Source of the DNA: Rhizobium sp. LC145
GTDB taxonomy: Bacteria; Pseudomonadota; Alphaproteobacteria; Rhizobiales; Rhizobiaceae
Assembly (NCBI RefSeq): GCF_001005825.1
Contig: NZ_LBHV01000002.1
Span: 310,001-374,000 of the forward strand
Length of the DNA: 64,000 nt
Reading direction: 5' to 3'
Shown here piece after piece: positions 1 through 64,000 of this stretch. Positions within the stretch are counted from its first letter, which is position 1. Each line of letters starts with the position of its first letter. The notes under the pieces were generated by a model. It had not been told where the DNA came from. It saw only the letters and a list, made by a program, of their open reading frames with translations, and made no database searches. Made by a program: the position numbers and the translations under genes.

Positions 1-28
1 GGCCTACCTCCATAAGGGAGATCCCGAA

Positions 29-334
29 ATGACGATCCGCGATGTGTTTCCTACTGTGGATATGAAGCTCGACCGGTTCGGCGAACAGCTCCAGAAATCC
101 CGCGCTGCCTTCGATGCACATGGTCCCTGGCAGGAGCCCGAGGACCGATCTCCGGCAATGCTCAAAATGAGCAGCCTTCGCGATCAGCTTCTCGCGCGTT
201 CCGCCTCGCAGGGCATGTCCTGGGACCTTCTCAAGCTCGAGTGGAGATATGATCTTGCGCTTCTTCTGAGCGATTTCAAACACTGGATGCGATACGTTGA
301 CGAGCATTTTAACGTTTCCAACTGGCGACGTTGA
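29..334 (+). CDS. Hypothetical protein, 101 aa
   Basis: I do not recognise this family. The start has a good ribosome site (AAGGGAG about 8 bases upstream) and the frame is open for 101 codons. The product is soluble and charged, with no signal peptide or membrane segment. The C-terminal third (residues 60-101) is rich in Trp, Leu and Asp and is probably helical. The gene stands alone, with 91 bases to the next gene. It is probably a real conserved small protein, but nothing around it indicates a function. Confidence 0.55.
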   Translation: MTIRDVFPTVDMKLDRFGEQLQKSRAAFDAHGPWQEPEDRSPAMLKMSSLRDQLLARSASQGMSWDLLKLEWRYDLALLLSDFKHWMRYVDEHFNVSNWRR

Positions 335-425
335 CCGGAGGCGCCGTGCCGGTACCCCGGCAGGTGCAATGGAACCTAGTGGCTCCCCAAAAAGTTGGCA
401 TCCGCCTGTTTTTGGAGTCATGTAG

Positions 426-833
426 ATGGAAACGCGACTGAACTTCTTCACGAGATTTGCCGCAGCGGTTGCGGAACGGTCGGGCAAGCCCGTCACCTTT
501 ACCTTCGCAGTGGTGATCGTCGTCATCTGGGCGGTTTCCGGGCCGTTCTTCGGATTTTCCGAAACCTGGCAGCTCGTGATCAATACCGGCACGACGATCG
601 TCACCTTTCTGATGGTCTTCGTGCTTCAGAACAGTCAAAACCGCGACGGAAGGGCATTGCAGGCCAAGCTCGATGAGCTGATCCTGGCAACCCACGCACA
701 GAACAAATTCGTCGGCATCGAAAAACTGGAAGAGAAGCAATTGCGTATGTTGAGCGAGCGCCTTGCTCAGCAGGCAGAACGGATCGAAGACAAGGCGGAC
801 GAACAGGCTGTGTCCCAGACGGGAAAAACATAG
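426..833 (+). CDS. Low-affinity iron permease family membrane protein
   Basis: 135-aa inner-membrane protein. Residues about 23-45 and 50-70 form two hydrophobic helices around a short loop (GPFFGFSETWQLVINTGTT), followed by the FVLQNSQNRD motif and a long charged helical tail (residues 78-125). This pattern fits the family annotated as low-affinity iron permease (PF04120), small proteins common in rhizobia. Iron transport is inferred from the family name only; direct evidence for that role in these short members is thin. The ATG has only a weak upstream ribosome site (GGAGTC). The gene is monocistronic and convergent with the LysR gene, 8 bases from its end. Confidence 0.7.
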   Translation: METRLNFFTRFAAAVAERSGKPVTFTFAVVIVVIWAVSGPFFGFSETWQLVINTGTTIVTFLMVFVLQNSQNRDGRALQAKLDELILATHAQNKFVGIEKLEEKQLRMLSERLAQQAERIEDKADEQAVSQTGKT

Positions 834-841
834 CGGCAAGC

Positions 842-2056
842 CTATCGATCCGATCTGGGCCTGACGTCGCGAAGCAGATCCAGGAATTGCTGTTGTGCAG
901 TGGTCGGCATCCATCCGTGACGGAAGGTGAGGCCGATCGGCCGCGACGTGTGGCTGAGATCGATGTCCAGGGCCGTCATCAACCCACGTGCGATTTCCGC
1001 CTTGGCCTGGAGATAGGAAACGCAGCCGAGATGATCGCTCTCGTCCAGGAGTTCGCGCATCAGGATTAGCGAGCCGGACTCCACGATGCTTCGCGGCGCC
1101 CGGTTTCCAAGGGGAGCGAACAGCTCGTTGAAGTGCTTCCTGGTCGGGGTGCCGGCCTGCGCCACGATCCAGGGATAGAAGGCCAGCTCGTCCAGCGCGA
1201 TATCGGATCTTCCCACCAGGGGATGGTTCAGGCCCGCGACGATGACGACGGTATCACAGAAGAGTTCTTCCTGTTCGACGTCGCCGATGGGCACCGGATC
1301 GCGTAGCGCGCCGATGAGAAAATCGATCTCACCGCGCCGCAGACCCTGCAGAAGGTCGGCATATCGGCCCTCCATGATGTGGATCGGCAGGTTAGGGCGC
1401 AGCTTCCGGAAACAGGAGATGGTCTTGGGAAGCATGTAGGAGCGCGAAAGCGGCAGCGAGCCGATCACGATGCGACCGGCTTCCGCGCGCGTGAGGTCGG
1501 CAAGGTCTGCCTCGGCTTGCGCCAGTTCCGCAAAACTCAGCCGTGCCGCCTGAGCGAGCGCCTGGGCCGCCCGCGTCGCCACCATGCCGTAGGAGGTACG
1601 TTCGAACAGCGGGCGTGCGGCTTCCTGCTCCAGCTGACTGACCGCACGATGCACGGTGGGCTGGGCCAGCCCTAGACGGCGGGCGGCGAGCGTGAAATTT
1701 TCCGATTCGCGGACAGCCACCAACGCCTGTAGCTGTGCCGAGGTCGCGGTGATCCTGAGCCGTGGCGAGAGGTCCGTCAACGCGGGATCAAGATAGCCGA
1801 AGGCGCGCCTGACCCGCGTCGCGAGCTGCTGGCCTGCCCTGTTGGAGAACAGACCTTGCGTGGTGCGGTCGAACAGGCTGATGCCGATGCTTCGCTCGAT
1901 CTTCGAAAGCGCCTGCGTCACCGCCGGCTGGGAGACGTGACAGAGCTCGGCTGCCCTGGTTGCCGAGCCTGTCTCCACCACGGCCAGAAAGACCCTCAGG
2001 TGACGAAGGTTCTGCTGGAGCACCTGAACAGAGTTATCGGAGGCAAGCCAGTTCAT
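842..2056 (-). CDS. LysR-type regulator with two tandem HTH domains
   Basis: 404-aa regulator, about 100 residues longer than usual LysR proteins. A complete LysR winged-helix unit spans about residues 13-72 (core SATRAAELCHVSQPAVTQAL). A second spans about 105-162 (core FTLAARRLGLAQPTVHRAVS). The effector-binding domain runs from about 185 to 395 and contains GRIVIGSLP and a GEIDFLIGAL segment. It is the second gene of a minus-strand pair: its ATG directly follows the TAA stop of the dehydrogenase. The pair is divergent from galB and the other ring-cleavage genes, so it is the likely regulator of that cluster, probably responding to an aromatic acid or a ring-cleavage product. The role is inferred from position. 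Confidence 0.88.
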   Translation of the reverse strand: MNWLASDNSVQVLQQNLRHLRVFLAVVETGSATRAAELCHVSQPAVTQALSKIERSIGISLFDRTTQGLFSNRAGQQLATRVRRAFGYLDPALTDLSPRLRITATSAQLQALVAVRESENFTLAARRLGLAQPTVHRAVSQLEQEAARPLFERTSYGMVATRAAQALAQAARLSFAELAQAEADLADLTRAEAGRIVIGSLPLSRSYMLPKTISCFRKLRPNLPIHIMEGRYADLLQGLRRGEIDFLIGALRDPVPIGDVEQEELFCDTVVIVAGLNHPLVGRSDIALDELAFYPWIVAQAGTPTRKHFNELFAPLGNRAPRSIVESGSLILMRELLDESDHLGCVSYLQAKAEIARGLMTALDIDLSHTSRPIGLTFRHGWMPTTAQQQFLDLLRDVRPRSDR

Positions 2057-2935
2057 TTATGAAAGCTCGCCAAGGATTCGATCCGCTCGGGCACCAAGCG
2101 GTTCGTCTTCGTCTTTGAGCGACAGGGCGGCGATCTGTCTCTGCCAATCGGCAGCCGCGGTCGTCATCCGATCAGGCAGGTCGAGATCGCGCAGCGTCCT
2201 TGCGACTTCCTGCATCTCGGCCGCGCGCCTGGCTCCATGCACCATCATGCGTTCCAGGTTGTAGGCCGCGCGCTTGATCCAGTCGATGCCTGGGTCGGAA
2301 GCCTGCAACGACGAAAGAACAGCGTCCTCGACGCCTGCCCGGCGCGCGGCCAGCACGCATTCCGCAGTCAGTGCTTCCAACCCCTTGACCATCACCGAAC
2401 GCAGCATCTTGATCGTGGATGCCTGGCCGGGTTCGCGACCGGCGATGCGGGCGTTCATTCCAAGCCCCGTAAGCAGCGCGAGCGCCTCTTGCGCATGACT
2501 GCCGGCGATGAGGAGCGGGGTGCGATGACGTGCGGGATGGACTGGCGCCATGACCGCGACGTCGACATAGCGCACGCCGTGCGTCGACAACATCTCGGCG
2601 GCTTGCGCCTTCGTCGAGGGGGCGCAGGAATTGCAGTCGAAATAATAGCTGCCGGTTTCGATCGCGGATACGGCAGTCTGGGCCGCCTCCAGCGCCCGGT
2701 CGGCGGTGACGAGGCTGAAGATCGCGCCTCTTCCGGAGAACGCCTGTGCGGGATTGTCAGCGCACAAAACGTCGAGCCGCGCGCAGGCCTGCCGCAGATT
2801 TTCATGCTCAGATGGATTGTCGACCTTGATGTCGTAGGTGGCGAGCCCCTCTGCCGGCGATTGGGGCAGCTCCTTCCATCCGGCGGTAAATGCCTGGCCT
2901 GCTTCGCCGAAGCCCAGCAGCGCGATCCGCACCAT
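2057..2935 (-). CDS. NAD(P)-dependent dehydrogenase, 6-phosphogluconate-dehydrogenase-like with DUF1932 domain
   Basis: 292-aa beta-hydroxyacid-dehydrogenase-type enzyme. The N-terminal Rossmann domain opens with GFGEAGQAF (a GxGxxG motif). The active-site segments follow: DCNSCAPSTK, VDVAVMAP and STIKMLRSVMVKG with the conserved lysine. The C-terminal helical part matches DUF1932. The chosen start is the ATG behind a GGAGGAGG ribosome site; a start five codons upstream lacks one. It lies opposite the gallate/protocatechuate-type enzymes and would be expected to oxidise or reduce a ring-cleavage intermediate, for example a semialdehyde or hemiacetal in place of LigC. That substrate is inference. 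Confidence 0.8.
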   Translation of the reverse strand: MVRIALLGFGEAGQAFTAGWKELPQSPAEGLATYDIKVDNPSEHENLRQACARLDVLCADNPAQAFSGRGAIFSLVTADRALEAAQTAVSAIETGSYYFDCNSCAPSTKAQAAEMLSTHGVRYVDVAVMAPVHPARHRTPLLIAGSHAQEALALLTGLGMNARIAGREPGQASTIKMLRSVMVKGLEALTAECVLAARRAGVEDAVLSSLQASDPGIDWIKRAAYNLERMMVHGARRAAEMQEVARTLRDLDLPDRMTTAAADWQRQIAALSLKDEDEPLGARADRILGELS

Positions 2936-3115
2936 TTTTCCTCCTCCCACTCCATGCGCGAAGGCGATGAAGCGGCACTCCGCGCGAGCTCGATCCTGCC
3001 AGAGGCCGCCGGCTTTAAACAGGCCTTATAGCAAGAACTTATGACCCGTACCCGAATCCAAATTGGCGGCTGGCTTCGTTCGGAGCGAGAAGGGGAGCGG
3101 ACAAGGAGGATATCC
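2936..3115. promoter_or_regulatory. Divergent promoter region between the dehydrogenase/LysR pair and the gal operon
   Basis: 180 bases separate the two divergent starts. The segment around 3020-3045 is locally A/T-rich, with repeated CTTAT elements (CCTTATAGC and ACTTATGAC) spaced like a LysR-box. I see no perfect palindrome and no clear -35/-10 pair. The ribosome site of galB is AAGGAGG just before the start. Confidence 0.4.
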
Positions 3116-3850
3116 ATGGCTGAAAAGAAAACTGCTCTCGTCATCAGCGCGCATGCTGCGGACTTCGTCTGGCGCTGCGGCGGCGCGATCGCCCTGCACG
3201 CGCAAAAGGGCTACGAGGTCACCGTCGTATGCCTTTCCTTCGGCGAGCGCGGCGAGTCGGCCAAGCTCTGGAAGGAGCCCGGCATGACGCTCGAAAGGGT
3301 GAAGGCAGCGCGCCGGGCGGAGGCTGAGAGGGCGGCGCAGGCGCTCGAGGTGCATGACCTCGTCTCCTTCGATCTCGGCGACTACCCGTTGCGGCTCACC
3401 GACGCGGACAAGTACCGTCTGGTCGATGTCATCCGGGCCGTACAGCCGGCCTTCATGCTCAGCCACTCGCATTACGACCCATACAACACCGACCACATGT
3501 ATGCGACACAGGTGGCGCTGGAAGCGCGCATGATCGCCCAGGCCTGGGGCCATAATCCCGGCCAGCAGGTGCTCGGCGCGCCGCAGCTTTATCTGTTCGA
3601 ACCGCATCAGACCGAGCAGATGGGATGGAAGCCGGACGTCTTTCTCGACATCACCTCCGTCTGGGACAAGAAGCGGGCCGCCATCGAGTGCATGGAAGGG
3701 CAGGAGCATCTGTGGGAATTCTATACCCGCGTCGCACAGAACCGCGCCAATCACTTCCAGCGCAATTCCGGCGGCCAATCGGGCGGTCGGGCAGCAAAAT
3801 ATGCGGAGGGATTCCAGTCCGTATTCCCGCGGACCGTCGATGAGCTCTAG
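3116..3850 (+). CDS. galB: 4-oxalomesaconate hydratase, GalB type (PIG-L/LmbE fold)
   Basis: 244-aa member of the LmbE/PIG-L fold. Most PIG-L deacetylases carry HPDDE near the N-terminus; this protein has SAHAADFVWRCGGAI at residues about 9-23, the variant that I recall for Pseudomonas putida GalB, a zinc-dependent hydratase. The later SHSHYDPYNTDH motif supplies further metal ligands. GalB hydrates 4-oxalomesaconate to 4-carboxy-4-hydroxy-2-oxoadipate, the substrate of the aldolase encoded two genes on. The ATG at 3116 has AAGGAGG upstream; an in-frame start 25 codons earlier does not. First gene of a six-gene operon. Confidence 0.8.
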   Translation: MAEKKTALVISAHAADFVWRCGGAIALHAQKGYEVTVVCLSFGERGESAKLWKEPGMTLERVKAARRAEAERAAQALEVHDLVSFDLGDYPLRLTDADKYRLVDVIRAVQPAFMLSHSHYDPYNTDHMYATQVALEARMIAQAWGHNPGQQVLGAPQLYLFEPHQTEQMGWKPDVFLDITSVWDKKRAAIECMEGQEHLWEFYTRVAQNRANHFQRNSGGQSGGRAAKYAEGFQSVFPRTVDEL

Positions 3851-3872
3851 AGCTCGCCGGGAGGAGGGTGAA

Positions 3873-4835
3873 ATGGAACGTTCGTTCGACATCGCGCACC
3901 TGGCGCATGTGGAAATGTATACCGACAGGTTCGAGGAGAGCCTGGATTTCTTCGTGCAGGTCTACGGATTGACGCTTTCCGGTCAGGACGAGGCCTCCGC
4001 CTATCTGCGTGCCTGGGACGACTACGAGTTCCACACGCTGAAGCTCACTCGTCACAGCACGACAGGGGTGGGCCATATCGCTTATCGCGCGGCCTCGGAG
4101 CAGGCTTTGATGCGGCGGGTGAAGGCGATCGAGGAAAGCAAATACAAGGTCATAGGCTGGGTGGATGGCGATCTCGGGCACGGCAAGGCCTTCCGCTTCG
4201 AAGACCCGTTCGGGCATGTCTTCGAAATCTACTGGGACACGGTGCGCTACGAGCCGCCGCCGGAAGAAAAGCCAAAGCTGAAGAATCTTGCGCAGCGGTT
4301 CCATGGGCGCGGCGCTCACCCCCGCAGGCTGGATCATCTCAACCTGCTTGCCGAGGATGTCGCCGAATTTCGCGCCTTCATGGAAACCTGCCTCGGCTCG
4401 CGCGTCACCGAGATGATCCGGCTGGACAACGGGCGCCTCGGTGGCTGCTGGTTCACGATCAACAACAAGACCTATGATCTCGCCTGCACGGAAGAGCATG
4501 GCGGCGGTAACGGGCGCCTCCATCACGTGACCTACGCCACCGATACGCGTGAGGACATTCTGCGCGCGGCCGACATCTTCCTCGAAAACGGCGTCCACAT
4601 CGAAACCGGTCCGCACAAGCATGCGATCCAAGGCACCTTTTTCCTCTACCTCTGGGAGCCTGCCGGAAACCGGGTTGAACTCGCCAATTCCGGCGCCCGC
4701 CTGATCCTGGCGCCGGACTGGGAGCCTGTCGTCTGGACCGAGGCCGAGCGCAAGAAAGGCCAGGCCTGGGGGCTAAAGACGATCGAGACGTTCCACACGC
4801 ACGGCACCCCACCGGTTAAGAAGGAAGGACACTGA
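3873..4835 (+). CDS. Type I extradiol ring-cleavage dioxygenase (VOC superfamily)
   Basis: 320-aa two-domain VOC protein of catechol 2,3-dioxygenase type. The iron ligands expected for the catalytic C-terminal domain are present: His155 in LDHLNLL, His217/218 in LHHVTY, and Glu269 in EPAGNRVEL. His residues at 248 and 250 sit where the second-shell catalytic histidine lies in XylE-type enzymes. It should open an aromatic diol ring next to the hydroxyls, using Fe(II) and oxygen. The start is the ATG behind GGGAGGAGGG. It is surrounded by gallate/protocatechuate-type lower-pathway genes, whose usual ring-cleavage enzymes (GalA, LigAB) belong to the unrelated type II family. The substrate is unknown. 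Confidence 0.85.
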
Positions 4836-4836
4836 C

Positions 4837-5508
4837 ATGGGAATTGTGGTGCAGACCGTTGCGCGGGCCGAACAGTCGATCATCGACAGGCTGGGACAGG
4901 CGGGTGTTGCCACGGTGCACGAAGCTCAAGGCCGCAAGGGCGTGCTGGCAAGCTATATGCGCTCGATCTATGCCGGCGCGCAGATTGCCGGCTCGGCGGT
5001 GACGATTTCCGCGCCTCCCGGCGACAACTGGATGGTGCACGTCGCCATCGAGCAGCTGAAGCGTGGCGATATCCTCGTCCTTGCGCCGACCTCGCCCTGC
5101 GACAACGGCTATCTCGGCGATCTTCTGGCAACCTCCGCGATGGCGCGGGGCTGCCGGGGGCTGATCATCGATGCCGGCGTCCGCGATGTTCGCGACCTCA
5201 CGGCCATGGGCTTCCCCGTCTGGTCGAAGGCCGTTTCCGCCCAGGGCACGGTGAAGGAGACGCTCGGTTCGGTAAACGTGCCGATCGTCTGTGCCGGGAC
5301 CTATATCGAGGCAGGCGACGTGATCGTCGCCGATGACGATGGCGTCTGCGTCGTCAGGCGTGAGGAGGCCGAGACCGTGCTGGCGGCGGCGGAAAAGCGG
5401 CTCGCCAACGAAGAGGCAAAACGCACACGACTCGCCGCCGGCGAACTCGGGCTCGATATCTATGACATGCGGCCGGCACTTGCGGCGAAGGGGCTGAAAT
5501 ATGTCTGA
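4837..5508 (+). CDS. galC: 4-carboxy-4-hydroxy-2-oxoadipate aldolase / oxaloacetate decarboxylase
   Basis: 223-aa RraA-like class II aldolase (also named LigK or ProA). The family signature is visible: Gly94-Asp95 followed about 20 residues later by Arg116-Asp117 with Asp120 ([13 protein letters not shown]), which bind the divalent metal and the pyruvyl moiety. It cleaves 4-carboxy-4-hydroxy-2-oxoadipate to pyruvate and oxaloacetate, the last step of the gallate and protocatechuate 4,5-cleavage routes. One base separates it from the dioxygenase stop, and it overlaps the next gene by 8 bases, so translation is probably coupled. Confidence 0.87.
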
Positions 5509-6556
5509 GGACGGCATCCCCTGCCTCTGGATGCGCGGCGGCTCCTCCAAGGGAGCATACTTTCTGGCGAGCGATCTGCCCGCCAATCCGAAAGAGCGCG
5601 ACGAGCTCTTGCTGCGGATCATGGGCTCGCCCGATCCGCGACAGATCGACGGGATCGGCGGCGCGGACCCGCTCACCTCCAAGGTGGCGGTCCTTTCTCC
5701 GTCCAGCCGCGACGATGCCAATGTGGACTATCTCTTCCTGCAGGTCTTCGTGGACCAGGCGCTGGTCAGCGATGCACAGGGCTGTGGCAATATCCTTGCA
5801 GGCGTTGGCCCCGCGGCCATCGAGCGCGGACTTGTCGCTGCGACGGACGATGAGACCGAAGTACGCATCCACATGCGCAATACCGGAGAGGTGGCCCTGG
5901 CGCGAGTGCAGACACCGGGCGGTCGGGTGAATTACAAGGGCACGGCGGAGATCGCGGGCGTTCCGGGCCGTCATGCGGCGGTGCCGCTCCTGTTCATGAA
6001 TATTGCAGGTTCGATGTGCGGCGCGCTGCTCCCGACCGGCAATGCGGTCGACCTCATCGATGGCATCGAAGCAACGCTGATCGACAACGGCATGCCCTGC
6101 GTCGTCATGCGGGCCTCCGACTTCGGGATTTCCGGCAAGGAAAGCCGCGAAGAACTGGAGGCGGATACGGCGTTGAAGGCAAAGATTGAGGCGATCCGTC
6201 TGAAAGCGGGCCCAATGATGCGGCTCGGCGACGTGACGAAGGCTTCCGTTCCGAAGATGACGCTCGTTTCCGCGCCGGAACACGGCGGCGCGATCGCGAC
6301 TCGGTCCTGGATACCGCATCGCGTCCACGCCTCGATCGGCGTGCTTGCCGCGGTGACGGTCGCGACCGCCACGCGTCTCGACAAGAGCCCGGCAGCCGAG
6401 CTGGCGCAAAGCCCCTCGGGCGGCCGCTATCTGGTGGAGCATCCGACCGGCTCGATGGAGGTCTTCCTGGATCTGGCCGAGGACGGTTCGATCCGTGGCG
6501 CAGGTACGGTCAGGACGGCGCGCAAGCTGTTCGAGGGAAAGGTTTTTCCCCGGTGA
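5501..6556 (+). CDS. galD: 4-oxalomesaconate tautomerase (PrpF family)
   Basis: 351-aa PrpF/diaminopimelate-epimerase-fold isomerase. The N-terminal [14 protein letters not shown] and the [15 protein letters not shown] segment (around residues 91-105) are typical of the family. In Pseudomonas putida, GalD interconverts the enol and keto forms of 4-oxalomesaconate ahead of GalB. It overlaps galC by 8 bases. A plain PrpF role (methylaconitate isomerase) is possible by sequence, but there are no methylcitrate genes nearby, and the galB and galC neighbours favour the tautomerase. Confidence 0.82.
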
Positions 6557-6593
6557 AAGCCGGGCTCAATCCACATGACGGGAGGCAATCACA

Positions 6594-7454
6594 ATGACTT
6601 CGGCTCTCACTGCCAGCGAAACGCGGCGCAAACCGGATTTTATCCTGCCTGCCGGCGCCTGCGATGCCCATTGCCACGTGTTCGGCCCGGGTGCTGTCTT
6701 TCCCTATGCGCCGGGACGCAGCTACACCCCGGAGGACGCGCCGAAGGAGGCCCTGGCCGCACTTCACGATCGGCTGGGTATCGAGCGGGCGGTGATCGTC
6801 CAGGCAAGCTGCCACGGCACCGACAATCGGGCCATGCTCGACGCCATCGCGTGGCGGCCGGACCGCTATCGCGGGGTGGCGATCGTCGATGACAGTTTCG
6901 ACGACCAGGCCTTTCAGCGGCTTGACGACGGCGGCGTGCGCGGCGTCCGGTTCAATTTTGTCCGTCACCTCGGCGGCGCGCCGGACATGGACGTCTTCAA
7001 CAGGGTCATCGACCGGATCAAGGGACGCGGCTGGCATGTCGTGCTGCATCTCGACGGCGCCGACATCGTGCCTCTGTCGGAGATGATCCGCAGCTTGCCC
7101 GTTCCTTTCGTGATCGACCACATGGGGCGGGTCGACACCAGCCTCGGGACCGAGCAGCCGGCCTTTCAGGCGCTTCTGGAGCTCGTCAAACGGGAGAACT
7201 GCTGGATCAAGGTCTGCGGTTCGGAGCGGATCTCCCGCTTTCCTTTCGATGCGGCGGTGCCGTTCGCTCGCGCTCTCATCGAGGCAAGTCCGGATCGTAC
7301 TCTGTGGGGCACGGATTTCCCGCATCCGAATCTCAAGGAGCCGGTGGACGAGGCCGATCTCGTGGATCTCGTGGTGCGCCTCACTGACGGGGAGGGCGCG
7401 CGTCGCCGGCTGCTCGTCGACAACCCCGCGCGGCTTTACGGCTTTGCCGCCTAA
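6594..7454 (+). CDS. ligI: 2-pyrone-4,6-dicarboxylate hydrolase-like amidohydrolase
   Basis: 286-aa amidohydrolase-superfamily protein of the cog3618 type. The visible metal and substrate residues are Asp24-Ala-His26-Cys-His28 near the N-terminus, His152 (LHLDG), His176 (IDHMGR) and Asp241 in WGTDFPHPN. LigI opens the lactone 2-pyrone-4,6-dicarboxylate to 4-oxalomesaconate, feeding GalD/GalB/GalC. Its presence means the cluster handles the lactone made when protocatechuate-type rings are opened, not only gallate. The ribosome site is GGGAGG. It lies 37 bases after galD. Confidence 0.78.
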   Translation: MTSALTASETRRKPDFILPAGACDAHCHVFGPGAVFPYAPGRSYTPEDAPKEALAALHDRLGIERAVIVQASCHGTDNRAMLDAIAWRPDRYRGVAIVDDSFDDQAFQRLDDGGVRGVRFNFVRHLGGAPDMDVFNRVIDRIKGRGWHVVLHLDGADIVPLSEMIRSLPVPFVIDHMGRVDTSLGTEQPAFQALLELVKRENCWIKVCGSERISRFPFDAAVPFARALIEASPDRTLWGTDFPHPNLKEPVDEADLVDLVVRLTDGEGARRRLLVDNPARLYGFAA

Positions 7455-7488
7455 ACGGCGGCCTGACAAAAAAATGGAGGAGGAGAAG

Positions 7489-8505
7489 ATGTTCAATAGC
7501 ATGGCAGAAAAGCCGGCAACGCTGTTCAGGCGTGCCTCTAACTTGGCGACGTCACTGGTCGTTGCGTCCGCTCTCGCATTGACCGCGCCGACGCTCGCAT
7601 CGGCCGAAGGTTATCCGGAGCGGGACATCACCCTCGTTCTGCCGTTCGGGCCTGGCGGAATCGCCGATATCACGTCGCGCGTCGTTGCCGACGCACTCGG
7701 CAAGAAGCTCGGTCGGCAGATCGTCATCATGAACCAGCCGGGGGCGGCCGGTGCGGTTGCCGCGCGCGCGGCGCTCAACGCCCCGGCCGACGGCTATACG
7801 CTGGCGCTCCTTTCGAACGGCACGGCGATCAGCGTGCCGCTGTTCGAGAACCTCCAGTTCGATCCGATCAAGGATTTCGTGCCGGTATCGAGCCTTGCCT
7901 ATTTCGATTTCGTCTTCGTCACCAAGGCGGGCGGCAAGTTCAAGACTCTCGCGGATGTTCTTGAGGCGGCGAAGGCCGAGCCCGGGGCGCTGAATGTCGG
8001 CACCATCAATGTCGGCAGCAGCCAGAATCTGGCCGCTGAACTCTTCAAGTCTACCTCGGGCATCGATTTCACTATCGTTCCCTACAAGGCCACCCCGGAC
8101 CTTCTTGTCGCCCTGCTCGGAGACGAACTCGACGTCATCATCGATAGCCAGACGGCGCTGAAGGCAGCGCTGACGCAGGGTCAGGCGGTCGCCGTCGCAT
8201 CCTCCGGTCCGACCCGTTCGATCCTGCTGCCCGACGTTGCTACGGCACAGGAGCAGGGGGTGAACGGTTTCGACGTCACCTCATGGAACGCCATCTTCGC
8301 ACCGACCGGCACGCCGCAGGACGTGGTCGACAAGCTGAACGTGACGCTGGTGGAGGTGCTCGCCGATCCGGCTATCCAAAAGCGCTTCGCCGAGCTCGGG
8401 GTGGAAGCCCGCTCCAGCAAGCCACAGGAGATTGGCGCCCGCCTGGAAGCCGACATCGGAAAATGGTCGGCAGTCATCGAAAAGGCAGGCATTCCGAAGC
8501 AGTGA
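7489..8505 (+). CDS. Tripartite tricarboxylate transporter substrate-binding protein (TctC/Bug family)
   Basis: 338-aa periplasmic binding protein. The signal peptide covers about residues 1-37 and ends in ALTAPTLASA. The mature part starts YPERDITLVLPFGPGG, followed by the family segments VIMNQPGAAGAVAA and PADGYTLAL. It should capture a carboxylate, here probably an aromatic acid or a pathway intermediate, for a TctAB membrane complex. No TctA or TctB gene is present in this window, so it is an orphan or works with a permease encoded elsewhere. The start follows GGAGGAGGAG. Last gene of the gal operon. Confidence 0.88.
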   Translation: MFNSMAEKPATLFRRASNLATSLVVASALALTAPTLASAEGYPERDITLVLPFGPGGIADITSRVVADALGKKLGRQIVIMNQPGAAGAVAARAALNAPADGYTLALLSNGTAISVPLFENLQFDPIKDFVPVSSLAYFDFVFVTKAGGKFKTLADVLEAAKAEPGALNVGTINVGSSQNLAAELFKSTSGIDFTIVPYKATPDLLVALLGDELDVIIDSQTALKAALTQGQAVAVASSGPTRSILLPDVATAQEQGVNGFDVTSWNAIFAPTGTPQDVVDKLNVTLVEVLADPAIQKRFAELGVEARSSKPQEIGARLEADIGKWSAVIEKAGIPKQ

Positions 8506-8547
8506 TTCCATCCTCTTCGGGATTAAAACAGGAAATCTGCGCATGAA

Positions 8548-8589
8548 CTCGGCGGCCGTCACGACGGTCGCCGAGCCTTTTTCTTTTTC
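8548..8589 (+). terminator. Rho-independent terminator of the gal operon
   Basis: A 12-bp stem (CTCGGCGGCCGT / ACGGTCGCCGAG, one G-U pair) with a CACG loop is followed by a T-rich run (CCTTTTTCTTTTT). It lies 43 bases after the tctC stop codon. This is the clearest terminator in the window. Confidence 0.88.
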
Positions 8590-8625
8590 GAACTGCGCCG
8601 GCAGCAGCCTGCCGCAGCGAAGTGA

Positions 8626-8653
8626 TTGACACCTCTTCCAGCTTCGCTATTCT
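8626..8653 (+). promoter_or_regulatory. Sigma-70 promoter of the peptide-type ABC operon
   Basis: A perfect -35 box TTGACA (8626-8631) is followed by a 16-base spacer and TATTCT (8648-8653). It lies about 50 bases before the binding-protein start. The -10 box falls inside the left arm of the palindrome at 8649-8678. Confidence 0.65.
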
Positions 8654-8678
8654 GTTATAAAGTCGCTTATAACATAAT
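8649..8678. promoter_or_regulatory. Operator palindrome overlapping the -10 box
   Basis: Inverted repeat with 12-bp arms, ATTCTGTTATAA and TTATAACATAAT (one mismatch), around the spacer AGTCGC. It covers the -10 box and the expected transcription start, so binding would repress. The right arm recurs with 10 of 12 matches at 14727-14738, in front of the IclR gene, which makes that IclR protein the likely ligand. Confidence 0.6.
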
Positions 8679-8703
8679 AGTGGAACTCAACTGGGAGACT
8701 GAC

Positions 8704-10230
8704 ATGAAATTGAAACTTGCTTTCCTTGCGGCCACGGTGCTCCTCACCGCGCCCTCCATGCTTCTTGCTCAGGAAAAGGGCGGCATCATCAATGTCGCGA
8801 CGATCGGAGAACCGCCGACGCTCGATCCGATGTCCTCGACGGCGGACCTCGTCGGCATCGTCACCCAGCACATCTTCGAAACGCTCTACACCTTCGACAA
8901 AAGCTGGAAGGTAACGCCGCTTCTGGCGGAAAGCCTGCCCGAAATCAGCGCGGACGGAAAAACCTACACGATCAAGCTGCGCACCGGCATCACGTTCCAT
9001 GACGGCACCGACATGACCTCCGAAGACGTGGTGGCGTCGCTCAACCGTTGGACCAAGCTTGCTTCGCGCGGAAAGCAGGCGGTCGGCTTCATCGAATCGA
9101 CCGAAGCGCCCGACGCCTCCACCGTGGTGATCAAGCTGAAGCAGGCCTATGCACCGCTCACCTCACTGCTTGCCTTCAACAACTCCGCCGCCATCATCAT
9201 TCCCTCGGAAAAGCAGGCCGAGCCGATGACCGACTTCGTCGGTACTGGTCCCTACATGCTGAAGGAGCGCAAGGCTGACCAGTATATCCAGCTTGCCCGC
9301 TTCGATGGCTACAAGTCGCGCGATGGGGAGAGCGACGGCTATGGCGGCGCGCGCCACCAGTATCTCGATGAAATCCGCTTCGTCCCCGTCCCTGATCCCA
9401 ATACCCGCCTCGAGGCGGCGGTCTCCGGGCAGTACGAATATGTCGATTCCATCGCGGTCGAGTCCTTCGACAGGCTGAAATCCTCCTCCGCCTCGCAACC
9501 CGTCCTGCTGAAGCCGTTCGGCTATCCGGTCTTCGTCTTCAATACGGCCGAAGGCGTCGCGAAGAACGTCGAAATCCGCAAGGCCATCCGTCAGGCGCTC
9601 AGCATGGAAGACATGATGGCGGCCGCTTTCGGCGGTACGGATTTCTACACGGCCGATGGAAAAATCTATCCGGAGAATTTCGTCTGGAGCACGGATGCCG
9701 GAGTCGAGGGCAATTATAACCTGGCCGATCCGGAAGGGGCGGCCGAGGCCGCCAAGGCAGCCGGTTACAATGGCGAACCGATCCGCATCCTGACGAGCCG
9801 TCAGTACGAGTTCCACTACAAGATGGCGCAGGTCGCCGCCGAATATCTGAAACTCGCCGGCTTCACGGTGGACATGCAAGTCGTCGACTGGGCGACGCTG
9901 ACCCAGCGCCGCGCCGACAAGGGGCTCTGGGACATCTATATCAGCCACAGCCCGTTCCTGCCGGAACCGGCTCTCATCGGGTCGCTTTCGACCAGTTCGC
10001 CGGGCTGGTGGGATACGCCTGCCCGCAAGGCGGCCGTGGATGCCTTCACGGCGGAGGTCGATCCGGACAAGCGCATCGAGCTCTGGGCTGAGGTCCAGAA
10101 GGCGATCTATGCCGACGTCCCGTTCATGAAGATCGGCGATTTCAACGCGGTTTCGGCCAAGTCGAACAAGCTTGAGGGCGTCGATCCGGCCCCATGGCCA
10201 TATTTCTGGAACGCTTCGATCTCGAAGTAA
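8704..10230 (+). CDS. ABC transporter substrate-binding protein, peptide/opine/nickel family
   Basis: 508-aa periplasmic protein of the SBP_bac_5 family. The signal peptide (MKLKLAFLAATVLLTAPSMLLA) is followed by the typical GGIINVATIGEPPTLDPM start of the mature chain, and LRTGITFHDGTDMTSEDV is a family hallmark. The ATG has GGGAG upstream. It is the first gene of an operon with two permeases, three enzymes and a fused ATPase. The enzymes suggest a ligand that is an acylated amino or hydroxy acid or a short amide rather than a generic peptide; that is inference. Confidence 0.9.
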   Translation: MKLKLAFLAATVLLTAPSMLLAQEKGGIINVATIGEPPTLDPMSSTADLVGIVTQHIFETLYTFDKSWKVTPLLAESLPEISADGKTYTIKLRTGITFHDGTDMTSEDVVASLNRWTKLASRGKQAVGFIESTEAPDASTVVIKLKQAYAPLTSLLAFNNSAAIIIPSEKQAEPMTDFVGTGPYMLKERKADQYIQLARFDGYKSRDGESDGYGGARHQYLDEIRFVPVPDPNTRLEAAVSGQYEYVDSIAVESFDRLKSSSASQPVLLKPFGYPVFVFNTAEGVAKNVEIRKAIRQALSMEDMMAAAFGGTDFYTADGKIYPENFVWSTDAGVEGNYNLADPEGAAEAAKAAGYNGEPIRILTSRQYEFHYKMAQVAAEYLKLAGFTVDMQVVDWATLTQRRADKGLWDIYISHSPFLPEPALIGSLSTSSPGWWDTPARKAAVDAFTAEVDPDKRIELWAEVQKAIYADVPFMKIGDFNAVSAKSNKLEGVDPAPWPYFWNASISK

Positions 10231-10241
10231 GCAAGACCGAA

Positions 10242-10272
10242 GCGGGCGCCGGTACTTCGGTGCGGCGTCCGC
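10242..10272 (+). other. Intercistronic hairpin after the binding-protein gene
   Basis: Stem of 10 bp (GCGGGCGCCG / CGGCGTCCGC, one G-U) with an 11-base loop, 11 bases after the stop codon. There is no T-run, so it is more likely a 3'-end protecting hairpin for the binding-protein message than a full terminator. Confidence 0.45.
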
Positions 10273-10309
10273 CTCCTTTGATGCCTTCCGGACAGCGGAA
10301 AACGTATTC

Positions 10310-11251
10310 ATGATACGATACATTCTTCAGCGCCTTGCCGGCATGATTGTCGTGATGTTCCTGGTCGTCACGATCGTTTTCGTGATCGTGCGTGTCACCC
10401 CCGGCGATCCGGCGGCCGTGATGCTCGGCCCCGACGCGACGCCGCAGGATATCGCCGATCTGCGCACGCGCCTCGGGCTCGATCAGTCGCTCGTCATCCA
10501 GTACGTCCTCTATATCGGGCAGTTGCTGAAGGGCGATCTCGGCCAGTCGATATTCCTCAACATGCCGGTGACTTCTGCGCTTTTGGAGCGGGCGGAGCCG
10601 ACCTTCTTCCTCACGATTTTCTCGCTTGCGATCGCCAGCGTGATCGCGCTGCCGATCGGCATCTATGCCGCCTATCGGCGCGGTTCCTTCGTCGACCAGG
10701 CGGCGACCACCATCGCCATGCTGGCGGCCAGCATCCCGAGCTTCTGGCTCGGCCTGATCCTGATGCAGTTCTTCGCAGTCCGGCTCAACATCTTTCCGGT
10801 ATCCGGCTATGGCGGTCCCGGCACGTCGTTCATCGGACGCATGTACCACCTGACGCTGCCGGCATTCGCGCTCGGTCTCGTCTCGTCGGCGCTCATCCTG
10901 CGCTTCACCCGCGCCTCTATGCTCGATGTGCTCGGCGACGATTATATCCGCACCGCCCGCGCTAAGGGGTTGATCGAACGGCGCGTGGTTCTGAAGCACG
11001 CGTTAAAGAATGCGCTGATCCCGATCCTGACTGTGATCGGACTGACGGCCGCCGTGCTGATATCCGGCGCGGTTGTCACCGAGACGGTCTTCGGTCTGCC
11101 GGGCGTGGGCAATCTTGTGGTCTCGGCCGTGCTACGCCGCGACTATCCCGTCATTCAGGGAGCACTGCTGGTGATTGCCGGTCTCTATGTCCTCATCAAT
11201 TTCGCGATCGACATGCTCTATCTGCTCGTAGATCCAAGGGTGCGCTACTGA
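10310..11251 (+). CDS. ABC transporter permease, DppB type
   Basis: 313-aa inner-membrane permease with six predicted transmembrane helices. The N-terminal MIRYILQRLAGMIVVMFLVV and the following TPGDPAAVMLG are classic for DppB/OppB. The cytoplasmic coupling loop is seen in DDYIRTARAKGLIERRVVLKHALKNALIP. It overlaps the next permease gene by one base (TGATG). The ATG at 10310 is preferred because its product begins directly with the first helix; an upstream in-frame start would lie within the binding-protein gene. Confidence 0.9.
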   Translation: MIRYILQRLAGMIVVMFLVVTIVFVIVRVTPGDPAAVMLGPDATPQDIADLRTRLGLDQSLVIQYVLYIGQLLKGDLGQSIFLNMPVTSALLERAEPTFFLTIFSLAIASVIALPIGIYAAYRRGSFVDQAATTIAMLAASIPSFWLGLILMQFFAVRLNIFPVSGYGGPGTSFIGRMYHLTLPAFALGLVSSALILRFTRASMLDVLGDDYIRTARAKGLIERRVVLKHALKNALIPILTVIGLTAAVLISGAVVTETVFGLPGVGNLVVSAVLRRDYPVIQGALLVIAGLYVLINFAIDMLYLLVDPRVRY

Positions 11252-12123
11252 TGACGGAAGTTGTTTCCACAAAGCCGGCCGCAAGCGAGGGATCGAAGTT
11301 CCTCCGCCGCTTCGTCAAGCGCAAGACGGTGGCGGTCGGTCTCCTCATCCTGGCAGTCTTCGTTCTGCTCGCTGCCTTCGCGCCGCTGATCGCACCCTAT
11401 TCGCCGTCGAAACTATCGATCGTGAACCGGCTGAAGCCGCCGAGCGAAATGTTCTGGTTTGGCACCGACGAGTTCGGCCGCGACGTCTTCTCGCGCACCA
11501 TCTATGCCGGCCGGCTGTCGCTGCTGGTGGGCGCCGCCGTGGTGGTGCTCTCGGCCGCAATCGGCGTCACGCTCGGCCTGCTTGCCGGCTTCTTCAAGCG
11601 GCTCGACACGCCGATCGCTCGCCTCATCGATGCGATGATGGCCTTTCCCGACATTCTGCTCGCAATCGCGTTGGTCGCAGCACTGGGTCCTTCGTTGACG
11701 ACCGTCATTGTCGCGCTCTCGGTCGTCTACTCGCCGCGGCTGGCGCGCATCGTGCGCGCCTCGACGCTGGTGATCCGTGAACTGCCCTATGTGGAGGCTG
11801 CCCAGGCGCTCGGCATATCGACATTCCACATCATGACGCGGCACGTCTTGCGCAACCTGATGTCGCCGATCCTCGTTCAGGCGACCTTCCTGTTCGCCAG
11901 CGCCATGCTTGCCGAAGCCGGGCTTTCCTTCCTGGGGCTCGGCGTCAGCCCCGAGATTCCGACCTGGGGAACCATGATCTCCGCCGGCCGCCAGTATATC
12001 GGGCAGGCCGACTGGATGACCTATTTCCCCGGCTTCGCCATCATTCTTTCCGTGCTCTCGCTGCAGATGGTCGGCGACGGCTTGCGGGACATGCTCGACC
12101 CAAGACTGCGAAGGGATTTGTAA
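11251..12123 (+). CDS. ABC transporter permease, DppC type
   Basis: 290-aa permease. It has the N-terminal cytoplasmic stretch and first helix of DppC/OppC, then FGTDEFGRDVFSRTIYAGRLSL, a hallmark of the family, and the EAA loop VEAAQALGISTFHIMTRHVLRNLMSPILV. It pairs with the preceding DppB-type subunit. The stop of that gene overlaps this start. Confidence 0.9.
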   Translation: MTEVVSTKPAASEGSKFLRRFVKRKTVAVGLLILAVFVLLAAFAPLIAPYSPSKLSIVNRLKPPSEMFWFGTDEFGRDVFSRTIYAGRLSLLVGAAVVVLSAAIGVTLGLLAGFFKRLDTPIARLIDAMMAFPDILLAIALVAALGPSLTTVIVALSVVYSPRLARIVRASTLVIRELPYVEAAQALGISTFHIMTRHVLRNLMSPILVQATFLFASAMLAEAGLSFLGLGVSPEIPTWGTMISAGRQYIGQADWMTYFPGFAIILSVLSLQMVGDGLRDMLDPRLRRDL

Positions 12124-12126
12124 ATC

Positions 12127-13335
12127 ATGACATCCGGAGATCAGGCGAAACCGCTTCTCCTCGCTAATGTGAAGCCGATGGCGTTCGGCGCCAATGCGCC
12201 GGCCGGCGCGACCGACATCCTGGTCGGCACCGACGGCAAGATTTCCGCAATCGGGCAGTCGCTCGCCGCACCAGCCGACGCGATCCGCATCGATGCCAAG
12301 GGCGCTTTCCTCTCGCCGGGCTGGGTCGATCTGCACGTGCATATCTGGCACGGCGGCACGGACATCTCGATCCGGCCTTCCGAGTGCGGCGCCGAGCGTG
12401 GTGTGACGACGCTGGTCGATGCCGGTTCCGCCGGCGAGGCGAATTTCCATGGCTTTCGCGAATATATCATCGAGCCCTCCCGTGAGCGCATCAAGGCCTT
12501 CCTGAACCTCGGTTCCATCGGTCTGGTCGCCTGCAACCGGGTGGCCGAACTTCGCGATATCCGCGATATCGACCTAGACCGCATCCTCGAATGCTATGCG
12601 GAGAACAGCGAGCACATCGTCGGCCTCAAGGTGCGCGCGAGCCATGTCATCACCGGATCCTGGGGCGTGACGCCGGTCAAGCTCGGCAAGAAGATCTCCA
12701 AGATCTTGAAGATACCGATGATGGTGCATGTCGGCGAACCGCCGGCGCTTTACGACGAAGTGCTCGAAATCCTCGGGCCCGGCGACGTCGTCACCCATTG
12801 CTTCAACGGCAAGGCCGGCTCGAGCATCATGGAAGACGAGGATCTGTTCAATCTCGCCGAACGCTGCGCCGGAGAGGGTATCCGCCTCGATATCGGCCAT
12901 GGCGGAGCCTCTTTCTCCTTCAAGGTTGCGGAAGCGGCGATCGCACGCGGTCTCCTGCCGTTTTCGATCTCCACCGACCTGCACGGCCATTCGATGAACT
13001 TCCCGGTCTGGGACCTGGCAACCACCATGTCCAAGCTGCTCTCGGTCGGTATGCCTTTCGACAAGGTCGTCGAAGCGGTCACCCATGCGCCGGCCTCCGT
13101 CATCAAGCTTTCGATGGAAGACCGCCTTTCGGTCGGACAACGGGCGGATTTCACGATCTTCGACCTGGTAGACGCGGATCTAGAGGCGACCGATTCCAAT
13201 GGGGACGTCTCCCGCCTGACGAAGCTGTTCGAGCCGCGCTATGCCGTCATTGGCGCCGAGGCCGTCGCCGCCAGCCGCTACGTCCCGAGGGCCCGGAAAT
13301 TGGTGCGTCACAGCCATGGCTATTCCTGGCGCTGA
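12127..13335 (+). CDS. Amidohydrolase/deacetylase, cog3964 family
   Basis: 402-aa amidohydrolase. The metal-binding elements are DLHVHIWHGG, the lysine in GLKVRAS (probably carboxylated), MVHVGEPP, VTHCFNGK and STDLHGHS. This group (characterised members include Atu3266 and EF0837) was long misannotated as dihydroorotase; tested members hydrolyse acetyl esters of 2-hydroxy acids such as acetyl-mandelate, and the natural substrate is not settled. It begins 3 bases after the permease stop. Genes of this family often accompany a SelA-like PLP protein, as here. Expected role: deacylation of the imported compound. Confidence 0.82.
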   Translation: MTSGDQAKPLLLANVKPMAFGANAPAGATDILVGTDGKISAIGQSLAAPADAIRIDAKGAFLSPGWVDLHVHIWHGGTDISIRPSECGAERGVTTLVDAGSAGEANFHGFREYIIEPSRERIKAFLNLGSIGLVACNRVAELRDIRDIDLDRILECYAENSEHIVGLKVRASHVITGSWGVTPVKLGKKISKILKIPMMVHVGEPPALYDEVLEILGPGDVVTHCFNGKAGSSIMEDEDLFNLAERCAGEGIRLDIGHGGASFSFKVAEAAIARGLLPFSISTDLHGHSMNFPVWDLATTMSKLLSVGMPFDKVVEAVTHAPASVIKLSMEDRLSVGQRADFTIFDLVDADLEATDSNGDVSRLTKLFEPRYAVIGAEAVAASRYVPRARKLVRHSHGYSWR

Positions 13336-13370
13336 TGCAGCAATCCTAATTTTCATAACGAGGAATTTGC

Positions 13371-13868
13371 GTGAAACACTCTTCCACCTACGCAGAGCCG
13401 GAACAGGCGACGCCCTATCAAAGGCTCGCCTCCCTCGGCATAGAACTTCCCCCTTCTCCACCACCGATTGCCAATTTCGTGACGCATGTCCGCGAGGGCA
13501 ATCTGCTCTACCTCTCAGGCCAGGGACCTCGCGAGGCAGACGGCCACCTCCATTCGGGCAAGGTGGGAAGCGAAGTGGGCGTCGATCAGGCCTATCAGCA
13601 CGCACGGCTGACGGGTATCAACCTGCTTGCGGTCATGCATGATGCGCTGGGCGATCTTTCCCGCGTCAAGCGGGTGGTCAAGCTGCTCGGCATGGTCAAT
13701 GCCGTTCCGCAGTTCGAGGATCATCCGAGCGTCATCAACGGCTGCTCGGATCTGTTCATCGAAGTGTTCGGGGTTGCCGGCCAGCATGCCCGCTCCGCTG
13801 TCGGTTTCGGCTCGCTGCCCGGCAATATCACCGTCGAGATAGAAGCGATCGTCTCGCTGAGGGACTAA
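13371..13868 (+). CDS. RidA family protein (YjgF type)
   Basis: 165-aa RidA-like protein starting at GTG, with GAGGA as ribosome site. The RidA core is recognisable (YLSGQGP, NLLAVMHDALGDLSRVKRVVKLLGMVN, RSAVGFGSLPGNITVEIEAIV). The usual catalytic Arg of RidA (in the AR-x-A/T-V segment) is present in HARSAVG. RidA proteins hydrolyse reactive enamines and imines to keto acids. The longer N-terminus (about 35 extra residues) is typical of a RidA subgroup. In this operon it could clear the imine released by the SelA-like lyase. Confidence 0.85.
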   Translation: MKHSSTYAEPEQATPYQRLASLGIELPPSPPPIANFVTHVREGNLLYLSGQGPREADGHLHSGKVGSEVGVDQAYQHARLTGINLLAVMHDALGDLSRVKRVVKLLGMVNAVPQFEDHPSVINGCSDLFIEVFGVAGQHARSAVGFGSLPGNITVEIEAIVSLRD

Positions 13869-13878
13869 CGGGATGAGA

Positions 13879-14712
13879 TCAGTGGTTGCGCCAGCCCATC
13901 ACCTTTTCGATCCGCTCGGCGGAGGCGCGGACGTGCTCGGTGTAGTGGTTTTCGTCAGAGAAGACCTTCTGCTCCGGCAGCACGATGGAAATGGTAGCTA
14001 CGCAATGGCCGCTTCGGTCGCAGACCGGCGAGGCGATGCAGGCGACGGCATAATCGGATTCAGCGACTTGGATCGACAGGCGCTCCTGGAATGCGCTCCC
14101 AGCGGCGTCCGAGAGCGTCTTGGCATCGATTTCCGCCCGACCGGTCGGCGAGGTGCGGGCACAGCGCTTGAAGAGTTCGATACGTTCGGCTTCGGGGAGA
14201 TGCCCGACCAGAAGCCGACCCGATGCCGTCCAGTTGAGCGGCACGCGGGTTCCAACGCGCGACGCGACCTGAAAATGGCTCGGCCCGTCCGCCATGGCCA
14301 GCACCAGCATGTGGTCGCCGTCGCGTCCGCAGAGCTGCACCGTTTCGCCAGCTTGGCGGCAAAGATCATGCATTTCGTGGGTAGCAACGCTCATGAAGTC
14401 GAGCGATCGGGCATAGGCGAGCCCGTAATGATAGAGCCGAGCGCCAAGCCAGAGAGAGCCGTCGGCGTTGCGCGCCAGCATGTTCTTTTCCACCAGATCG
14501 TCGATGATGACATACACGGTGGAAAGCGGCGCGCCGATCGCCTTGGCGATCGCGTAGGCGCCGGCTGGCGCGCCGGTCTCGTAGAGATAATCAATCACCT
14601 GCAGTGCGCGATCAATGCCGCTCACGCGCGAGCGGCGCGTGGCTGGAGGCTTGCGATCCCCTTCGGAGGCTATTGCCGATGATGTCTTCGCGCCCAATTC
14701 AACGCTCCTCAT
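13879..14712 (-). CDS. IclR family transcriptional regulator
   Basis: 277-aa IclR regulator. The winged helix spans about residues 32-92 (SGIDRALQVIDYL, AIAKAIGAPLSTVYVIIDDLV), followed by a GAF-like IclR effector domain (residues 105-270). The annotated ATG has no ribosome site; a TTG five codons downstream (14697) has GAGGAG seven bases ahead and may be the real start. The gene lies in reverse inside an otherwise plus-strand operon, convergent with ridA (10 bases) and divergent from the SelA-like gene. It probably represses both halves of the operon. Confidence 0.88.
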   Translation of the reverse strand: MRSVELGAKTSSAIASEGDRKPPATRRSRVSGIDRALQVIDYLYETGAPAGAYAIAKAIGAPLSTVYVIIDDLVEKNMLARNADGSLWLGARLYHYGLAYARSLDFMSVATHEMHDLCRQAGETVQLCGRDGDHMLVLAMADGPSHFQVASRVGTRVPLNWTASGRLLVGHLPEAERIELFKRCARTSPTGRAEIDAKTLSDAAGSAFQERLSIQVAESDYAVACIASPVCDRSGHCVATISIVLPEQKVFSDENHYTEHVRASAERIEKVMGWRNH

Positions 14713-14793
14713 TCTATTTGAGGAGGTTATTACATTATTATGGCATAGCTGTCGATGGGAATCCTCGAGCTGCCGTCACTGAGGAGAAACTGA
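14713..14793. promoter_or_regulatory. Divergent promoter between IclR and SelA-like genes, with an operator half-site
   Basis: Short A/T-rich spacer. TTATTACATTAT at 14727-14738 matches 10 of 12 positions of the right operator arm at 8667-8678. A 5-bp inverted repeat CCTCA / TGAGG also lies at 14708-14724. The ribosome site of the plus-strand gene is GAGGAG at 14781-14786. Confidence 0.45.
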
Positions 14794-15990
14794 ATGTCCG
14801 ATGATATCCGCCCTTCGATTGGCCTGCGGCCGGTGATCAACGTATCCGGCACGATGACGAGCCTCGGGGCATCGATCGTGGTGCCGGAGGCGATTGCGGC
14901 CATGTCGGCCATCCTACCGCAATTCGTGGAGATCAATGACCTGCAGCGCAGGGCGAGCGCCGTCATCGCACGGCTCACGGACGGCGAGGCGGGGTTTATC
15001 ACGGCCTCCTGCTCGTCCGGTATCAGTCTGGCCGTCGCCGGCGCGATCACGGACGACAACCTCCTGGCAATCGAGAAGCTGCCGGATGTCACGCCGGAGA
15101 AGAACGAAGTCATCGTGCAGACGGGCCATGTGGTGAGCTATGGCGCGCCGGTGGATCAGGCGATCCGGCTGGGCGGCGGCAAGGTGGTGCTGATCGGCCA
15201 GGCGACCTCGACGCACCGCTTCCACATGGAAAACGCCATCAACGAAAAGACGGCTGCTGCCGTCTACGTCGTTTCCCATCACGTCGTCGATTACGGATTG
15301 CTGCACCTTACCGAATTCGTCGAGATTGCCCATGCGAAGGGCGTGCCGGTCATCGTCGATGCGGCGTCCGAATACGATCTCAAGCTTTTCCTGGCGCAGG
15401 GTGCCGATATCGTGCTCTATTCCGGGCACAAGTTTCTCGGCGGCCCGACCTCCGGCATCGTAGCTGGCAAAAAGGAACTGGTGCGGCACGCATTCCTGCA
15501 GAACATGGGCATCGGCCGGGGCATGAAGGTCGGCAAGGAAAGCATCTACGGCGTCATGGCGGCGCTGGAAGCCTGGGAAAAGCGTGACCATGCCGGCATC
15601 CGTGAGCGCGAGACCAGCTATCTCAACCTTTGGAAAAAGACGCTCGATGGCCGTCCGGGCGTGACTGCGCTGATCGAGCCGGACCCGACCGACAACCCGC
15701 TCGACCGCATGCGCGTGATCGTCACGCCGGCGGAAGCGCATATCACGGCCTGGGATCTGGCGGCGGCGCTCGCCCGCGGCAACCCGCCGGTAATCGTTCG
15801 CGACCACGAGGTGGAGCACAACCACTTCTACCTCGACCCCTGCAACCTGCATCCCGGCCAGGAAATGGTCGTCGCACAGAGACTGACCGAAGAACTCGAC
15901 AAGGCGCGTGCCTCCAACGAGATCATCGCCACGCCCATCGAAGAACGAAGCCGCCACCGCTTCGACAGCCTTCTGCGCTGGCCGGATTGA
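14794..15990 (+). CDS. SelA/DgaE-like pyridoxal-phosphate enzyme
   Basis: 398-aa fold-type I PLP protein of the SelA-related group. The cofactor lysine is Lys213 in [13 protein letters not shown], with Asp189 in VIVDAAS as the expected pyridine-N partner. The N-terminal [14 protein letters not shown] is the family start. Characterised relatives include DgaE, which eliminates ammonia from D-glucosaminate-6-phosphate. Its partnership with a cog3964 hydrolase and RidA suggests ammonia elimination from an amino acid freed by the hydrolase, giving an imine for RidA. The exact substrate is unknown. Confidence 0.8.
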
Positions 15991-16022
15991 GTCTCGGCCA
16001 ACAAAGAACAAGGGGAACGATC

Positions 16023-17858
<1,836 letters not shown>

Positions 17859-18470
17859 GATAGGAAAACCAGAGCCGACCGAGGTCGTTGAAGCCTCCGA
17901 CAGCAAGATCGGCGGCTTATGAGACCTATCCCTTTGATGATGGATCGAAAAAGAGCAGCATGCCTGCGCGCTGATCTTTGGTCTTCGGTGGCTAGTCTCG
18001 GACAGCTGCCTTGTTTTCGACGTTAATGAGGCCAGAATTTGAGCGGCGTCATCACATTTCTGTGATTGGAGCTGGGGATGAGGGCATTACCTGGCCGAAG
18101 AGCCATAAACATCGAATTGGCCTCTTTGAATAAAATCAAAAAAGAAAATTAGAGAATGCTCGATTTCTCTGATTTTGCATTGAGTTCCAATGGTCTGTGG
18201 AAATATGTTTCCGCTTCGATTTGATACAAATTGTTGCGCTCTTCGGCACAATAAAGCGTTTGTCTTGGCTAACGCTTACTCTCATTAATTGTTTGCATAC
18301 TGCATCATCAAGCCGAACTTCTCTTTTTACATTGGCTTCCTACCATCTCCTATGGTCGTAAGATCTCTGCTGGTCGCGGCTCAGGGTTGCGAATCTGTCA
18401 TACCTATGGCGTACTCAGAACCGTCAGAGGGAATTGGCTGGGAAAGCATTTCAATTTGACAGGGGAGACG
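17859..18470. other. 612-base intergenic stretch before the autotransporter
   Basis: No credible gene. A 10-bp inverted repeat with one mismatch (17891-17900 / 17909-17918, AAGCCTCCGA / TCGGCGGCTT) lies 32 bases after the ATPase stop and may end that transcript, although there is no T-run. From about 18100 the sequence is clearly richer in A/T than its surroundings. It holds a second inverted repeat (18145-18176) and presumably the autotransporter promoter, which I cannot place. Confidence 0.5.
18145..18176. repeat. A/T-rich inverted repeat upstream of the autotransporter
   Basis: Arms AAAATTAGAGAA and TTCTCTGATTTT (11 of 12 paired, the other a G-T) around the spacer TGCTCGAT. It lies 295 bases upstream of the autotransporter start. 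It could be an operator or a bidirectional terminator. Confidence 0.5.
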
Positions 18471-21227
18471 ATGAACAATCGTACCGAGTTGCAAGGCCTG
18501 AAGCGGTTCCTGCTTTCCGGGAGCTGCCTGGTATCCGGCGTAATCCTTTTCTACTCAGAGCCTGTCAGTGCCGCGTGCACCTTTGCTCCGCCAGTGGGAG
18601 ACGATACCTACACCTGTGACAGCGGCATATCGGTCGGGGGGCTGACAGATCCCGCCGGCAACAACACGCTGCTTCTTCCCAGCGGCGGCACAGGGACGAT
18701 TGCCGGCGACGTTACATTCGGACCTGGGGCCGACAGGATCGAAATTCATTCGGGTACCATAGACGGCGCCGTGGTCCAGGGCGACGGCAACGACGCCTTC
18801 GTGATTTCCGGCGGCACCGTCACCGGCAATGTGCAGCAGGGTAGCGGCATAGACGATTTCCGGATGACGGGCGGAACCATCCAGTCCCTCAACCAGGGCG
18901 ACAATCTCGACACTTTCTTCATGTCCGGTGGGCGCATCATCGATGCCTTCGATGACGGCGATGTCGCCACCATGACGGGTGGCCGCATCGGCCGCGTCAA
19001 CATGAAGCTCGACGACAACATTTTCGATATGTCGGGTGGGACGATCGACCGCAACCTGGTCACCGGCTTCGGCAACGACACGATCATTCTTTCGGGCGGT
19101 ACGATCGGCGGCAATATCAGCGTCAGCGGTGGAACCGACAGCGTGACTGTGACCGGCGGCACGGTCGGCGGCAATGTGATGCTCAGCTTCGGCAACGATA
19201 GGTTCGACTGGAACGGCGGCGGCATCATCTATGGTGCGATCGATCTCGGCGGGGATAACGATACCGCCACACTCACCAACCTGACGAATTCCCATATCGG
19301 CGCAACCACGCAGATAACCGGCGGCGCCGGCACAGACGGCTTGACGATGAACAACGTCAAGACCGCAGGCGTAGCCCGCTTCGACAGCTGGGAAACGATC
19401 GACCTCACCAATGATACGGAACTGGTATTCGACGGCACCATGGTGCTTGGCGACGCCGGCACCGGCACCGGCACGCTGACGGTCGATTCCGCCAGCACCG
19501 TCTATGGCGGCGGTGCCAACGGCGGGATAGCCTCCTTCACGGCGGGAGCACTCGTCAATATGGTGAATGGCGGTCGGATCGATCTCACCAATGGTGGCGC
19601 CAGCACTTCGGATACGTTCACTGTCATGGGCAATTACACCGGCAACGGTGGCCAGATCTTCCTCGATACCGTTCTCGGCGACGATGCCTCGGCTTCCGAC
19701 AAGCTGGTCATCGACGGAGGGCTTGCCTCCGGAAGCACGGGAATGAACGTGGTCAATGCCGGAGGCGCGGGCGCGCGCACGACCGCGGACGGCATCATGG
19801 TCGTCGAGGCCGTGAACGGCGGCACCACGGCGGGCGGTGCATTTGCGCTCAACAGCCGCGTTGCTGCCGGCGCCTACGAATATTACCTGTTCAAGGGCGG
19901 TGTTTCGGCCGGAACTCAAGACAATTGGTATCTCCGCTCGACGATCGTGTCCGGGAGCGGAGCGATCGCCGGGGCCCCGAGCCCGGTTGAACCGAATACC
20001 ACGCCGCAATCCGAGGAGCCCGATATCGTCGAGGCACCCCCGCCTTCGGAACTGCCCCCCACGCCCTTGCCGACCGAGGGAGACGCGACGACGGACCCGA
20101 CGGACCCGACGCCTCCCGTCAATGCCGGGGATCCGCAGCCGGAAGCTCCACCCCCACCGCCGGCGGCGGCCGCGGCAGATCCGCCGCCACCGCCGCCTGC
20201 GCCGCCCACCACGCCTGCATTATCAGCCGTACCGCCTACCCCGGGGGCTACGCCGGTGATCGCCGACGTCGTGCCGCTCTACCGGATCGAGGTTCCCACC
20301 TATTCGGCCGTGCCGCCGATCGCCCAATATCTGGCGCTGTCGACGCTCGGTACCTTCCATGAACGGCGCGGCGAACAAGCCTTGCTCCATGGTGGTGGAT
20401 GGATGCCTACCACATGGGCGCGCACCTTCGGCCAGAACACCGAATTGGAGTGGGACGGAACCGTTCTGCCCAGTTTCGACGGCAATCTCTTCGGCTTCCA
20501 GGCGGGCCAGGACCTGTTCGGCCGCGAGACCGAGGATGGGCATTTCGACCGCTTCGGCCTTTTCTTCGGTTATTCCAAGATGAGTGGCGACATCAAGGGG
20601 CAGGCGCTGGGTTGGAACAACCTCTCCGTGGGCGATGTGGACGTCAGCGGAACCAGCCTGGGTGGCTATTGGACCCATATCGGGCCGCAGGGCTGGTATC
20701 TCGATGCCATTCTCATGGGCACGTGGTTCGGTGGCGACGCCACCTCCAGGGCAGGCGAATCGCTCGATATCGACGGGACCGGCGTCGCGGCCTCTCTCGA
20801 GGGCGGCTATCCGGTCGCGCTTAGCGAGGATTGGACACTGGAACCGCAAGGCCAGATCATCTGGCAGCATATTTCCCTGGACGATTCATCCGACAGCTTC
20901 TCCTCCGTATCGTTCGACTCCGACAACGCCTTCACCGGGCGGCTCGGCGTCCGGCTACAGGGGAACTATCAGACCAGTGCCGGTCGCATTCAGCCCTATC
21001 TCAAGGCGAATATCTGGCACAACTTTTCCTCCGACCAGACGGTCCGCTTCGGTGACGATTCCATCGTCACCGAGATCGGCGGAACGTCGCTGGAAGTCGG
21101 AGGAGGCGTGGTCGCCAGCCTGACTGAGAGGGTCAGTCTATACGCGACCTTGGATTATACGACCAATCTAGGCGGTGAAAGGACGCGCATCTTCGAAGGG
21201 AATATCGGTCTTAACATTAAGTGGTAA
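18471..21227 (+). CDS. Autotransporter with glycine-rich repeat passenger and C-terminal beta-barrel
   Basis: 918-aa type V secreted surface protein. The signal peptide covers about residues 1-37, ending in SEPVSA. The passenger (about 90-270) is built of roughly 20-23-residue repeats of the type GGTIxGNVxxGxGNDxFxxS, a beta-helix pattern. A Pro/Ala-rich linker lies at about 503-593 (long PPPPP runs). The barrel spans about 640-918 and starts with WARTFGQN. The protein ends in NIGLNIKW, an aromatic last residue as required for barrel assembly. I see no protease or lipase motif in the passenger, so adhesion or surface modification is more likely. The start has GGGGAGACG upstream. Confidence 0.88.
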   Translation: MNNRTELQGLKRFLLSGSCLVSGVILFYSEPVSAACTFAPPVGDDTYTCDSGISVGGLTDPAGNNTLLLPSGGTGTIAGDVTFGPGADRIEIHSGTIDGAVVQGDGNDAFVISGGTVTGNVQQGSGIDDFRMTGGTIQSLNQGDNLDTFFMSGGRIIDAFDDGDVATMTGGRIGRVNMKLDDNIFDMSGGTIDRNLVTGFGNDTIILSGGTIGGNISVSGGTDSVTVTGGTVGGNVMLSFGNDRFDWNGGGIIYGAIDLGGDNDTATLTNLTNSHIGATTQITGGAGTDGLTMNNVKTAGVARFDSWETIDLTNDTELVFDGTMVLGDAGTGTGTLTVDSASTVYGGGANGGIASFTAGALVNMVNGGRIDLTNGGASTSDTFTVMGNYTGNGGQIFLDTVLGDDASASDKLVIDGGLASGSTGMNVVNAGGAGARTTADGIMVVEAVNGGTTAGGAFALNSRVAAGAYEYYLFKGGVSAGTQDNWYLRSTIVSGSGAIAGAPSPVEPNTTPQSEEPDIVEAPPPSELPPTPLPTEGDATTDPTDPTPPVNAGDPQPEAPPPPPAAAAADPPPPPPAPPTTPALSAVPPTPGATPVIADVVPLYRIEVPTYSAVPPIAQYLALSTLGTFHERRGEQALLHGGGWMPTTWARTFGQNTELEWDGTVLPSFDGNLFGFQAGQDLFGRETEDGHFDRFGLFFGYSKMSGDIKGQALGWNNLSVGDVDVSGTSLGGYWTHIGPQGWYLDAILMGTWFGGDATSRAGESLDIDGTGVAASLEGGYPVALSEDWTLEPQGQIIWQHISLDDSSDSFSSVSFDSDNAFTGRLGVRLQGNYQTSAGRIQPYLKANIWHNFSSDQTVRFGDDSIVTEIGGTSLEVGGGVVASLTERVSLYATLDYTTNLGGERTRIFEGNIGLNIKW

Positions 21228-21271
21228 TCCGCTGGCGGTCAGCGGATTGAGCGACCATAACGGAGGAATCC

Positions 21272-21574
21272 ATGGAAGCTATTATCGCACAGTTGATTGG
21301 TGGTGTTCTCGGCGGAACGGCCGGTGGCAAAGTTGTTCCGAGCTCTGATCTGGGAGGCATCGGTAACCTGATTGCCGGCGCGGTCGGAGGTGTCGGCGGG
21401 GGCCAGTTGCTCGGCGCTCTGCTTGGCGGGGCGACGGGTGCGGCAACCGGTGACGCCGCGGCGGGATTCGATATCGCCGCCCTGGCAGGCCAGTTCGTCG
21501 GCGGTGGCGTGGCCGGCGCCGTTGTTCAGATCGTTGTCGGTCTGATCAAGAACAGACTGGTGGCGCGCTCCTGA
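21272..21574 (+). CDS. Small glycine-rich membrane protein, 100 aa
   Basis: Unrecognised 100-aa protein. About 30% of residues are Gly and much of the rest is Ala/Val/Leu. It has hydrophobic Gly-zipper-like stretches at about 5-20, 27-60 (GNLIAGAVGGVGGGQLLGALLGGATGAATG) and 68-92, and ends in a short basic tail (KNRLVARS). Such chains form tightly packed membrane helices. The start follows GGAGG. It lies 44 bases after the autotransporter and may share its transcript, so a role at the envelope is plausible, but I cannot assign one. Confidence 0.65.
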   Translation: MEAIIAQLIGGVLGGTAGGKVVPSSDLGGIGNLIAGAVGGVGGGQLLGALLGGATGAATGDAAAGFDIAALAGQFVGGGVAGAVVQIVVGLIKNRLVARS

Positions 21575-21588
21575 GACCAGCCGCGCAA

Positions 21589-21618
21589 ACGGTTCGGGAA
21601 CTCTGCTTCCCGAACCGT
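21589..21618 (+). terminator. Strong hairpin after the glycine-rich protein gene
   Basis: Perfect 12-bp stem ACGGTTCGGGAA / TTCCCGAACCGT with a CTCTGC loop, 15 bases after the stop. There is no T-run follows, so termination is likely but not certain. Confidence 0.6.
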
Positions 21619-21974
21619 GCAGGCTGACACGTGCCGTGCAGCGGTTTGCGGTTGCGGCATAGGTAAACACAAAGGCTTAAGGCGCGGGAAAACGCATCCG
21701 AGGGATCGCGCGCGCTTTGGGTTCGATTGGTTATTCTGATTGCTGATTTCATGGCTCCCGACTTCGTCAAGAAGTCGGGTGGGTAAACTCGCTCCTGAAA
21801 ATCACCGAGGAGTGCACTGCATTGGCGACACGATTTTACTCCGCGGCAAACGCGGCCTGAAGCGCAGATCGAGAAAATTGCCGTATCGACGGAATTTCCG
21901 CCGCTCACGGACCATGATTGCTGGCTTGCAGAGCATTGACGAGGTCAATGCGAAGCGTAACCCGAGGAAAGACG
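21619..21974. other. Gene-free stretch before the SH3 protein
   Basis: 356 bases with no credible coding frame. It contains a perfect 9-bp hairpin, CCCGACTTC / GAAGTCGGG (21757-21765 / 21771-21779, loop GTCAA). The promoter of the next gene must lie here, but I see no convincing -35/-10 pair. Confidence 0.45.
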
Positions 21975-22415
21975 ATGCGGACGAAAAACATTGCGGCAAT
22001 GCTTGCCCTACTGCTGGGGATCTCGCTTCCCTCGCTGGCGGAGGCGGCCAATGCCTATGCCACGGGCAACGTGAACATGAGAACCGGCCCGGGCACGCAA
22101 TACGGCCGCGTGGGCACCATTCCCGCTGGCGCGACGCTCACCATCCGTGGTTGCCTGAACGGCTATAGCTGGTGCGAGGTGACCTTTGCCGGTATGCGGG
22201 GTTGGGCTTCCAGCAACTATCTCCAGGCCACCTACCAGAACCGGCGCCGGCCGATTATCCACATCGGTCCGGTGATCGGACTACCGATCATCGTGCATAG
22301 GCCGCGTCCGCCGCATTGGGGAGGGCATCGCCCGCGACCACCGCATTGGGGTCATCGCCCGCGTCCGCCACACTGGGGTCATCGTCCGCGTCCCCCGAGG
22401 CCGCAACCTCGTTGA
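21975..22415 (+). CDS. Secreted SH3-domain protein with His/Pro/Trp-rich repeat tail
   Basis: 146-aa exported protein. The signal peptide is residues 1-24 (ending SLAEA). A bacterial SH3 domain follows at about 25-84 (NVNMRTGPGTQYGRVGTI, GYSWCEVTFAGMRGWASSNYL). The tail (about 108-146) consists of near-perfect repeats of HRPRPPHWG. Bacterial SH3 domains of this kind usually bind cell-wall or periplasmic targets. The His/Trp-rich tail could bind metal or a polyanion, but this is not known. The ATG at 21975 has GAGGAAAG upstream and leads straight into the signal peptide; an in-frame start 19 codons earlier does not. Confidence 0.8.
   Translation: MRTKNIAAMLALLLGISLPSLAEAANAYATGNVNMRTGPGTQYGRVGTIPAGATLTIRGCLNGYSWCEVTFAGMRGWASSNYLQATYQNRRRPIIHIGPVIGLPIIVHRPRPPHWGGHRPRPPHWGHRPRPPHWGHRPRPPRPQPR
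22296..22405 (+). repeat. Tandem 27-bp coding repeat in the SH3 protein tail
   Basis: Four units encoding HRPRPPHWG(G), beginning at 22296, 22326, 22353 and 22380 (the last partial). The first has an extra Gly codon. The units differ at several third positions, so the repeat is not fresh slippage. Confidence 0.8.
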
Positions 22416-22424
22416 GGCGGGCTA

Positions 22425-22697
22425 ATGCACGGGAACAAACATCTCGCGAATGCGGCGCGAGCGCTCTCCCTGTCAGACAGGGAGATCGCCCACCGGCTCG
22501 GCCTGTCGGTCGCTGTCTTGAGATCGGTCGATGGCGCCGCATCGCCTGAATATCTCCGTCTTGCCCTTGCGGCGCTCGTGGTGGGGCTTGATCCGGATGT
22601 CGTGCTCAAGTCCGATGCGGTTCCCTCGCTTCCCGTTCAGAAGGGGAGGGAGCCCATCGGGCATCAATCCCTCAATATTCCGAGTGGTAGCCAATGA
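22425..22697 (+). CDS. Small HTH-like protein coupled to the DUF2865 gene
   Basis: 90-aa unrecognised protein. Residues about 12-45 (ARALSLSDREIAHRLGLSVAVLRSVDGA) read as a helix-turn-helix of the kind found in small regulators. The rest is short and hydrophobic, then polar. It starts 9 bases after the SH3 gene. Its stop overlaps the ATG of the next gene (ATGA), which supports it as translated rather than chance. DNA binding is inferred from the helix pattern only. Confidence 0.55.
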   Translation: MHGNKHLANAARALSLSDREIAHRLGLSVAVLRSVDGAASPEYLRLALAALVVGLDPDVVLKSDAVPSLPVQKGREPIGHQSLNIPSGSQ

Positions 22698-23611
22698 AAC
22701 GGTTCTGGTCTGCAGCGTTCCTGGTTTTGCTTCCGCTGCTCATCGGCCAGACGGCAGCGCAGGCCCAAAGCTGTGGCTCCGCCCGGAGCCCATCGGACGG
22801 TTCAGGAAGCGAAAGGGTTGCGCAGTTGCAAAGACAGCTTGCTGCAGTTCGCGCCATTGAGCGCAAGCGGCAGTGCATGTCGGAAAAGTCGCAAGGTGGA
22901 TTTTTCAACGCGTGCCGCGACCTTGCCAATCAGAGGCGCAGGGTGGAAGCAGCACTCGGTGCTGCGCGTGGAGGCAGTTTTGCCCGCAGTTTCGAAAACT
23001 GCCGCACCTCGGCGCGGCAGCAGGCAAGACAGCGGCAGCCGACCGAGGCGACAGCAAAAGGCGCACAAGCGCCACAACAACAGAAATCAACGCTTAAAAA
23101 ATACGGCAATGTCGTTAGGCCCGGCAAGGCCATGCTCTATTGCGTGCGCCTGTCTGACGGCTATCTGTTCCCTGCGCCGAACTCCCAATTCGTCAGCAGC
23201 GATGCGGCGGAAGCTGTTTTGCGTCAATGCCAGTACATCTGCGAGGACCAGGCAATGGATGTCTATGTCCTGGAAGGTTCCGATCTCGAGACGGACCAGA
23301 TGATCTCGATCCGGAGCAAGACGAGCTACAAGGATCTCCCGCGGGCCTTCATGTATCGCAGCCAGGAAAATTTCCAGAAATGCGACTGGAACCGCTATGT
23401 CGACCGCATCCACGAGCTCCAAATGACCCAGATGATGTCCGAGAACATGGAGGATGTTTCCGTACCTGTGCCGGAAAGCCGCCCGGAATCGGACGAAGAC
23501 GAAATATCGACGGAAGCGACGGCAAGTATAACGGCAGATCGGCCTTTGATCGACCGGCCGATCAGGATCATAGGTACTCCCTTCCTGCCCGCGCAGTCTT
23601 CGGCTCAGTAA
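22694..23611 (+). CDS. Exported DUF2865 protein
   Basis: 305-aa protein. The signal peptide covers about residues 1-24 (ending TAAQAQ). A coiled-coil-like Arg/Gln-rich region follows (about 40-60 and 100-130). The DUF2865 core lies at about 145-230, with LYCVRLSDGYLFPAPNSQF, a paired-cysteine segment CQYICED, DVYVLEGSDLETDQMISI and YKDLPRAFMYR. The family is restricted largely to Rhizobiales and its function is unknown. It is probably periplasmic. The start overlaps the preceding gene's stop. Confidence 0.82.
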   Translation: MKRFWSAAFLVLLPLLIGQTAAQAQSCGSARSPSDGSGSERVAQLQRQLAAVRAIERKRQCMSEKSQGGFFNACRDLANQRRRVEAALGAARGGSFARSFENCRTSARQQARQRQPTEATAKGAQAPQQQKSTLKKYGNVVRPGKAMLYCVRLSDGYLFPAPNSQFVSSDAAEAVLRQCQYICEDQAMDVYVLEGSDLETDQMISIRSKTSYKDLPRAFMYRSQENFQKCDWNRYVDRIHELQMTQMMSENMEDVSVPVPESRPESDEDEISTEATASITADRPLIDRPIRIIGTPFLPAQSSAQ

Positions 23612-23640
23612 AAGACGAATTGCCGGCTTTCGCCGGCAAT
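23607..23640 (-). terminator. Terminator between convergent DUF2865 and ThuA genes
   Basis: Perfect 9-bp stem ATTGCCGGC / GCCGGCAAT with loop TTTC at 23619-23640. Read on the minus strand, it is followed by TCGTCTTTT, a usable T-rich tail for the ThuA operon. On the plus strand the hairpin may act without a tail. Confidence 0.65.
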
Positions 23641-23676
23641 CAGGTCATCCAGCGATATGAGCCGTTCGCCGTTGAT

Positions 23677-24318
23677 CTAGCGCGCGGCCCAATTGGCGCC
23701 CCGGCGGAAAATGGACTTCATCTGCGGGATGTCGAATTCCTTCGCCTGATGGCCCAGCGAGGAATAGAAGACGCGACCTTTTCCGTATTTCCGCTTCCAG
23801 GCGACCGGCATGACCACGCCATCGATCCAATAGGCATGTTCCCCGGTAAAGGTGGTCGTCGCCAGCACCTCGTTGGAAGGATCGACGTGCATATAATATT
23901 GCTCGGACGTGTAGGGAAAATCCGTGATGCCCTCCATGATCGGGTCGTCAGGGCGAGTCACGTTGACCGTATAGTCGATGATGTTGCCTGGATGGGCGAC
24001 CCATTGGCCGCCGATGATGAACTGGTAGTCGACGGATTCGCGGAATGCGTCTCCCGCACCGCCGTGATAGCCTGCAATGCCAACGCCGCCTTCCACCGCG
24101 GCTGCGAGGTTCTTCACCTCTTCCTTCTCGATCTTGGACATGGTCATGATCGGCACGATCAGGCTCAAATCGTGAACCGACGGATCGGCAAAGGCTTCGG
24201 TACTGTGCTCCAGATAGACCTTGAAGCCGTCTTCCTCGAGCATGTCCTTGATGATTGCCGCGCATTCCTGCGGTTCGTGGCCGCTCCAGCCGCCCCAGAC
24301 GATCAATGCTTCCCGCAT
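23677..24318 (-). CDS. ThuA-domain protein (trehalose-utilisation type)
   Basis: 213-aa cytoplasmic protein of the ThuA group (class I glutamine-amidotransferase-like fold). It opens with REALIVWGGWSGHEPQECA. Family landmarks are GIAGYHGGAGDAFRES, a GGQWVAHPG segment and YGKGRVFYSSLGHQAKEFD. ThuA proteins act in rhizobial disaccharide use, probably on 3-keto sugars. It is the second gene after the Gfo/Idh/MocA dehydrogenase on the minus strand, 19 bases apart, and the two may work in sequence. The start follows GAGGAGGAAA. Confidence 0.85.
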   Translation of the reverse strand: MREALIVWGGWSGHEPQECAAIIKDMLEEDGFKVYLEHSTEAFADPSVHDLSLIVPIMTMSKIEKEEVKNLAAAVEGGVGIAGYHGGAGDAFRESVDYQFIIGGQWVAHPGNIIDYTVNVTRPDDPIMEGITDFPYTSEQYYMHVDPSNEVLATTTFTGEHAYWIDGVVMPVAWKRKYGKGRVFYSSLGHQAKEFDIPQMKSIFRRGANWAAR

Positions 24319-24337
24319 GTTTTCCTCCTCAACAATT

Positions 24338-25438
24338 TCAATTTGCCAGCTGCCCGTCGACAAGCGACTGTGACAATGCTGCTGGGCGCTCGGTTGCAGT
24401 GGTAATCTCGACTGTCCGACCGGATTCCGAAGCGAGATGGAAGGCTTCCATGACCTCAAGAACATGCAGGGCGAGATCGCCATTGGCCCGGTGAGGGCGG
24501 TTCGAACGGATCGCGCACGCCATGTCCGCTACCCCAAGCGACCGGAAATTGCCGTCCGCATAGGGTAGCGTCACGGGTTGTTCCTCGAACTGGCCGCCCT
24601 TCTTCAGATACTCGACCGAGCCACCAAAACGGTTCGGATCGGGAACGATCAACGTCCCCTCGGTTCCGTAGACCTCGAGAGGCACATGCTTGTGGCCGGC
24701 AACGTCGAAGCTCATGCCGATCTGCACGACAGCGCCACTTGCAAACGCCATCACCCCTGCGACATGGGTCGGCACGTGCACCGGAATCCGCTCTCCGTTG
24801 CGAGGCTCGCTGGTGATGATGCGTTCTTTGCGCGGTGTGGTCGCAAACCCCGCGACCTTTGAGACCGGTCCCAGCAGGTTTACCAGATCGGTGATGTAAT
24901 AGGGGCCCATGTCCAGCATGGGGCCGCCGCCGACCTCGTAATAGAAAGCTGGATTCGGGTGCCATCGCTCATGTCCGGGGCACATGAAAGTGGCAGTTCC
25001 GCCAACCGGCAGTCCGATGACGCCTTCATCGATCAGGGCGCGGGCGGTCTGATGGCCGCCCCCGAGGAAGGTGTCGGGAGCGGCTCCGATGCGAAGCCCT
25101 TTACGTCTCGCCGCATCCGCCAGTTTTTTCCCTTCCGCGAAATTAATGCCGAGCGGCTTTTCGGAATAGGTATGCTTGCCCGCGTCGAGCGCCTGAAGAG
25201 CAACCGCGACATGGGCTTTCGGCACGGTGAGATTGACGATGATCTCGATCTTAGGATCGGCAAGAAGTTCCTCGACACTCCTGGCGGCAAGGTTGAATTC
25301 GGAAGCCTTCGCCTCGGCGAGATCACGATTGAGATCGGCCACGCCGCGAATATCGAGGATCGGAAACGAAGACATCGCCTTCAGATAAGCGCCCGAAATA
25401 TTGCCGCATCCGATGATGCCGATACCAACCTTCTCCAT
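24338..25438 (-). CDS. Gfo/Idh/MocA family oxidoreductase
   Basis: 366-aa NAD(P)-dependent sugar dehydrogenase. The Rossmann start is VGIGIIGCGNISGAYLKA, followed by the conserved YSEKPLG motif (EKP, cofactor binding) around residue 95 and the DMGPYYITDLVNLLG segment with the active-site Asp/His-type region. Family members oxidise or reduce sugars and inositols, often at C3. Together with ThuA it suggests handling of a keto-sugar. The start is the ATG behind GGGAGGATT. Upstream lies the ROK gene in the same direction, 25 bases away. Confidence 0.87.
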   Translation of the reverse strand: MEKVGIGIIGCGNISGAYLKAMSSFPILDIRGVADLNRDLAEAKASEFNLAARSVEELLADPKIEIIVNLTVPKAHVAVALQALDAGKHTYSEKPLGINFAEGKKLADAARRKGLRIGAAPDTFLGGGHQTARALIDEGVIGLPVGGTATFMCPGHERWHPNPAFYYEVGGGPMLDMGPYYITDLVNLLGPVSKVAGFATTPRKERIITSEPRNGERIPVHVPTHVAGVMAFASGAVVQIGMSFDVAGHKHVPLEVYGTEGTLIVPDPNRFGGSVEYLKKGGQFEEQPVTLPYADGNFRSLGVADMACAIRSNRPHRANGDLALHVLEVMEAFHLASESGRTVEITTATERPAALSQSLVDGQLAN

Positions 25439-25463
25439 GAAATCCTCCCGATGAATTGATCTT

Positions 25464-26669
25464 TTAAAGTGCAGGCCCCGTCGTGCTCCAGGGCGACTCG
25501 TAAAGCTCATAGAGAGCAACCGCAGCAGCGCCCTGGGCCCAGAAATCGTCTGCGGAATCATCGAAGACGAGTTCGCTGACACCTTTCAGTGAAGGCGGAA
25601 TGGCCAGAGCATAGGCTTCGCGCAGGCTGTTCAGAAAGGGCTCTCCAAGCGCCAGCGAGGAGCCGACAAGAATGACGCGCGGCGGCGCAAACAGCGTAAC
25701 GATATTGGCGATCGTCAAGCCGACCGCTTCGCCCGCGCGCTTGGCCGCTTCGATCAGACGGTTGTCATCGGCTTCGATCAAGGCCTGGGCACGGCTCATG
25801 CCCCGGCCAAGCCGAATGGCCTCGGCAAAGCGACCATCGGTTTGCTGGTCCCCGAGGATCGCGCTTTCTCCGGCTTGGCTGGAGAGCCGCACGATGCCCT
25901 GCAACCCCATGCCGAGCACGAGATCTCCGAGATTGTGGCTAAGCCCGCCCGCCCCACGAAAAAGCTTGTTGTTGTGCAGAACGCCGAGGCCGAGCGTCTG
26001 CTCGAGTGAGATCAGCACCATGTCTTCCAGCTCGCGCGCCTTGCCGAACCAATGATGGGCAAGCGTAATGGCATGCGCATCGCTCTCGACGATGGTCGAG
26101 GTGGACAGTCTCGCCGACATTTCTGTCGCAAAATCAACGTTCACATCCCGAAAGATCGGACTGCTGCGAATATGGCCGGTACGGTGTTCTATGACGCCGG
26201 GCAGACTGAGGCAGACGCTTGCCACGTCTTCCAGCGACAGTCCCGCATCGACCACGCAGCGCCGCACACCGTCCTCGACGAGATCGGCGATGACGCCGAT
26301 CGGCTGGCGATCGATGCGAATGGGCAGCATCAGTTTCGACAGCACGTCGCCGCGGAAATTGGTGACGACGAAAACCATCCGGCTGGCGGCGATCTTGGCG
26401 CCGACGACGCGCGCCGCATCCGGATTGACCTCCAGCATGACGCGCGGTCGTCCCCGCACCGCTTCGTTGCGAATATCGCCCTCGTGGCGCGTGAGGATAA
26501 GGCCGTCATCAAGCAAGGAGGCGGTGATGGCCGAAACGGTCGTGGTCGACAGTTCCGTCTGCTCGCTGATCTCGATGCGGGCGATCGGTCCGTGCCGCCG
26601 AATCGTGTCCAGCACGTTCAGGCGGTTGATCGCGCGCATCAGTTCCGGATCGGCAGTCTTCATCGGCAC
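25464..26669 (-). CDS. ROK family transcriptional regulator (degenerate kinase domain)
   Basis: 401-aa repressor-type ROK protein. The N-terminal winged helix covers about residues 10-70 (NVLDTIRRHGPIARIEISEQTELSTTTVSAITASLL), followed by a ROK domain. The family's zinc-binding CxCGxxGC motif is missing: where it belongs the sequence reads GLSHNLGDLVLGMGLQGIV. The phosphate-binding DxGxT loop is not seen either. It is therefore a regulator and not a kinase. The start may be GTG 26669 or ATG 26663; neither has a strong ribosome site. It is divergent from the sugar-type ABC operon and probably controls it. Confidence 0.85.
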   Translation of the reverse strand: MPMKTADPELMRAINRLNVLDTIRRHGPIARIEISEQTELSTTTVSAITASLLDDGLILTRHEGDIRNEAVRGRPRVMLEVNPDAARVVGAKIAASRMVFVVTNFRGDVLSKLMLPIRIDRQPIGVIADLVEDGVRRCVVDAGLSLEDVASVCLSLPGVIEHRTGHIRSSPIFRDVNVDFATEMSARLSTSTIVESDAHAITLAHHWFGKARELEDMVLISLEQTLGLGVLHNNKLFRGAGGLSHNLGDLVLGMGLQGIVRLSSQAGESAILGDQQTDGRFAEAIRLGRGMSRAQALIEADDNRLIEAAKRAGEAVGLTIANIVTLFAPPRVILVGSSLALGEPFLNSLREAYALAIPPSLKGVSELVFDDSADDFWAQGAAAVALYELYESPWSTTGPAL

Positions 26670-26714
26670 TCACGATGCCTAACGATCCCATCGCGGACGC
26701 GATTTATTTCGTGA

Positions 26715-26731
26715 GGCAAATTAAATTTGCC
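26715..26731. promoter_or_regulatory. 17-bp perfect palindrome in the ROK/ABC divergent promoter
   Basis: GGCAAATT-A-AATTTGCC, a perfect palindrome with a single central base, 46 bases upstream of the ROK start. It is the best operator candidate for the ROK regulator. The whole divergent region spans 26670-26897. Confidence 0.6.
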
Positions 26732-26897
26732 ATGTTGTAGGATCGATTTCGCGCTGTTTGCAACTGAAATTTTGATGGGCGGGCGGAAAATCCGCCGGTT
26801 TTGAGCTTTGTCCGGCACCCCTATTGACAGGAAGGGTCACGTGGCGCTTTTATTTATTCCGGATACAGAAATAAGTGCCACTGGGGAGGAGCACCTT

Positions 26898-28187
26898 ATG
26901 CTGACCATCAATCGAATTGCGTTTCGCTTTCTGTCGGCCGCTGCCATCGGCGCGCTGGCCTTCAGCTCAACCGCCTCGGCCGATGCGGTCGTCAAATGGC
27001 TTCATGTCGAATCCAATCCGGCCTTTGTGAAGGTCTGGCAGGACATTGTCGACAAATACCAGGCGGAGCATCCCGGCGTGAAGATCGAGATGCAGTTTCT
27101 CGAAAACGAAGCTTTCAAGGCGAAGCTGCCGACCCTGCTGCAATCGAGCGATGCGCCTGACTTTTTCTATAGCTGGGGCGGTGGCGTCCTGAAACAGCAG
27201 CAGGCGACAGGCGCCTTGAAGGATATCACGGAGGCGATGAACGCCGATGGCGGCGCCTGGCTGAAAACCTACAATCCGGCCGCGGTGAAAGGCCTGACCT
27301 TCGATGGCAAGATGAGTGCCGTGCCGTTCAAGATGAGCACCGTCAGCTTCTTCTACAACAAGGAGAATTTCACCACAGCCGGGGTGGACGCCGCCGGCAT
27401 CAAAACCTGGGACGATTTCCTCGGCGCGGTGAAGAAGCTCAAGGACGCCGGCATTACGCCGATCGCAGGTGGCGGTGGAGAGAAATGGCCGATCCATTTC
27501 TACTGGAGCTATCTCGTCATGCGCAATGCCGGACAGCAGGGCTTTGACGAAATAAAGACCGGCGAGGGCGATGGTTTCCTGGCGCCGGCTGCGATCAAGG
27601 CCGGCGAACAGCTTGCCGAGCTCGGTAAGCTGGAGCCCTTCCAGCAGGGCTATCTGGGCTCCACCTGGCCGCAGGCGCTGGGCGTCTTCGGTGACGGCAA
27701 GGCCGCTATGATTCTCGGGTTCGATACGACGGAAGCCAATCAGCGCAAAAATGCCGGCGACGGCAAGGGACTGGCGAGCGACAATATCGGCCGTTTCGAA
27801 TTCCCGGTCGTGGAAGGTGCTGCGGGTGCTGCAACCGATACACTCGGAGGCATCAACGGCTGGGCGGTAACCGCCAAGGCGCCGCCGGAAACACTCGATT
27901 TTCTGGCATACCTGACAGGTATCGAAAGCGAGCGTCTCATGGCCAAGGCCGGCCAGATTCTGCCGGCTGTCGCCGGGGCCGAGGACAGTGTGACGGACCC
28001 TCTCATGCACCAGTCCGCCGAACAGCTCGCGCGCTCCACATGGCATCAGAATTTCTTCGATCAGGAGCTCGGTCCATCCGTTGGCCGCGTGGTGAACGAC
28101 GTGTCGGTCGCCATCGTATCGGGACAGATGTCGTCCGAAGAGGGCGCGCAGATGATCCAGGATGCGATCGAGATGGAAAAAATGTGA
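26898..28187 (+). CDS. Sugar ABC transporter substrate-binding protein
   Basis: 429-aa SBP_bac_1 family lipid-free periplasmic protein. The signal peptide (residues 1-29) ends in AFSSTASA. The mature chain begins DAVVKWLHVESNPAFVKVWQDIVDKYQAEHPGVKIEMQF. The typical FFYNKENFTTAGVD and TWDDFLGAVKKL segments follow. It should bind a mono- or oligosaccharide. The start has GGGGAGGAG upstream. First gene of a four-gene transporter operon regulated from the ROK side. Confidence 0.9.
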   Translation: MLTINRIAFRFLSAAAIGALAFSSTASADAVVKWLHVESNPAFVKVWQDIVDKYQAEHPGVKIEMQFLENEAFKAKLPTLLQSSDAPDFFYSWGGGVLKQQQATGALKDITEAMNADGGAWLKTYNPAAVKGLTFDGKMSAVPFKMSTVSFFYNKENFTTAGVDAAGIKTWDDFLGAVKKLKDAGITPIAGGGGEKWPIHFYWSYLVMRNAGQQGFDEIKTGEGDGFLAPAAIKAGEQLAELGKLEPFQQGYLGSTWPQALGVFGDGKAAMILGFDTTEANQRKNAGDGKGLASDNIGRFEFPVVEGAAGAATDTLGGINGWAVTAKAPPETLDFLAYLTGIESERLMAKAGQILPAVAGAEDSVTDPLMHQSAEQLARSTWHQNFFDQELGPSVGRVVNDVSVAIVSGQMSSEEGAQMIQDAIEMEKM

Positions 28188-28195
28188 TGCCGAAG

Positions 28196-28221
28196 ACCGG
28201 CGGGCGTCCGCGCCCGACGGT
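28196..28221 (+). other. Intercistronic hairpin after the binding-protein gene
   Basis: Stem of 11 bp with one mismatch (ACCGGCGGGCG / CGCCCGACGGT), loop TCCG, 8 bases after the stop. No T-run. It is placed to protect the upstream message. Confidence 0.45.
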
Positions 28222-28254
28222 TTGCATTCCGCGATCCTGAGACCCGGAGCGAAG

Positions 28255-29193
28255 ATGACGAATTTTTCTGCAGCGACGGCCGCCGGGCCCGTCGCGGAGG
28301 CGAGGCCCTCTGCACGGCGAAAAAGCCCTACCGTTCGCGGACGGCTTCCGGTGTTGGTTCTGTTCCTGCCGCCGGCATTGCTCCTGTTCACGATCTTCGT
28401 GATCCTGCCCATGGGCGAGGCCGCCTTCTACAGCCTTTATCGGTGGGACGGCTATGGCCTGCCCACGCAGTTCGTGGGCCTGAGAAACTTCGAGGTCCTG
28501 TTCAAGAACAGCGCGTTCCTGACTGCGCTTAAGAATAATTTCCTGATCATCGTGGTCTCGCTGATCTTCCAGATTCCGCTCGCGCTCTGGCTCGCGACGA
28601 TGCTGGCGACCCGGATCAAGGGCGTGGTGTTCTTCCGGTTGATCTTCTTTCTGCCCTACGTTCTGGCCGATGTCGCCGCGGGTTTGATCTGGCGCTTCGT
28701 CTATGACGGCGACTACGGCCTGTTTGCGGCCATTGCCGGCCTTCTTGGTGTCGAAACGCCCTATGTGTTAGCTGACAAGGACCTGGCGATCTATGCGGTC
28801 CTGGCAGTCATCGTGTGGAAATATTTCGGCTTTCACATGATGCTGTTCATCGCCGGGCTGCAGTCGCTCGACAGAAGTGTTCTGGAAGCTGCCGAGATCG
28901 ACGGCGCCACGGGCTGGCAGAGATTCCGCTTCGTCACCCTGCCGCTGCTGAGCTCGACGCTGCGGCTTTCGGTCTTCTTCGCCGTGGTCGGTTCGCTGCA
29001 GCTTTTCGACATGATCATGCCGTTGACGGGCGGCGGCCCGTTCAATTCGACCCAGACCATGGTGACCTTCCTCTATAATTTCGGCGTCACCCGAATGCAG
29101 GTCGGTCTTGGCAGTGCGGTGGGCGTCGTCCTCTTCGTGATCTGCGTGACTCTCGCCTTCAGCTACAAACGGATATTCATGCGCAATGACTGA
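28255..29193 (+). CDS. Sugar ABC transporter permease, MalF/UgpA type
   Basis: 312-aa permease with six predicted helices after a basic cytoplasmic N-terminus of about 35 residues. The first helix is LPVLVLFLPPALLLFTIFVIL. The coupling loop is VLEAAEIDGATGWQRFRFVTLPLL, and the LTGGGPFNSTQTMVTFLYN segment is characteristic. It overlaps the next permease by 8 bases. Confidence 0.9.
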   Translation: MTNFSAATAAGPVAEARPSARRKSPTVRGRLPVLVLFLPPALLLFTIFVILPMGEAAFYSLYRWDGYGLPTQFVGLRNFEVLFKNSAFLTALKNNFLIIVVSLIFQIPLALWLATMLATRIKGVVFFRLIFFLPYVLADVAAGLIWRFVYDGDYGLFAAIAGLLGVETPYVLADKDLAIYAVLAVIVWKYFGFHMMLFIAGLQSLDRSVLEAAEIDGATGWQRFRFVTLPLLSSTLRLSVFFAVVGSLQLFDMIMPLTGGGPFNSTQTMVTFLYNFGVTRMQVGLGSAVGVVLFVICVTLAFSYKRIFMRND

Positions 29194-30034
29194 GATGTCC
29201 TCGTCCATTCGAATGAGCACGGGCACGAAGATCTATCTCTACGTGTCGCTCATCATCATCGCGGCGGTCGTCGTCGTTCCGCTGCTGACCACCGCGCTCG
29301 GAGGTTTCAAGACCTTAGGCGATCTGCGCACCAATCCCTTCGGCCTGCCGGTGGATTGGCAGTGGACGAACTATACCGATATCCTGTTCGGGGAACGCTA
29401 CTGGCGGCAGATGATGAACTCGCTGATCATCGCCGTCCTAACGGTGACGCTGACGATCTCCGTCTCGGCCATGGCGGCCTTCACGTTCGCGCATGTCCGG
29501 TTCTTCGGCTCGAACTTCCTGCTCAACTATTTCCTGATCGGGCTGATGTTTCCGGCGGCAACGGCCATCCTGCCGCTCTTCATCCGCATCCGCGATCTCG
29601 GGCTCCTCAATACCTATTGGGGCGTGGTCCTGCCGCAGGTCGCCTTCGGCCTCGGGATGAGCATCCTCTTGTTCCGTAACTACTTCCGCAATCTTCCCGA
29701 AGAGCTGTTCCAGGCGGCTTTCGTGGATGGCTGCGGCTATATCCGCTTCTTCTGGCATGTCTCGTTGCCGCTTTCGCGCCCGATCATCGCCACCGTCGGT
29801 ATCGTCTCCTTCGTCTCGAGCTGGAACAGCTATATCCTGCCGCTCATCATGCTGAACTCAGAGGCCATGTATCCGTGGCCGCTCGGCATCATGGTCTATC
29901 GCGGTGAATTCGGCACGGAATGGCAGCTCGTCCTGGCGTTCATCACGGTCACCATCCTGCCGACGATCATCGTCTTCTTCCTGGCGCAAAAGCATATCAT
30001 TGCCGGATTGACTGCCGGCGCCGTGAAATCCTGA
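29186..30034 (+). CDS. Sugar ABC transporter permease, MalG/UgpE type
   Basis: 282-aa permease, six helices. MalG-type landmarks are the first helix ISLIIIAAVVVVPLLTTALGGFKTL-like segment, LNTYWGVVLPQ, the coupling loop ELFQAAFVDGCGYIRFFWHVSLPLSRP, and a C-terminal AQKHIIAGLTAGAVKS, the usual end of this family. It partners the preceding permease. Confidence 0.88.
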   Translation: MTEMSSSIRMSTGTKIYLYVSLIIIAAVVVVPLLTTALGGFKTLGDLRTNPFGLPVDWQWTNYTDILFGERYWRQMMNSLIIAVLTVTLTISVSAMAAFTFAHVRFFGSNFLLNYFLIGLMFPAATAILPLFIRIRDLGLLNTYWGVVLPQVAFGLGMSILLFRNYFRNLPEELFQAAFVDGCGYIRFFWHVSLPLSRPIIATVGIVSFVSSWNSYILPLIMLNSEAMYPWPLGIMVYRGEFGTEWQLVLAFITVTILPTIIVFFLAQKHIIAGLTAGAVKS

Positions 30035-30055
30035 TCCCGCAGATTGGAGCAGCCA

Positions 30056-31126
30056 ATGGCATCCGTTACACTGTCGAACATCAAGAAGTCCTACGGTTCG
30101 CTGGGGGTCATCCATGGCGTCTCGCTATCAATGGAGGACGGTGAATTCATTGCCCTCGTCGGTCCCTCCGGATGCGGCAAGTCGACGCTTCTGAGGATGA
30201 TCGCAGGGCTTGAGGAGATTACCGACGGCGACGTCTCGATCGGTGGCAAGGTGGTGAACGAGTTGACGCCCCGCGAGCGCAACATTGCCATGGTCTTCCA
30301 GTCCTACGCTCTTTATCCGCACATGACGGTCGCCGAAAACATGGGCTTCAATCTGCGTCTTTCCGGTGAGCCGAAGCCGGCGATCGCTGAGCGGGTGGCG
30401 GAAGCCGCCCGCATGCTGGACCTCACCGATCTCCTCGACCGCAAGCCGGCGCAGCTATCCGGCGGCCAGCGCCAGCGTGTCGCCATGGGGCGCGCGATCG
30501 TTCGCAATCCGGCTGTCTTCCTGTTTGACGAGCCGCTTTCGAACCTCGATGCCAAGCTGCGCGTGCAGATGCGATCCGAGATCAAGACGCTGCACCAGAA
30601 GGTCAAGACAACCTCGATCTATGTCACCCACGATCAGATTGAAGCGATGACGCTTGCCGACCGCGTGGTCGTGCTCAACCAGGGCAGGGTGGAGCAGCAA
30701 GGCACGCCGATGGAGCTTTATCGAAAGCCGGCCAATCTTTTCGTGGCCGCCTTCATCGGATCTCCGGCGATGAACATTCTGGACGGCACCGTGGAGGCCG
30801 ATGGCGGAGAGCCCGCCGCGCGGCTCGGTGACGGGACGGCTGTTCGCATTTCCGCCGATCGCAAGGTGAAACCCGGCCAGCGGATCAAGGTCGGCCTGCG
30901 TCCGGAACATCTGAGCCCCGGTGCCGGCCGAGGCGCTCTTGCCGGTCAGACCCTTCTGGTCGAGCCCACGGGGGCCCAGACGCATGTGGTCTTCGATCTC
31001 GCCGGCCAGGCGGTGACGGCGGTCGTCGACGGCGAATATCCCGCCCGCTATGGGGTCCGCTTCCAGGCCAGCATTGCTGCCGAGCAGGTGCATGTATTCG
31101 ACAGGGAGAGCGGGATCGCCCTTTAG
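30056..31126 (+). CDS. Sugar ABC transporter ATPase, UgpC/MsmK type
   Basis: 356-aa ATPase. Walker [10 protein letters not shown], signature [14 protein letters not shown] and Walker [13 protein letters not shown] are all intact, and a C-terminal TOBE-type regulatory domain covers about residues 240-356. The chosen start is the ATG at 30056 with GGAG upstream; a TTG four codons earlier is less likely. Last gene of the ROK-linked transporter operon, 19 bases from the convergent hydroxy-acid-oxidase-like gene. Confidence 0.92.
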
Positions 31127-31145
31127 GCGGCAGGCCGGCTGCTAT

Positions 31146-32261
31146 TCATCGTCCTGAGCGAGTACTACCGGAGGCGATGACTTCGCGTGTCAGCTCTTCG
31201 ACTCTTGAACAGCCGAGATGGCCAAGTGTCGTCCAGAATTCCCGTTGCAGCAGCTCGAGGGTTCGTCGCACGCCGTTTTCGCCGTCGGCTGCAAGCCCGT
31301 AGGCGATGATGCGGCCAAGCGCGACCGCATCGGCGCCAAGCGCAATCGCGGCGGCGATATCGCTGCCGCGGCGAATGCCGGAATCGAATATGATCGGAAC
31401 GCCCTTGCCGACCGCTTTACGGATCGTGGGCAACGTCTCCAGTGCGGGCGGCGTGCGGTCGATTGTGCGGCCGCCGTAATTCGAGACATAGAGCCCCACG
31501 GCTCCGGCATCGAGGGAAGCCCTGGCGTCGCGCGCACTTGAGACGCCCTTGACGATGCAGGGCAGGGGAGCCCGTTTGATGACGCTTGCGGCCTGCGCCC
31601 AAGTCCAGCGCGGCTGTGTGAAATCGAGAAGTTCATGCAGTGCTGCGGGATCGGATTTGCCGGGGCCGAAGTTCGAAGGGCTGGCTTCACCTCGAATGGT
31701 GAAGCGGTCCTCCATCATGCGTTCGCGCCATTGGCGGATCGGCGAATAGGTGACGCAGATATATTTATAACCGGCGGCCTTGGCGCGCTCCATCATGTCG
31801 AGTGCCGCGCCTTCGTCCCCGACGAAGGTCATCTGGAAGACTGAGGCGACAGGTGAGGCCTTGGCCACTTCTTCCAGTGAGTGAGCGGCCGCGACCGGCA
31901 CCATCTGCTGGATACCAACGGATGCGGCAGCCCGGCCGATCGCCAGATGGCCGTCGGGATGGAAGACAGTCTCGCCGCCGCCGAATGGGGCGATGAAGGC
32001 GGGGAAGCTCAAGTCGAAACCGAGCACCTTCGTGCGGGTGTCGGGATTGTCGATGCCGGCAAAGAGCGGCACCTCGAAACGAATACTATCGAAGACCGAG
32101 GTATTCTCCTTGAGCGTCACCTCGTCGCCCGTGCCGCAGGAAAGATAATTCCAGTCAATCTCGGAAAGGCGGCGCTGGGCATCCTTGTAGATGCCGCGCA
32201 GCGTCGTATATCTCTCGGTGGCTGCGTAACGATCGTCGATCCGGTTCGGTTGGTCGGCCAT
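31146..32261 (-). CDS. FMN-dependent alpha-hydroxy-acid dehydrogenase-like protein without the catalytic His
   Basis: 371-aa TIM-barrel FMN protein of the lactate/glycolate/mandelate oxidase family. Lys238 (IVKGV), the FMN-phosphate loops DSGIRRGSDIA and ALGRIIAYGLA, and Arg265 are present. The family motif is SNHGGR, in which the His is the base that abstracts the substrate proton; here it reads SNYGGR, with Tyr262. The usual DxPxxGRRExDxR segment is also altered (SPIRQWRERMMEDRF). It may have a different substrate or reaction, or be inactive as an oxidase. It is last in an operon with an FAD amine oxidase and RidA. Confidence 0.83.
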   Translation of the reverse strand: MADQPNRIDDRYAATERYTTLRGIYKDAQRRLSEIDWNYLSCGTGDEVTLKENTSVFDSIRFEVPLFAGIDNPDTRTKVLGFDLSFPAFIAPFGGGETVFHPDGHLAIGRAAASVGIQQMVPVAAAHSLEEVAKASPVASVFQMTFVGDEGAALDMMERAKAAGYKYICVTYSPIRQWRERMMEDRFTIRGEASPSNFGPGKSDPAALHELLDFTQPRWTWAQAASVIKRAPLPCIVKGVSSARDARASLDAGAVGLYVSNYGGRTIDRTPPALETLPTIRKAVGKGVPIIFDSGIRRGSDIAAAIALGADAVALGRIIAYGLAADGENGVRRTLELLQREFWTTLGHLGCSRVEELTREVIASGSTRSGR

Positions 32262-32323
32262 GTCCGTTCCCTCGTCGGCTGAAAGTCGGACGGGCGGAAC
32301 GAAACCCGCCCGTCGCGGGGTGG

Positions 32324-32677
32324 TTACTTCTTCGCAGCGATCAGGACGATCTCGATAAGGCGTCGCGGATCGCCAAGATCGGCAACGCCGATCGTTGCGC
32401 GCGACGGCAGGTCGTCGCCGTCGATCCATTCGAGCCAGGCCTCGTTCATCTCCTCCTTGCGCGACATGTCCGTCAGATAGATGCGAGCCGAAAGAATGTG
32501 GTGCTTATCGGAGCCGCATTCGGCGAGCACCTCGTCGAGCTTGGCGCAGGTCTGAAGGGTCTGTTCCCTCATGCCGAGCGAAATGTCGTTGGCAGCATGG
32601 CCGCCGAGATAGAGCACGCCGTTATGCTCGACGACGCCGTGCATGATGCGGTGCTTGCGGTGACGTTTGATCATCAT
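32324..32677 (-). CDS. RidA family protein
   Basis: 117-aa RidA/YjgF protein, close to the usual length. Family segments are GVLYLGGHAAND, QTLQTCAKLDEVLAECGSDKHHILSARIYLTDM and a C-terminal PSRATIGVADLGDPRRLIEIVLIAA with the expected Arg (SRATIGV). It probably hydrolyses the imine formed by the FAD amine oxidase encoded just upstream. The start is either of two adjacent ATGs behind AAGGAA. The gap to the next gene downstream is 62 bases. Confidence 0.88.
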   Translation of the reverse strand: MMIKRHRKHRIMHGVVEHNGVLYLGGHAANDISLGMREQTLQTCAKLDEVLAECGSDKHHILSARIYLTDMSRKEEMNEAWLEWIDGDDLPSRATIGVADLGDPRRLIEIVLIAAKK

Positions 32678-32735
32678 GGGTTCCTTTGACAATGAGGGAG
32701 GATGCGGCCCCGTAGGCGGCAGCTCGGGGTGAGAA

Positions 32736-33842
32736 TCAGCGCCCTTGCGGGGCATATTTCTCGATCGGGATATCCGTCGCCTGGCCGGTTGCGAGCTTGG
32801 CGAGCTGGCTGCCCGCGAATGGTCCGATCGTCAGTCCGCCGGCGCCGAGGCCGTTGCCGATCATCAGGTTTTCGATGCCGGGCACACGGCCGAGGATCGG
32901 GTTCATGGTTTCGCCGGCGGGGCGGAAGCCGATGCGGGTCTCGATCAAAGTCGCATTGGCGAGGCCCGGCGCGATGTTGAGACCGGCGCTGAGAACCTCA
33001 TGCTCGCCGGCGGCCGTCACGCGGTAGTCGAAGCCGGAATTGGTCTCGCGGGTCGCACCGATCACCACGCGGGAGTCGTCGAAAGCCAGCATGTAGTGGC
33101 TGCTCATGGGCAGCACGACGGGCCATTTGGCTGTCGCGACACCCGGCAGACGCAAGTGGATGATCTGCCCCTTCTGCGGCACCACGGGATGGGAAAGGCC
33201 GAGCGGTCGCAGGATCTGCGAAGCCCAGGCGCCGGCAGTGACGATGATCTCCTCGGCTTCGATCGTAAGACCATTGCTATCGAGGCAGCGGGCGCGGTCG
33301 CCGTCGAGCTTCAGCGTCACATAGTCGCTGCGCAATTTCGCGCCCATGGTAACTGCGGCACGCACCATGGCGGCTGAAAGCAGCCGGGCATCGACGCGGG
33401 CGGCTCCCGGAATATGGATCGCATCCAGATCTTCACGCAGCGGCGGGAAATGCGCGCGGGCCTCGGCAGGCGTCAGATGGCGAATTTCGCCCGCCTCGGG
33501 GGCGTCCTTCACGCGCTGCGCGATCCTCTCGGCGGCGGCATGGAATTCCGACCGGTCTTCGGCGACGACAAGCGCTCCGACCTTGCCATAGCCGAGGTCT
33601 GTCTCGCCCTTTGCCCTCAGTCCTTCGATGAGGCTGTCGTAGAAGCGGGCGCCCGAGGCATACATGTAATACCAGTCCGGATCGTCAGCCTTGGTGGCCC
33701 ACGGGCAGACGATCCCCGCACCGGCCATGGTGGCCTTGCCCTGATGGGCTTCGTCGACGATTTCCACATCAAGCCCCTGGCGGGCCAGATGGTAGGCGGC
33801 GCTGGCCCCGAGGATGCCGGCACCGATAATCAAGACACGCAT
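32736..33842 (-). CDS. FAD-dependent amine/D-amino-acid oxidase (DAO family)
   Basis: 368-aa flavoprotein. The FAD-binding start is MRVLIIGAGILGASAAYHLARQGLDVEIVDE (GxGxxG and the acidic end of the second strand). Further DAO landmarks are the ITAGAWASQIL segment, GFRPAGETMNPILGRVPGIENLMIGNGLGAGGLTIGPFAGSQLA at the C-terminus, and an Arg-containing TRETNSGF stretch. It should oxidise a primary or secondary amine, such as a D-amino acid or N-substituted glycine, to an imine and hydrogen peroxide. Second gene of the operon after the peptide-type binding protein. Confidence 0.87.
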   Translation of the reverse strand: MRVLIIGAGILGASAAYHLARQGLDVEIVDEAHQGKATMAGAGIVCPWATKADDPDWYYMYASGARFYDSLIEGLRAKGETDLGYGKVGALVVAEDRSEFHAAAERIAQRVKDAPEAGEIRHLTPAEARAHFPPLREDLDAIHIPGAARVDARLLSAAMVRAAVTMGAKLRSDYVTLKLDGDRARCLDSNGLTIEAEEIIVTAGAWASQILRPLGLSHPVVPQKGQIIHLRLPGVATAKWPVVLPMSSHYMLAFDDSRVVIGATRETNSGFDYRVTAAGEHEVLSAGLNIAPGLANATLIETRIGFRPAGETMNPILGRVPGIENLMIGNGLGAGGLTIGPFAGSQLAKLATGQATDIPIEKYAPQGR

Positions 33843-33884
33843 TTCAACTTCCTGCATTTCAACATGAGATAGGCAAGGCCCAGA

Positions 33885-33912
33885 GATGCCGGCGGTCTCA
33901 ACCGCCGGCATC
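33885..33912 (-). other. Intercistronic hairpin between the binding-protein and DAO genes
   Basis: Perfect 12-bp stem GATGCCGGCGGT / ACCGCCGGCATC with loop CTCA, directly after the binding-protein stop on the minus strand. No T-run, so partial termination or message protection is likely. Confidence 0.55.
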
Positions 33913-33916
33913 CGGG

Positions 33917-35521
33917 TCATTCGACGGTGACACCCGAAAGACGGCTGGTGCCGAAGATCGCCGGCACATAACCTTTGACGGACTTGGCGACGGCCGTGAT
34001 CGTATCGGCACCGCCCAGGATCACGGCGGGCACCTCGGCGTGGAGTTCCTTCTGGGCTTTTTTGTAGAGCTCGATGCGCTTGGCTTGATCGGTCACGGCA
34101 CCCGCCTCGTTCATCAAGCCGATGAATTCCGGATCGCACCATGCGCCGATATTGGATGGGCTCGGTTTGCCGGAGGAGTCGCAGGTGAAATAGTTGTTCG
34201 GGATTTGGCTCGGGTCCGGAAAGTCGTAGATGCCGCCGAACATGCCGACTTGCGCCTCGCCGGCACGGGCACGGGTGATGTATTCGCCCCATTCATAGGA
34301 GACGACCTCGGCCGTCACACCGATCTTTGCCCAATCGGCCTGGATCATTTCGGCGGCCCGGCGGCCGTTCGGCATATAGGGGCGGGAAACCGGAACGGCC
34401 CATAGTTGGGTGGAGAAGCCATCGGGGAAACCGGCTTCGGCAAGCAGCTTCTTGGCCAGTTCCGGATCATATCCATGGGCGCCGAGACCCTTGTCGTGAC
34501 CCCAGAGCGAGGGCGGAATGACCGCGCCCGTCACGGTTCCCATGCCGTCATAGACGAGATCGACAAGCGGCTTCATGTTGATGGCATGCGCCAGCGCCTC
34601 GCGGACGCGCTTGTCCTTGAACTTCTCCTCCCGGAAATTGAAGGTGATGAAGCCGGTCGAGGCGACCGGTGTCTGGACGAGATCGAGGTTTGGGCTTTCC
34701 TCGATCATCTGCCTATCGGCGAGATTGGGATAAAGTGCAATCTGGCATTCGCCGGCCATGGCGCGTTGCAGGCGCACCGAAGCGTCGGCACTGATGGCGA
34801 GGATCACCGCATCGAGCATCGGCGTGCGGGCCGGGTCATTGATCGCGGCGCCCCAGGTTTCCTTGAACGGCGCAAGGCGGACGGCGGCATCCTGCTGGTA
34901 GGCTTCGAGCCGGAACGGTCCCGTACCGACCGGCTCACGATCGAGGAGTTCCGGCGTACCTGCCTTGGAGAGTGCATCGGCATATTCGGCTGATGTGATC
35001 GCCAGCGACTGGTGAGCCATGATACCGATGAACGGCGCTAGCGGCTTCTTCAGTGTGAAGGCGACCGTATGGTCGTCGATCTTCTCGACAGATTCCAGCG
35101 TGTCGGCGAGCTTGGTGCTGAAGGTAATGAAATTGCCGCCGTTTACCTTGGCATACGGGTGATCCGGCTTCATCATCCGCTCGAAGGTGAACATCACGTC
35201 GTCGGCGTTGAAATCCCGTGTCGGCGTGAACCCTTCGCTCGACTGCCACTTTACGCCCGGGCGCAGCTTGAACGTATAGGTGCGGCCGTCATCGGATACG
35301 GTCCAGCTCTCGGCAAGAGCCGGCTGGATGTCCGACGAGCCGGCCTTCACCGAGACGAGGCCGTCATAGATCTGGCCAAGCACGTAAGAGGTGGTGCCGT
35401 TGCTGGTAAGCTGGGGGTTGAAGACCTCCGGCGATCCTTCGATGCAGACGGAGAGAATTGCTGCCTTGGCGGGCGCCGCCGCCATGAGAGCCAGCATGCA
35501 TAAGCCGAGTGTCTTCTTCAT
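33917..35521 (-). CDS. ABC transporter substrate-binding protein, peptide family (orphan)
   Basis: 534-aa SBP_bac_5 protein. The signal peptide (MKKTLGLCMLALMAAAPAKA) is followed by a mature start ILSVCIEGSPEVFNPQLTSNGTT. The hallmark TFKLRPGVKWQSSEGFTPTRDFNADDVMFTFERM is intact, and NYFTCDSSGKPSPSNIGAWCDPE has the Cys pair seen in DppA-type proteins. No matching permease or ATPase genes lie beside it, so it presumably uses membrane subunits encoded elsewhere. First gene of the DAO operon. Confidence 0.9.
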   Translation of the reverse strand: MKKTLGLCMLALMAAAPAKAAILSVCIEGSPEVFNPQLTSNGTTSYVLGQIYDGLVSVKAGSSDIQPALAESWTVSDDGRTYTFKLRPGVKWQSSEGFTPTRDFNADDVMFTFERMMKPDHPYAKVNGGNFITFSTKLADTLESVEKIDDHTVAFTLKKPLAPFIGIMAHQSLAITSAEYADALSKAGTPELLDREPVGTGPFRLEAYQQDAAVRLAPFKETWGAAINDPARTPMLDAVILAISADASVRLQRAMAGECQIALYPNLADRQMIEESPNLDLVQTPVASTGFITFNFREEKFKDKRVREALAHAINMKPLVDLVYDGMGTVTGAVIPPSLWGHDKGLGAHGYDPELAKKLLAEAGFPDGFSTQLWAVPVSRPYMPNGRRAAEMIQADWAKIGVTAEVVSYEWGEYITRARAGEAQVGMFGGIYDFPDPSQIPNNYFTCDSSGKPSPSNIGAWCDPEFIGLMNEAGAVTDQAKRIELYKKAQKELHAEVPAVILGGADTITAVAKSVKGYVPAIFGTSRLSGVTVE

Positions 35522-35823
35522 ATGTCTTCGTTCCCTTTGTTCCACCGGCCGCTTGGTGCGGCCTTGACATGATTGTGCTTCAGCCGGCCTCGCTTAAGAC
35601 CGCCCGCCGGACAGATGTGCCCCGCAGATTATGATGTGAACTGGAGACGGGCCCTTCTTCGGTGGCTTGTTCCGCATCCGCATGTCGCCGGCTCCATTTC
35701 CAGAAACCGGCATAGCTTGCATGATAAAGCGCCTCGGCAATATGATTGTCAAATAGCTTGTTATCCAATCATTATAACCAGAACTCATGTTGGTTCCGGC
35801 ACACCGAAAGGCCTCACGCGACA
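35522..35823. promoter_or_regulatory. Divergent promoter region, 302 bases, between the DAO operon and LysR
   Basis: A good minus-strand sigma-70 promoter is visible: TTGACA at 35752-35747, an 18-base spacer, and TTTATC at 35728-35723. This gives the binding-protein message a leader of about 195 bases, in which I recognise no riboswitch. An inverted repeat, ATGATTG / CAATCAT (35742-35748 / 35766-35772), straddles the -35 box and is the likely LysR site. Confidence 0.6.
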
Positions 35824-36735
35824 ATGAACATCAGGCAGCTCGAGGCATTCCACGCGACGATCGAGGCGGGATCGGTAACCCTGGCGGGCGAGAAGCTCGG
35901 GATATCGCAGCCCGCTGTCAGCAAGCTGCTGCGCAGCTTCTCCGAAGCCTGTGGCTTTCAGCTTTTTACGCGCAGCGGCGGACGGCTGGTGCCGACGCTT
36001 GAGGCACGCATGCTGGCGGTCGAGGTGGAGCGCATGTTCTCCGGCACCAAGCGGATAGCGCGGCTAGCCGAAGCCGTTCGCAATCGGGAATGGGGAGAGG
36101 TGACGATTGCCGCGCCGCCGGCGCTTGCCACGCGTTATCTTTCACAGGCGCTCTCACCCTTCCTAAAGGAGCAGCCGGATATCCATTTCACGCTGCAAAG
36201 CCGCACATCTCCGCGGATCGGTGAACTCGTGGCCGCCGGCCAGATCGATATCGGGTTGAGCGTGCTGCCCTTCGATCATCCGAATGTCAGTTCACAGGTC
36301 ATCATGCGTTTCAGCATGGTCTGCGTCCTGCCGGTGAGCCATCCGCTGGCCAAGCGGCAAGTGATCGAGATCGACGATCTACGCAACGTACCCTTCATCT
36401 CGCTCGCCCGCGACGACTGCTCTCTCATGACGATCGATCGCGCCTTCCAGCTCAAGGGCGTGCAGAAGCGCAACCGCATCGAGGTGCCGCTGTCGGAGAC
36501 GGCCTGCAGTCTCGTCGCAAATGGTGTCGGCATTTCCATCGTGCCGCCTTTCGTCGGCCTCGATTATGCCGAGGACCGTCTCGTGCGTAGGACGCTTCTG
36601 CCCGAAACCTTCATGGATGTCTGGCTGTTGACGCCGAGCGGAAGACCGCTGTCGCTGGCTTCCCAGAAGCTCGTGGATTTCATCCGCGCGGCGGTCTCGC
36701 CCTTCGATCAGCGAGTCGGTCGTAAAGCCGGCTGA
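35824..36735 (+). CDS. LysR family regulator of the amine-oxidase operon
   Basis: 303-aa LysR protein of normal length. The HTH spans about residues 2-60 (IRQLEAFHATIEAGSVTLAGEKLGISQPAVSKLLRSF), followed by the effector domain (WGEVTIAAPPALATRYLSQAL, GQIDIGLSVLPFD, NGVGISIVPPFVGLDY). The true start is the ATG at 35824; the open frame upstream is intergenic. It is divergent from the binding-protein/DAO/RidA operon and likely activates it in response to the amine substrate. Confidence 0.88.
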   Translation: MNIRQLEAFHATIEAGSVTLAGEKLGISQPAVSKLLRSFSEACGFQLFTRSGGRLVPTLEARMLAVEVERMFSGTKRIARLAEAVRNREWGEVTIAAPPALATRYLSQALSPFLKEQPDIHFTLQSRTSPRIGELVAAGQIDIGLSVLPFDHPNVSSQVIMRFSMVCVLPVSHPLAKRQVIEIDDLRNVPFISLARDDCSLMTIDRAFQLKGVQKRNRIEVPLSETACSLVANGVGISIVPPFVGLDYAEDRLVRRTLLPETFMDVWLLTPSGRPLSLASQKLVDFIRAAVSPFDQRVGRKAG

Positions 36736-36741
36736 CGGAAC

Positions 36742-37788
36742 TTACGGGTCGCGTACGCGAGTTCCGGCCCTGTCGAAAAGGTGGAAATTGCGTGGCTCGG
36801 CCGTCAGCGTGACCGTCTCGCCGATCCGGATGCTCGAACGTCCGGGTACGCGGAAGATGATGGCATGCCCATCGTGCATGCTGCCGTGGACGTAGCTTTC
36901 GGCACCCACCAGTTCCACCGCAGCGACCTGTACTTCGGCCCGAAACGCGCTGGGAACGGCCGCGCCGGCGATGGTGATATCTTCCGGACGGATGCCGATG
37001 GTCGCGGTCCCGGACGGAAGCCCGGCTTCGGTCGACCAGCCACTGCCCTCGCGAAGCTCCATCAGGTTCATCGAAGGCGAGCCGATGAAAGTGGCGACGA
37101 AGGTGGTCGCGGGCTTCTCATAAAGCTCGATCGGAGTGCCAACCTGCTCGATGCGGCCACCGTTCAGCACCACCAACCGATCGGCAAGCGTCATGGCCTC
37201 CATCTGGTCGTGCGTGACGTAGATCGAGGTGGTTGCGAGCGAGCGTTGCAGCCGGCGGATTTCGACGCGCATCTGAACTCTCAGCTTGGCGTCGAGGTTG
37301 GAAAGCGGTTCGTCGAACAGGAAGGCCGCCGGCTTGCGCACGATCGCCCGGCCCATGGCGACGCGCTGGCGCTGTCCGCCGGAAAGCTGTCGCGGCCTGC
37401 GCTCCAGGAAGGGCTCGATCTCCAGGGCTCGCGCGGCCTCGGTGATGCGCCGATCGATCTCGTCCTTCGGCGTGTTGCGGTTCTTCAGGCCGTAGGCGAG
37501 GTTCTGACGAACCGTCATGTGCGGATAGAGCGCATAGTTCTGAAAGACCATGGCGATATCGCGCTCCGCCGGCTCCAGCCCGTTGATGACCTTGCCGGAA
37601 ATCAGGATGTCGCCGGAAGTGATGCTCTCGAGCCCCGCCACCATGCGAAGCAGCGTGGATTTTCCGCAGCCTGAGGGACCGACGAGAACGATCATCTCGC
37701 CGTCCTCTATGTCGAGCGAGACGCCCTTGATCGCCTCCACGCCGCCCCCATAGACCTTCCGGACATCCTTCAGTTCAATTTCTGCCAT
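36742..37788 (-). CDS. ugpC: sn-glycerol-3-phosphate ABC transporter ATPase
   Basis: 348-aa ATPase with Walker [10 protein letters not shown], signature [14 protein letters not shown], Walker [13 protein letters not shown] and a C-terminal regulatory domain. It is the last gene of the ugpB-ugpA-ugpE-ugpC series; its start overlaps the ugpE stop by one base. ATPases of this type are interchangeable among sugar transporters, so the assignment rests on its ugp partners. Convergent with LysR, 6 bases away. Confidence 0.88.
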
Positions 37789-38636
37789 TACTTTTCGGTC
37801 TCCACCAAACCTTTGACGAACCAGCGCTGCATGAGCACCACGACGATGACGGGGGGAATGATCGCCAGGATCGCTGTGACCATGACGTAGTTCCAGGGCG
37901 TCGAGGCGTCGGTGAAATCCACCATGCGCCGCAAGCCGATGATGATCGTGTTCATCTGGGCCTGGTCGGTGACGAGCAGCGGCCAGAGATATTGTGTCCA
38001 GCCGTAGATGAACAGGATCACGAAGAGCGCCGCGATATTGGTCGTCGAGAGCGGCAGCAGGATATCCCGCATGAAGCGGAACGGGCCGGCATTGTCGATG
38101 CGCGCGGCCTCCACCATCTCGCCGGGGATCGTCAGGAAGAACTGGCGGAACAGGAATGTTGCGGTCGCCGATGCCATGAGCGGTAGAGTAAGCCCTGCAT
38201 AGGTGTTGAGGAGCCCCAGATCGACGATCACCTTGTAGGTGGGCAGGATACGCACTTCGACCGGCAGCATGAGCGTGATGAAGATCATCCAGAAGAAGCC
38301 CATGCGGAAGGGAAAGCGGAAGAAGACGATGGCGAAGGCGGAAAGAAACGAGATGACGATCTTGCCGATCGCGATCGCCAGCGCCACCACGAAGCTGTTG
38401 AACAAAAGCCGCTCCAGACTGACGCCGACCACCCGCTCGACGCCGCCCGACATCGCCTCGCGATAGTTTTCGATAAGATGGCCGCCGGGAAGCAGCGACA
38501 TCGGTGGGCGTATGATCCCGATCGAGGTCGTCGTCGAGGCGATGAAGGTGTAATAGATCGGGAAGGCCACGATGATGATGCCGATGACCAGCATCAGATG
38601 CCCGAAAAGCGTGGCGAGAGGTCGGTTTTCAATCAT
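37788..38636 (-). CDS. ugpE: sn-glycerol-3-phosphate ABC transporter permease
   Basis: 282-aa inner-membrane permease. It has the long UgpE-type periplasmic loop after helix one ([43 protein letters not shown]) and the segments [31 protein letters not shown], and [27 protein letters not shown], all typical of UgpE. The coupling loop is [25 protein letters not shown]. It lies 6 bases after ugpA. Confidence 0.9.
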
Positions 38637-38642
38637 GTTACC

Positions 38643-39524
38643 TCACCCGTAATGCACGCGCCGCTCGACGAAGCGGAACTGGAAAGCTGTCAGCATGATG
38701 ACGATGATCATCAGGATGACGGACTGGGCAGCCGACGAGCCGAGATTGAGGTTCACGAAGCCATCGTTATAGACCTTGTAGACAAGCGTTTCCGTCGCCT
38801 TGGCCGGGCCGCCGCCGGTCACGGCATGGATGATGCCGAACGTATCGAAGAATGCATAGACGGTGTTGACCACCAGCAGGAAGAAGGTGGTCGGCGCAAG
38901 CAGCGGAAAGACGATCGTCCAGAAGCGCCGGCTGCCGCGCGCGCCATCGATCGCCGCAGCTTCAAGCAATGACTTAGGAATCGCCTGCAAGCCAGCGACA
39001 AAGAACAGGAAATTGTAACTGATCTGTTTCCAGGCGGCGGCGAGCACGACGAGCGCCATGGCCTGGTTGCCGTCAAGCAGAGGATCCCAGCCGATGCCGT
39101 TGCGCCTCAGGATATAAGCAAGCGTGCCCATTGCCGGATTGAACATGAAGAGCCACAGCATGCCTGCGACGGCGGGCGCGACCGCGTAAGGGATGATCAT
39201 CATGGTGCGGTAAAATCCACGCCCCCGAACGACGAGATCGGCGGCGGTGGCCAGAAGCAGGGCAAGAGCCATCGAGATGAGCGCCGTCAACAGGCTGAAG
39301 ATGACGGTGACCCGCAAGGAGTGCAGGTAATTGGCGTCCGAGAGGATAGCGCTGAAATTGGCGAACCCGACGAAGGTGCTCTGCAGGCCGAACGGATCCT
39401 CCCGCATGGCGGACTGATAAAGCGCCTGGCTGGCGGGCCAGAAGAAGAAGATCACAGTGAGGATGATCTGCGGCGCGACCAGCAGATAGGGCAGGATCTT
39501 GTTGGGGAAGACGACGCTCTGCAT
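38643..39524 (-). CDS. ugpA: sn-glycerol-3-phosphate ABC transporter permease
   Basis: 293-aa permease. UgpA features are the N-terminal [33 protein letters not shown], the [40 protein letters not shown] stretch, and near the end [28 protein letters not shown]. The coupling loop is [24 protein letters not shown]. Between it and ugpB there is a hairpin. Confidence 0.92.
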
Positions 39525-39550
39525 CCGGTCTCTTTCGAAGGTAAGGGAAA

Positions 39551-39576
39551 GCCGCCCGCAGGAAAGTGCGGGCGGC
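39551..39576 (-). other. Intercistronic hairpin after ugpB
   Basis: Perfect 10-bp stem GCCGCCCGCA / TGCGGGCGGC with a 6-base loop, 11 bases after the ugpB stop on the minus strand. It is expected to hold ugpB expression above that of the membrane subunits. Confidence 0.5.
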
Positions 39577-39587
39577 CACGGATCATG

Positions 39588-40898
39588 TCAGTTGCCGAGC
39601 GCCTGCTGGATGGCCGCATTGCCGCGCTCGACCGCCTTGTCGAGGGCGGCCTTGGCGTCCTGCTGGCCGGCGAGCATGGCTTCGTACTCCTCGTTCATGA
39701 TGTCGCGGACCTGCGGCAGGTTGATGAGGCGCACGCCCTTGGAATTCTCGGTCGGTGCCTTGCCCATCATCTGCTGGATCGGCGTTTCCCGACCGGGGTT
39801 CTTCTCGTAGAAGCCGGATTTCTTGGTCTCCTCATAGGCAGCCATGGTGACCGGCAGATAGCCGGAAACCTGGTGAAGCCGCGCCTGGATATCGGTCTGC
39901 GAGAGGAAGTTGAAGAACTCCGCGACGCCCTTGTATTCCGCGTCGCTCTTTCCGCCGAAGACCCAAAGGCTCGCCCCGCCGGGGATCGTATTCTGCGGCC
40001 GGCCTTCGCCTTCATAATAGGGGAGCTGGCCGATGCCGTAATTGATGCCGCTCTTGACGACATCGCCAAGCCCGCCGGAAGACTCGGTCAGAATGCCGCA
40101 TTCGCTCGACAAAAAGAGCTGCTTGGCCTCGGACGTGCGCCCGCCGTAGCGGAAGACACCATCCTTGGCGAGATCTGCGATCGTTTGGAAGTGATTCACG
40201 AAGGGTTCGGAATTGAAGGCGAGCTCGACGTCGGTATCGCCCAATCCGTTTTCGTGATTGGCATAGGCGACGTTGTTCCACGCTGCGAAGTTCTCCGTCT
40301 GGATCCAGGTCAGCCAGGTGGAGGTGAAGCCGCAGGGTGCCGCGCCGCTCGTCTTGATCTTGCGCGCCGCTTCAAAGACCTCCGGCCAGGTCTTCGGCGG
40401 GTTGGCGGCATCGAGGCCGGCCTTCTGGAAGATATCCTTGTTGTAATAGAGGATCGGCGACGAGGAATTATAGGGGAAGGACAGCATGGTGCCGTCCGGC
40501 TTCGAGTAGTAGGCGACGATGCCGGCCAAGTATTGCGATTTGTCGAAGGTGTAGCCGCCCTTTTCGAGCACTTCCGCCACGGGCACGATCGCGCCCTGTG
40601 CTCCCATCATGACGCCGGTGCCCACGTCGAAAACCTGGATAATATGCGGCGGCTGTTTGGCGCGAAAGGCGGCGATGCCGGCATTCAGCGTTTCGGGATA
40701 GGTGCCCTTGAAGACGGGCACGATCTTGTATTCGGACTGGCTCTCGTTGAACTCCTTGGAGAGCGTGTCGACCACCTCGTTGTTGGCACCCGTCATGGCG
40801 TGCCACCATTGGATTTCCGTCACCGCCATGGCACTGGACGCCATCAGGAGCGAGGTTGTTGCGGCGATTGCCGATGCGAGAATGACTTTCATGGACAT
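39588..40898 (-). CDS. ugpB: sn-glycerol-3-phosphate-binding periplasmic protein
   Basis: 436-aa periplasmic protein. The signal peptide (about 1-24) ends in SSAMA. The mature chain begins VTEIQWWHAMTGANNEVVDTLSKEFNES. UgpB landmarks include KGTYPETLNAGIAAFRAKQPPHIIQVFDVGTGVMM, FPYNSSSPILYYNKD, TWLTWIQTENFAAWNN and GGASLWVFGG. It binds glycerol-3-phosphate and, in characterised members, its diesters. The ATG at 40898 follows GGGAGGAACA. It is preceded by 76 bases after the phosphatase gene. Confidence 0.92.
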   Translation of the reverse strand: MSMKVILASAIAATTSLLMASSAMAVTEIQWWHAMTGANNEVVDTLSKEFNESQSEYKIVPVFKGTYPETLNAGIAAFRAKQPPHIIQVFDVGTGVMMGAQGAIVPVAEVLEKGGYTFDKSQYLAGIVAYYSKPDGTMLSFPYNSSSPILYYNKDIFQKAGLDAANPPKTWPEVFEAARKIKTSGAAPCGFTSTWLTWIQTENFAAWNNVAYANHENGLGDTDVELAFNSEPFVNHFQTIADLAKDGVFRYGGRTSEAKQLFLSSECGILTESSGGLGDVVKSGINYGIGQLPYYEGEGRPQNTIPGGASLWVFGGKSDAEYKGVAEFFNFLSQTDIQARLHQVSGYLPVTMAAYEETKKSGFYEKNPGRETPIQQMMGKAPTENSKGVRLINLPQVRDIMNEEYEAMLAGQQDAKAALDKAVERGNAAIQQALGN

Positions 40899-40974
40899 TG
40901 TTCCTCCCTTTTCATGAACATGACCGCAGCCTTCGAGACGACGGCATTCCTTCAGTTTCTCCCCGCGGCCGCTC

Positions 40975-41796
40975 TCAGATTCCGGCGAGCCGCTGAAGAT
41001 CGGCGACCGCGCCGGGGCCGGCCGCAAGCACCATGGAACCGGTGGTCAGCCCGTCTCCCTCCACGGGGAAGGGCAGATGCCAGCCGCCGGCTTCCTGCAC
41101 CAGGCAATAGCCGGCCAGGCAATCCCAGGCATGCATATGGGGCTCGTAATAGCCGACCAGCCGGCCGGCGGCGACATAGGCAAGCGTCAGCGCTCCCGAT
41201 CCGATCCGGACGAAATTGCCCCCGCCTTCCAAAAGATCCTTGACCATCTTGCCGACGATGTCGGGCCGGACATGATGGTTGGCGCCGATCCCGGTCACGG
41301 CATTGCGAATGTTTTTCGAAGCGTCGAGTTTCAGCGGCTTGCCGTTCAGCGTCGCGCCGAAGCCGGATGCGCCGGAGTAGAGCTCGTCATAGCAGGGCAC
41401 GTAGATCACCCCGACCACCGGCCTGTTTTCATGAAGGACGGCGATCGACACGCACCAGTTCGGCATGCCGTTGATGAAGGGGCTCGTTCCGTCGATCGGA
41501 TCGACGACCCAAGTATAGCCGGAGCTGCCATGCACCAAGCCGGACTCTTCGCCAAGAAAACCATCCTCTGCCAATATGGCCGCGATCCGGGCGCGGATGA
41601 GGTTTTCGACCTCGCGATCTGCAATGGAAACAAGATCTTGCGGATTGTTCTTCGTCTCAACCACGAGGCTCTCGCGGTTGCGAAAATATTCAAGCGCGAC
41701 CCGTCCCGCCTCAATCGCGATCTCCTGCGCCAGGCGGTGGCGCTTGACGGTGTTTTCGTTTGTATCCTTGACGGACCGTTCGGTGATCTCAAGCAT
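40975..41796 (-). CDS. Inositol-monophosphatase-family phosphatase
   Basis: 273-aa Mg-dependent phosphatase. Family motifs are GEESG (Glu83, Glu84), WVVDPIDGTSPF (Asp99, Asp102, Gly103, Thr104) and HAWDCLAGYCLVQEAGG (Asp225), giving a complete metal site. Members act on inositol-1-phosphate, histidinol phosphate or other small phosphate esters. It sits between the AfuC-like ATPase (4 bases) and ugpB, so it probably dephosphorylates the imported phosphate ester. An expected histidinol phosphatase role is less likely outside a his operon. Confidence 0.87.
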   Translation of the reverse strand: MLEITERSVKDTNENTVKRHRLAQEIAIEAGRVALEYFRNRESLVVETKNNPQDLVSIADREVENLIRARIAAILAEDGFLGEESGLVHGSSGYTWVVDPIDGTSPFINGMPNWCVSIAVLHENRPVVGVIYVPCYDELYSGASGFGATLNGKPLKLDASKNIRNAVTGIGANHHVRPDIVGKMVKDLLEGGGNFVRIGSGALTLAYVAAGRLVGYYEPHMHAWDCLAGYCLVQEAGGWHLPFPVEGDGLTTGSMVLAAGPGAVADLQRLAGI

Positions 41797-41800
41797 GTGC

Positions 41801-42859
41801 TTATTCCGTTATGATCGCGATGCCGCGGTTCCTGAGTCCGATCGCCACCTGCGTGCCCGGCGCGAGCGGCCGCTCCACGGAGTGGTCGACGATGAAAAGC
41901 CTGCCGTCGTCCGTTTCCGCTTCGTATTCGATATGATCGCCGAGATAGGCCGCATGGCTGATGCGGCCGGCGAATGCGGCGCTTTCGGCGGGTTCGACAG
42001 TGATCGAATTGGGGCGCACCGCGAGCTTGCCGCGGCCGGGCCTTGCCCCGCGCGAAGGCACCTTGTGGTTCAAGCCGGCGATGCGGATCGTCGCCTCTGC
42101 GCCATCCACGTCCAGGATCTCGCAGGGCACCACATTGGCCTCGCCGATGAAGTCGGCGATGAAGGCCGAGGCCGGCGCCTCATAGAGATCCCTCGGCCCG
42201 CCTTGCTGTGCGATATTGCCGTCCTTCATCACGACGATGTGGTCGGAGACGGCAAGAGCTTCGTCCTGGTCATGCGTGACGTAGACGGCCGTGAACTGCA
42301 GGCGCTGCTGCAATTCACGGATTTCCGTGCGCACACGGCGGCGCAATCGGGCATCGAGATTGGAGAGCGGCTCGTCCAGTAGAAGGACCTGCGGCTCGAG
42401 CACGAGCGCGCGGGCGACGGCGACGCGCTGCTGCTGACCGCCGGAAAGTTCGGAGGGCAGCCGCCCGCCCATGCCCGCGAGCCCCACCAGTTCCAGGCCA
42501 TGCTCGGCCTTCTGCCTTGCTTGCCTGCGGCCGAGGCCGGAGGATTCCAGCCCATAGGCGACGTTTTCCAGCGAGTTCATGTGTGGGAAAAGGGCATAGG
42601 ATTGGAAGACCATCGAGACATCCCGCTCGTTAGCCGGCAGCATGGTCACGTCCTTGCCGCCGATGAAGATACGGCCGGATGTCGGATGCTCCAGGCCCGC
42701 GAGCATGCGCAGGGTCGTCGTCTTTCCGCAGCCGGAGGGCCCGAGCAGCGTTACCAGCGTGCCGGGTTCCACCGTCAATGAAAGATCGTGAATGGCAGTG
42801 AACGCGCCGAACATCTTGCGGACGTTCTGAAAAACGACGGAGCCGGGCTTCTCGATCAT
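41801..42859 (-). CDS. ABC transporter ATPase, AfuC/FbpC type
   Basis: 352-aa ATPase with Walker A GPSGCGKTT, signature LSGGQQQRVAVARAL, Walker [13 protein letters not shown] and a C-terminal TOBE-type domain (from about residue 245). The FNVRKMFG-like N-terminus (VVFQNVRKMFGAFTAIHDLSL) is of the Fe(III)/hexose-phosphate group. Its ATG overlaps the permease stop (ATGA). It energises the fused permease encoded upstream. Confidence 0.88.
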   Translation of the reverse strand: MIEKPGSVVFQNVRKMFGAFTAIHDLSLTVEPGTLVTLLGPSGCGKTTTLRMLAGLEHPTSGRIFIGGKDVTMLPANERDVSMVFQSYALFPHMNSLENVAYGLESSGLGRRQARQKAEHGLELVGLAGMGGRLPSELSGGQQQRVAVARALVLEPQVLLLDEPLSNLDARLRRRVRTEIRELQQRLQFTAVYVTHDQDEALAVSDHIVVMKDGNIAQQGGPRDLYEAPASAFIADFIGEANVVPCEILDVDGAEATIRIAGLNHKVPSRGARPGRGKLAVRPNSITVEPAESAAFAGRISHAAYLGDHIEYEAETDDGRLFIVDHSVERPLAPGTQVAIGLRNRGIAIITE

Positions 42860-45087
42860 GCGGCTTTCTCCTGCGTGAGTGCGGGCGCGTTGGGGCGGGC
42901 AAGGCCGGCGACGCGGTTCTCGCGCCTCAATCGACGTTCGCCGACCAGAAGCTGGAAGCCGGCTATGACCGCGATCATCACGACGATCAGCATGGAGGAA
43001 TAGGCGATCGCCACCCCGTATTCGCCGTTTTCGACCAGCCCGACAATATAGGAGGTGGCCATGTTGTACTGGGCGCTGACGAGGAAGACGACCGCGCTGA
43101 CCGAGGTGATGGCACGCACGAAGGAATAGACGAGCGCTGCCGTGATGGCTGGCCTGAGCAAGGGCATGATGATCTTTCGGATCGTCCGGAAGCTCGTCGC
43201 CTTGAGGGTCATGGAGGCCTCGTCGAGAGACCGGTCGAGCTGGCTCATCGCCGCGATCCCGCCGCGTACCCCGACCGGCATGTTGCGGAAGACGAAGCAG
43301 GCGACAAGAATGAGCGCCGTGCCCGTCATTTCGAGCGGCGGCAGATTGAAGGCCATGATATAACTGATGCCGATGACCGTTCCTGGAATAGCGAAGCTCA
43401 TCATCAGCGCGAACTCGAAAAGTTCGCGGCCGGCAAAGCGTTGCCTTACGATGATGTAGGCTGTCGCAAGCCCGACCGCCGCCGTCAGCGGTGCTGCGAT
43501 CAGCGCGATCTTCATCGTGGTCCAGAAGGAGTTCCAGGCGACGCCGGTCCATACGAGAGCACCGTCGCGCACTGTCACCGAAAAGGCGCGGGCGTAGTGG
43601 TCGATGGTGAGCGTGTTGTCGAGGCCCCAGGTCTTCACGAACCCGCCGACCAGGATCATGCCGTAGACCACCAGCGTGAAGATCATCCAGGGGATTACCA
43701 CCGCATGGACTGCGACGGAGAGCGGGCGAGGCAGCGCAATATTAGCGCCGCTGTCGCCCTTTCCGGTAACCGTTGCAAAGTTCTTGCCTGCCAGCCAGAG
43801 CCTCTGCGCCAGGAAGGCCGAAAGCGTGAACCCGAGCAGGATCATGGCAAGTACGGCTGCCCGCGCGGGGTCGTTCTGCGATCCGACGACGGCGAAGAAT
43901 ATCTCGGTCGAAAGGACGCCATGGCTGCCGCCGAGCACCAGCGGATTGCCGAAATCGGCCATGCTCTCGATGAAGCCGATCAGGAAGGCATTGGCCAGGC
44001 CCGGCTTCATCAAGGGCAGGGAAACGCGCCAGAAGGTGCGCCAGCGGTTCGCCCTCAGCGTCTGCGAGGCTTCCTCCATGGATGGGCTGACACCTTCCAC
44101 CACCCCGATCAGAACCAGAAAGGAAATCGGCGTGAAGGAAAGCACCTGGGCGATCCAGATGCCGGTGAGGCCGTAGAGCCAGCGGCTCGGTTCGATGCCG
44201 AAGAAGCCGGAAAGCCCCTGGGTGACGATACCCGCGCGCCCGAACAGCAGTGTCAGCGCAAGGCCGATGACGAAGGGCGGCGTGATGATCGGCAGAATGG
44301 TCAGCAGGCGCAGACCCTTCTTGAAGGGAAAGTGCGTGCGGGTGGCGACGAGCGCGAATGCAAGGCCGAGCAGGGTGGAGGCCGACGCCGTCATGATCGC
44401 AAGCCAAAGCGTGCGCCATGCAATACCGCAACGCGTCCCCCCGGCAAGACAATCGAGGCTCCAGATCGACGGGTCGAGGAAATTGCGCGTGAAGCCCGAG
44501 AAGTTCACCGAGCCGTCGAAATCCTGAAAGGCGGCGATAAACATGCTGGCGATCGGATAGAAAACGAACACGGTGACGAGGAAGATCAGAAGCGAGATGG
44601 TCGCGGTGACGAAAGCATCCCCCTTCATGACGCCGCGCTCGGCAAGGCCGAAGGACAGGATCAGCACGAATGTCACCGCCAGAAGGACAGCGCCTGCTCC
44701 CATCGATGGCTGTCCATCCCTCAAAGGTCCGAAGATCGTTTCGCTGATGCTCCAGTTCCATCCCGTCAGGCCGATCGCAAGGCCTTGAAGGGCAAGAAAG
44801 CCGATGCCGACCGCGCCGGCTGAGACGAGCAGCCTGCTGCGCCGTTCGGGATCGGTCACGAAACGCGCCACCGCCGCCAGCACTACTGCAAAGAGGGCCG
44901 CAAGCAGCCACCAGCGGCCTTGCCCGAAGATTTGCGCCACCGCCGGGACCGCGGCGGCATCGGTCAGGAATTCCGCAATCCAGGAAAAGGAGAAAAAGCC
45001 CCGCTCTATCCTATACCACGGCAGCAGGATCATCGCTGCGGCACCGAGAGCCAAAGCGAAATCGAGTCTGCGATTGCGGTTGGACAT
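42856..45087 (-). CDS. Fused ABC transporter permease, AfuB type
   Basis: 743-aa inner-membrane protein formed by two permease halves in one chain. Each half has a coupling motif: EEASQTLRANRWRTFWRVSLPL in the first and LDEASMTLKATSFRTIRKIIMPLL in the second. This double permease is typical of Fe(III)- and AfuB hexose-phosphate-type systems. I prefer the ATG at 45087 (GAGG eight bases ahead); an upstream ATG at 45120 would have its ribosome site buried in the preceding hairpin. Confidence 0.88.
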   Translation of the reverse strand: MSNRNRRLDFALALGAAAMILLPWYRIERGFFSFSWIAEFLTDAAAVPAVAQIFGQGRWWLLAALFAVVLAAVARFVTDPERRSRLLVSAGAVGIGFLALQGLAIGLTGWNWSISETIFGPLRDGQPSMGAGAVLLAVTFVLILSFGLAERGVMKGDAFVTATISLLIFLVTVFVFYPIASMFIAAFQDFDGSVNFSGFTRNFLDPSIWSLDCLAGGTRCGIAWRTLWLAIMTASASTLLGLAFALVATRTHFPFKKGLRLLTILPIITPPFVIGLALTLLFGRAGIVTQGLSGFFGIEPSRWLYGLTGIWIAQVLSFTPISFLVLIGVVEGVSPSMEEASQTLRANRWRTFWRVSLPLMKPGLANAFLIGFIESMADFGNPLVLGGSHGVLSTEIFFAVVGSQNDPARAAVLAMILLGFTLSAFLAQRLWLAGKNFATVTGKGDSGANIALPRPLSVAVHAVVIPWMIFTLVVYGMILVGGFVKTWGLDNTLTIDHYARAFSVTVRDGALVWTGVAWNSFWTTMKIALIAAPLTAAVGLATAYIIVRQRFAGRELFEFALMMSFAIPGTVIGISYIMAFNLPPLEMTGTALILVACFVFRNMPVGVRGGIAAMSQLDRSLDEASMTLKATSFRTIRKIIMPLLRPAITAALVYSFVRAITSVSAVVFLVSAQYNMATSYIVGLVENGEYGVAIAYSSMLIVVMIAVIAGFQLLVGERRLRRENRVAGLARPNAPALTQEKAA

Positions 45088-45127
45088 GGCGGCTGCGACC
45101 TCGACGGAGCTGAATTGCATCAGGTTT

Positions 45128-45155
45128 GCCGGGCCCCTCCGTGGAGGGGCCCGGC
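45128..45155 (-). other. Very strong intercistronic hairpin after the AfuA-like gene
   Basis: Nearly perfect 28-base palindrome: 13-bp arms GCCGGGCCCCTCC and GGAGGGGCCCGGC around GT. It lies 16 bases after the binding-protein stop and before the permease. Such GC-rich hairpins protect the upstream message or cause partial termination. Confidence 0.65.
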
Positions 45156-45171
45156 ACTTACGCTCCCCTCA

Positions 45172-46200
45172 TTAATTGGCATTGGCCCCGATTTCGCTAT
45201 CCCAACGCTCCAGCAGCCTCTTGCGGGTATCGGGATTGCCGTAGGTCGTAAAATCATAGTCGATCAGCTTGATCTCTTCGAATTTGGGGGCTTCCTTGGG
45301 TACATCGGCGCTCTTGTTGGAGGGGAGCTGGAAGGATTTCGCCTCCTTCATGTGCGACTGCACGTCGGCTCGCAGCGCCCAGTCGTACCACTTCTTTGCA
45401 TTTTCAAGATTGCGGGCGCCCTTGACGATCGACATCGAACCGATCTCGTAACCGGTGCCTTCGCAAGGTGCCACGGATTTGACCGGGAAGCCTTCGACCG
45501 TCTGGGCGACGGCGTCATGCATGAAGACGATGCCGATAGCCGTTTCGCCACGCGCTGCGGCCTTCACCGGCGCGGAACCCGATTTCGTATACTGGGAAAT
45601 ATTGGCGTTCAGCTTCTTCAGGTAGTCGAAAGCCTGGTCCTCGCCCATGATCTGCACGAGGGTGGCGAGCGCGGTGTAGGCCGTTCCCGAGGAATTCGGA
45701 TTGGCCATCTGGATCTCGCCCTTGTAGGAGGGGTCGAGCAGATCGGCCCAGCATTTCGGTTCATTGAGGTTCTTGGACTTGAAGAGCTCGGTATTGTAGC
45801 CCCAGCCGAGCGCGCCGGCATAAACGCCGACCGTCCGATAGCCCGAGCTTTCGGCCTGCTTCTTCGCCCAGTCCTGAAGCTCGTCGAGGAGGGGTGACCT
45901 GTATTCCTGCGTCAGGCCCTCGGAAGCGGCCTGCAGATGCGGATCACCCGTTCCGGCCCACCAGATATCGGTTTTGGGATTACGTGCCTCGGCGCGGACT
46001 TTCGCATAGGTCTCACCAGAGGACAGGCGCACCATGTTGACCTGGATTCCGGTTTCCTTCTGGAACATGCCCTGCATCAGCTCGCAGATTACCACGTCGG
46101 CGGAGCAGATAAGGTTAAGCTCTTCGGCGGCTCGAGTTGCCGCTGCATTCGACGTCAGGCCAGCCGCCAACGCGGCTCCTGCCAACATAGCCAGGCGCAT
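45172..46200 (-). CDS. AfuA-like hexose-phosphate/Fe(III)-family binding protein
   Basis: 342-aa periplasmic protein with a signal peptide (about 1-24) ending in AATRAAE. The mature chain starts LNLICSADVVICELMQGMFQKETGIQVNMVRLSSGETYAKVRAEARNPKTDIWWAGTGDPH. The IGIVFMHDAVAQ segment has the Met-His-Asp found in hexose-phosphate-binding AfuA, and no Fe(III)-binding tyrosine pair is evident. So a sugar phosphate or related phosphate ester is the more likely ligand than iron. First gene of the minus-strand super-operon, whose start is divergent from LacI. Confidence 0.84.
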   Translation of the reverse strand: MRLAMLAGAALAAGLTSNAAATRAAEELNLICSADVVICELMQGMFQKETGIQVNMVRLSSGETYAKVRAEARNPKTDIWWAGTGDPHLQAASEGLTQEYRSPLLDELQDWAKKQAESSGYRTVGVYAGALGWGYNTELFKSKNLNEPKCWADLLDPSYKGEIQMANPNSSGTAYTALATLVQIMGEDQAFDYLKKLNANISQYTKSGSAPVKAAARGETAIGIVFMHDAVAQTVEGFPVKSVAPCEGTGYEIGSMSIVKGARNLENAKKWYDWALRADVQSHMKEAKSFQLPSNKSADVPKEAPKFEEIKLIDYDFTTYGNPDTRKRLLERWDSEIGANAN

Positions 46201-46393
46201 GATGATCCTCCCAGATTTGGCGACGCCTCCACATCACCCGCTTTTTGCAAGCGTGTGCAATGGTTCCATGCGAGTGAGGAGGTTGTCAATAATAAATTTC
46301 TGAAGAATTTCGGAAATGAAGCGGCGGACTGTCATCAATTTATTGCACTCGCTTGCAAAAAGATGCATGAACCGGATCGGGAGGGAGCCCACC
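46201..46393. promoter_or_regulatory. Divergent promoter with two matching LacI operators
   Basis: Operator 1 at 46245-46260 is TTGCAAGCGTGTGCAA. Operator 2 at 46343-46358, read on the minus strand, is TTGCAAGCGAGTGCAA: 15 of 16 bases match. The centres are 98 bases apart, suitable for a repression loop. A minus-strand -35 box TTGACA lies at 46289-46284, but its -10 is poor. Operator 1 governs the afu-ugp operon and operator 2 lacI itself. Confidence 0.75.
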
Positions 46394-47395
46394 ATGAGCC
46401 GCAAGGTCTTCGTCAGCGCCAAGGAGGTCGCCGATCGGGCGGGTGTTTCCCGGTCAGCAGTTTCGCGTACTTTCACGCCTGGCGCCAGTGTCTCGGAGGA
46501 GACTCGGCGACGCGTGGTCGAAGCGGCCGAGGCGCTCGGCTACCATGTCAATCATCTCGCCCGCGGGCTCATGCGAAACGAGAGCGGCATTGTCTGCCTC
46601 ATCGTCTCCGAACTCGACACCCCCTATCGGGCGCGCCTTCTCAAAGCCCTGACGCAGCAATTGCAGAGTGTCGCTAAGATTGCCATGGTAATCAATACCG
46701 ACCGGTCCGATGACAGCGTCGATCTGGCACTCAGGCAGGCGATCCGATACCGCGCGGATGCTTCCATCATTCTTTCGGGCATGCCGGACAAGTCGATCAC
46801 CGATCTGTGCCTGAAGAACGGACAGCGGCTGGTGCTGATCAATCGCGACGAAGACCGCGAGGGGCCGCTGCTCATCAACCTGAACGACCGGGAAGCGGCC
46901 CGCCGCGCCTTCATTGCCTTGCAGCGGGCGGGTTGCCAGACTTTCGCATTCGCCAACTCCGCCGCGATGACGCCCAGTCTGATGGCGCGGGAGGAAGGTT
47001 TTCGCGAGGCCGGGCGGGCGCATGGCATCGAGGTGGTGGTGGAACGCTACGGCCCGACCTCTTACCGGAGCGGCGCAATCGTGGCGCAGCGCCTGCTGAC
47101 GCGCGAGAAGCGGCCGGATGCGATCTTTTGCGCCAGCGATCTTCTGGCCTGCGGGCTGATGGATGCCGCCAGGCATCAATTCAATCTCGCTGTTCCTTCG
47201 GAACTTTGCGTGATCGGTTTCGACGACATAGAGCAGGCCTCGTGGTCATCCTACAATCTCACGACGTTCGCGCAGCCGGTGGAGCGCATCGCCGCCGAGG
47301 CGGTGGCCTGGCTCGCGCAGCCCTCCCAGACGGAGGCGAATTCGCACAAGCTCGAAGCGGAACTGATCTGGCGCGGATCGGTGCGAGGCGGTTAG
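46394..47395 (+). CDS. LacI family repressor of the afu-phosphatase-ugp operon
   Basis: 333-aa LacI-type regulator. The HTH is at about residues 8-55 (VSAKEVADRAGVSRSAVSRTFTPGASVSEETRRRVVEAAEALGYHVN), followed by a periplasmic-binding-protein-like effector domain with GFDDIEQASWSSYNLTTFAQP, the usual LacI C-terminal segment. The start is the ATG behind GGGAG; the open frame upstream covers operator 2. It most likely represses the divergent operon and itself, with a sugar phosphate or organic phosphate as inducer (inferred). Confidence 0.9.
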   Translation: MSRKVFVSAKEVADRAGVSRSAVSRTFTPGASVSEETRRRVVEAAEALGYHVNHLARGLMRNESGIVCLIVSELDTPYRARLLKALTQQLQSVAKIAMVINTDRSDDSVDLALRQAIRYRADASIILSGMPDKSITDLCLKNGQRLVLINRDEDREGPLLINLNDREAARRAFIALQRAGCQTFAFANSAAMTPSLMAREEGFREAGRAHGIEVVVERYGPTSYRSGAIVAQRLLTREKRPDAIFCASDLLACGLMDAARHQFNLAVPSELCVIGFDDIEQASWSSYNLTTFAQPVERIAAEAVAWLAQPSQTEANSHKLEAELIWRGSVRGG

Positions 47396-47458
47396 CAACT
47401 TCGCCTGCGAAGGGACATTCACATATGGATCATACAGCGGATACTTGTCCGCCATGGG

Positions 47459-48580
47459 CTACTCAGTCTTCTTGATAGCCGGCAGGTTCAGGGCATAGCG
47501 CGTGTGCCTGCGTTCGCCGGTCCGCGTTAACGCACCCTTTTGAACCAAGTCATGAAGATCGCGGGTCGCTGTCGCCCGGGAGGTACGCGTGATGGAAATG
47601 TAATTCTCAGCGCTCAAGCCGCCCTTGAACCCTGTGGGGCCTTCACGGAAGATGCGGGCGACAACCTTTTCCTGTCGCTCGTTGAATTGGCCGCGGAATC
47701 GGTCATGGAACTTTGCCTTCTCGATATAAAAGGCAATTCGCTTGATGGTCGTTTGCTGCGCCTTCAGGATGGTCTCGGCAAAGTAGACCAGCCAATCGGT
47801 GATATCGAGCGTCCGCTGGTGCCGTTCGAGTTGATCGTAGTAGGCTTTTCGATCCCGCTCTATCGTATAGGCAAGCGCGATCAAGCTGGGTTGTCCGATA
47901 TTCTGCGCAAGGGATTTTTCGGCAAGGGCGCGGCCAATTCTGCCATTCCCGTCCTCAAATGGGTGGATGCTTTCGAAATATAGATGGCCTATGCCGGCGC
48001 GTGTCAGTGGCGGCAGGGGGAGCGCCCCACCCGGTGATGATTTATTGAACCACTCGACATAGGCCGTCATTTCTTCAGGCACTTGTCTTGATGGTGGAGC
48101 TTCAAAATGGATGATAGGCTTGTCGTGGCGGCCGGAGACAATCTGCATGGCATCATCATGAGCCCGGTATCCGCCGATAGTTCCGATATGGCGGTTTCCT
48201 GCCATCAGCATGTTGTGCCAGTGAAACAGGGTTTGGTGATTGAGCGGAATGGCCCAGGTGTCATAGACGCCAACCATCATTTCAGCGATCCCGCGTTCCT
48301 GCGGTCGCACCGGTCGACTATCGGCGTCAAGGCCAAACTGCCTTCGCAAGGAAGATTGGACGCTCAATCGATCGAGCATCTCGCCTTCGATTTGCGACGT
48401 TTTTACCGCCTCTTCGCTCAAAAGTTCGATGCGTAGCAGATCGCGTTCATCATCGCTGACATGCCGAACAGCACCGATCACTTCCCCTGAGACTAGGAGG
48501 AACCGGTTCTCAAAGTGTTCCAAAGCGGCCGCGTCATAGCTGAATCGCGGCCAGGCTTCCTGTGTCCAATTCCATGTCAT
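47459..48580 (-). CDS. Fic family AMP-transferase with N-terminal self-inhibition motif
   Basis: 373-aa Fic protein. The catalytic motif HPFEDGNGRIGR is complete (His206 to Arg217), so AMPylation is expected. An inhibitory helix motif [S/T]xxxE[G/N] is present as TSQIEG (Thr61 to Gly66), which identifies a class II Fic whose Glu65 blocks ATP positioning. The N-terminus fits DUF4172-type Fic proteins. The last 75 residues (VVARIFREGPTGFKGGLSAENYISITRTSRATATRDLHDLVQKG) form a winged-helix-like domain. No antitoxin gene is adjacent. It sits alone between unrelated operons. Confidence 0.9.
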   Translation of the reverse strand: MTWNWTQEAWPRFSYDAAALEHFENRFLLVSGEVIGAVRHVSDDERDLLRIELLSEEAVKTSQIEGEMLDRLSVQSSLRRQFGLDADSRPVRPQERGIAEMMVGVYDTWAIPLNHQTLFHWHNMLMAGNRHIGTIGGYRAHDDAMQIVSGRHDKPIIHFEAPPSRQVPEEMTAYVEWFNKSSPGGALPLPPLTRAGIGHLYFESIHPFEDGNGRIGRALAEKSLAQNIGQPSLIALAYTIERDRKAYYDQLERHQRTLDITDWLVYFAETILKAQQTTIKRIAFYIEKAKFHDRFRGQFNERQEKVVARIFREGPTGFKGGLSAENYISITRTSRATATRDLHDLVQKGALTRTGERRHTRYALNLPAIKKTE

Positions 48581-48598
48581 GAGCTATAGGTCGCGTTT

Positions 48599-48636
48599 CT
48601 ATAACTCAATATACGGGCAATCGTGAGTTATAGCAA
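48599..48636 (-). promoter_or_regulatory. Fic promoter embedded in an inverted repeat
   Basis: Minus-strand promoter TTGCTA (48636-48631), a 17-base spacer, TATATT (48613-48608). A perfect 10-bp inverted repeat, CTATAACTCA / TGAGTTATAG (48599-48608 / 48624-48633), has one arm on the -35 box and the other at the -10 box. A dimeric repressor here would shut the promoter, and the Fic C-terminal winged helix is a candidate. Confidence 0.65.
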
Positions 48637-48747
48637 CATATCCTATCGCTCAGAGAGACTGGAGCTTCTCGGCAAGCTCCGCCTCCTCATGTCCAACATA
48701 AGCAAGCGCTTAGGGCGCCCATTCCGCCCCAAGCCTCACTCAATCCA

Positions 48748-48783
48748 GATACCGCGGGGGAACTGGGTACTCCCCGCGGTATC
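48748..48783 (-). terminator. Hairpin after the pectin-module binding-protein gene
   Basis: Perfect 12-bp stem GATACCGCGGGG / CCCCGCGGTATC with a 12-base loop, 12 bases after the stop codon at 48796 on the minus strand. It separates this transcript from the fic gene. There is no T-run. Confidence 0.6.
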
Positions 48784-48795
48784 CTTCTCGGGAGG

Positions 48796-50073
48796 TTACT
48801 TGGTGGCAAGCGCTTCGTTGATCTTGGCGACATCCGCTTCGAGGTTCTTGTAGGTCTCCTCGAGGCTGAGCTCGCCGACGATCAGCTGGCTCATGCGCTG
48901 CACGATCTGCTGGTAAACGGCAGTGCCGCCCTTCATGCGTTCGAATTCCCGCGCGGCCTGAGGCACGTTCTTTCTGTTGTCGAGAAATACGGCCATGGAA
49001 GCCTTGGCGTCCTCGTTGGAGATTTTGTATTGCGGGTCGCTGATATCCGCGCCCGTGAGGATGACATAGGTCTCGGCGATCTCACGCTGGACTTTTTCCG
49101 AGCCGAGGAACTCGATAAACTGGGCGACCGCTTCGGGGTGTTCCGTGCGCTTGAAGCCGACGATCGCAGTGGCGCCGGGCATCGCATAGCAGCCCGCGTC
49201 GGCGCAGGGAGCATTGATGGCCGTCCATTCGAAGGCATCTCCGATTTTCTTCTGGAACGGGTTCACCATCCAGTTGCCGGCAAGATAGGTCACGACATTG
49301 CCGTTGACGAATTCGTCGCCCATATTCTTGTATTGCGAGCCGCCGGCCGCTCCCCACATCTCCTTGGGGAAACTGCCGTCCTGCGTCCAGGCGTAGAGGT
49401 CTGCGATGTACTTGCGGGCCGCTTCATCGGGAAAATTGAACTTTCCGTCCTTGACGTAAGTGGAGCCGTAGGAATAGGCGCCGCCCGAAAAGCGATGACC
49501 TGAGCGGTCCATCGTGAAGGGTATCTGCACGCCGGTTGCCTTGGCGACGCGCGCGGAAGCTTCGACGATCTCCTTCAGCGTAGCGTTCGGTCTCGGCAAC
49601 GGTTCGCCCGCCTGCTCGAACAACGTCTTGTTGATGAAAGGCAGGTTGAGCGTCTGTGAGGCGACGTAGCCGTTGATCGACTGTGGATCGTTCACGCCCG
49701 GCAGGCGAAGCTGATCGAGGCTGGCGCCGTGCAGCTCGGTATAGGCCTCCGGATCCTTCATGTAGCGGCGCATATCGAGGTAGTATGGCGCGAGCTGCCA
49801 ATCGGTGATCTTGGCGAGATCGGGGCCCTTGCCTGCGGCCAACTGAACCGGCAACTGCTTTGCCACGGCGTCATAGCCCGAGGACACGAAGTTGACCTTG
49901 ATGTCCGGATGCGAGGCCTCGAATTCCTTACTCAGGGCGGCCATGTGCTCGACATAGCTCTGGTCGTCATCCGTGAAGAGAAAGGTGATGGTCTTGGTTT
50001 GCGCCAATGCGGCGTTTGAAAGGGAAATCGCTGCGAAAACGAACGCACTGATCCCCGTAAGAAGTTTCTGCAT
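48796..50073 (-). CDS. Oligosaccharide ABC transporter substrate-binding protein
   Basis: 425-aa SBP_bac_1 protein. The signal peptide (MQKLLTGISAFVFAAISLSNAALA) is followed by KTITFLFTDDDQSYVEHMAALSKEFEASHPDIKVNFV. Other family segments are GKGPDLAKITDW, LPFINKTLFEQAGEPLPRPN and FVNGNVVTYLAGNWMVNPFQ. The ATG at 50073 is chosen because GGGAGG lies six bases ahead of it; an ATG two codons earlier is too close. It is divergent from the GH105/GH28 operon, which encodes the matching permeases and ATPase, and probably binds a pectin-derived oligosaccharide. Confidence 0.9.
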   Translation of the reverse strand: MQKLLTGISAFVFAAISLSNAALAQTKTITFLFTDDDQSYVEHMAALSKEFEASHPDIKVNFVSSGYDAVAKQLPVQLAAGKGPDLAKITDWQLAPYYLDMRRYMKDPEAYTELHGASLDQLRLPGVNDPQSINGYVASQTLNLPFINKTLFEQAGEPLPRPNATLKEIVEASARVAKATGVQIPFTMDRSGHRFSGGAYSYGSTYVKDGKFNFPDEAARKYIADLYAWTQDGSFPKEMWGAAGGSQYKNMGDEFVNGNVVTYLAGNWMVNPFQKKIGDAFEWTAINAPCADAGCYAMPGATAIVGFKRTEHPEAVAQFIEFLGSEKVQREIAETYVILTGADISDPQYKISNEDAKASMAVFLDNRKNVPQAAREFERMKGGTAVYQQIVQRMSQLIVGELSLEETYKNLEADVAKINEALATK

Positions 50074-50269
50074 TTTCATCCTCCCAATGAAAATATTTTC
50101 ATAAATCGAGATCGCCTCCATCGGCGCCATTCTCGATTTATCTCTTTTTGATACTTGACAACGTAAACGTCAAGCTGTTTCGTCTCTAAAAACGAGGAGC
50201 AGTCTTCATGTGAAAATTGTTCCTGAATTGTAGTGAAAATATTTTCATAGATCGACGGGAGGCGATCCA
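50074..50269. promoter_or_regulatory. Divergent promoter region of the pectin module with paired palindromes
   Basis: Two copies of the 14-bp perfect palindrome TGAAAATATTTTCA, at 50088-50101 and 50234-50247, each followed by ATAAATCGA or ATAGATCGA. Each lies just upstream of one of the two divergent genes, 146 bases apart. Also present are an 11-bp inverted repeat (ATAAATCGAGA / TCTCGATTTAT, 50101-50111 / 50131-50141) and a 6-bp one (CTTGAC / GTCAAG, 50154-50174). These are candidate sites for the LacI regulator at the end of the module. Confidence 0.7.
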
Positions 50270-52789
50270 ATGCAGCAAGCGGCTTGCGCCGACAGCGATC
50301 CGGCAGATCCGACCTCTACCGTCCGCCCTGGCGAGACGATCACGGCCTGGGTGGTTTCCGATCTCACCGAGGAATATTTCCCGGGCGTGCCCGCGTTGGC
50401 GGAGGATCGCGTGAATTATCGCTTCATCAACGGTTTCGTGGATGTCGGCGATCTGCCGTGCCGCAAGGCATTCTGGGCAAAGATGGTGGGGCGTGACATC
50501 TCCCCCCGAACGGATTGGCAGTCTTCCTTCCTTAATCTTCCCGGCTCAAATCGGCGCGTCGAGTTCACGAGCTTCTGGCATGTGCCCACGCATGTCAGCC
50601 GCTGGCTACGGGGAACGTTCCGCAGCGAGCGGGAACGCGAGCTTCTTCTGCGGCTGAAAACCTGCGGCGGGATGCGCATCTGGGTAAATGGCTTGGAACA
50701 AGCGCGATTCGAACCTTTCCTGCGGAATGTCGAAAGCGAAACGGATATTCGTTTGAGGCTGAAGGCTGGCGACAACGAGATCCTCGTATTGACTGAGGAT
50801 CTCGCGGAACGCGATACGATCTGGTTCTTCGAGTTGGAACTGGCGGACCCGGAGCCTCTGACGGTTGTCCTGCCGGTTGCCCTGGACCGGGAAGAGGTGA
50901 GGCAGCTGGAACTGTTGGTGCGGGGCATCCGTCCGGCCCTCGATGTTTTCGTGAACCAGCCGCTGGAAATCGTCTTCGACAGTCCGCCTGGCTCCGACCT
51001 GCCCGTCCACGTCGAGGTCTATAGTCACGGCCATGACCGGGCTATCCTCGCCAGTGCCGATCTGAAACTCCATGCGACCGAAACACGACTGAGGGCAGAC
51101 GATATCGCGGGGATTCCTGACGGATATCACGGCATCAGGCTCAAGCTCGGTTCCGGTGCCGGAACCGTTACGCGCAACATAGACGCGGCTTTTCTGAGCG
51201 AACTCACGCCTTCCGCCCCGGCATTGCTTTTCGAGCGGAAACGGGAAGCTCTGGCTTTCAGCGCCCGCTTCGGCGCCGAGCGCATCGGGCGCGTCCTGGC
51301 CATGGCTGCGCGCGGTGAAATCGATCATGAGGTCATGGAGCGCATCGTCGACGCGACCTTGCGGTCCATCGACAAGCGCGAGGATTGTTCCGATTTCGTC
51401 ATGGTGCCGCTTCTTTGGCTCCTTGGAGACTATGGGCATTTGCTGCCGCCCGTCATCGTGGAGCGGATCCGTGCCTCCATTCTCGGCTACCGCTATTGGG
51501 TGGACGAACCCGGCAACGATGTCATGTGGTTCTGGAGCGAAAACCATGCCCTGTGCTTCCACACAAGCCAACTGATCGCAGGCAGGCTCCTGCCCGAGGA
51601 ATCGTTTTCGGCTTCCGGCAGGAAAGGGCGCGAACAGGCTGAACTCGCGACGCAGCGGCTGCATCGCTGGTTCGACAGCGTCGAAGCGCATGGTCTGGCA
51701 GAATGGAATTCCGCTGCCTACTATCCGATTGATTTCATAGGTCTCTTTGCTCTGGAGCGGTGGGCTGAACCGGCGATCGCGGCAAGAGCCAGGCACCAAC
51801 TCGACTGCATTTTCCGGATGGTCGCGCTGCATACGCTGGCGGGAGTGCCGGCGGGGTCGCAAGGGCGCGCCTATGACAAGGAATTGCGAGCAGGCCCTCT
51901 GACGGAGCTTGCTCCTTTCGCAAGGGTGGCCTTCGGCGACGGGTGGCTGAACGGTGGGGTGGCTTCGCTGCCGATGTTCTGCGCCGGCACCTATGAGCCG
52001 CCCTCCGACCTTATTGAATTGGCCCAATTGACGCCGGGACGGGCAATCGAGGCGCGCTATACGCAAGGCCTCGAAGAGGCCCGGCTCGTGCTGTTCAAGA
52101 CCGAGGCCTCGCAACTTGCCACGGTGGTCGATCACAAGACGGGCGGGAAGGGGCACCAGCAACACGTGCTCGACATTCGCCTGGCTGGCCATCCGATGGC
52201 AAGACTCTGGATCAACCATCCCGGCGAGGATGACCCTTGGGGCACGCAGCGCCCCTCCTATTGGGCCGGTAACGGCATTCTGCCGCGCGTCATGCAATAT
52301 CGCGACGTGGCCTTGCTCATTGCCGATACGAAAGATGCCCGCAACGCCTGGACCCATGCCTATATCGGCCGTGACGGTCTCGATGAAGTCATCCTTGAAG
52401 GCGGCTGGCTCGTGACCTGGTCCGGGCGTGGCTTTGCAGCCCTCCACGCGACGAACGGGCTCGAGCTCGTCGCTCAAGGCGCAACGGCCGGGCGGGAGAT
52501 ACGCTCGCACGGAACGCTGACCGGCTGGGCGGCTATCGTCGGCGCCGGAGACGACGCTGCCTTCCAGCGCTTCATCGAGCGGATCCGGGCAACGCGCGTC
52601 ACTTTCGAACCCGAAAGCCGAATGCTTTCCCTCACTCCGCCCGGACGGGCAACGCTGAAACTTGCCTATTCCGGGGTCTTCACCGTGGGCGATGAACCCA
52701 AGCCTTTCCTTCATGACCGGCCGGTGCCGAGCCTGACCTATGACAGCCTGGAGGCAGATGGCTCAACCGACCATCCCTTCTATGCGTAA
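50270..52789 (+). CDS. Unrecognised 839-aa protein, probable alpha/alpha-toroid carbohydrate enzyme
   Basis: I cannot assign this to a named family. There is no signal peptide, so it is cytoplasmic. Residues about 95-195 look like a galactose-binding-type beta-sandwich (GGMRIWVNG, then IRLRLKAGDNEILVLTEDL). Residues about 330-560 are helical and resemble six-hairpin glycosidase or lyase toroids; conserved-looking motifs are WFWSENHALCFHTSQLIAG (Glu424, His426) and GLAEWNSAAYYPIDFIGL (Glu478, Asn480, Tyr484, Tyr485). Residues about 580-839 are beta-rich. It begins the operon with GH105, GH28 and ABC genes, so a role on a pectin or rhamnogalacturonan fragment is inferred. The start follows CGGGAGG. 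Confidence 0.75.
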   Translation: MQQAACADSDPADPTSTVRPGETITAWVVSDLTEEYFPGVPALAEDRVNYRFINGFVDVGDLPCRKAFWAKMVGRDISPRTDWQSSFLNLPGSNRRVEFTSFWHVPTHVSRWLRGTFRSERERELLLRLKTCGGMRIWVNGLEQARFEPFLRNVESETDIRLRLKAGDNEILVLTEDLAERDTIWFFELELADPEPLTVVLPVALDREEVRQLELLVRGIRPALDVFVNQPLEIVFDSPPGSDLPVHVEVYSHGHDRAILASADLKLHATETRLRADDIAGIPDGYHGIRLKLGSGAGTVTRNIDAAFLSELTPSAPALLFERKREALAFSARFGAERIGRVLAMAARGEIDHEVMERIVDATLRSIDKREDCSDFVMVPLLWLLGDYGHLLPPVIVERIRASILGYRYWVDEPGNDVMWFWSENHALCFHTSQLIAGRLLPEESFSASGRKGREQAELATQRLHRWFDSVEAHGLAEWNSAAYYPIDFIGLFALERWAEPAIAARARHQLDCIFRMVALHTLAGVPAGSQGRAYDKELRAGPLTELAPFARVAFGDGWLNGGVASLPMFCAGTYEPPSDLIELAQLTPGRAIEARYTQGLEEARLVLFKTEASQLATVVDHKTGGKGHQQHVLDIRLAGHPMARLWINHPGEDDPWGTQRPSYWAGNGILPRVMQYRDVALLIADTKDARNAWTHAYIGRDGLDEVILEGGWLVTWSGRGFAALHATNGLELVAQGATAGREIRSHGTLTGWAAIVGAGDDAAFQRFIERIRATRVTFEPESRMLSLTPPGRATLKLAYSGVFTVGDEPKPFLHDRPVPSLTYDSLEADGSTDHPFYA

Positions 52790-52804
52790 AGGACAATCAA
52801 ACCG

Positions 52805-53899
52805 ATGGATGCGATGACCCTCACCAAGCCGGCCTTGCAGGACACGATCGACCGGGTAGCGGCGGCATTCAGTCGCCTCAAGGGCATCAAGGAAGGTCTT
52901 GCCGGCACGGATGCAGGCAGGGGTATCCAGTTCGATGAATGGGACTGGGAGGTCGGGGTTGGGCTTTACGGCTTCCTGCGGCGGGCGCTTGCCGCCGGTG
53001 ATCGTCGCGCGCTCGACGATCTCGTCGATTGGTATAGTTGGCAGATAAAAAGAGGCCTGCCGCCGCGACAGATCAACAGCACGGCTCCCATGCTGCCGCT
53101 CGCCATCCTGATCGAGCATGTCGACCGGCCGGATTTCCGCGCGCTCGTGGAGGATTGGGCGGATTGGCTTGTCCGCAAACTTCCCAAGACCGAGGATGGC
53201 GGCTTCCAGCACGTCGTCAAGGAACGGCTGAACGAGGGCGAGCTTTGGGATGACACGCTGTTCATGGCCACCCTTTTCCTGGCCCGCGCCGGCGTCGTAT
53301 GCGGAAGGCGCGACTGGATCGACGAGGCGGTCTACCAGTTCATGGTGCATACGCGCTATCTTTCCGATCCGGTGACCGGCCTGTGGTATCATGGCTGGAC
53401 CTTCATCGGCCGGCACAATTTCGCCAAGGCCTTCTGGGCACGTGGCAACGCCTGGATCACCGTTGCCATTCCCGAACTCTTTGAGCTCGTTCCGGATCTC
53501 GACGAGAAGGACAAGCGTTTCCTCTCCAATGTCCTGGCAAGTCAGGTCCGCTCGCTGAAGGACTTCCAGCGGCTTGACGGCATGTTCCACACGCTTGTCG
53601 ATGATTTGACCTCGCCCGTGGAGACCTCGGCCACAGCCGGTATCGCATACGGTATCCTGCGTGGCGTCCAGGCGGGCATTCTCGATGCCGCAGATCGTGA
53701 GAATGCCGAGCGGGCGCTCTCCGCAGTGCTTGCCCATATCGATGAAGAAGGGGTCGTGGAGGGCGTCTCGGACGGTACCCCCATGGGGCATGATCTTGAA
53801 TTCTATCGCCGCATCCCGAACCTGCCGACACCCTACGGGCAAGCGCTGACCATGCTGCTGCTCACCGAGGTATTGCTGGAAAAGGAGGGAAAGGTATGA
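52805..53899 (+). CDS. Unsaturated rhamnogalacturonyl hydrolase, GH105 family
   Basis: 364-aa (alpha/alpha)6 hydrolase. The catalytic Asp region is ELWDDTLFMATLFLA (Asp149/Asp150), matching the general acid/base position of YteR-type enzymes. AFWARGNAWITVAIPEL and PVETSATAGIAYGI are family segments. It removes the unsaturated uronic acid left on rhamnogalacturonan fragments by lyases. No signal peptide, so it works after import. It lies 15 bases after the unrecognised 839-aa gene and overlaps the GH28 start by 4 bases (ATGA). Confidence 0.88.
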   Translation: MDAMTLTKPALQDTIDRVAAAFSRLKGIKEGLAGTDAGRGIQFDEWDWEVGVGLYGFLRRALAAGDRRALDDLVDWYSWQIKRGLPPRQINSTAPMLPLAILIEHVDRPDFRALVEDWADWLVRKLPKTEDGGFQHVVKERLNEGELWDDTLFMATLFLARAGVVCGRRDWIDEAVYQFMVHTRYLSDPVTGLWYHGWTFIGRHNFAKAFWARGNAWITVAIPELFELVPDLDEKDKRFLSNVLASQVRSLKDFQRLDGMFHTLVDDLTSPVETSATAGIAYGILRGVQAGILDAADRENAERALSAVLAHIDEEGVVEGVSDGTPMGHDLEFYRRIPNLPTPYGQALTMLLLTEVLLEKEGKV

Positions 53900-55227
53900 C
53901 GCGGAGGATTTCCCATTCCATTCCGGCCCGGCAGGAAGAGGCGACCTTGCATATACAGGCAGCCATAGACGAGGTCTCAGCGCTCGGGGGTGGACGGGTC
54001 GAGTTATGCCCCGGCATTCACGTCATCCGGGGGCTTCGGTTGAAATCTGGCGTTGAACTTCACTTGCCCGAGGGGGCGGTCCTGCGGCCCGTTCCTGATT
54101 ACGAGGCTTATTCCGCAACGACGGTTTCGGTAATTGCCGAAAAATCGGACCGCGGGATCATCACTGCAAGGAATGAGGTGGATATTGCCCTGACCGGGCA
54201 TGGACGGATCGAGGCGGGCGGGGAGGGGTTCATCGCCGGCGACGACCAGGCAATGGGCACCTACATCCCTGCCGAATTTCGTCCGCGGGTCCTCGTGTTG
54301 GAGGCTTGTAAGGACGTTCGCCTGGAGGATATCGAAGTCATCGACTCCCCAATGTGGACCTTGCATTTCGTCAATTGCGAGGATGTGCATGTCTCCCGCG
54401 TGACGGTCTCCAACAATCGCCGCCTCCCCAATACCGATGGCATCGTGCTCGATGCCTGCCGGGGCGCAGTCATCGAGGATTGCGTAGTCTCGACCGCGGA
54501 CGACGGCATATGCCTCAAAACGAGCATGGCGCCGAACGGCGGCGCCATAGGCAGTTGCGAGAACATTGTCGTTCGCCGATGCACGATAGAAAGCCAAAGC
54601 TGCGGACTGAAGATCGGCACGGAATCACACGGCGATTTCACCAATGTCGTTTTCGAGGATTGCCGCATCCGCAATTCCAACCGCGGACTTGGATTGTTCT
54701 CACGCGACGGTGGGCGCATTTCGAACATCCGCTTTTCGCGGATCGACGTGGACTGCCACGAAACGCTCGACGGCTTCTGGGGATCGGGCGAAGCATTGAC
54801 CGTGACCGTGGTCGACCGCGTGCCGGAACGTCGGGCCGGTGCGGTGGAGAACCTGATCGTCGAGGATTTGAGCGGGCGCATGGAAGGGGCGATCGTGCTC
54901 GTCGCGACCTCTGCCGCCGGTCTCCAAAATGTCCGGCTGTCGCGCCTGAGGCTCCGGCAAGCGGCCGGCCAATTGGGTACAGCCTCGTGCTATGATCTGA
55001 GACCGACCCATGCGGACATCGCGCCGAGCCTGGATGCGGTCGGCCGCGCGAACGCCTGGACGAGGGGAGCCGATGGAAAGGTGATCGGGATTGTCGATTA
55101 TCCGGATGGCCTACCCGCCATTTTCACCAAGGGCATGAAGGACCTTTGGATGGACGAGGTGCATATTGAAAGGCCTGAGCCGCTGCCTGAGAGGTGGAAT
55201 GCAAACGTCCTTCATCAAGCGAATTGA
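53896..55227 (+). CDS. GH28 family polygalacturonase-type glycoside hydrolase
   Basis: 443-aa right-handed beta-helix enzyme. GH28 motifs are NTDGI (residues 179-183, catalytic Asp181), ADDGICLK (Asp202/Asp203) and GLKIGTESHG (238-246). The Gly-His-Gly motif of classic polygalacturonases is in the variant GTESHG form, as in exo-acting or rhamnogalacturonan-type GH28. Without a signal peptide, it is cytoplasmic and should trim imported oligogalacturonides or rhamnogalacturonan pieces. Its start overlaps the GH105 stop. Confidence 0.88.
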   Translation: MTRRISHSIPARQEEATLHIQAAIDEVSALGGGRVELCPGIHVIRGLRLKSGVELHLPEGAVLRPVPDYEAYSATTVSVIAEKSDRGIITARNEVDIALTGHGRIEAGGEGFIAGDDQAMGTYIPAEFRPRVLVLEACKDVRLEDIEVIDSPMWTLHFVNCEDVHVSRVTVSNNRRLPNTDGIVLDACRGAVIEDCVVSTADDGICLKTSMAPNGGAIGSCENIVVRRCTIESQSCGLKIGTESHGDFTNVVFEDCRIRNSNRGLGLFSRDGGRISNIRFSRIDVDCHETLDGFWGSGEALTVTVVDRVPERRAGAVENLIVEDLSGRMEGAIVLVATSAAGLQNVRLSRLRLRQAAGQLGTASCYDLRPTHADIAPSLDAVGRANAWTRGADGKVIGIVDYPDGLPAIFTKGMKDLWMDEVHIERPEPLPERWNANVLHQAN

Positions 55228-55245
55228 ACCTGGCGGGAGCAGGGT

Positions 55246-56367
55246 ATGGGAGAACTGAAACTTACCGGTGTGAACAAGGCGTTCGGCGCGCTGACCGTGC
55301 TGCACGACATCAACCTGACCATAGAGGACGGAAAGTTCGTCGTCTTCGTCGGGCCGTCGGGTTGCGGCAAGTCTACGCTTTTGAGGATCATCGCCGGGCT
55401 GGAGGACATTTCCGCCGGCGGCATTGAGATCGGCGGCCGCGATGTCGGCCGGTTTTCGCCCGCCGAGCGCAGGATTGCCATGGTCTTCCAGTCCTATGCG
55501 CTCTATCCGCATATGAGCGTGCGCAAGAACCTGGCCTTCGGCCTGGAAAACCTCAAATTCAAGCGCAGCGAGATCGAAGCGCGGATTCAGGAAGCGGCGC
55601 GCATGCTGGCCATCGAGCCTTATCTGGACCGGAAGCCGAGGCAGCTTTCGGGCGGCCAGCGGCAGCGCGTTGCCATCGGCCGCGCGATCGTGCGCAATCC
55701 AGATATTTTCCTCTTCGACGAGCCGCTCTCCAATCTCGATGCGGCCCTGCGCGTCCAGACACGTGCGGAAATCACCAGACTGCACCGCGAGCTCAAGACC
55801 ACGATGATCTATGTGACCCACGACCAGGTCGAGGCCATGACGATGGCCGACCAGATCGTGGTGCTGAACAGTGGCCGGATCGAGCAGGTGGGAACACCGC
55901 TCGAACTCTTCGACAATCCCCGCAACCTGTTCGTGGCCGGCTTTTTGGGCTCGCCCCGAATGAACATGCTGAAGGGAACGGTGACCGCCATCGAAGACGG
56001 TTCTGTGGCGATCGACGTGGGCTACAGGATCGCCTTGCCTGCAAAACTCGATCCCGCCGGCGCCAGGATAGGTCAGCCCGTGCTGGCCGGCATACGTCCG
56101 GCTCACTTCACGTTGTCTCAGGAGGAAGGGCTGCCGTTCATCGTTCAATATCACGAGAGCCTCGGCACCGAGACCTATGTCTATGGAACCCTCGACGGCC
56201 AGAGCGAGCAGATCATCATCCATCAGGCCGGTCATTTTGCTCCGAAGGCAGGGGGGCGCTTGTTCCTCATGCCCATGCCGGAGCGCTTGCACGTTTTCGA
56301 CCCCGACACGGGTCTTGCCCTGCCGCGGGCCGTCGAGGAGCCAAGGAGGGTTCATGAGCACGCCTAG
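55246..56367 (+). CDS. ABC transporter ATPase of the pectin module
   Basis: 373-aa UgpC/MsmK-type ATPase. Walker [10 protein letters not shown], signature [14 protein letters not shown], Walker [13 protein letters not shown] and a C-terminal regulatory domain (about residues 240-373) are all present. It starts 18 bases after GH28 and overlaps the following permease gene by 14 bases. It completes the transporter whose binding protein is encoded divergently at 48796-50073. Confidence 0.9.
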   Translation: MGELKLTGVNKAFGALTVLHDINLTIEDGKFVVFVGPSGCGKSTLLRIIAGLEDISAGGIEIGGRDVGRFSPAERRIAMVFQSYALYPHMSVRKNLAFGLENLKFKRSEIEARIQEAARMLAIEPYLDRKPRQLSGGQRQRVAIGRAIVRNPDIFLFDEPLSNLDAALRVQTRAEITRLHRELKTTMIYVTHDQVEAMTMADQIVVLNSGRIEQVGTPLELFDNPRNLFVAGFLGSPRMNMLKGTVTAIEDGSVAIDVGYRIALPAKLDPAGARIGQPVLAGIRPAHFTLSQEEGLPFIVQYHESLGTETYVYGTLDGQSEQIIIHQAGHFAPKAGGRLFLMPMPERLHVFDPDTGLALPRAVEEPRRVHEHA

Positions 56368-57349
56368 GATAGCGACCCTGGCCGACCGGACGCTCGATTT
56401 CGTCATGCGGTTGGTCGAGGCGCCGATCAACGGGTTTGAGTGGCTCTTTGGCAGGAAGCGGATGCCTTATCTGTTCCTGGCGCCCAATCTCGTGCTTTTC
56501 GGCATATTCACATTCCTGCCGATTGCGATTGCGGTCGGTTATGCCTTCACGGGGGGAACGGAACTCTTCGTTGCCGACCGGCCGTTCGTCGGTTTCGACA
56601 ATTTCCGCCAACTCTTAGCCTGCGAGGACTACTCGAGCCCCGGTAGCTGCCGCGAATCCCTGTTCTGGACAGCGATATGGAACACCCTGTGGTTCGTCGG
56701 CTTCAACGTGGCGGCGACGCTTCTCGTGGCACTCGTCACCGCGCTGATCCTCAATCGGGCGATTGCGGCGTGCGGCTTCTTCCGCGCCGTCTTCTTCTAT
56801 CCCGTTCTCTTGTCGCCCGTAGTCATCGGCCTCATCTGGAAATGGTTCCTGGATCGCAACGGCCTTCTCAACGCTTTCCTGCAAATGCTTGGCGTTCCAC
56901 CGGAAATCTTCTTGCTGGATGTAGGCTGGTCGCGGTTCTTCGTGGTCGTGGTTTCGGTCTGGTTCCATATGGGGTTCTATACATTGATCCTTCTCGCCGG
57001 CCTTCAGGCCATCCCGAAGGATCTCTACGAGGCTGCCGCGATCGACGCGGCCTCTCCGAGACGGACGCTGCTGCGCATTACGCTGCCGCTTCTCGGCCCG
57101 AACCTTCTGGTCGTGCTCATCCTGCTGATGATCCGATCGGTGCAGATTTTCGACGAGGCCTGGGTGTTGACGAATGGCGGCGGTCCCGGCACGGCCAATA
57201 GTTTCATCGTCCAGTATATCTATCAGATGGCCTTCGGCAGCGATCTGCGTCTGTTCGGACTGGCTTCGGCCGCCTCGGTGCTGATGGGTGTCGTCCTGCT
57301 CATACTGACGCTCATACAGTTGCGGCTTGGCCGCAGGATGGAGTCGTGA
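56354..57349 (+). CDS. ABC transporter permease, MalF type, of the pectin module
   Basis: 331-aa permease with an N-terminal cytoplasmic segment of about 35 residues, then six helices (first PYLFLAPNLVLFGIFTFLPIAI). A periplasmic loop carries a Cys pair (LACEDYSSPGSCRES), which may form a disulfide. The coupling loop is LYEAAAIDAASPRRTLLRITLPLLGP. The start follows AAGGAGGG. It is located inside the last 14 bases of the ATPase gene. Confidence 0.9.
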   Translation: MSTPRIATLADRTLDFVMRLVEAPINGFEWLFGRKRMPYLFLAPNLVLFGIFTFLPIAIAVGYAFTGGTELFVADRPFVGFDNFRQLLACEDYSSPGSCRESLFWTAIWNTLWFVGFNVAATLLVALVTALILNRAIAACGFFRAVFFYPVLLSPVVIGLIWKWFLDRNGLLNAFLQMLGVPPEIFLLDVGWSRFFVVVVSVWFHMGFYTLILLAGLQAIPKDLYEAAAIDAASPRRTLLRITLPLLGPNLLVVLILLMIRSVQIFDEAWVLTNGGGPGTANSFIVQYIYQMAFGSDLRLFGLASAASVLMGVVLLILTLIQLRLGRRMES

Positions 57350-57353
57350 TTCC

Positions 57354-58412
57354 ATGTCGACCAGCCTCGATCCCGTCGCTTTCCTGACCCGCACGCGCCG
57401 GCCCGGACGTGTCGGCGTGACCGACATCCTCTCTTGGTTGTGGCTGATTGGTGGGACGCTTGCGGTCCTTATCCCGGTTGCCTGGGCGGGGCTTTCCTCG
57501 CTGAAGCCGGAAGCGGAGATCACGCGTTTTCCACCGACGCTGCTGCCGAGAGCAGCCGTCCAGAAAACCGTCACCGGCTTTGAAAACCCGCTCAGCCTCT
57601 GGAAGGTCACAGTCGACGGAGAGACCCGCGAGATGGCGATGGTCCGTCGCATCGGCCTCAAGGCCCAGATGGTCGATCCGAATGAGCCCGGCAAACCGGT
57701 CAGCATCGACGTGAAGGATATTTCGCCGGTCCAGCAGCTTACCGCCGCGACGGAGAACTACACCGATCCTTTGACGAAGTTCGACTTCCTGACCTTTCTC
57801 AAGAACTCGGTTTTCGTCACTTTCGTCGCAACCATCCTGACGCTCATCGTCAATGCACTGGCTGCCTTTGCTCTGTCGAAATATCGCTTCCGCGGCGACA
57901 AGGCGATTTTCGTGCTTATCATTTCGACGCTGATGATCCCGCTGACGGTGGTCATGGTGCCGGCCTATCTCGTGGTCGTCGGCGTGGGGCTGGTGGACAA
58001 TCTGTGGGGTATCATCATTCCGACGATCGCCTCTCCCACCGGCGTTTTCCTGCTGCGCCAATACATGCTGACCATCCCGGACGAGTTGATAGAAGCAGCG
58101 CGCGTCGATGCGGCGAGTGAATTCCGCATCTTCTGGCGCATCATTCTGCCATTGACCGCGCCGGCGCTCGCGGTTCTCGCGATCTTCTCGATCCTGTGGC
58201 GCTGGAACGACTTCCTCTGGCCGCTGATCGTGCTGAGCAGCCGCGAAAACTTCACGCTGCAGGTCGGGCTCAATGCCTTCCAAGGCGAGTTTTCGGTCCA
58301 GTGGCATTATATCCTGGCGATGACCTTCCTGAGCCTTCTGCCGGTCACCATCGTTTTCTTCTTCCTCCAGAAGTACATAACCACCGGCATTGCCGGGACG
58401 GGCATGAAGTAA
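57354..58412 (+). CDS. ABC transporter permease, MalG type, with long periplasmic insertion
   Basis: 352-aa permease, about 70 residues longer than usual. The extra length is between helix one (LWLIGGTLAVLIPVAWAGLSSL) and helix two, residues about 45-150, and contains a periplasmic domain with FPPTLLPRAAVQKTVTGFENPLSLWKVTVDG. The rest is typical, with ELIEAARVDAASEFRIFWRIILPLTAPALAVL as the coupling loop and a QKYITTGIAGTGMK end. The insertion may contact the binding protein. It lies 4 bases after the partner permease. Confidence 0.9.
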   Translation: MSTSLDPVAFLTRTRRPGRVGVTDILSWLWLIGGTLAVLIPVAWAGLSSLKPEAEITRFPPTLLPRAAVQKTVTGFENPLSLWKVTVDGETREMAMVRRIGLKAQMVDPNEPGKPVSIDVKDISPVQQLTAATENYTDPLTKFDFLTFLKNSVFVTFVATILTLIVNALAAFALSKYRFRGDKAIFVLIISTLMIPLTVVMVPAYLVVVGVGLVDNLWGIIIPTIASPTGVFLLRQYMLTIPDELIEAARVDAASEFRIFWRIILPLTAPALAVLAIFSILWRWNDFLWPLIVLSSRENFTLQVGLNAFQGEFSVQWHYILAMTFLSLLPVTIVFFFLQKYITTGIAGTGMK

Positions 58413-58414
58413 GT

Positions 58415-59455
58415 TCAGTCGCGGGGCGGTGCCACGCTGCCCCGCAGGACAAGCCTGCAGCCGAGCTCCAGCCGATGCGCCGGCCGCAGCGGATCATTGG
58501 CGATCAGCCGCTGTTCGAGCAGACCGAGAGCGGCCGCTCCGAGATGCTCGACCGGCAGGTGTATCGTCGACAGCGGCGGTGAACTGAATTCACCCCGTAC
58601 GATATCGTCGAAGCCGAGCACCGAGATGTCCTCGGGCACCCGCAGTCCAGCGACGGCAAGTGCCTTGAGGCAGCCGAGCGCCAGATTGTCCGCAGCGCAA
58701 AAGATTGCCGTTGCACCCTTCAATATTGGATCCGTAGCCAACAGCTCCCGGATCGCTCGCTCCCCCTGCACAGGCTCGAAACCGTCTGCTTCCACGACCA
58801 TGTCCACCGGCAGGGAAAGGCCTGCAGCCAGATAGGCATCCGCATAACCGTCATATCGCCGGCGGATGGTGGTTCGGCCTTTCCAGGTAAGATGCAGGAT
58901 GCGGCGGTGCCCGAGCGCCATAAGATGTTCTATGCCCTGGCGGGCACCGAAGCGGTTTTCACCGGTGACCGTGTCGACAAGCATCGAGGGATCCTCGCCG
59001 TTGAGGATCACCAACGGCGTCCTTGCCTGCGCAAGCGCGCGAATAAGCTCGGGCCGGTCATCGTTGAGGACAACGATGCCATCGACATTTTCAGCCTGAG
59101 CGATCCGCCGGACCTCCGCGGGATCGATCCGGTTGCCGGCACTGACAAAGGGAATGATCCTGATGCTGCGGCGCTCGCATTCCTGCCTGAGGCCGTTCAG
59201 CATCGTCCAACTGACCAGGTTGAGATCGCTATGCGGGGCCGCCTCACTAGTGATCGCAAGCAGTATGGTGCGAAGGGTTGCAATGGTCGCGCGGCTTTTC
59301 CTGCGCTCCAGATAGCCCAGCCTTTGCGCGGAATTCAGGACGCGATCACGGACCTCGAGGGAAATTGGTGCGGTCCCGTTCAGGACATGGGAAGCGGTGC
59401 TGAGAGAGACGCCGGCATTTTGGGCAACCTCCCTTAATCCGATCTTTGCCTTCAC
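58415..59455 (-). CDS. LacI family regulator of the pectin module
   Basis: 346-aa LacI protein from the GTG at 59455. The HTH lies at about residues 5-50 (IGLREVAQNAGVSLSTASHVLNGTAPISLEVRDRVLNSAQRLGYL), with a sugar-binding-type effector domain (SVLGFDDIVRGEFSSPPLSTIHLPVEHLGAAAL). Possible starts are GTG 59455, GTG 59461 and ATG 59476; a GAGGGGG ribosome site favours 59455. It is convergent with the permease, 2 bases apart. It probably binds the palindromes in the divergent promoter about 8 kb away. Confidence 0.85.
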   Translation of the reverse strand: MKAKIGLREVAQNAGVSLSTASHVLNGTAPISLEVRDRVLNSAQRLGYLERRKSRATIATLRTILLAITSEAAPHSDLNLVSWTMLNGLRQECERRSIRIIPFVSAGNRIDPAEVRRIAQAENVDGIVVLNDDRPELIRALAQARTPLVILNGEDPSMLVDTVTGENRFGARQGIEHLMALGHRRILHLTWKGRTTIRRRYDGYADAYLAAGLSLPVDMVVEADGFEPVQGERAIRELLATDPILKGATAIFCAADNLALGCLKALAVAGLRVPEDISVLGFDDIVRGEFSSPPLSTIHLPVEHLGAAALGLLEQRLIANDPLRPAHRLELGCRLVLRGSVAPPRD

Positions 59456-59619
59456 ACGCACCCCCTCAGGACACATCGACGATTGCCGGCTGCATGGATG
59501 GCAGCGCGTAACTGTTCTAATGCGCGGCGAGATCGGATTGAAGTGGTTCGTTGGCTGACAATAGAGAATGTTGGCCGACAACGACAGACATGACCGACTT
59601 CTGCCCGCCAATCCTAGGA

Positions 59620-60282
59620 TTACGTCCCGGAGCCCTCCAGCACGGCAATCAGATCCTTGCGCACCGCCGCGATGTGGTCGGCCAGAAGCCCGGCGGCTTG
59701 CTCGAAATCACGGGACCGGCATAGCCCTATCAGCTCGCCATGCTCCGTCATCGCGCGTGCCATGGCCGCCTCGCTCGATAGCTGCACGCGGGTATAGCGA
59801 TCGCTGGTCTGCAACAGCGACGCGACGATCTGCTGCGTACGCGGCATGTTCGCTCGATGATACATCGCCATGTGAAGCTCCGCGTTGAGCCTGCCATATT
59901 CGTCTATCTGGCCGCCGGCGATTGCCCTCACATAGGTCGCCTGCTTCTCGTCGAGGCGATCGAAATCTTCCTGGATGAGCTTCGGAGCCGAGGCCAGGAA
60001 CAGGCGCGGTTCCAGCAATATGCGTAGATCGAAGACGTCGTCGATCTCTTCTCGCGACAGTTGAGAAACGATCGCGCCCTTCTGCGGCAGGATCTTCACC
60101 AGCCCTTCGGCCTCGAGCTGGAACAGTACTTCCCTGATCGGAATGCGGCTAACCCCATAGGCCTCGGCAAGAGCATCCTGCCGCAACTGGCTTCCTGCCG
60201 CATAGCGTCCAGAAAGGATTGCCTGGCGGATCTCGTTGATGAGTGCGCCCGAAAGGGTGCGGTGCTTGAGAGGTGAGGTCAT
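59620..60282 (-). CDS. GntR family regulator, FCD subfamily
   Basis: 220-aa regulator. The winged helix spans about residues 8-75 (LINEIRQAILSGRYAAGSQLRQDALAEAYGVSRIPIREVLFQLEAEGLV), followed by an FCD effector domain with the metal-binding His residues expected (ELHMAMYHRAN and DHIAAVRKDL). FCD regulators respond to organic acids. It is divergent from the TRAP transporter genes and likely represses them, with the transported substrate as inducer. Confidence 0.9.
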   Translation of the reverse strand: MTSPLKHRTLSGALINEIRQAILSGRYAAGSQLRQDALAEAYGVSRIPIREVLFQLEAEGLVKILPQKGAIVSQLSREEIDDVFDLRILLEPRLFLASAPKLIQEDFDRLDEKQATYVRAIAGGQIDEYGRLNAELHMAMYHRANMPRTQQIVASLLQTSDRYTRVQLSSEAAMARAMTEHGELIGLCRSRDFEQAAGLLADHIAAVRKDLIAVLEGSGT

Positions 60283-60372
60283 GACGTTTCCCGCTACACG
60301 AAATTGATTAAAAAGCCAGTTGACTCATCAAATGTATAAAATCTACATTATACCAAAATAAAGGGAACAGGA
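60283..60372. promoter_or_regulatory. GntR/TRAP divergent promoter and operator
   Basis: A plus-strand promoter is possible: TTGACT (60320-60325), an 18-base spacer and TACATT (60344-60349). An inverted repeat, GTATAA / TTATAC (60334-60339 / 60348-60353), covers the -10 box, as a GntR repressor site should. Confidence 0.5.
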
Positions 60373-60990
60373 ATGTCAGATCAGCTATCACCGCCGGGGA
60401 CGGCGGCTTGGCCCATCCGTGCGATCATCGCCGTTTCGGAAGCGGTTCTTACCTGTGAGAAGGTGCTTGTCGGCGGCCTGATGGCGCTGCTTCTCACTCT
60501 TATCCTGCTCAATGTGGTGACCCGTTACTCCGGTACGCCGCTCTACTGGGTGGATGAAGCAGCCGTTTACGCAATGGTGTGGCTTTCCTTCATCGGCGCC
60601 TCCGCCTTGACGCGGCTCAGGCTCGACTTTTCCGTAACACTTCTCAGCGACAAACTCTCGGTGGTGAATGCGCGGCGTCTACAGGCGGTTGCCAGCCTGT
60701 TCGGCACAGCCTTCGCCATTGCGCTTGCGGTAATGTGCTGGAACTGGATGGACCCGCTCGGCATCGCCGCAGCCGGTTTCGATGCCAAGGCCTATGCGGG
60801 GCAGAGCTTCAACTTCCTCTATACCGAGCATACACAGACCCTCGGCTGGCCGACCTGGATGGTCAGCCTGGTGCTTCCGCTCTTTGCTGTCAGCATGACG
60901 ATCCACACGCTTGCCAATCTCGCCGAGGACGCAGGGCTTTCCCCGCGTCGCCGTCGTCCGGACTTCTCGAACGCGGAGAGCGTGAACTGA
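60373..60990 (+). CDS. TRAP transporter small membrane subunit (DctQ type)
   Basis: 205-aa four-helix protein. The DctQ helices are seen at about residues 30-50 (LVGGLMALLLTLILLNVVTRY), 60-78 and two further segments to residue 180. The GTPLYWVDEAAVYAMVWLSFIGASALTRLRLDFSVTLL region is characteristic. It forms the membrane complex with DctM. Its stop overlaps the next start (TGATG). Confidence 0.88.
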   Translation: MSDQLSPPGTAAWPIRAIIAVSEAVLTCEKVLVGGLMALLLTLILLNVVTRYSGTPLYWVDEAAVYAMVWLSFIGASALTRLRLDFSVTLLSDKLSVVNARRLQAVASLFGTAFAIALAVMCWNWMDPLGIAAAGFDAKAYAGQSFNFLYTEHTQTLGWPTWMVSLVLPLFAVSMTIHTLANLAEDAGLSPRRRRPDFSNAESVN

Positions 60991-62261
60991 TGGTGACCTC
61001 TGCCGCCTTTCTCGTCCTGATGCTGGTCGGCGTGCCGATCGGGCTCTGCCTTTGCATTGCCAGCATGGTCTACATCTTTGCCAGCGGAAACACGCTACTC
61101 TTCCAGAGCCTGCCGGTTCAGCTCTTCGGCGGCGTCGATAATTACGGGCTGATCGCCATCCCGCTCTTTGTCCTGATCGGCGAGGTGATGAACGGCGGCG
61201 GCATCACGAAACGGATCATCGACATGACCATGGCCTTCATCGGGGCCATGCGTGGCGGGCTTGCCTATGTGAACCTGTTCGCCAATATGTTCGTCGCCTC
61301 CATTCTTGGGTCGGCCACCGCGCAGGTCGCCATTATGGCGCAGATGATGGTGCCGGAAATGGAGAAGAAGGGTTACGACAAGACATTCTCGGCCGGATTG
61401 ACGGCCTATGCCGGCATGCTTGGCCCGATCATTCCGCCCTCCATCATGTTCGTCGTCTACAGCGTGCTGGCGCAGGTGCCGGTGGGCGACATGCTGGCGG
61501 CCGGCATGCTGCCCGGCATCCTTCTGACGATCATCTTCTGCATCGTCATCGCGCTGATGGGCTTCGTCTACAATTACCCGCGCGGCGAACGCATGACGCT
61601 CGGGCAACGCCTCCGCGTCATTGCGGATGCGCTGCCGACGCTCCTTATCCCGCTCATCATCGTCGGCTCAATCATGGCCGGCATCGCCAATCCGACCGAG
61701 GCAGCCGCCGTGGGGGTGATCGCGGCGGTACTGGTCGGGCGCTACTGGATCGGCGAACTCAGCTTCGCGCAGCTTCCCAAAATGCTGCTGCGTGCCGGTA
61801 TCTACTCGGCCGTCGTCCTATTCCTGGTTGCCGCCGCTGCCGTGTTCTCATGGGTGCTGGTCTACGGCATGGTGCCCCAGAAGGTCGCCGCCTGGGTCCA
61901 GACAATCGCGTCTGATCCGATTACCTTCATGCTTCTCGTCAACGTCATCCTGCTGGTCATCGGCACGGTTATCGACGGCGCACCGGGGCTCATCATGACA
62001 GTGCCAATCCTTCTGCCCATCGCCACCGAAGTCTACGGCATCGACCCGGTTCATTTCGGCGTCGTGGCCGTGGTCAATCTCGTGCTCGGCTTTCTCTCGC
62101 CACCGGTCGGTCTCTGCTTCTTCGTGGCGTCTGCGGTGACAGGAGCAAAGCCGGGCAAGATGTTCATCGTCACGCTGCCGTTCTTCTTCGCGGCCTGCGT
62201 GCTTCTCGTCCTGCTCTCGATCTTCCCGATCCTGTCTACCTTCTTCTTGAATCAGTCGTAA
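60990..62261 (+). CDS. TRAP transporter large membrane subunit (DctM type)
   Basis: 423-aa membrane protein with about 12 helices. It begins VTSAAFLVLMLVGVPIGLCLCIASMVYIF. DctM family features are ANMFVASILGSATAQVAIMAQMMVPEMEKKGYDKTFSAGLTAYAGMLGPIIPPSIMFVVYS and the C-terminal FGVVAVVNLVLGFLSPPVGLCFFVASAV. It carries the substrate across the membrane using a sodium or proton gradient. It overlaps the DctQ stop by one base. Confidence 0.92.
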   Translation: MVTSAAFLVLMLVGVPIGLCLCIASMVYIFASGNTLLFQSLPVQLFGGVDNYGLIAIPLFVLIGEVMNGGGITKRIIDMTMAFIGAMRGGLAYVNLFANMFVASILGSATAQVAIMAQMMVPEMEKKGYDKTFSAGLTAYAGMLGPIIPPSIMFVVYSVLAQVPVGDMLAAGMLPGILLTIIFCIVIALMGFVYNYPRGERMTLGQRLRVIADALPTLLIPLIIVGSIMAGIANPTEAAAVGVIAAVLVGRYWIGELSFAQLPKMLLRAGIYSAVVLFLVAAAAVFSWVLVYGMVPQKVAAWVQTIASDPITFMLLVNVILLVIGTVIDGAPGLIMTVPILLPIATEVYGIDPVHFGVVAVVNLVLGFLSPPVGLCFFVASAVTGAKPGKMFIVTLPFFFAACVLLVLLSIFPILSTFFLNQS

Positions 62262-62287
62262 AAATAAAACTCCAGAGGAACAACGCC

Positions 62288-63277
62288 ATGACGATTACCC
62301 GCAGACAGTTCATCCATACAGCAGCCCTCGGCGCAGCCGCGCTTTCCGTCCCCACCGTCCTTCGTGCCCAGGAAGCAAAGACACTTCGGCTCGGCATCAC
62401 CACGCCGCCGGGGCATCCCTGGAACAATGCCGCGCTGAAGGTCGGCGAGATGCTGAAGGCCGAGACCAAGGGTCGCCTCGACATCGCGGTCTTCCCCGCC
62501 AACCAGCTCGGCACGGAAGCGGCGATGCTGCAGCAGATGCAGGCAGGCTCGCTCGATCTCGGCTGGATCATGACCGCCGAGCTCGGCTCGCGCATTCCCG
62601 CCGTCGCCGCGATCAACGCGCCTTGGGTGGTGGATTCCACGGCCAAGGTGGCGAAGCTCGTGCGCGAGCCGGTCGCCATGGGCCTGCTTGACGTGCTCCC
62701 CGCGGAAACCGGTACGATCGGCCTTGCCTGGGGCATCACCACGATGCGTGTCGTCTTCACGGCAAAAGAGATCGGTGGCCTGGAAGACCTCAACGGTATG
62801 AAGCTCCGCATCAATACCACGCCCGCTTACCGCGACTTTTATCAGCTCCTTGGAGCCGCCCCGACGCCGATCCCGACCCCTGCCGTATTCGATGCCATGT
62901 CGAACGGCCAGGTGGACGGCCTCGAAGCCGATCTCGACTTCTCCTGGAACCAGCGCTTCGACAAGGTCTCAAAGACCATGCTGAAGATGAACGCCATCTT
63001 CATGCCCTGCGTGGCGCTTGCTTCCGGCCGGGTCTGGCAGGGGATGCCCGCCGCCGATCGCGAATTGATCACCCGCCTCACGAAGGCCGCGCTCGACGAG
63101 CAAATTGATGCGACAGTCGCAAACGAAGGCAAGCTCCTCGAGGAATTCGGCAAGGCGATCGACATCAAGGAGGTCCAGGTGACCGATGCCGGCAAGATCA
63201 TCGCCGAATACGACAAGATCTGGCTGCCCAAGGCACCGGTGCTTGCCGAACTGCGCAAGGTCGGGGCAACGCTTTGA
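62288..63277 (+). CDS. TRAP transporter substrate-binding protein (DctP type)
   Basis: 329-aa periplasmic protein. The N-terminus TRRQFIHTAALGAAALSVPTVLRAQ has a twin-arginine signal. The DctP segments are GHPWNNAALKVGEMLKAETKGRLDIAVFPANQLGTEAAMLQQMQAGSLDLGWI and LNGMKLRINTTPAYRDFYQLLGAAPTPIPTPAVFDAMSNGQVDGLEA, with the conserved Arg of the carboxylate-binding site in KLRINTT. It captures an organic acid. It lies 26 bases after DctM. Confidence 0.92.
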   Translation: MTITRRQFIHTAALGAAALSVPTVLRAQEAKTLRLGITTPPGHPWNNAALKVGEMLKAETKGRLDIAVFPANQLGTEAAMLQQMQAGSLDLGWIMTAELGSRIPAVAAINAPWVVDSTAKVAKLVREPVAMGLLDVLPAETGTIGLAWGITTMRVVFTAKEIGGLEDLNGMKLRINTTPAYRDFYQLLGAAPTPIPTPAVFDAMSNGQVDGLEADLDFSWNQRFDKVSKTMLKMNAIFMPCVALASGRVWQGMPAADRELITRLTKAALDEQIDATVANEGKLLEEFGKAIDIKEVQVTDAGKIIAEYDKIWLPKAPVLAELRKVGATL

Positions 63278-63285
63278 TAAACCGG

Positions 63286-63311
63286 GCGCTGTCCGGCCGA
63301 CCGGGCGGCGC
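63286..63311 (+). other. Intercistronic hairpin after the TRAP binding-protein gene
   Basis: 11-bp stem (GCGCTGTCCGG / CCGGGCGGCGC, two G-U pairs) with loop CCGA, 8 bases after the stop. No T-run. Confidence 0.45.
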
Positions 63312-63339
63312 CATCATCTGAACGAAAAGGAGTTTCGAA

Positions 63340-64000
63340 ATGACCACCGGCTGGCGCGGCGTATTTCCCGCCGTCACGACGCAGTTCAACGAAGACATGT
63401 CCGTTGATCTCAAATCCACTCAGCGTGTCCAGGATGCGCTCGTCAACGACGGGGTGACCGGCCTGATCGTCATGGGCACCTGCGGCGAGAACAATTCGCT
63501 CGATCCGGAGGAGAAGCGCACGATCCTCAAGGCGGCCGTCGAGGTGGTCAACGGCCGCGTGCCGGTTGTCACCGGTGTATCGGAACTCGATACGCGCCGC
63601 GCCGTCGCCTATGCCCGGGATGCCGAAAAACTCGGTGCCGACGGCCTCATGGTGCTGCCTGCCATGGTCTACGTGCCGAAGCCGGAAGAGCTCGTCGCGC
63701 ATTTCAAGGCAGTGGCGGAAGCGACCTCGCTGCCGATCATGCTCTACAACAACCCGCCCGCCTATCGCGTCAATATCGGCGTCGATGTGCTGAAGGCCCT
63801 CGAAGACGTCCCGAACATCAAGGCGGTAAAGGAAAGCGCGCCCGATCCGCGCCGCTTCACCGATCTCATCAACGCTTTCGGCGATCGCTTCGATATATTC
63901 GCTGGCCTCGACGACGTGGCGCTCGAAGGGCTGATGCTCGGCGCCAAGGGCTGGGTCTCCGGCCTCACCAGTGCCTTCCCGCAGGAATCCGTGCAGCTCG
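63340..64000 (+). CDS. DapA-family lyase/deaminase, truncated by the window end
   Basis: The first 220 residues of a dihydrodipicolinate-synthase-family protein; the gene runs past the window. It starts MTTGWRGVFPAVTTQFNEDMSVDL. GTCGENNSLDPEEK replaces the usual GTTGE loop, YNNPPAYRVN supplies the active-site Tyr, and Lys in IKAVKESAPD is the Schiff-base residue. Such lyases with a TRAP transporter and a GntR regulator act on sugar acids or on hydroxyproline intermediates; this one cannot be decided from the part seen. The start follows AAGGAG. Confidence 0.85.
   Translation, partial: MTTGWRGVFPAVTTQFNEDMSVDLKSTQRVQDALVNDGVTGLIVMGTCGENNSLDPEEKRTILKAAVEVVNGRVPVVTGVSELDTRRAVAYARDAEKLGADGLMVLPAMVYVPKPEELVAHFKAVAEATSLPIMLYNNPPAYRVNIGVDVLKALEDVPNIKAVKESAPDPRRFTDLINAFGDRFDIFAGLDDVALEGLMLGAKGWVSGLTSAFPQESVQL

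What the first reader, a model, noticed from the sequence alone, without database searches (positions are those of the whole stretch)
50270..52789. An unnamed 839-aa cytoplasmic protein leads a pectin / rhamnogalacturonan operon
Seen: a beta-sandwich-like N-terminal part, a central helical part with WFWSENHALCFHTSQLIAG and AEWNSAAYYPID motifs, and a beta-rich C-terminus, with no signal peptide. It is the first gene in an operon with GH105, GH28 and a sugar transporter. The motifs resemble those of six-hairpin glycosidase/lyase toroids, but I know of no characterised family with this exact layout. Inference: a new intracellular enzyme that removes a decoration or opens a backbone bond in imported rhamnogalacturonan fragments, with Glu424, His426, Glu478 and Tyr484/485 as candidate catalytic residues.
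Basis: partly seen in the sequence, partly recalled or inferred. Interest (0 to 1): 0.75.

Follow-up and report, generated by a model that had tools for sequence, protein, structure and literature searches.

The report
Unclassified intracellular pectin-fragment lyase family
A large protein of unknown function in a relative of root-nodule bacteria looks like a member of an unnamed family of enzymes that cut imported plant pectin fragments inside the cell, leaving the double-bonded sugar end that the enzyme encoded next door is built to remove.

Summary
The gene is real (839 aa, 50270-52789, +) and matches no Pfam, NCBIfam or PDB sequence family searched here. An AlphaFold2 model (mean pLDDT 85) shows a GH2-like jelly roll, a second beta domain, an (alpha/alpha)n toroid and a beta-sandwich. 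For toroid plus sandwich, 40 of the 41 long matches among the 50 shown are polysaccharide lyases; one is an epimerase. Asn425-His426, Tyr484 and His650 are kept in 120-121 of 121 family rows and repeat the order and spacing of the catalytic Asn/His-Tyr-His of those lyases. A GH105-type unsaturated-uronide hydrolase lies in the same locus in 90 of 95 cases, usually about 20 bp away, also where GH28 was not found; divergent relatives often sit with kduI/kduD. Two exact copies of a palindrome, conserved near 67 of 80 relatives, mark the divergent promoter. Best reading: a cytoplasmic oligosaccharide lyase making a delta-4,5-uronide (probably delta-GalA-Rha from rhamnogalacturonan I) for GH105. 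Activity, substrate and active-site geometry are untested, and the model is weakest around the proposed active site. Novelty: an unclassified family in a known lyase superfamily; CAZy could not be checked.

The parts
50270..52789 (+). 839-aa unclassified lyase-like protein
50324..50854 (+). N-terminal GH2-like jelly roll (residues 19-195)
   Evidence: VIA-align e.g. 3cmg Z 9.3, 118 residues, rmsd 2.8; 3fn9 Z 9.3, 123 residues, rmsd 3.0
50855..51196 (+). second beta domain (residues 196-309); with the jelly roll, absent in the shorter Haladaptatus relative
   Evidence: model strands; L036 alignment
51218..52024 (+). (alpha/alpha)n toroid (residues 317-585)
52046..52714 (+). C-terminal beta-sandwich (residues 593-815)
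51542..51547 (+). Asn425-His426, candidate carboxylate neutraliser and base
   Evidence: invariant in 121 of 121 rows, 62 of 62 after removing near-duplicates
51719..51721 (+). Tyr484, candidate catalytic acid
   Evidence: invariant in 121 of 121 rows, 62 of 62
52217..52219 (+). His650, candidate third catalytic residue
   Evidence: 120 of 121 rows (Gln in L018); less certain, see report
52805..53899 (+). GH105-type unsaturated uronyl hydrolase
   Evidence: Pfam Glyco_hydro_88 E 6e-98; nearest solved relatives 3qwt and 4xuv are named GH105
53896..55227 (+). GH28, no signal peptide by eye
   Evidence: (NCBIfam PglB 712 bits)
55246..56367 (+). UgpC-like ABC transporter ATPase
56369..57349 (+). 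sugar ABC permease (longest ORF starts 56177; start placed near 56369 by synteny)
57327..58412 (+). second sugar ABC permease, called by synteny only
58415..59611 (-). LacI-family regulator, candidate RhiR
48796..50130 (-). divergent ABC solute-binding protein (true start probably a later Met)
50088..50101 (.). operator-like palindrome TGAAAATATTTTCA, copy 1
50234..50247 (.). operator-like palindrome TGAAAATATTTTCA, copy 2

Best explanation
It is a cytoplasmic oligosaccharide lyase of an unclassified family in the (alpha/alpha)n toroid plus antiparallel beta-sandwich lyase superfamily. The ABC transporter imports uronate-containing pectin fragments, most likely rhamnogalacturonan-I oligosaccharides. 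Asn425 neutralises the carboxylate at subsite +1. His426, possibly with His650, abstracts the C5 proton. Tyr484 protonates the leaving glycosidic oxygen. The Rha-1,4-GalA bond breaks by beta-elimination and leaves a delta-4,5-unsaturated galacturonate end. The neighbouring GH105 removes that residue; KduI, KduD and the rhamnose pathway finish the products. Shown: gene, gene order, fold of the model, conservation, co-occurrence. Inferred: chemistry, residue roles, substrate, exo mode and location.
For: Toroid plus sandwich (residues 312-812 folded alone): the first eleven Foldseek hits are all toroid lyases, best 3a0o (PL15) E 4.6e-7. VIA-align: 8khw (PL35) Z 11.9, 394 residues, rmsd 4.8; Alg17c 4ok2 (PL17) Z 11.4, 420, 5.2; of the 50 rows shown, 41 align over 376 or more residues, 40 lyases and one epimerase. 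Full-length model: best Foldseek hit is exoheparinase 6ljl, E 5e-10. N425-H426, Y484, H650, R673 against Asn336-His337, Tyr390, His555, Arg579 of BIexoHep: H-to-Y 58 vs 53, Y-to-H 166 vs 165, H-to-R 23 vs 24. A GH105 hit covering half the query or more in 90 of 95 loci; within 8 kb, any length, in 91 of 95, gap 150 bp or less in 83. Only 3 GH88/105-family genes were found in the whole 5.88-Mb genome. KduI within 8 kb in 19 and KduD in 16 of 95; the four annotated clusters L032-L035 have both, and no polysaccharide lyase is annotated in the stretches shown. Rhamnose genes lie next to the cluster in Thioclava; the own genome has a protein 69% identical to Thioclava's RhaS and a KduI relative (48%).
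Against: No significant sequence link to PL15 by hhalign (Prob 0.3% and 1.1%) or to a PDB chain. Foldseek TM-scores are low: TMq 0.32-0.46 for the first eleven hits of the domain model, 0.24 with rmsd 24 for 6ljl and the full model. VIA Z 10-12 is under the value of about 13 below which the tool warns about helical arrangements. Toroid-only hydrolases reach similar Z (GH105 4xuv 10.7). The proposed active-site stretches are the least certain parts: 10-residue pLDDT 54 at 411-420, 69 at 481-490, 59 at 531-540, 52-59 at 651-670; in the domain model pLDDT is under 50 at residues 419-424, 477-484 (with Tyr484), 532-544 and 653-668. His650's equivalence rests on order and spacing; hhalign placed the PL15 histidine stretch near residues 622-630 instead. 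Four of 95 loci lack GH105 by both rules (L036, L111, L113, L135; L113 ends about 540 bp after the gene), and L137 has only a partial hit of 87-124 aa behind a NagB-like gene. NCBIfam calls the GH28 a polygalacturonase, which points to homogalacturonan. No activity data.
Confidence: 0.6

Rival explanations
1. Same kind of lyase, but its substrate is not RG-I: oligogalacturonides in the rhizobial clade, or other uronate glycans in the divergent branches.
For: The GH28 partner scores 712 bits to NCBIfam polygalacturonase PglB; PglB (Atu4560) is described as acting in polygalacturonic acid degradation (PMC6683767, one passage; that both names mean one protein is inferred). A 47%-identical relative sits beside a NagB-like gene (L137). 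The Haladaptatus relative sits among Gfo/Idh genes with a heparinase II/III-like gene about 8 kb away. Pseudosulfitobacter from seawater carries it with kduI/kduD.
Against: The constant partner is GH105, whose solved relatives include YteR; rhamnose genes adjoin in Thioclava; a LacI-controlled 'rhi' cluster for rhamnogalacturonides is predicted in Rhizobiales and Erwinia (PMC3870299, passages), though I did not prove it is this locus.
Confidence: 0.22
2. A glycoside hydrolase with a toroid fold that removes a saturated uronic acid or a side-chain sugar.
For: Toroid-only matches include GH105 and GH154 (VIA Z 9.4-10.7, 223-236 residues); GH146 enzymes appear lower in Foldseek (E about 1e-3, TMq 0.25). 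Invariant Glu424, Glu478, Asp412, Asp488 could serve as acids.
Against: Among the 50 VIA rows shown, the 41 that span toroid and sandwich are 40 lyases and the dermatan sulfate epimerase 6hzn. The invariant Asn-His/Tyr/His set fits beta-elimination. A hydrolase would explain the constant pairing with an unsaturated-uronide hydrolase less well.
Confidence: 0.12
3. A C5-epimerase or uronate dehydratase that works by the same proton abstraction without cleaving the chain.
For: Dermatan sulfate epimerase 6hzn scores Z 11.4, 435 residues, rmsd 5.4; a beta-D-glucuronate dehydratase 9o4u matches the toroid at Z 9.0.
Against: No epimerised sugar is expected in pectin catabolism (general knowledge). 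The epimerase ties with the lyases (Z within 1), so the fold alone does not choose.
Confidence: 0.06

Closest known systems
PL15 oligo-alginate lyase Atu3025 and exoheparinase BIexoHep (3a0o, 6lja/6ljl)
   Same: N-terminal beta part, toroid, beta-sandwich; His/Tyr/His order and spacing; lyases that act on oligosaccharide ends; Atu3025 is also from a Rhizobiaceae bacterium
   Different: No sequence match (Pfam DUF4962 and Hepar_II_III_C absent; hhalign Prob 0.3-1.1%). Sits with GH105 and pectin genes. The own genome has a separate Atu3025 relative (L140).
PL35 GAGases and PL17 oligo-alginate lyase Alg17c
   Same: Toroid plus sandwich; Asn/His and Tyr catalytic set (PMC12088678 Table 4, seen in part)
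   Different: No sequence match; extra GH2-like N-terminal domain here; their gene neighbourhoods were not examined
GH105 unsaturated rhamnogalacturonyl hydrolase (YteR/RhiN type)
   Same: Toroid fold; same operon; acts on the predicted product
   Different: No Glyco_hydro_88 match in this protein; it has a C-terminal sandwich that GH105 lacks (recalled)
Predicted RhiR/rhi rhamnogalacturonide cluster of Rhizobiales (PMC3870299)
   Same: LacI-family regulator, ABC transporter, rhamnogalacturonide hydrolases
   Different: The passages seen name no lyase of this family; identity with this locus not verified

Membership tests
PL15 | Matches Pfam DUF4962 / Hepar_II_III_C, as PL15 proteins do | tested here: not met
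   0 Pfam families at E<=1 for this protein; neither family among the four weak ones for the 13 members of A1; control L140 matches both
PL15 | Toroid plus antiparallel beta-sandwich fold | tested here: met
   3a0o is the best Foldseek hit of the domain model, E 4.6e-7, but TMq only 0.42
PL15 | Profile-level sequence homology | tested here: not met
   hhalign Prob 0.3% (A1) and 1.1% (A3) against a three-row PL15 alignment; the small alignment weakens the test
PL15 | His/Tyr/His active site in one cleft | tested here: inconclusive
   Order, spacing and invariance fit; no coordinates to measure distances, and low pLDDT there
PL35 / PL17 | Toroid plus antiparallel beta-sandwich fold | tested here: met
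   8khw Z 11.9, 394 residues, rmsd 4.8; 4ok2 Z 11.4, 420 residues, rmsd 5.2
PL35 / PL17 | Sequence similarity to solved members | tested here: not met
   No PDB chain at E<=10 by phmmer; two unrelated weak chains by profile, best E 0.036
Polysaccharide lyase (functional class) | Beta-elimination giving a delta-4,5-unsaturated uronide | not testable with these tools
   Needs purified enzyme
CAZy PL family of any number | Assignment in CAZy | not testable with these tools
   No CAZy library on hand; only Pfam, NCBIfam, PHROGs and PDB sequences were checked
GH105 / GH88 | Pfam Glyco_hydro_88 match | tested here: not met
rhi regulon (RhiR, Rhizobiales) | LacI-type palindromic operator at the promoter | tested here: inconclusive
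   Palindrome present and conserved near 67 of 80 relatives; the published RhiR motif is in a figure, and figures are not held

The most novel reading that the evidence does not exclude
A new polysaccharide lyase family, spread over Alphaproteobacteria, other Pseudomonadota, Bacillota and haloarchaea, that carries out rhamnogalacturonan-I backbone elimination inside the cytoplasm with a histidine base placed for anti-elimination, on a toroid scaffold whose solved relatives in the searches here act on alginate, glycosaminoglycans, xanthan or ulvan.
Probability: 0.4. Interest if true: 0.7.

Novelty: new variant of a known kind. Interest (0 to 1): 0.52.

Why it matters
If right, hundreds of related genes in legume symbionts, agrobacteria and other bacteria, called 'hypothetical' in the annotated records read here, get a testable job, and the missing step between imported pectin fragments and the GH105/Kdu pathway is filled. 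It would widen the substrate range of the toroid lyase fold to galacturonate backbones. The conserved palindrome gives a marker for the regulon.

Tried and rejected
Tried without result: Pfam, NCBIfam, PHROGs, phmmer and profile search of PDB sequences; viral contigs (23 pattern stretches, none a relative); hhalign to PL15. Paper searches: the listings showed no paper that is plainly about this protein or a matching new lyase family. I judged by listings, opened passages of only six papers, and did not open PMC9138961, which mentions Atu4559. Most subscription papers are not held.

Rejected: His622 as catalytic residue (82 of 121 rows); Tyr485 (Phe in 26, Leu in 1). PL26 exo-rhamnogalacturonan lyase was considered from memory; it was not among the rows shown by the structure searches, which excludes nothing. 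The NCBIfam label 'beta-galactosidase BglB' for the GH105 neighbour was set aside: Pfam and solved relatives say GH105.

Limits: 506 relatives were found in genome contigs but only the best 80 were kept, so counts lean to Rhizobiaceae and many loci are close kin. The 95 loci are those over 10 kb held; shorter loci were left out. GH28 was sought only with the window's own GH28 as query, so distant GH28 genes could be missed. In one search, 120 of 139 collected sequences were unique, and one of these (L001) is the window's own gene again, so the 121 rows hold 120 different proteins; 62 remain at 90% identity.

Full report
What is there. The ORF at 50270-52789 (+) encodes 839 aa behind a ribosome-binding-like sequence. 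The nearest named relatives are Neorhizobium (N. galegae 76% identity); the window is G000:C12:310001-374000. Gene order: this gene, GH105-type, GH28, UgpC-like ATPase, two permeases (the second by synteny), then a LacI regulator on the other strand; a solute-binding protein is divergent in front. R. etli CFN42 and R. johnstonii 3841 have the same order from the solute-binding protein to the second permease, with the gene called 'hypothetical protein' and a ROK regulator next.

Family. No Pfam hit at E<=1, no NCBIfam hit at E<=0.01, no PDB hit at E<=10 by phmmer. Relatives: 39 of 247 genomes of the family (one of them at only E 9e-4), 9 of 398 of the phylum at E<=1e-6, the own genome included, 200 plasmid records, 506 stretches in genome contigs of which 80 were kept. 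They include Rhodobacterales, Subdoligranulum (Bacillota) and Haladaptatus (archaea). Some genomes carry two or three copies of different branches.

Structure. AlphaFold2 on 34 aligned sequences: mean pLDDT 85.4, pTM 0.87. Residues 19-195 match GH2 jelly rolls (3cmg Z 9.3, 118 residues, rmsd 2.8). Residues 317-810 match lyases: 9o3q Z 11.0, 8khw 10.7, 4ojz 10.6. Foldseek's best full-length hit is the exoheparinase 6ljl at E 5e-10, though with TMq 0.24; the ranks below its sister entry 6lja are GH2 enzymes drawn by the N-terminus. Residues 312-812 alone (pLDDT 83.9): Foldseek ranks 1-11 are toroid lyases (TMq 0.32-0.46), rank 12 is an unrelated megabody complex and GH146 enzymes follow from rank 16. 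VIA-align shows 50 rows: 41 over 376 or more residues (40 lyases, one dermatan sulfate epimerase at Z 11.4) and nine toroid-only rows, among them GH105 at Z 10.7. Rows within 1 Z are ties. Family numbers of individual entries come from the papers cited, the entry titles or recall. Confidence is lowest where the proposed active site lies: pLDDT is under 50 at 477-484 and 653-668 in the domain model.

Residues. Over 121 rows (window plus 120 unique of 139 collected, one of them the window's gene again): N425, H426, Y484, E424, E478, D412, R533, Y535 and Q630 are in all; H650 is in 120; R673 in 119. At 90% identity 62 remain: N425, H426, Y484 in 62, H650 in 61. BIexoHep binds substrate with Asn336, His337, Tyr390, Ser554, His555, Arg579 among others; alanine at His337, Tyr390 or His555 almost abolishes activity (PMC7904915, passages). 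PL35 enzymes use Tyr and His as base/acid and Asn as neutraliser, and most lyases of the table seen in part are alike (PMC12088678, passages). In the PL15 lyase VBAly15A, His226 serves G-type substrates and Tyr280 can do both jobs (PMC11921355, passages). From general knowledge, galacturonate has H5 and O4 anti, like guluronate, so a separate histidine base fits a galacturonate substrate; this is inference. The own genome's PL15 protein L140 aligns end to end without gaps to Atu3025 3a0o, so its numbering can be read directly: His311 to Tyr365 is 54 there and 58 here, His311 to His531 is 220 and His426 to His650 is 224. The alternative for the third residue (around 622-632) is not excluded; G628 and Q630 are invariant, H622 is not.

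Context. A GH105 hit covering at least half the query is in the locus in 90 of 95. Within 8 kb, any length: 91 of 95, same strand 88, gap 150 bp or less in 83, median gap 20 bp. GH28 in 69 of 95; among the 26 without a GH28 hit, 22 keep a GH105 hit (L137 a partial one) and 11 have KduI. The four annotated clusters L032-L035 list GH88/105, kduI and kduD and no annotated polysaccharide lyase; unannotated ones were not sought. Because GH105 and KduI/KduD act on unsaturated uronides, a cytoplasmic enzyme that makes them is the missing step. The alternative that such ends arrive ready-made from outside remains open.

Regulation. TGAAAATATTTTCA occurs twice in the window with up to one mismatch allowed, both exact, at 50088-50101 and 50234-50247; none in 100 shuffles. 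In the 80 genome contigs relatives, a copy with at most 1 mismatch lies between 330 bp upstream and 30 bp into the match in 67, against 0 of 358 control stretches; the ones without it are mostly the more distant relatives. PMC3870299 (passages) predicts a LacI-type RhiR controlling a rhamnogalacturonide cluster in Rhizobiales and Erwinia; this locus is a candidate.

Verdict. A real, widespread, unclassified family that most likely works as a cytoplasmic oligosaccharide lyase. It works like PL15/PL17/PL35 enzymes but is not filed as a member of any of them, because sequence membership was tested and not met.

Noticed in passing
window 50088-50101 and 50234-50247: Two exact copies of the palindrome TGAAAATATTTTCA flank the divergent promoter; conserved near 67 of 80 relatives.
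   Followed up: partly
L186 9122-11847 (G000:C12 about 381-384 kb, just beyond the window): A second GH28 plus GH105-type pair beside ABC transporter-like genes lies about 18 kb downstream.
   Followed up: partly
window 60579-63277 and L186 1341-2252: TRAP transporter genes (large permease, DctP) followed by a DHDPS-family enzyme, possibly another sugar-acid catabolic unit.
   Followed up: no
window 42856-45120: A 754-aa ABC permease with two permease-domain matches in one chain; a solute-binding protein gene lies at 39588-41027.
   Followed up: no
window 47459-48580 (-): Fic-domain protein with DUF4172, next to the pectin operon.
   Followed up: no
L106 6724-7953, L111 6244-7959, L113 6661-7959: In part of the roughly 50%-identity branch an upstream ORF overlaps the lyase-like gene by 4 bp; the L111 one has a HAD-hydrolase domain (E 5e-17), the L106 one only a sub-threshold trace, L113 was not scanned.
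   Followed up: partly
L137 7515-11243: A 47%-identical relative is followed by a Glucosamine_iso (NagB-like) gene and a GH88-like stretch of only 87-124 aa, hinting at a different substrate or a decayed GH105.
   Followed up: partly
L037 10532-17021 (Subdoligranulum): GH105-type hits at 10634-11599 and 15939-17000 and a 910-aa MGH1-like glycoside hydrolase sit next to the Bacillota relative.
   Followed up: no
window 52805-53899: NCBIfam labels this GH105-type protein 'beta-galactosidase BglB', at odds with Pfam and solved relatives.
   Followed up: partly
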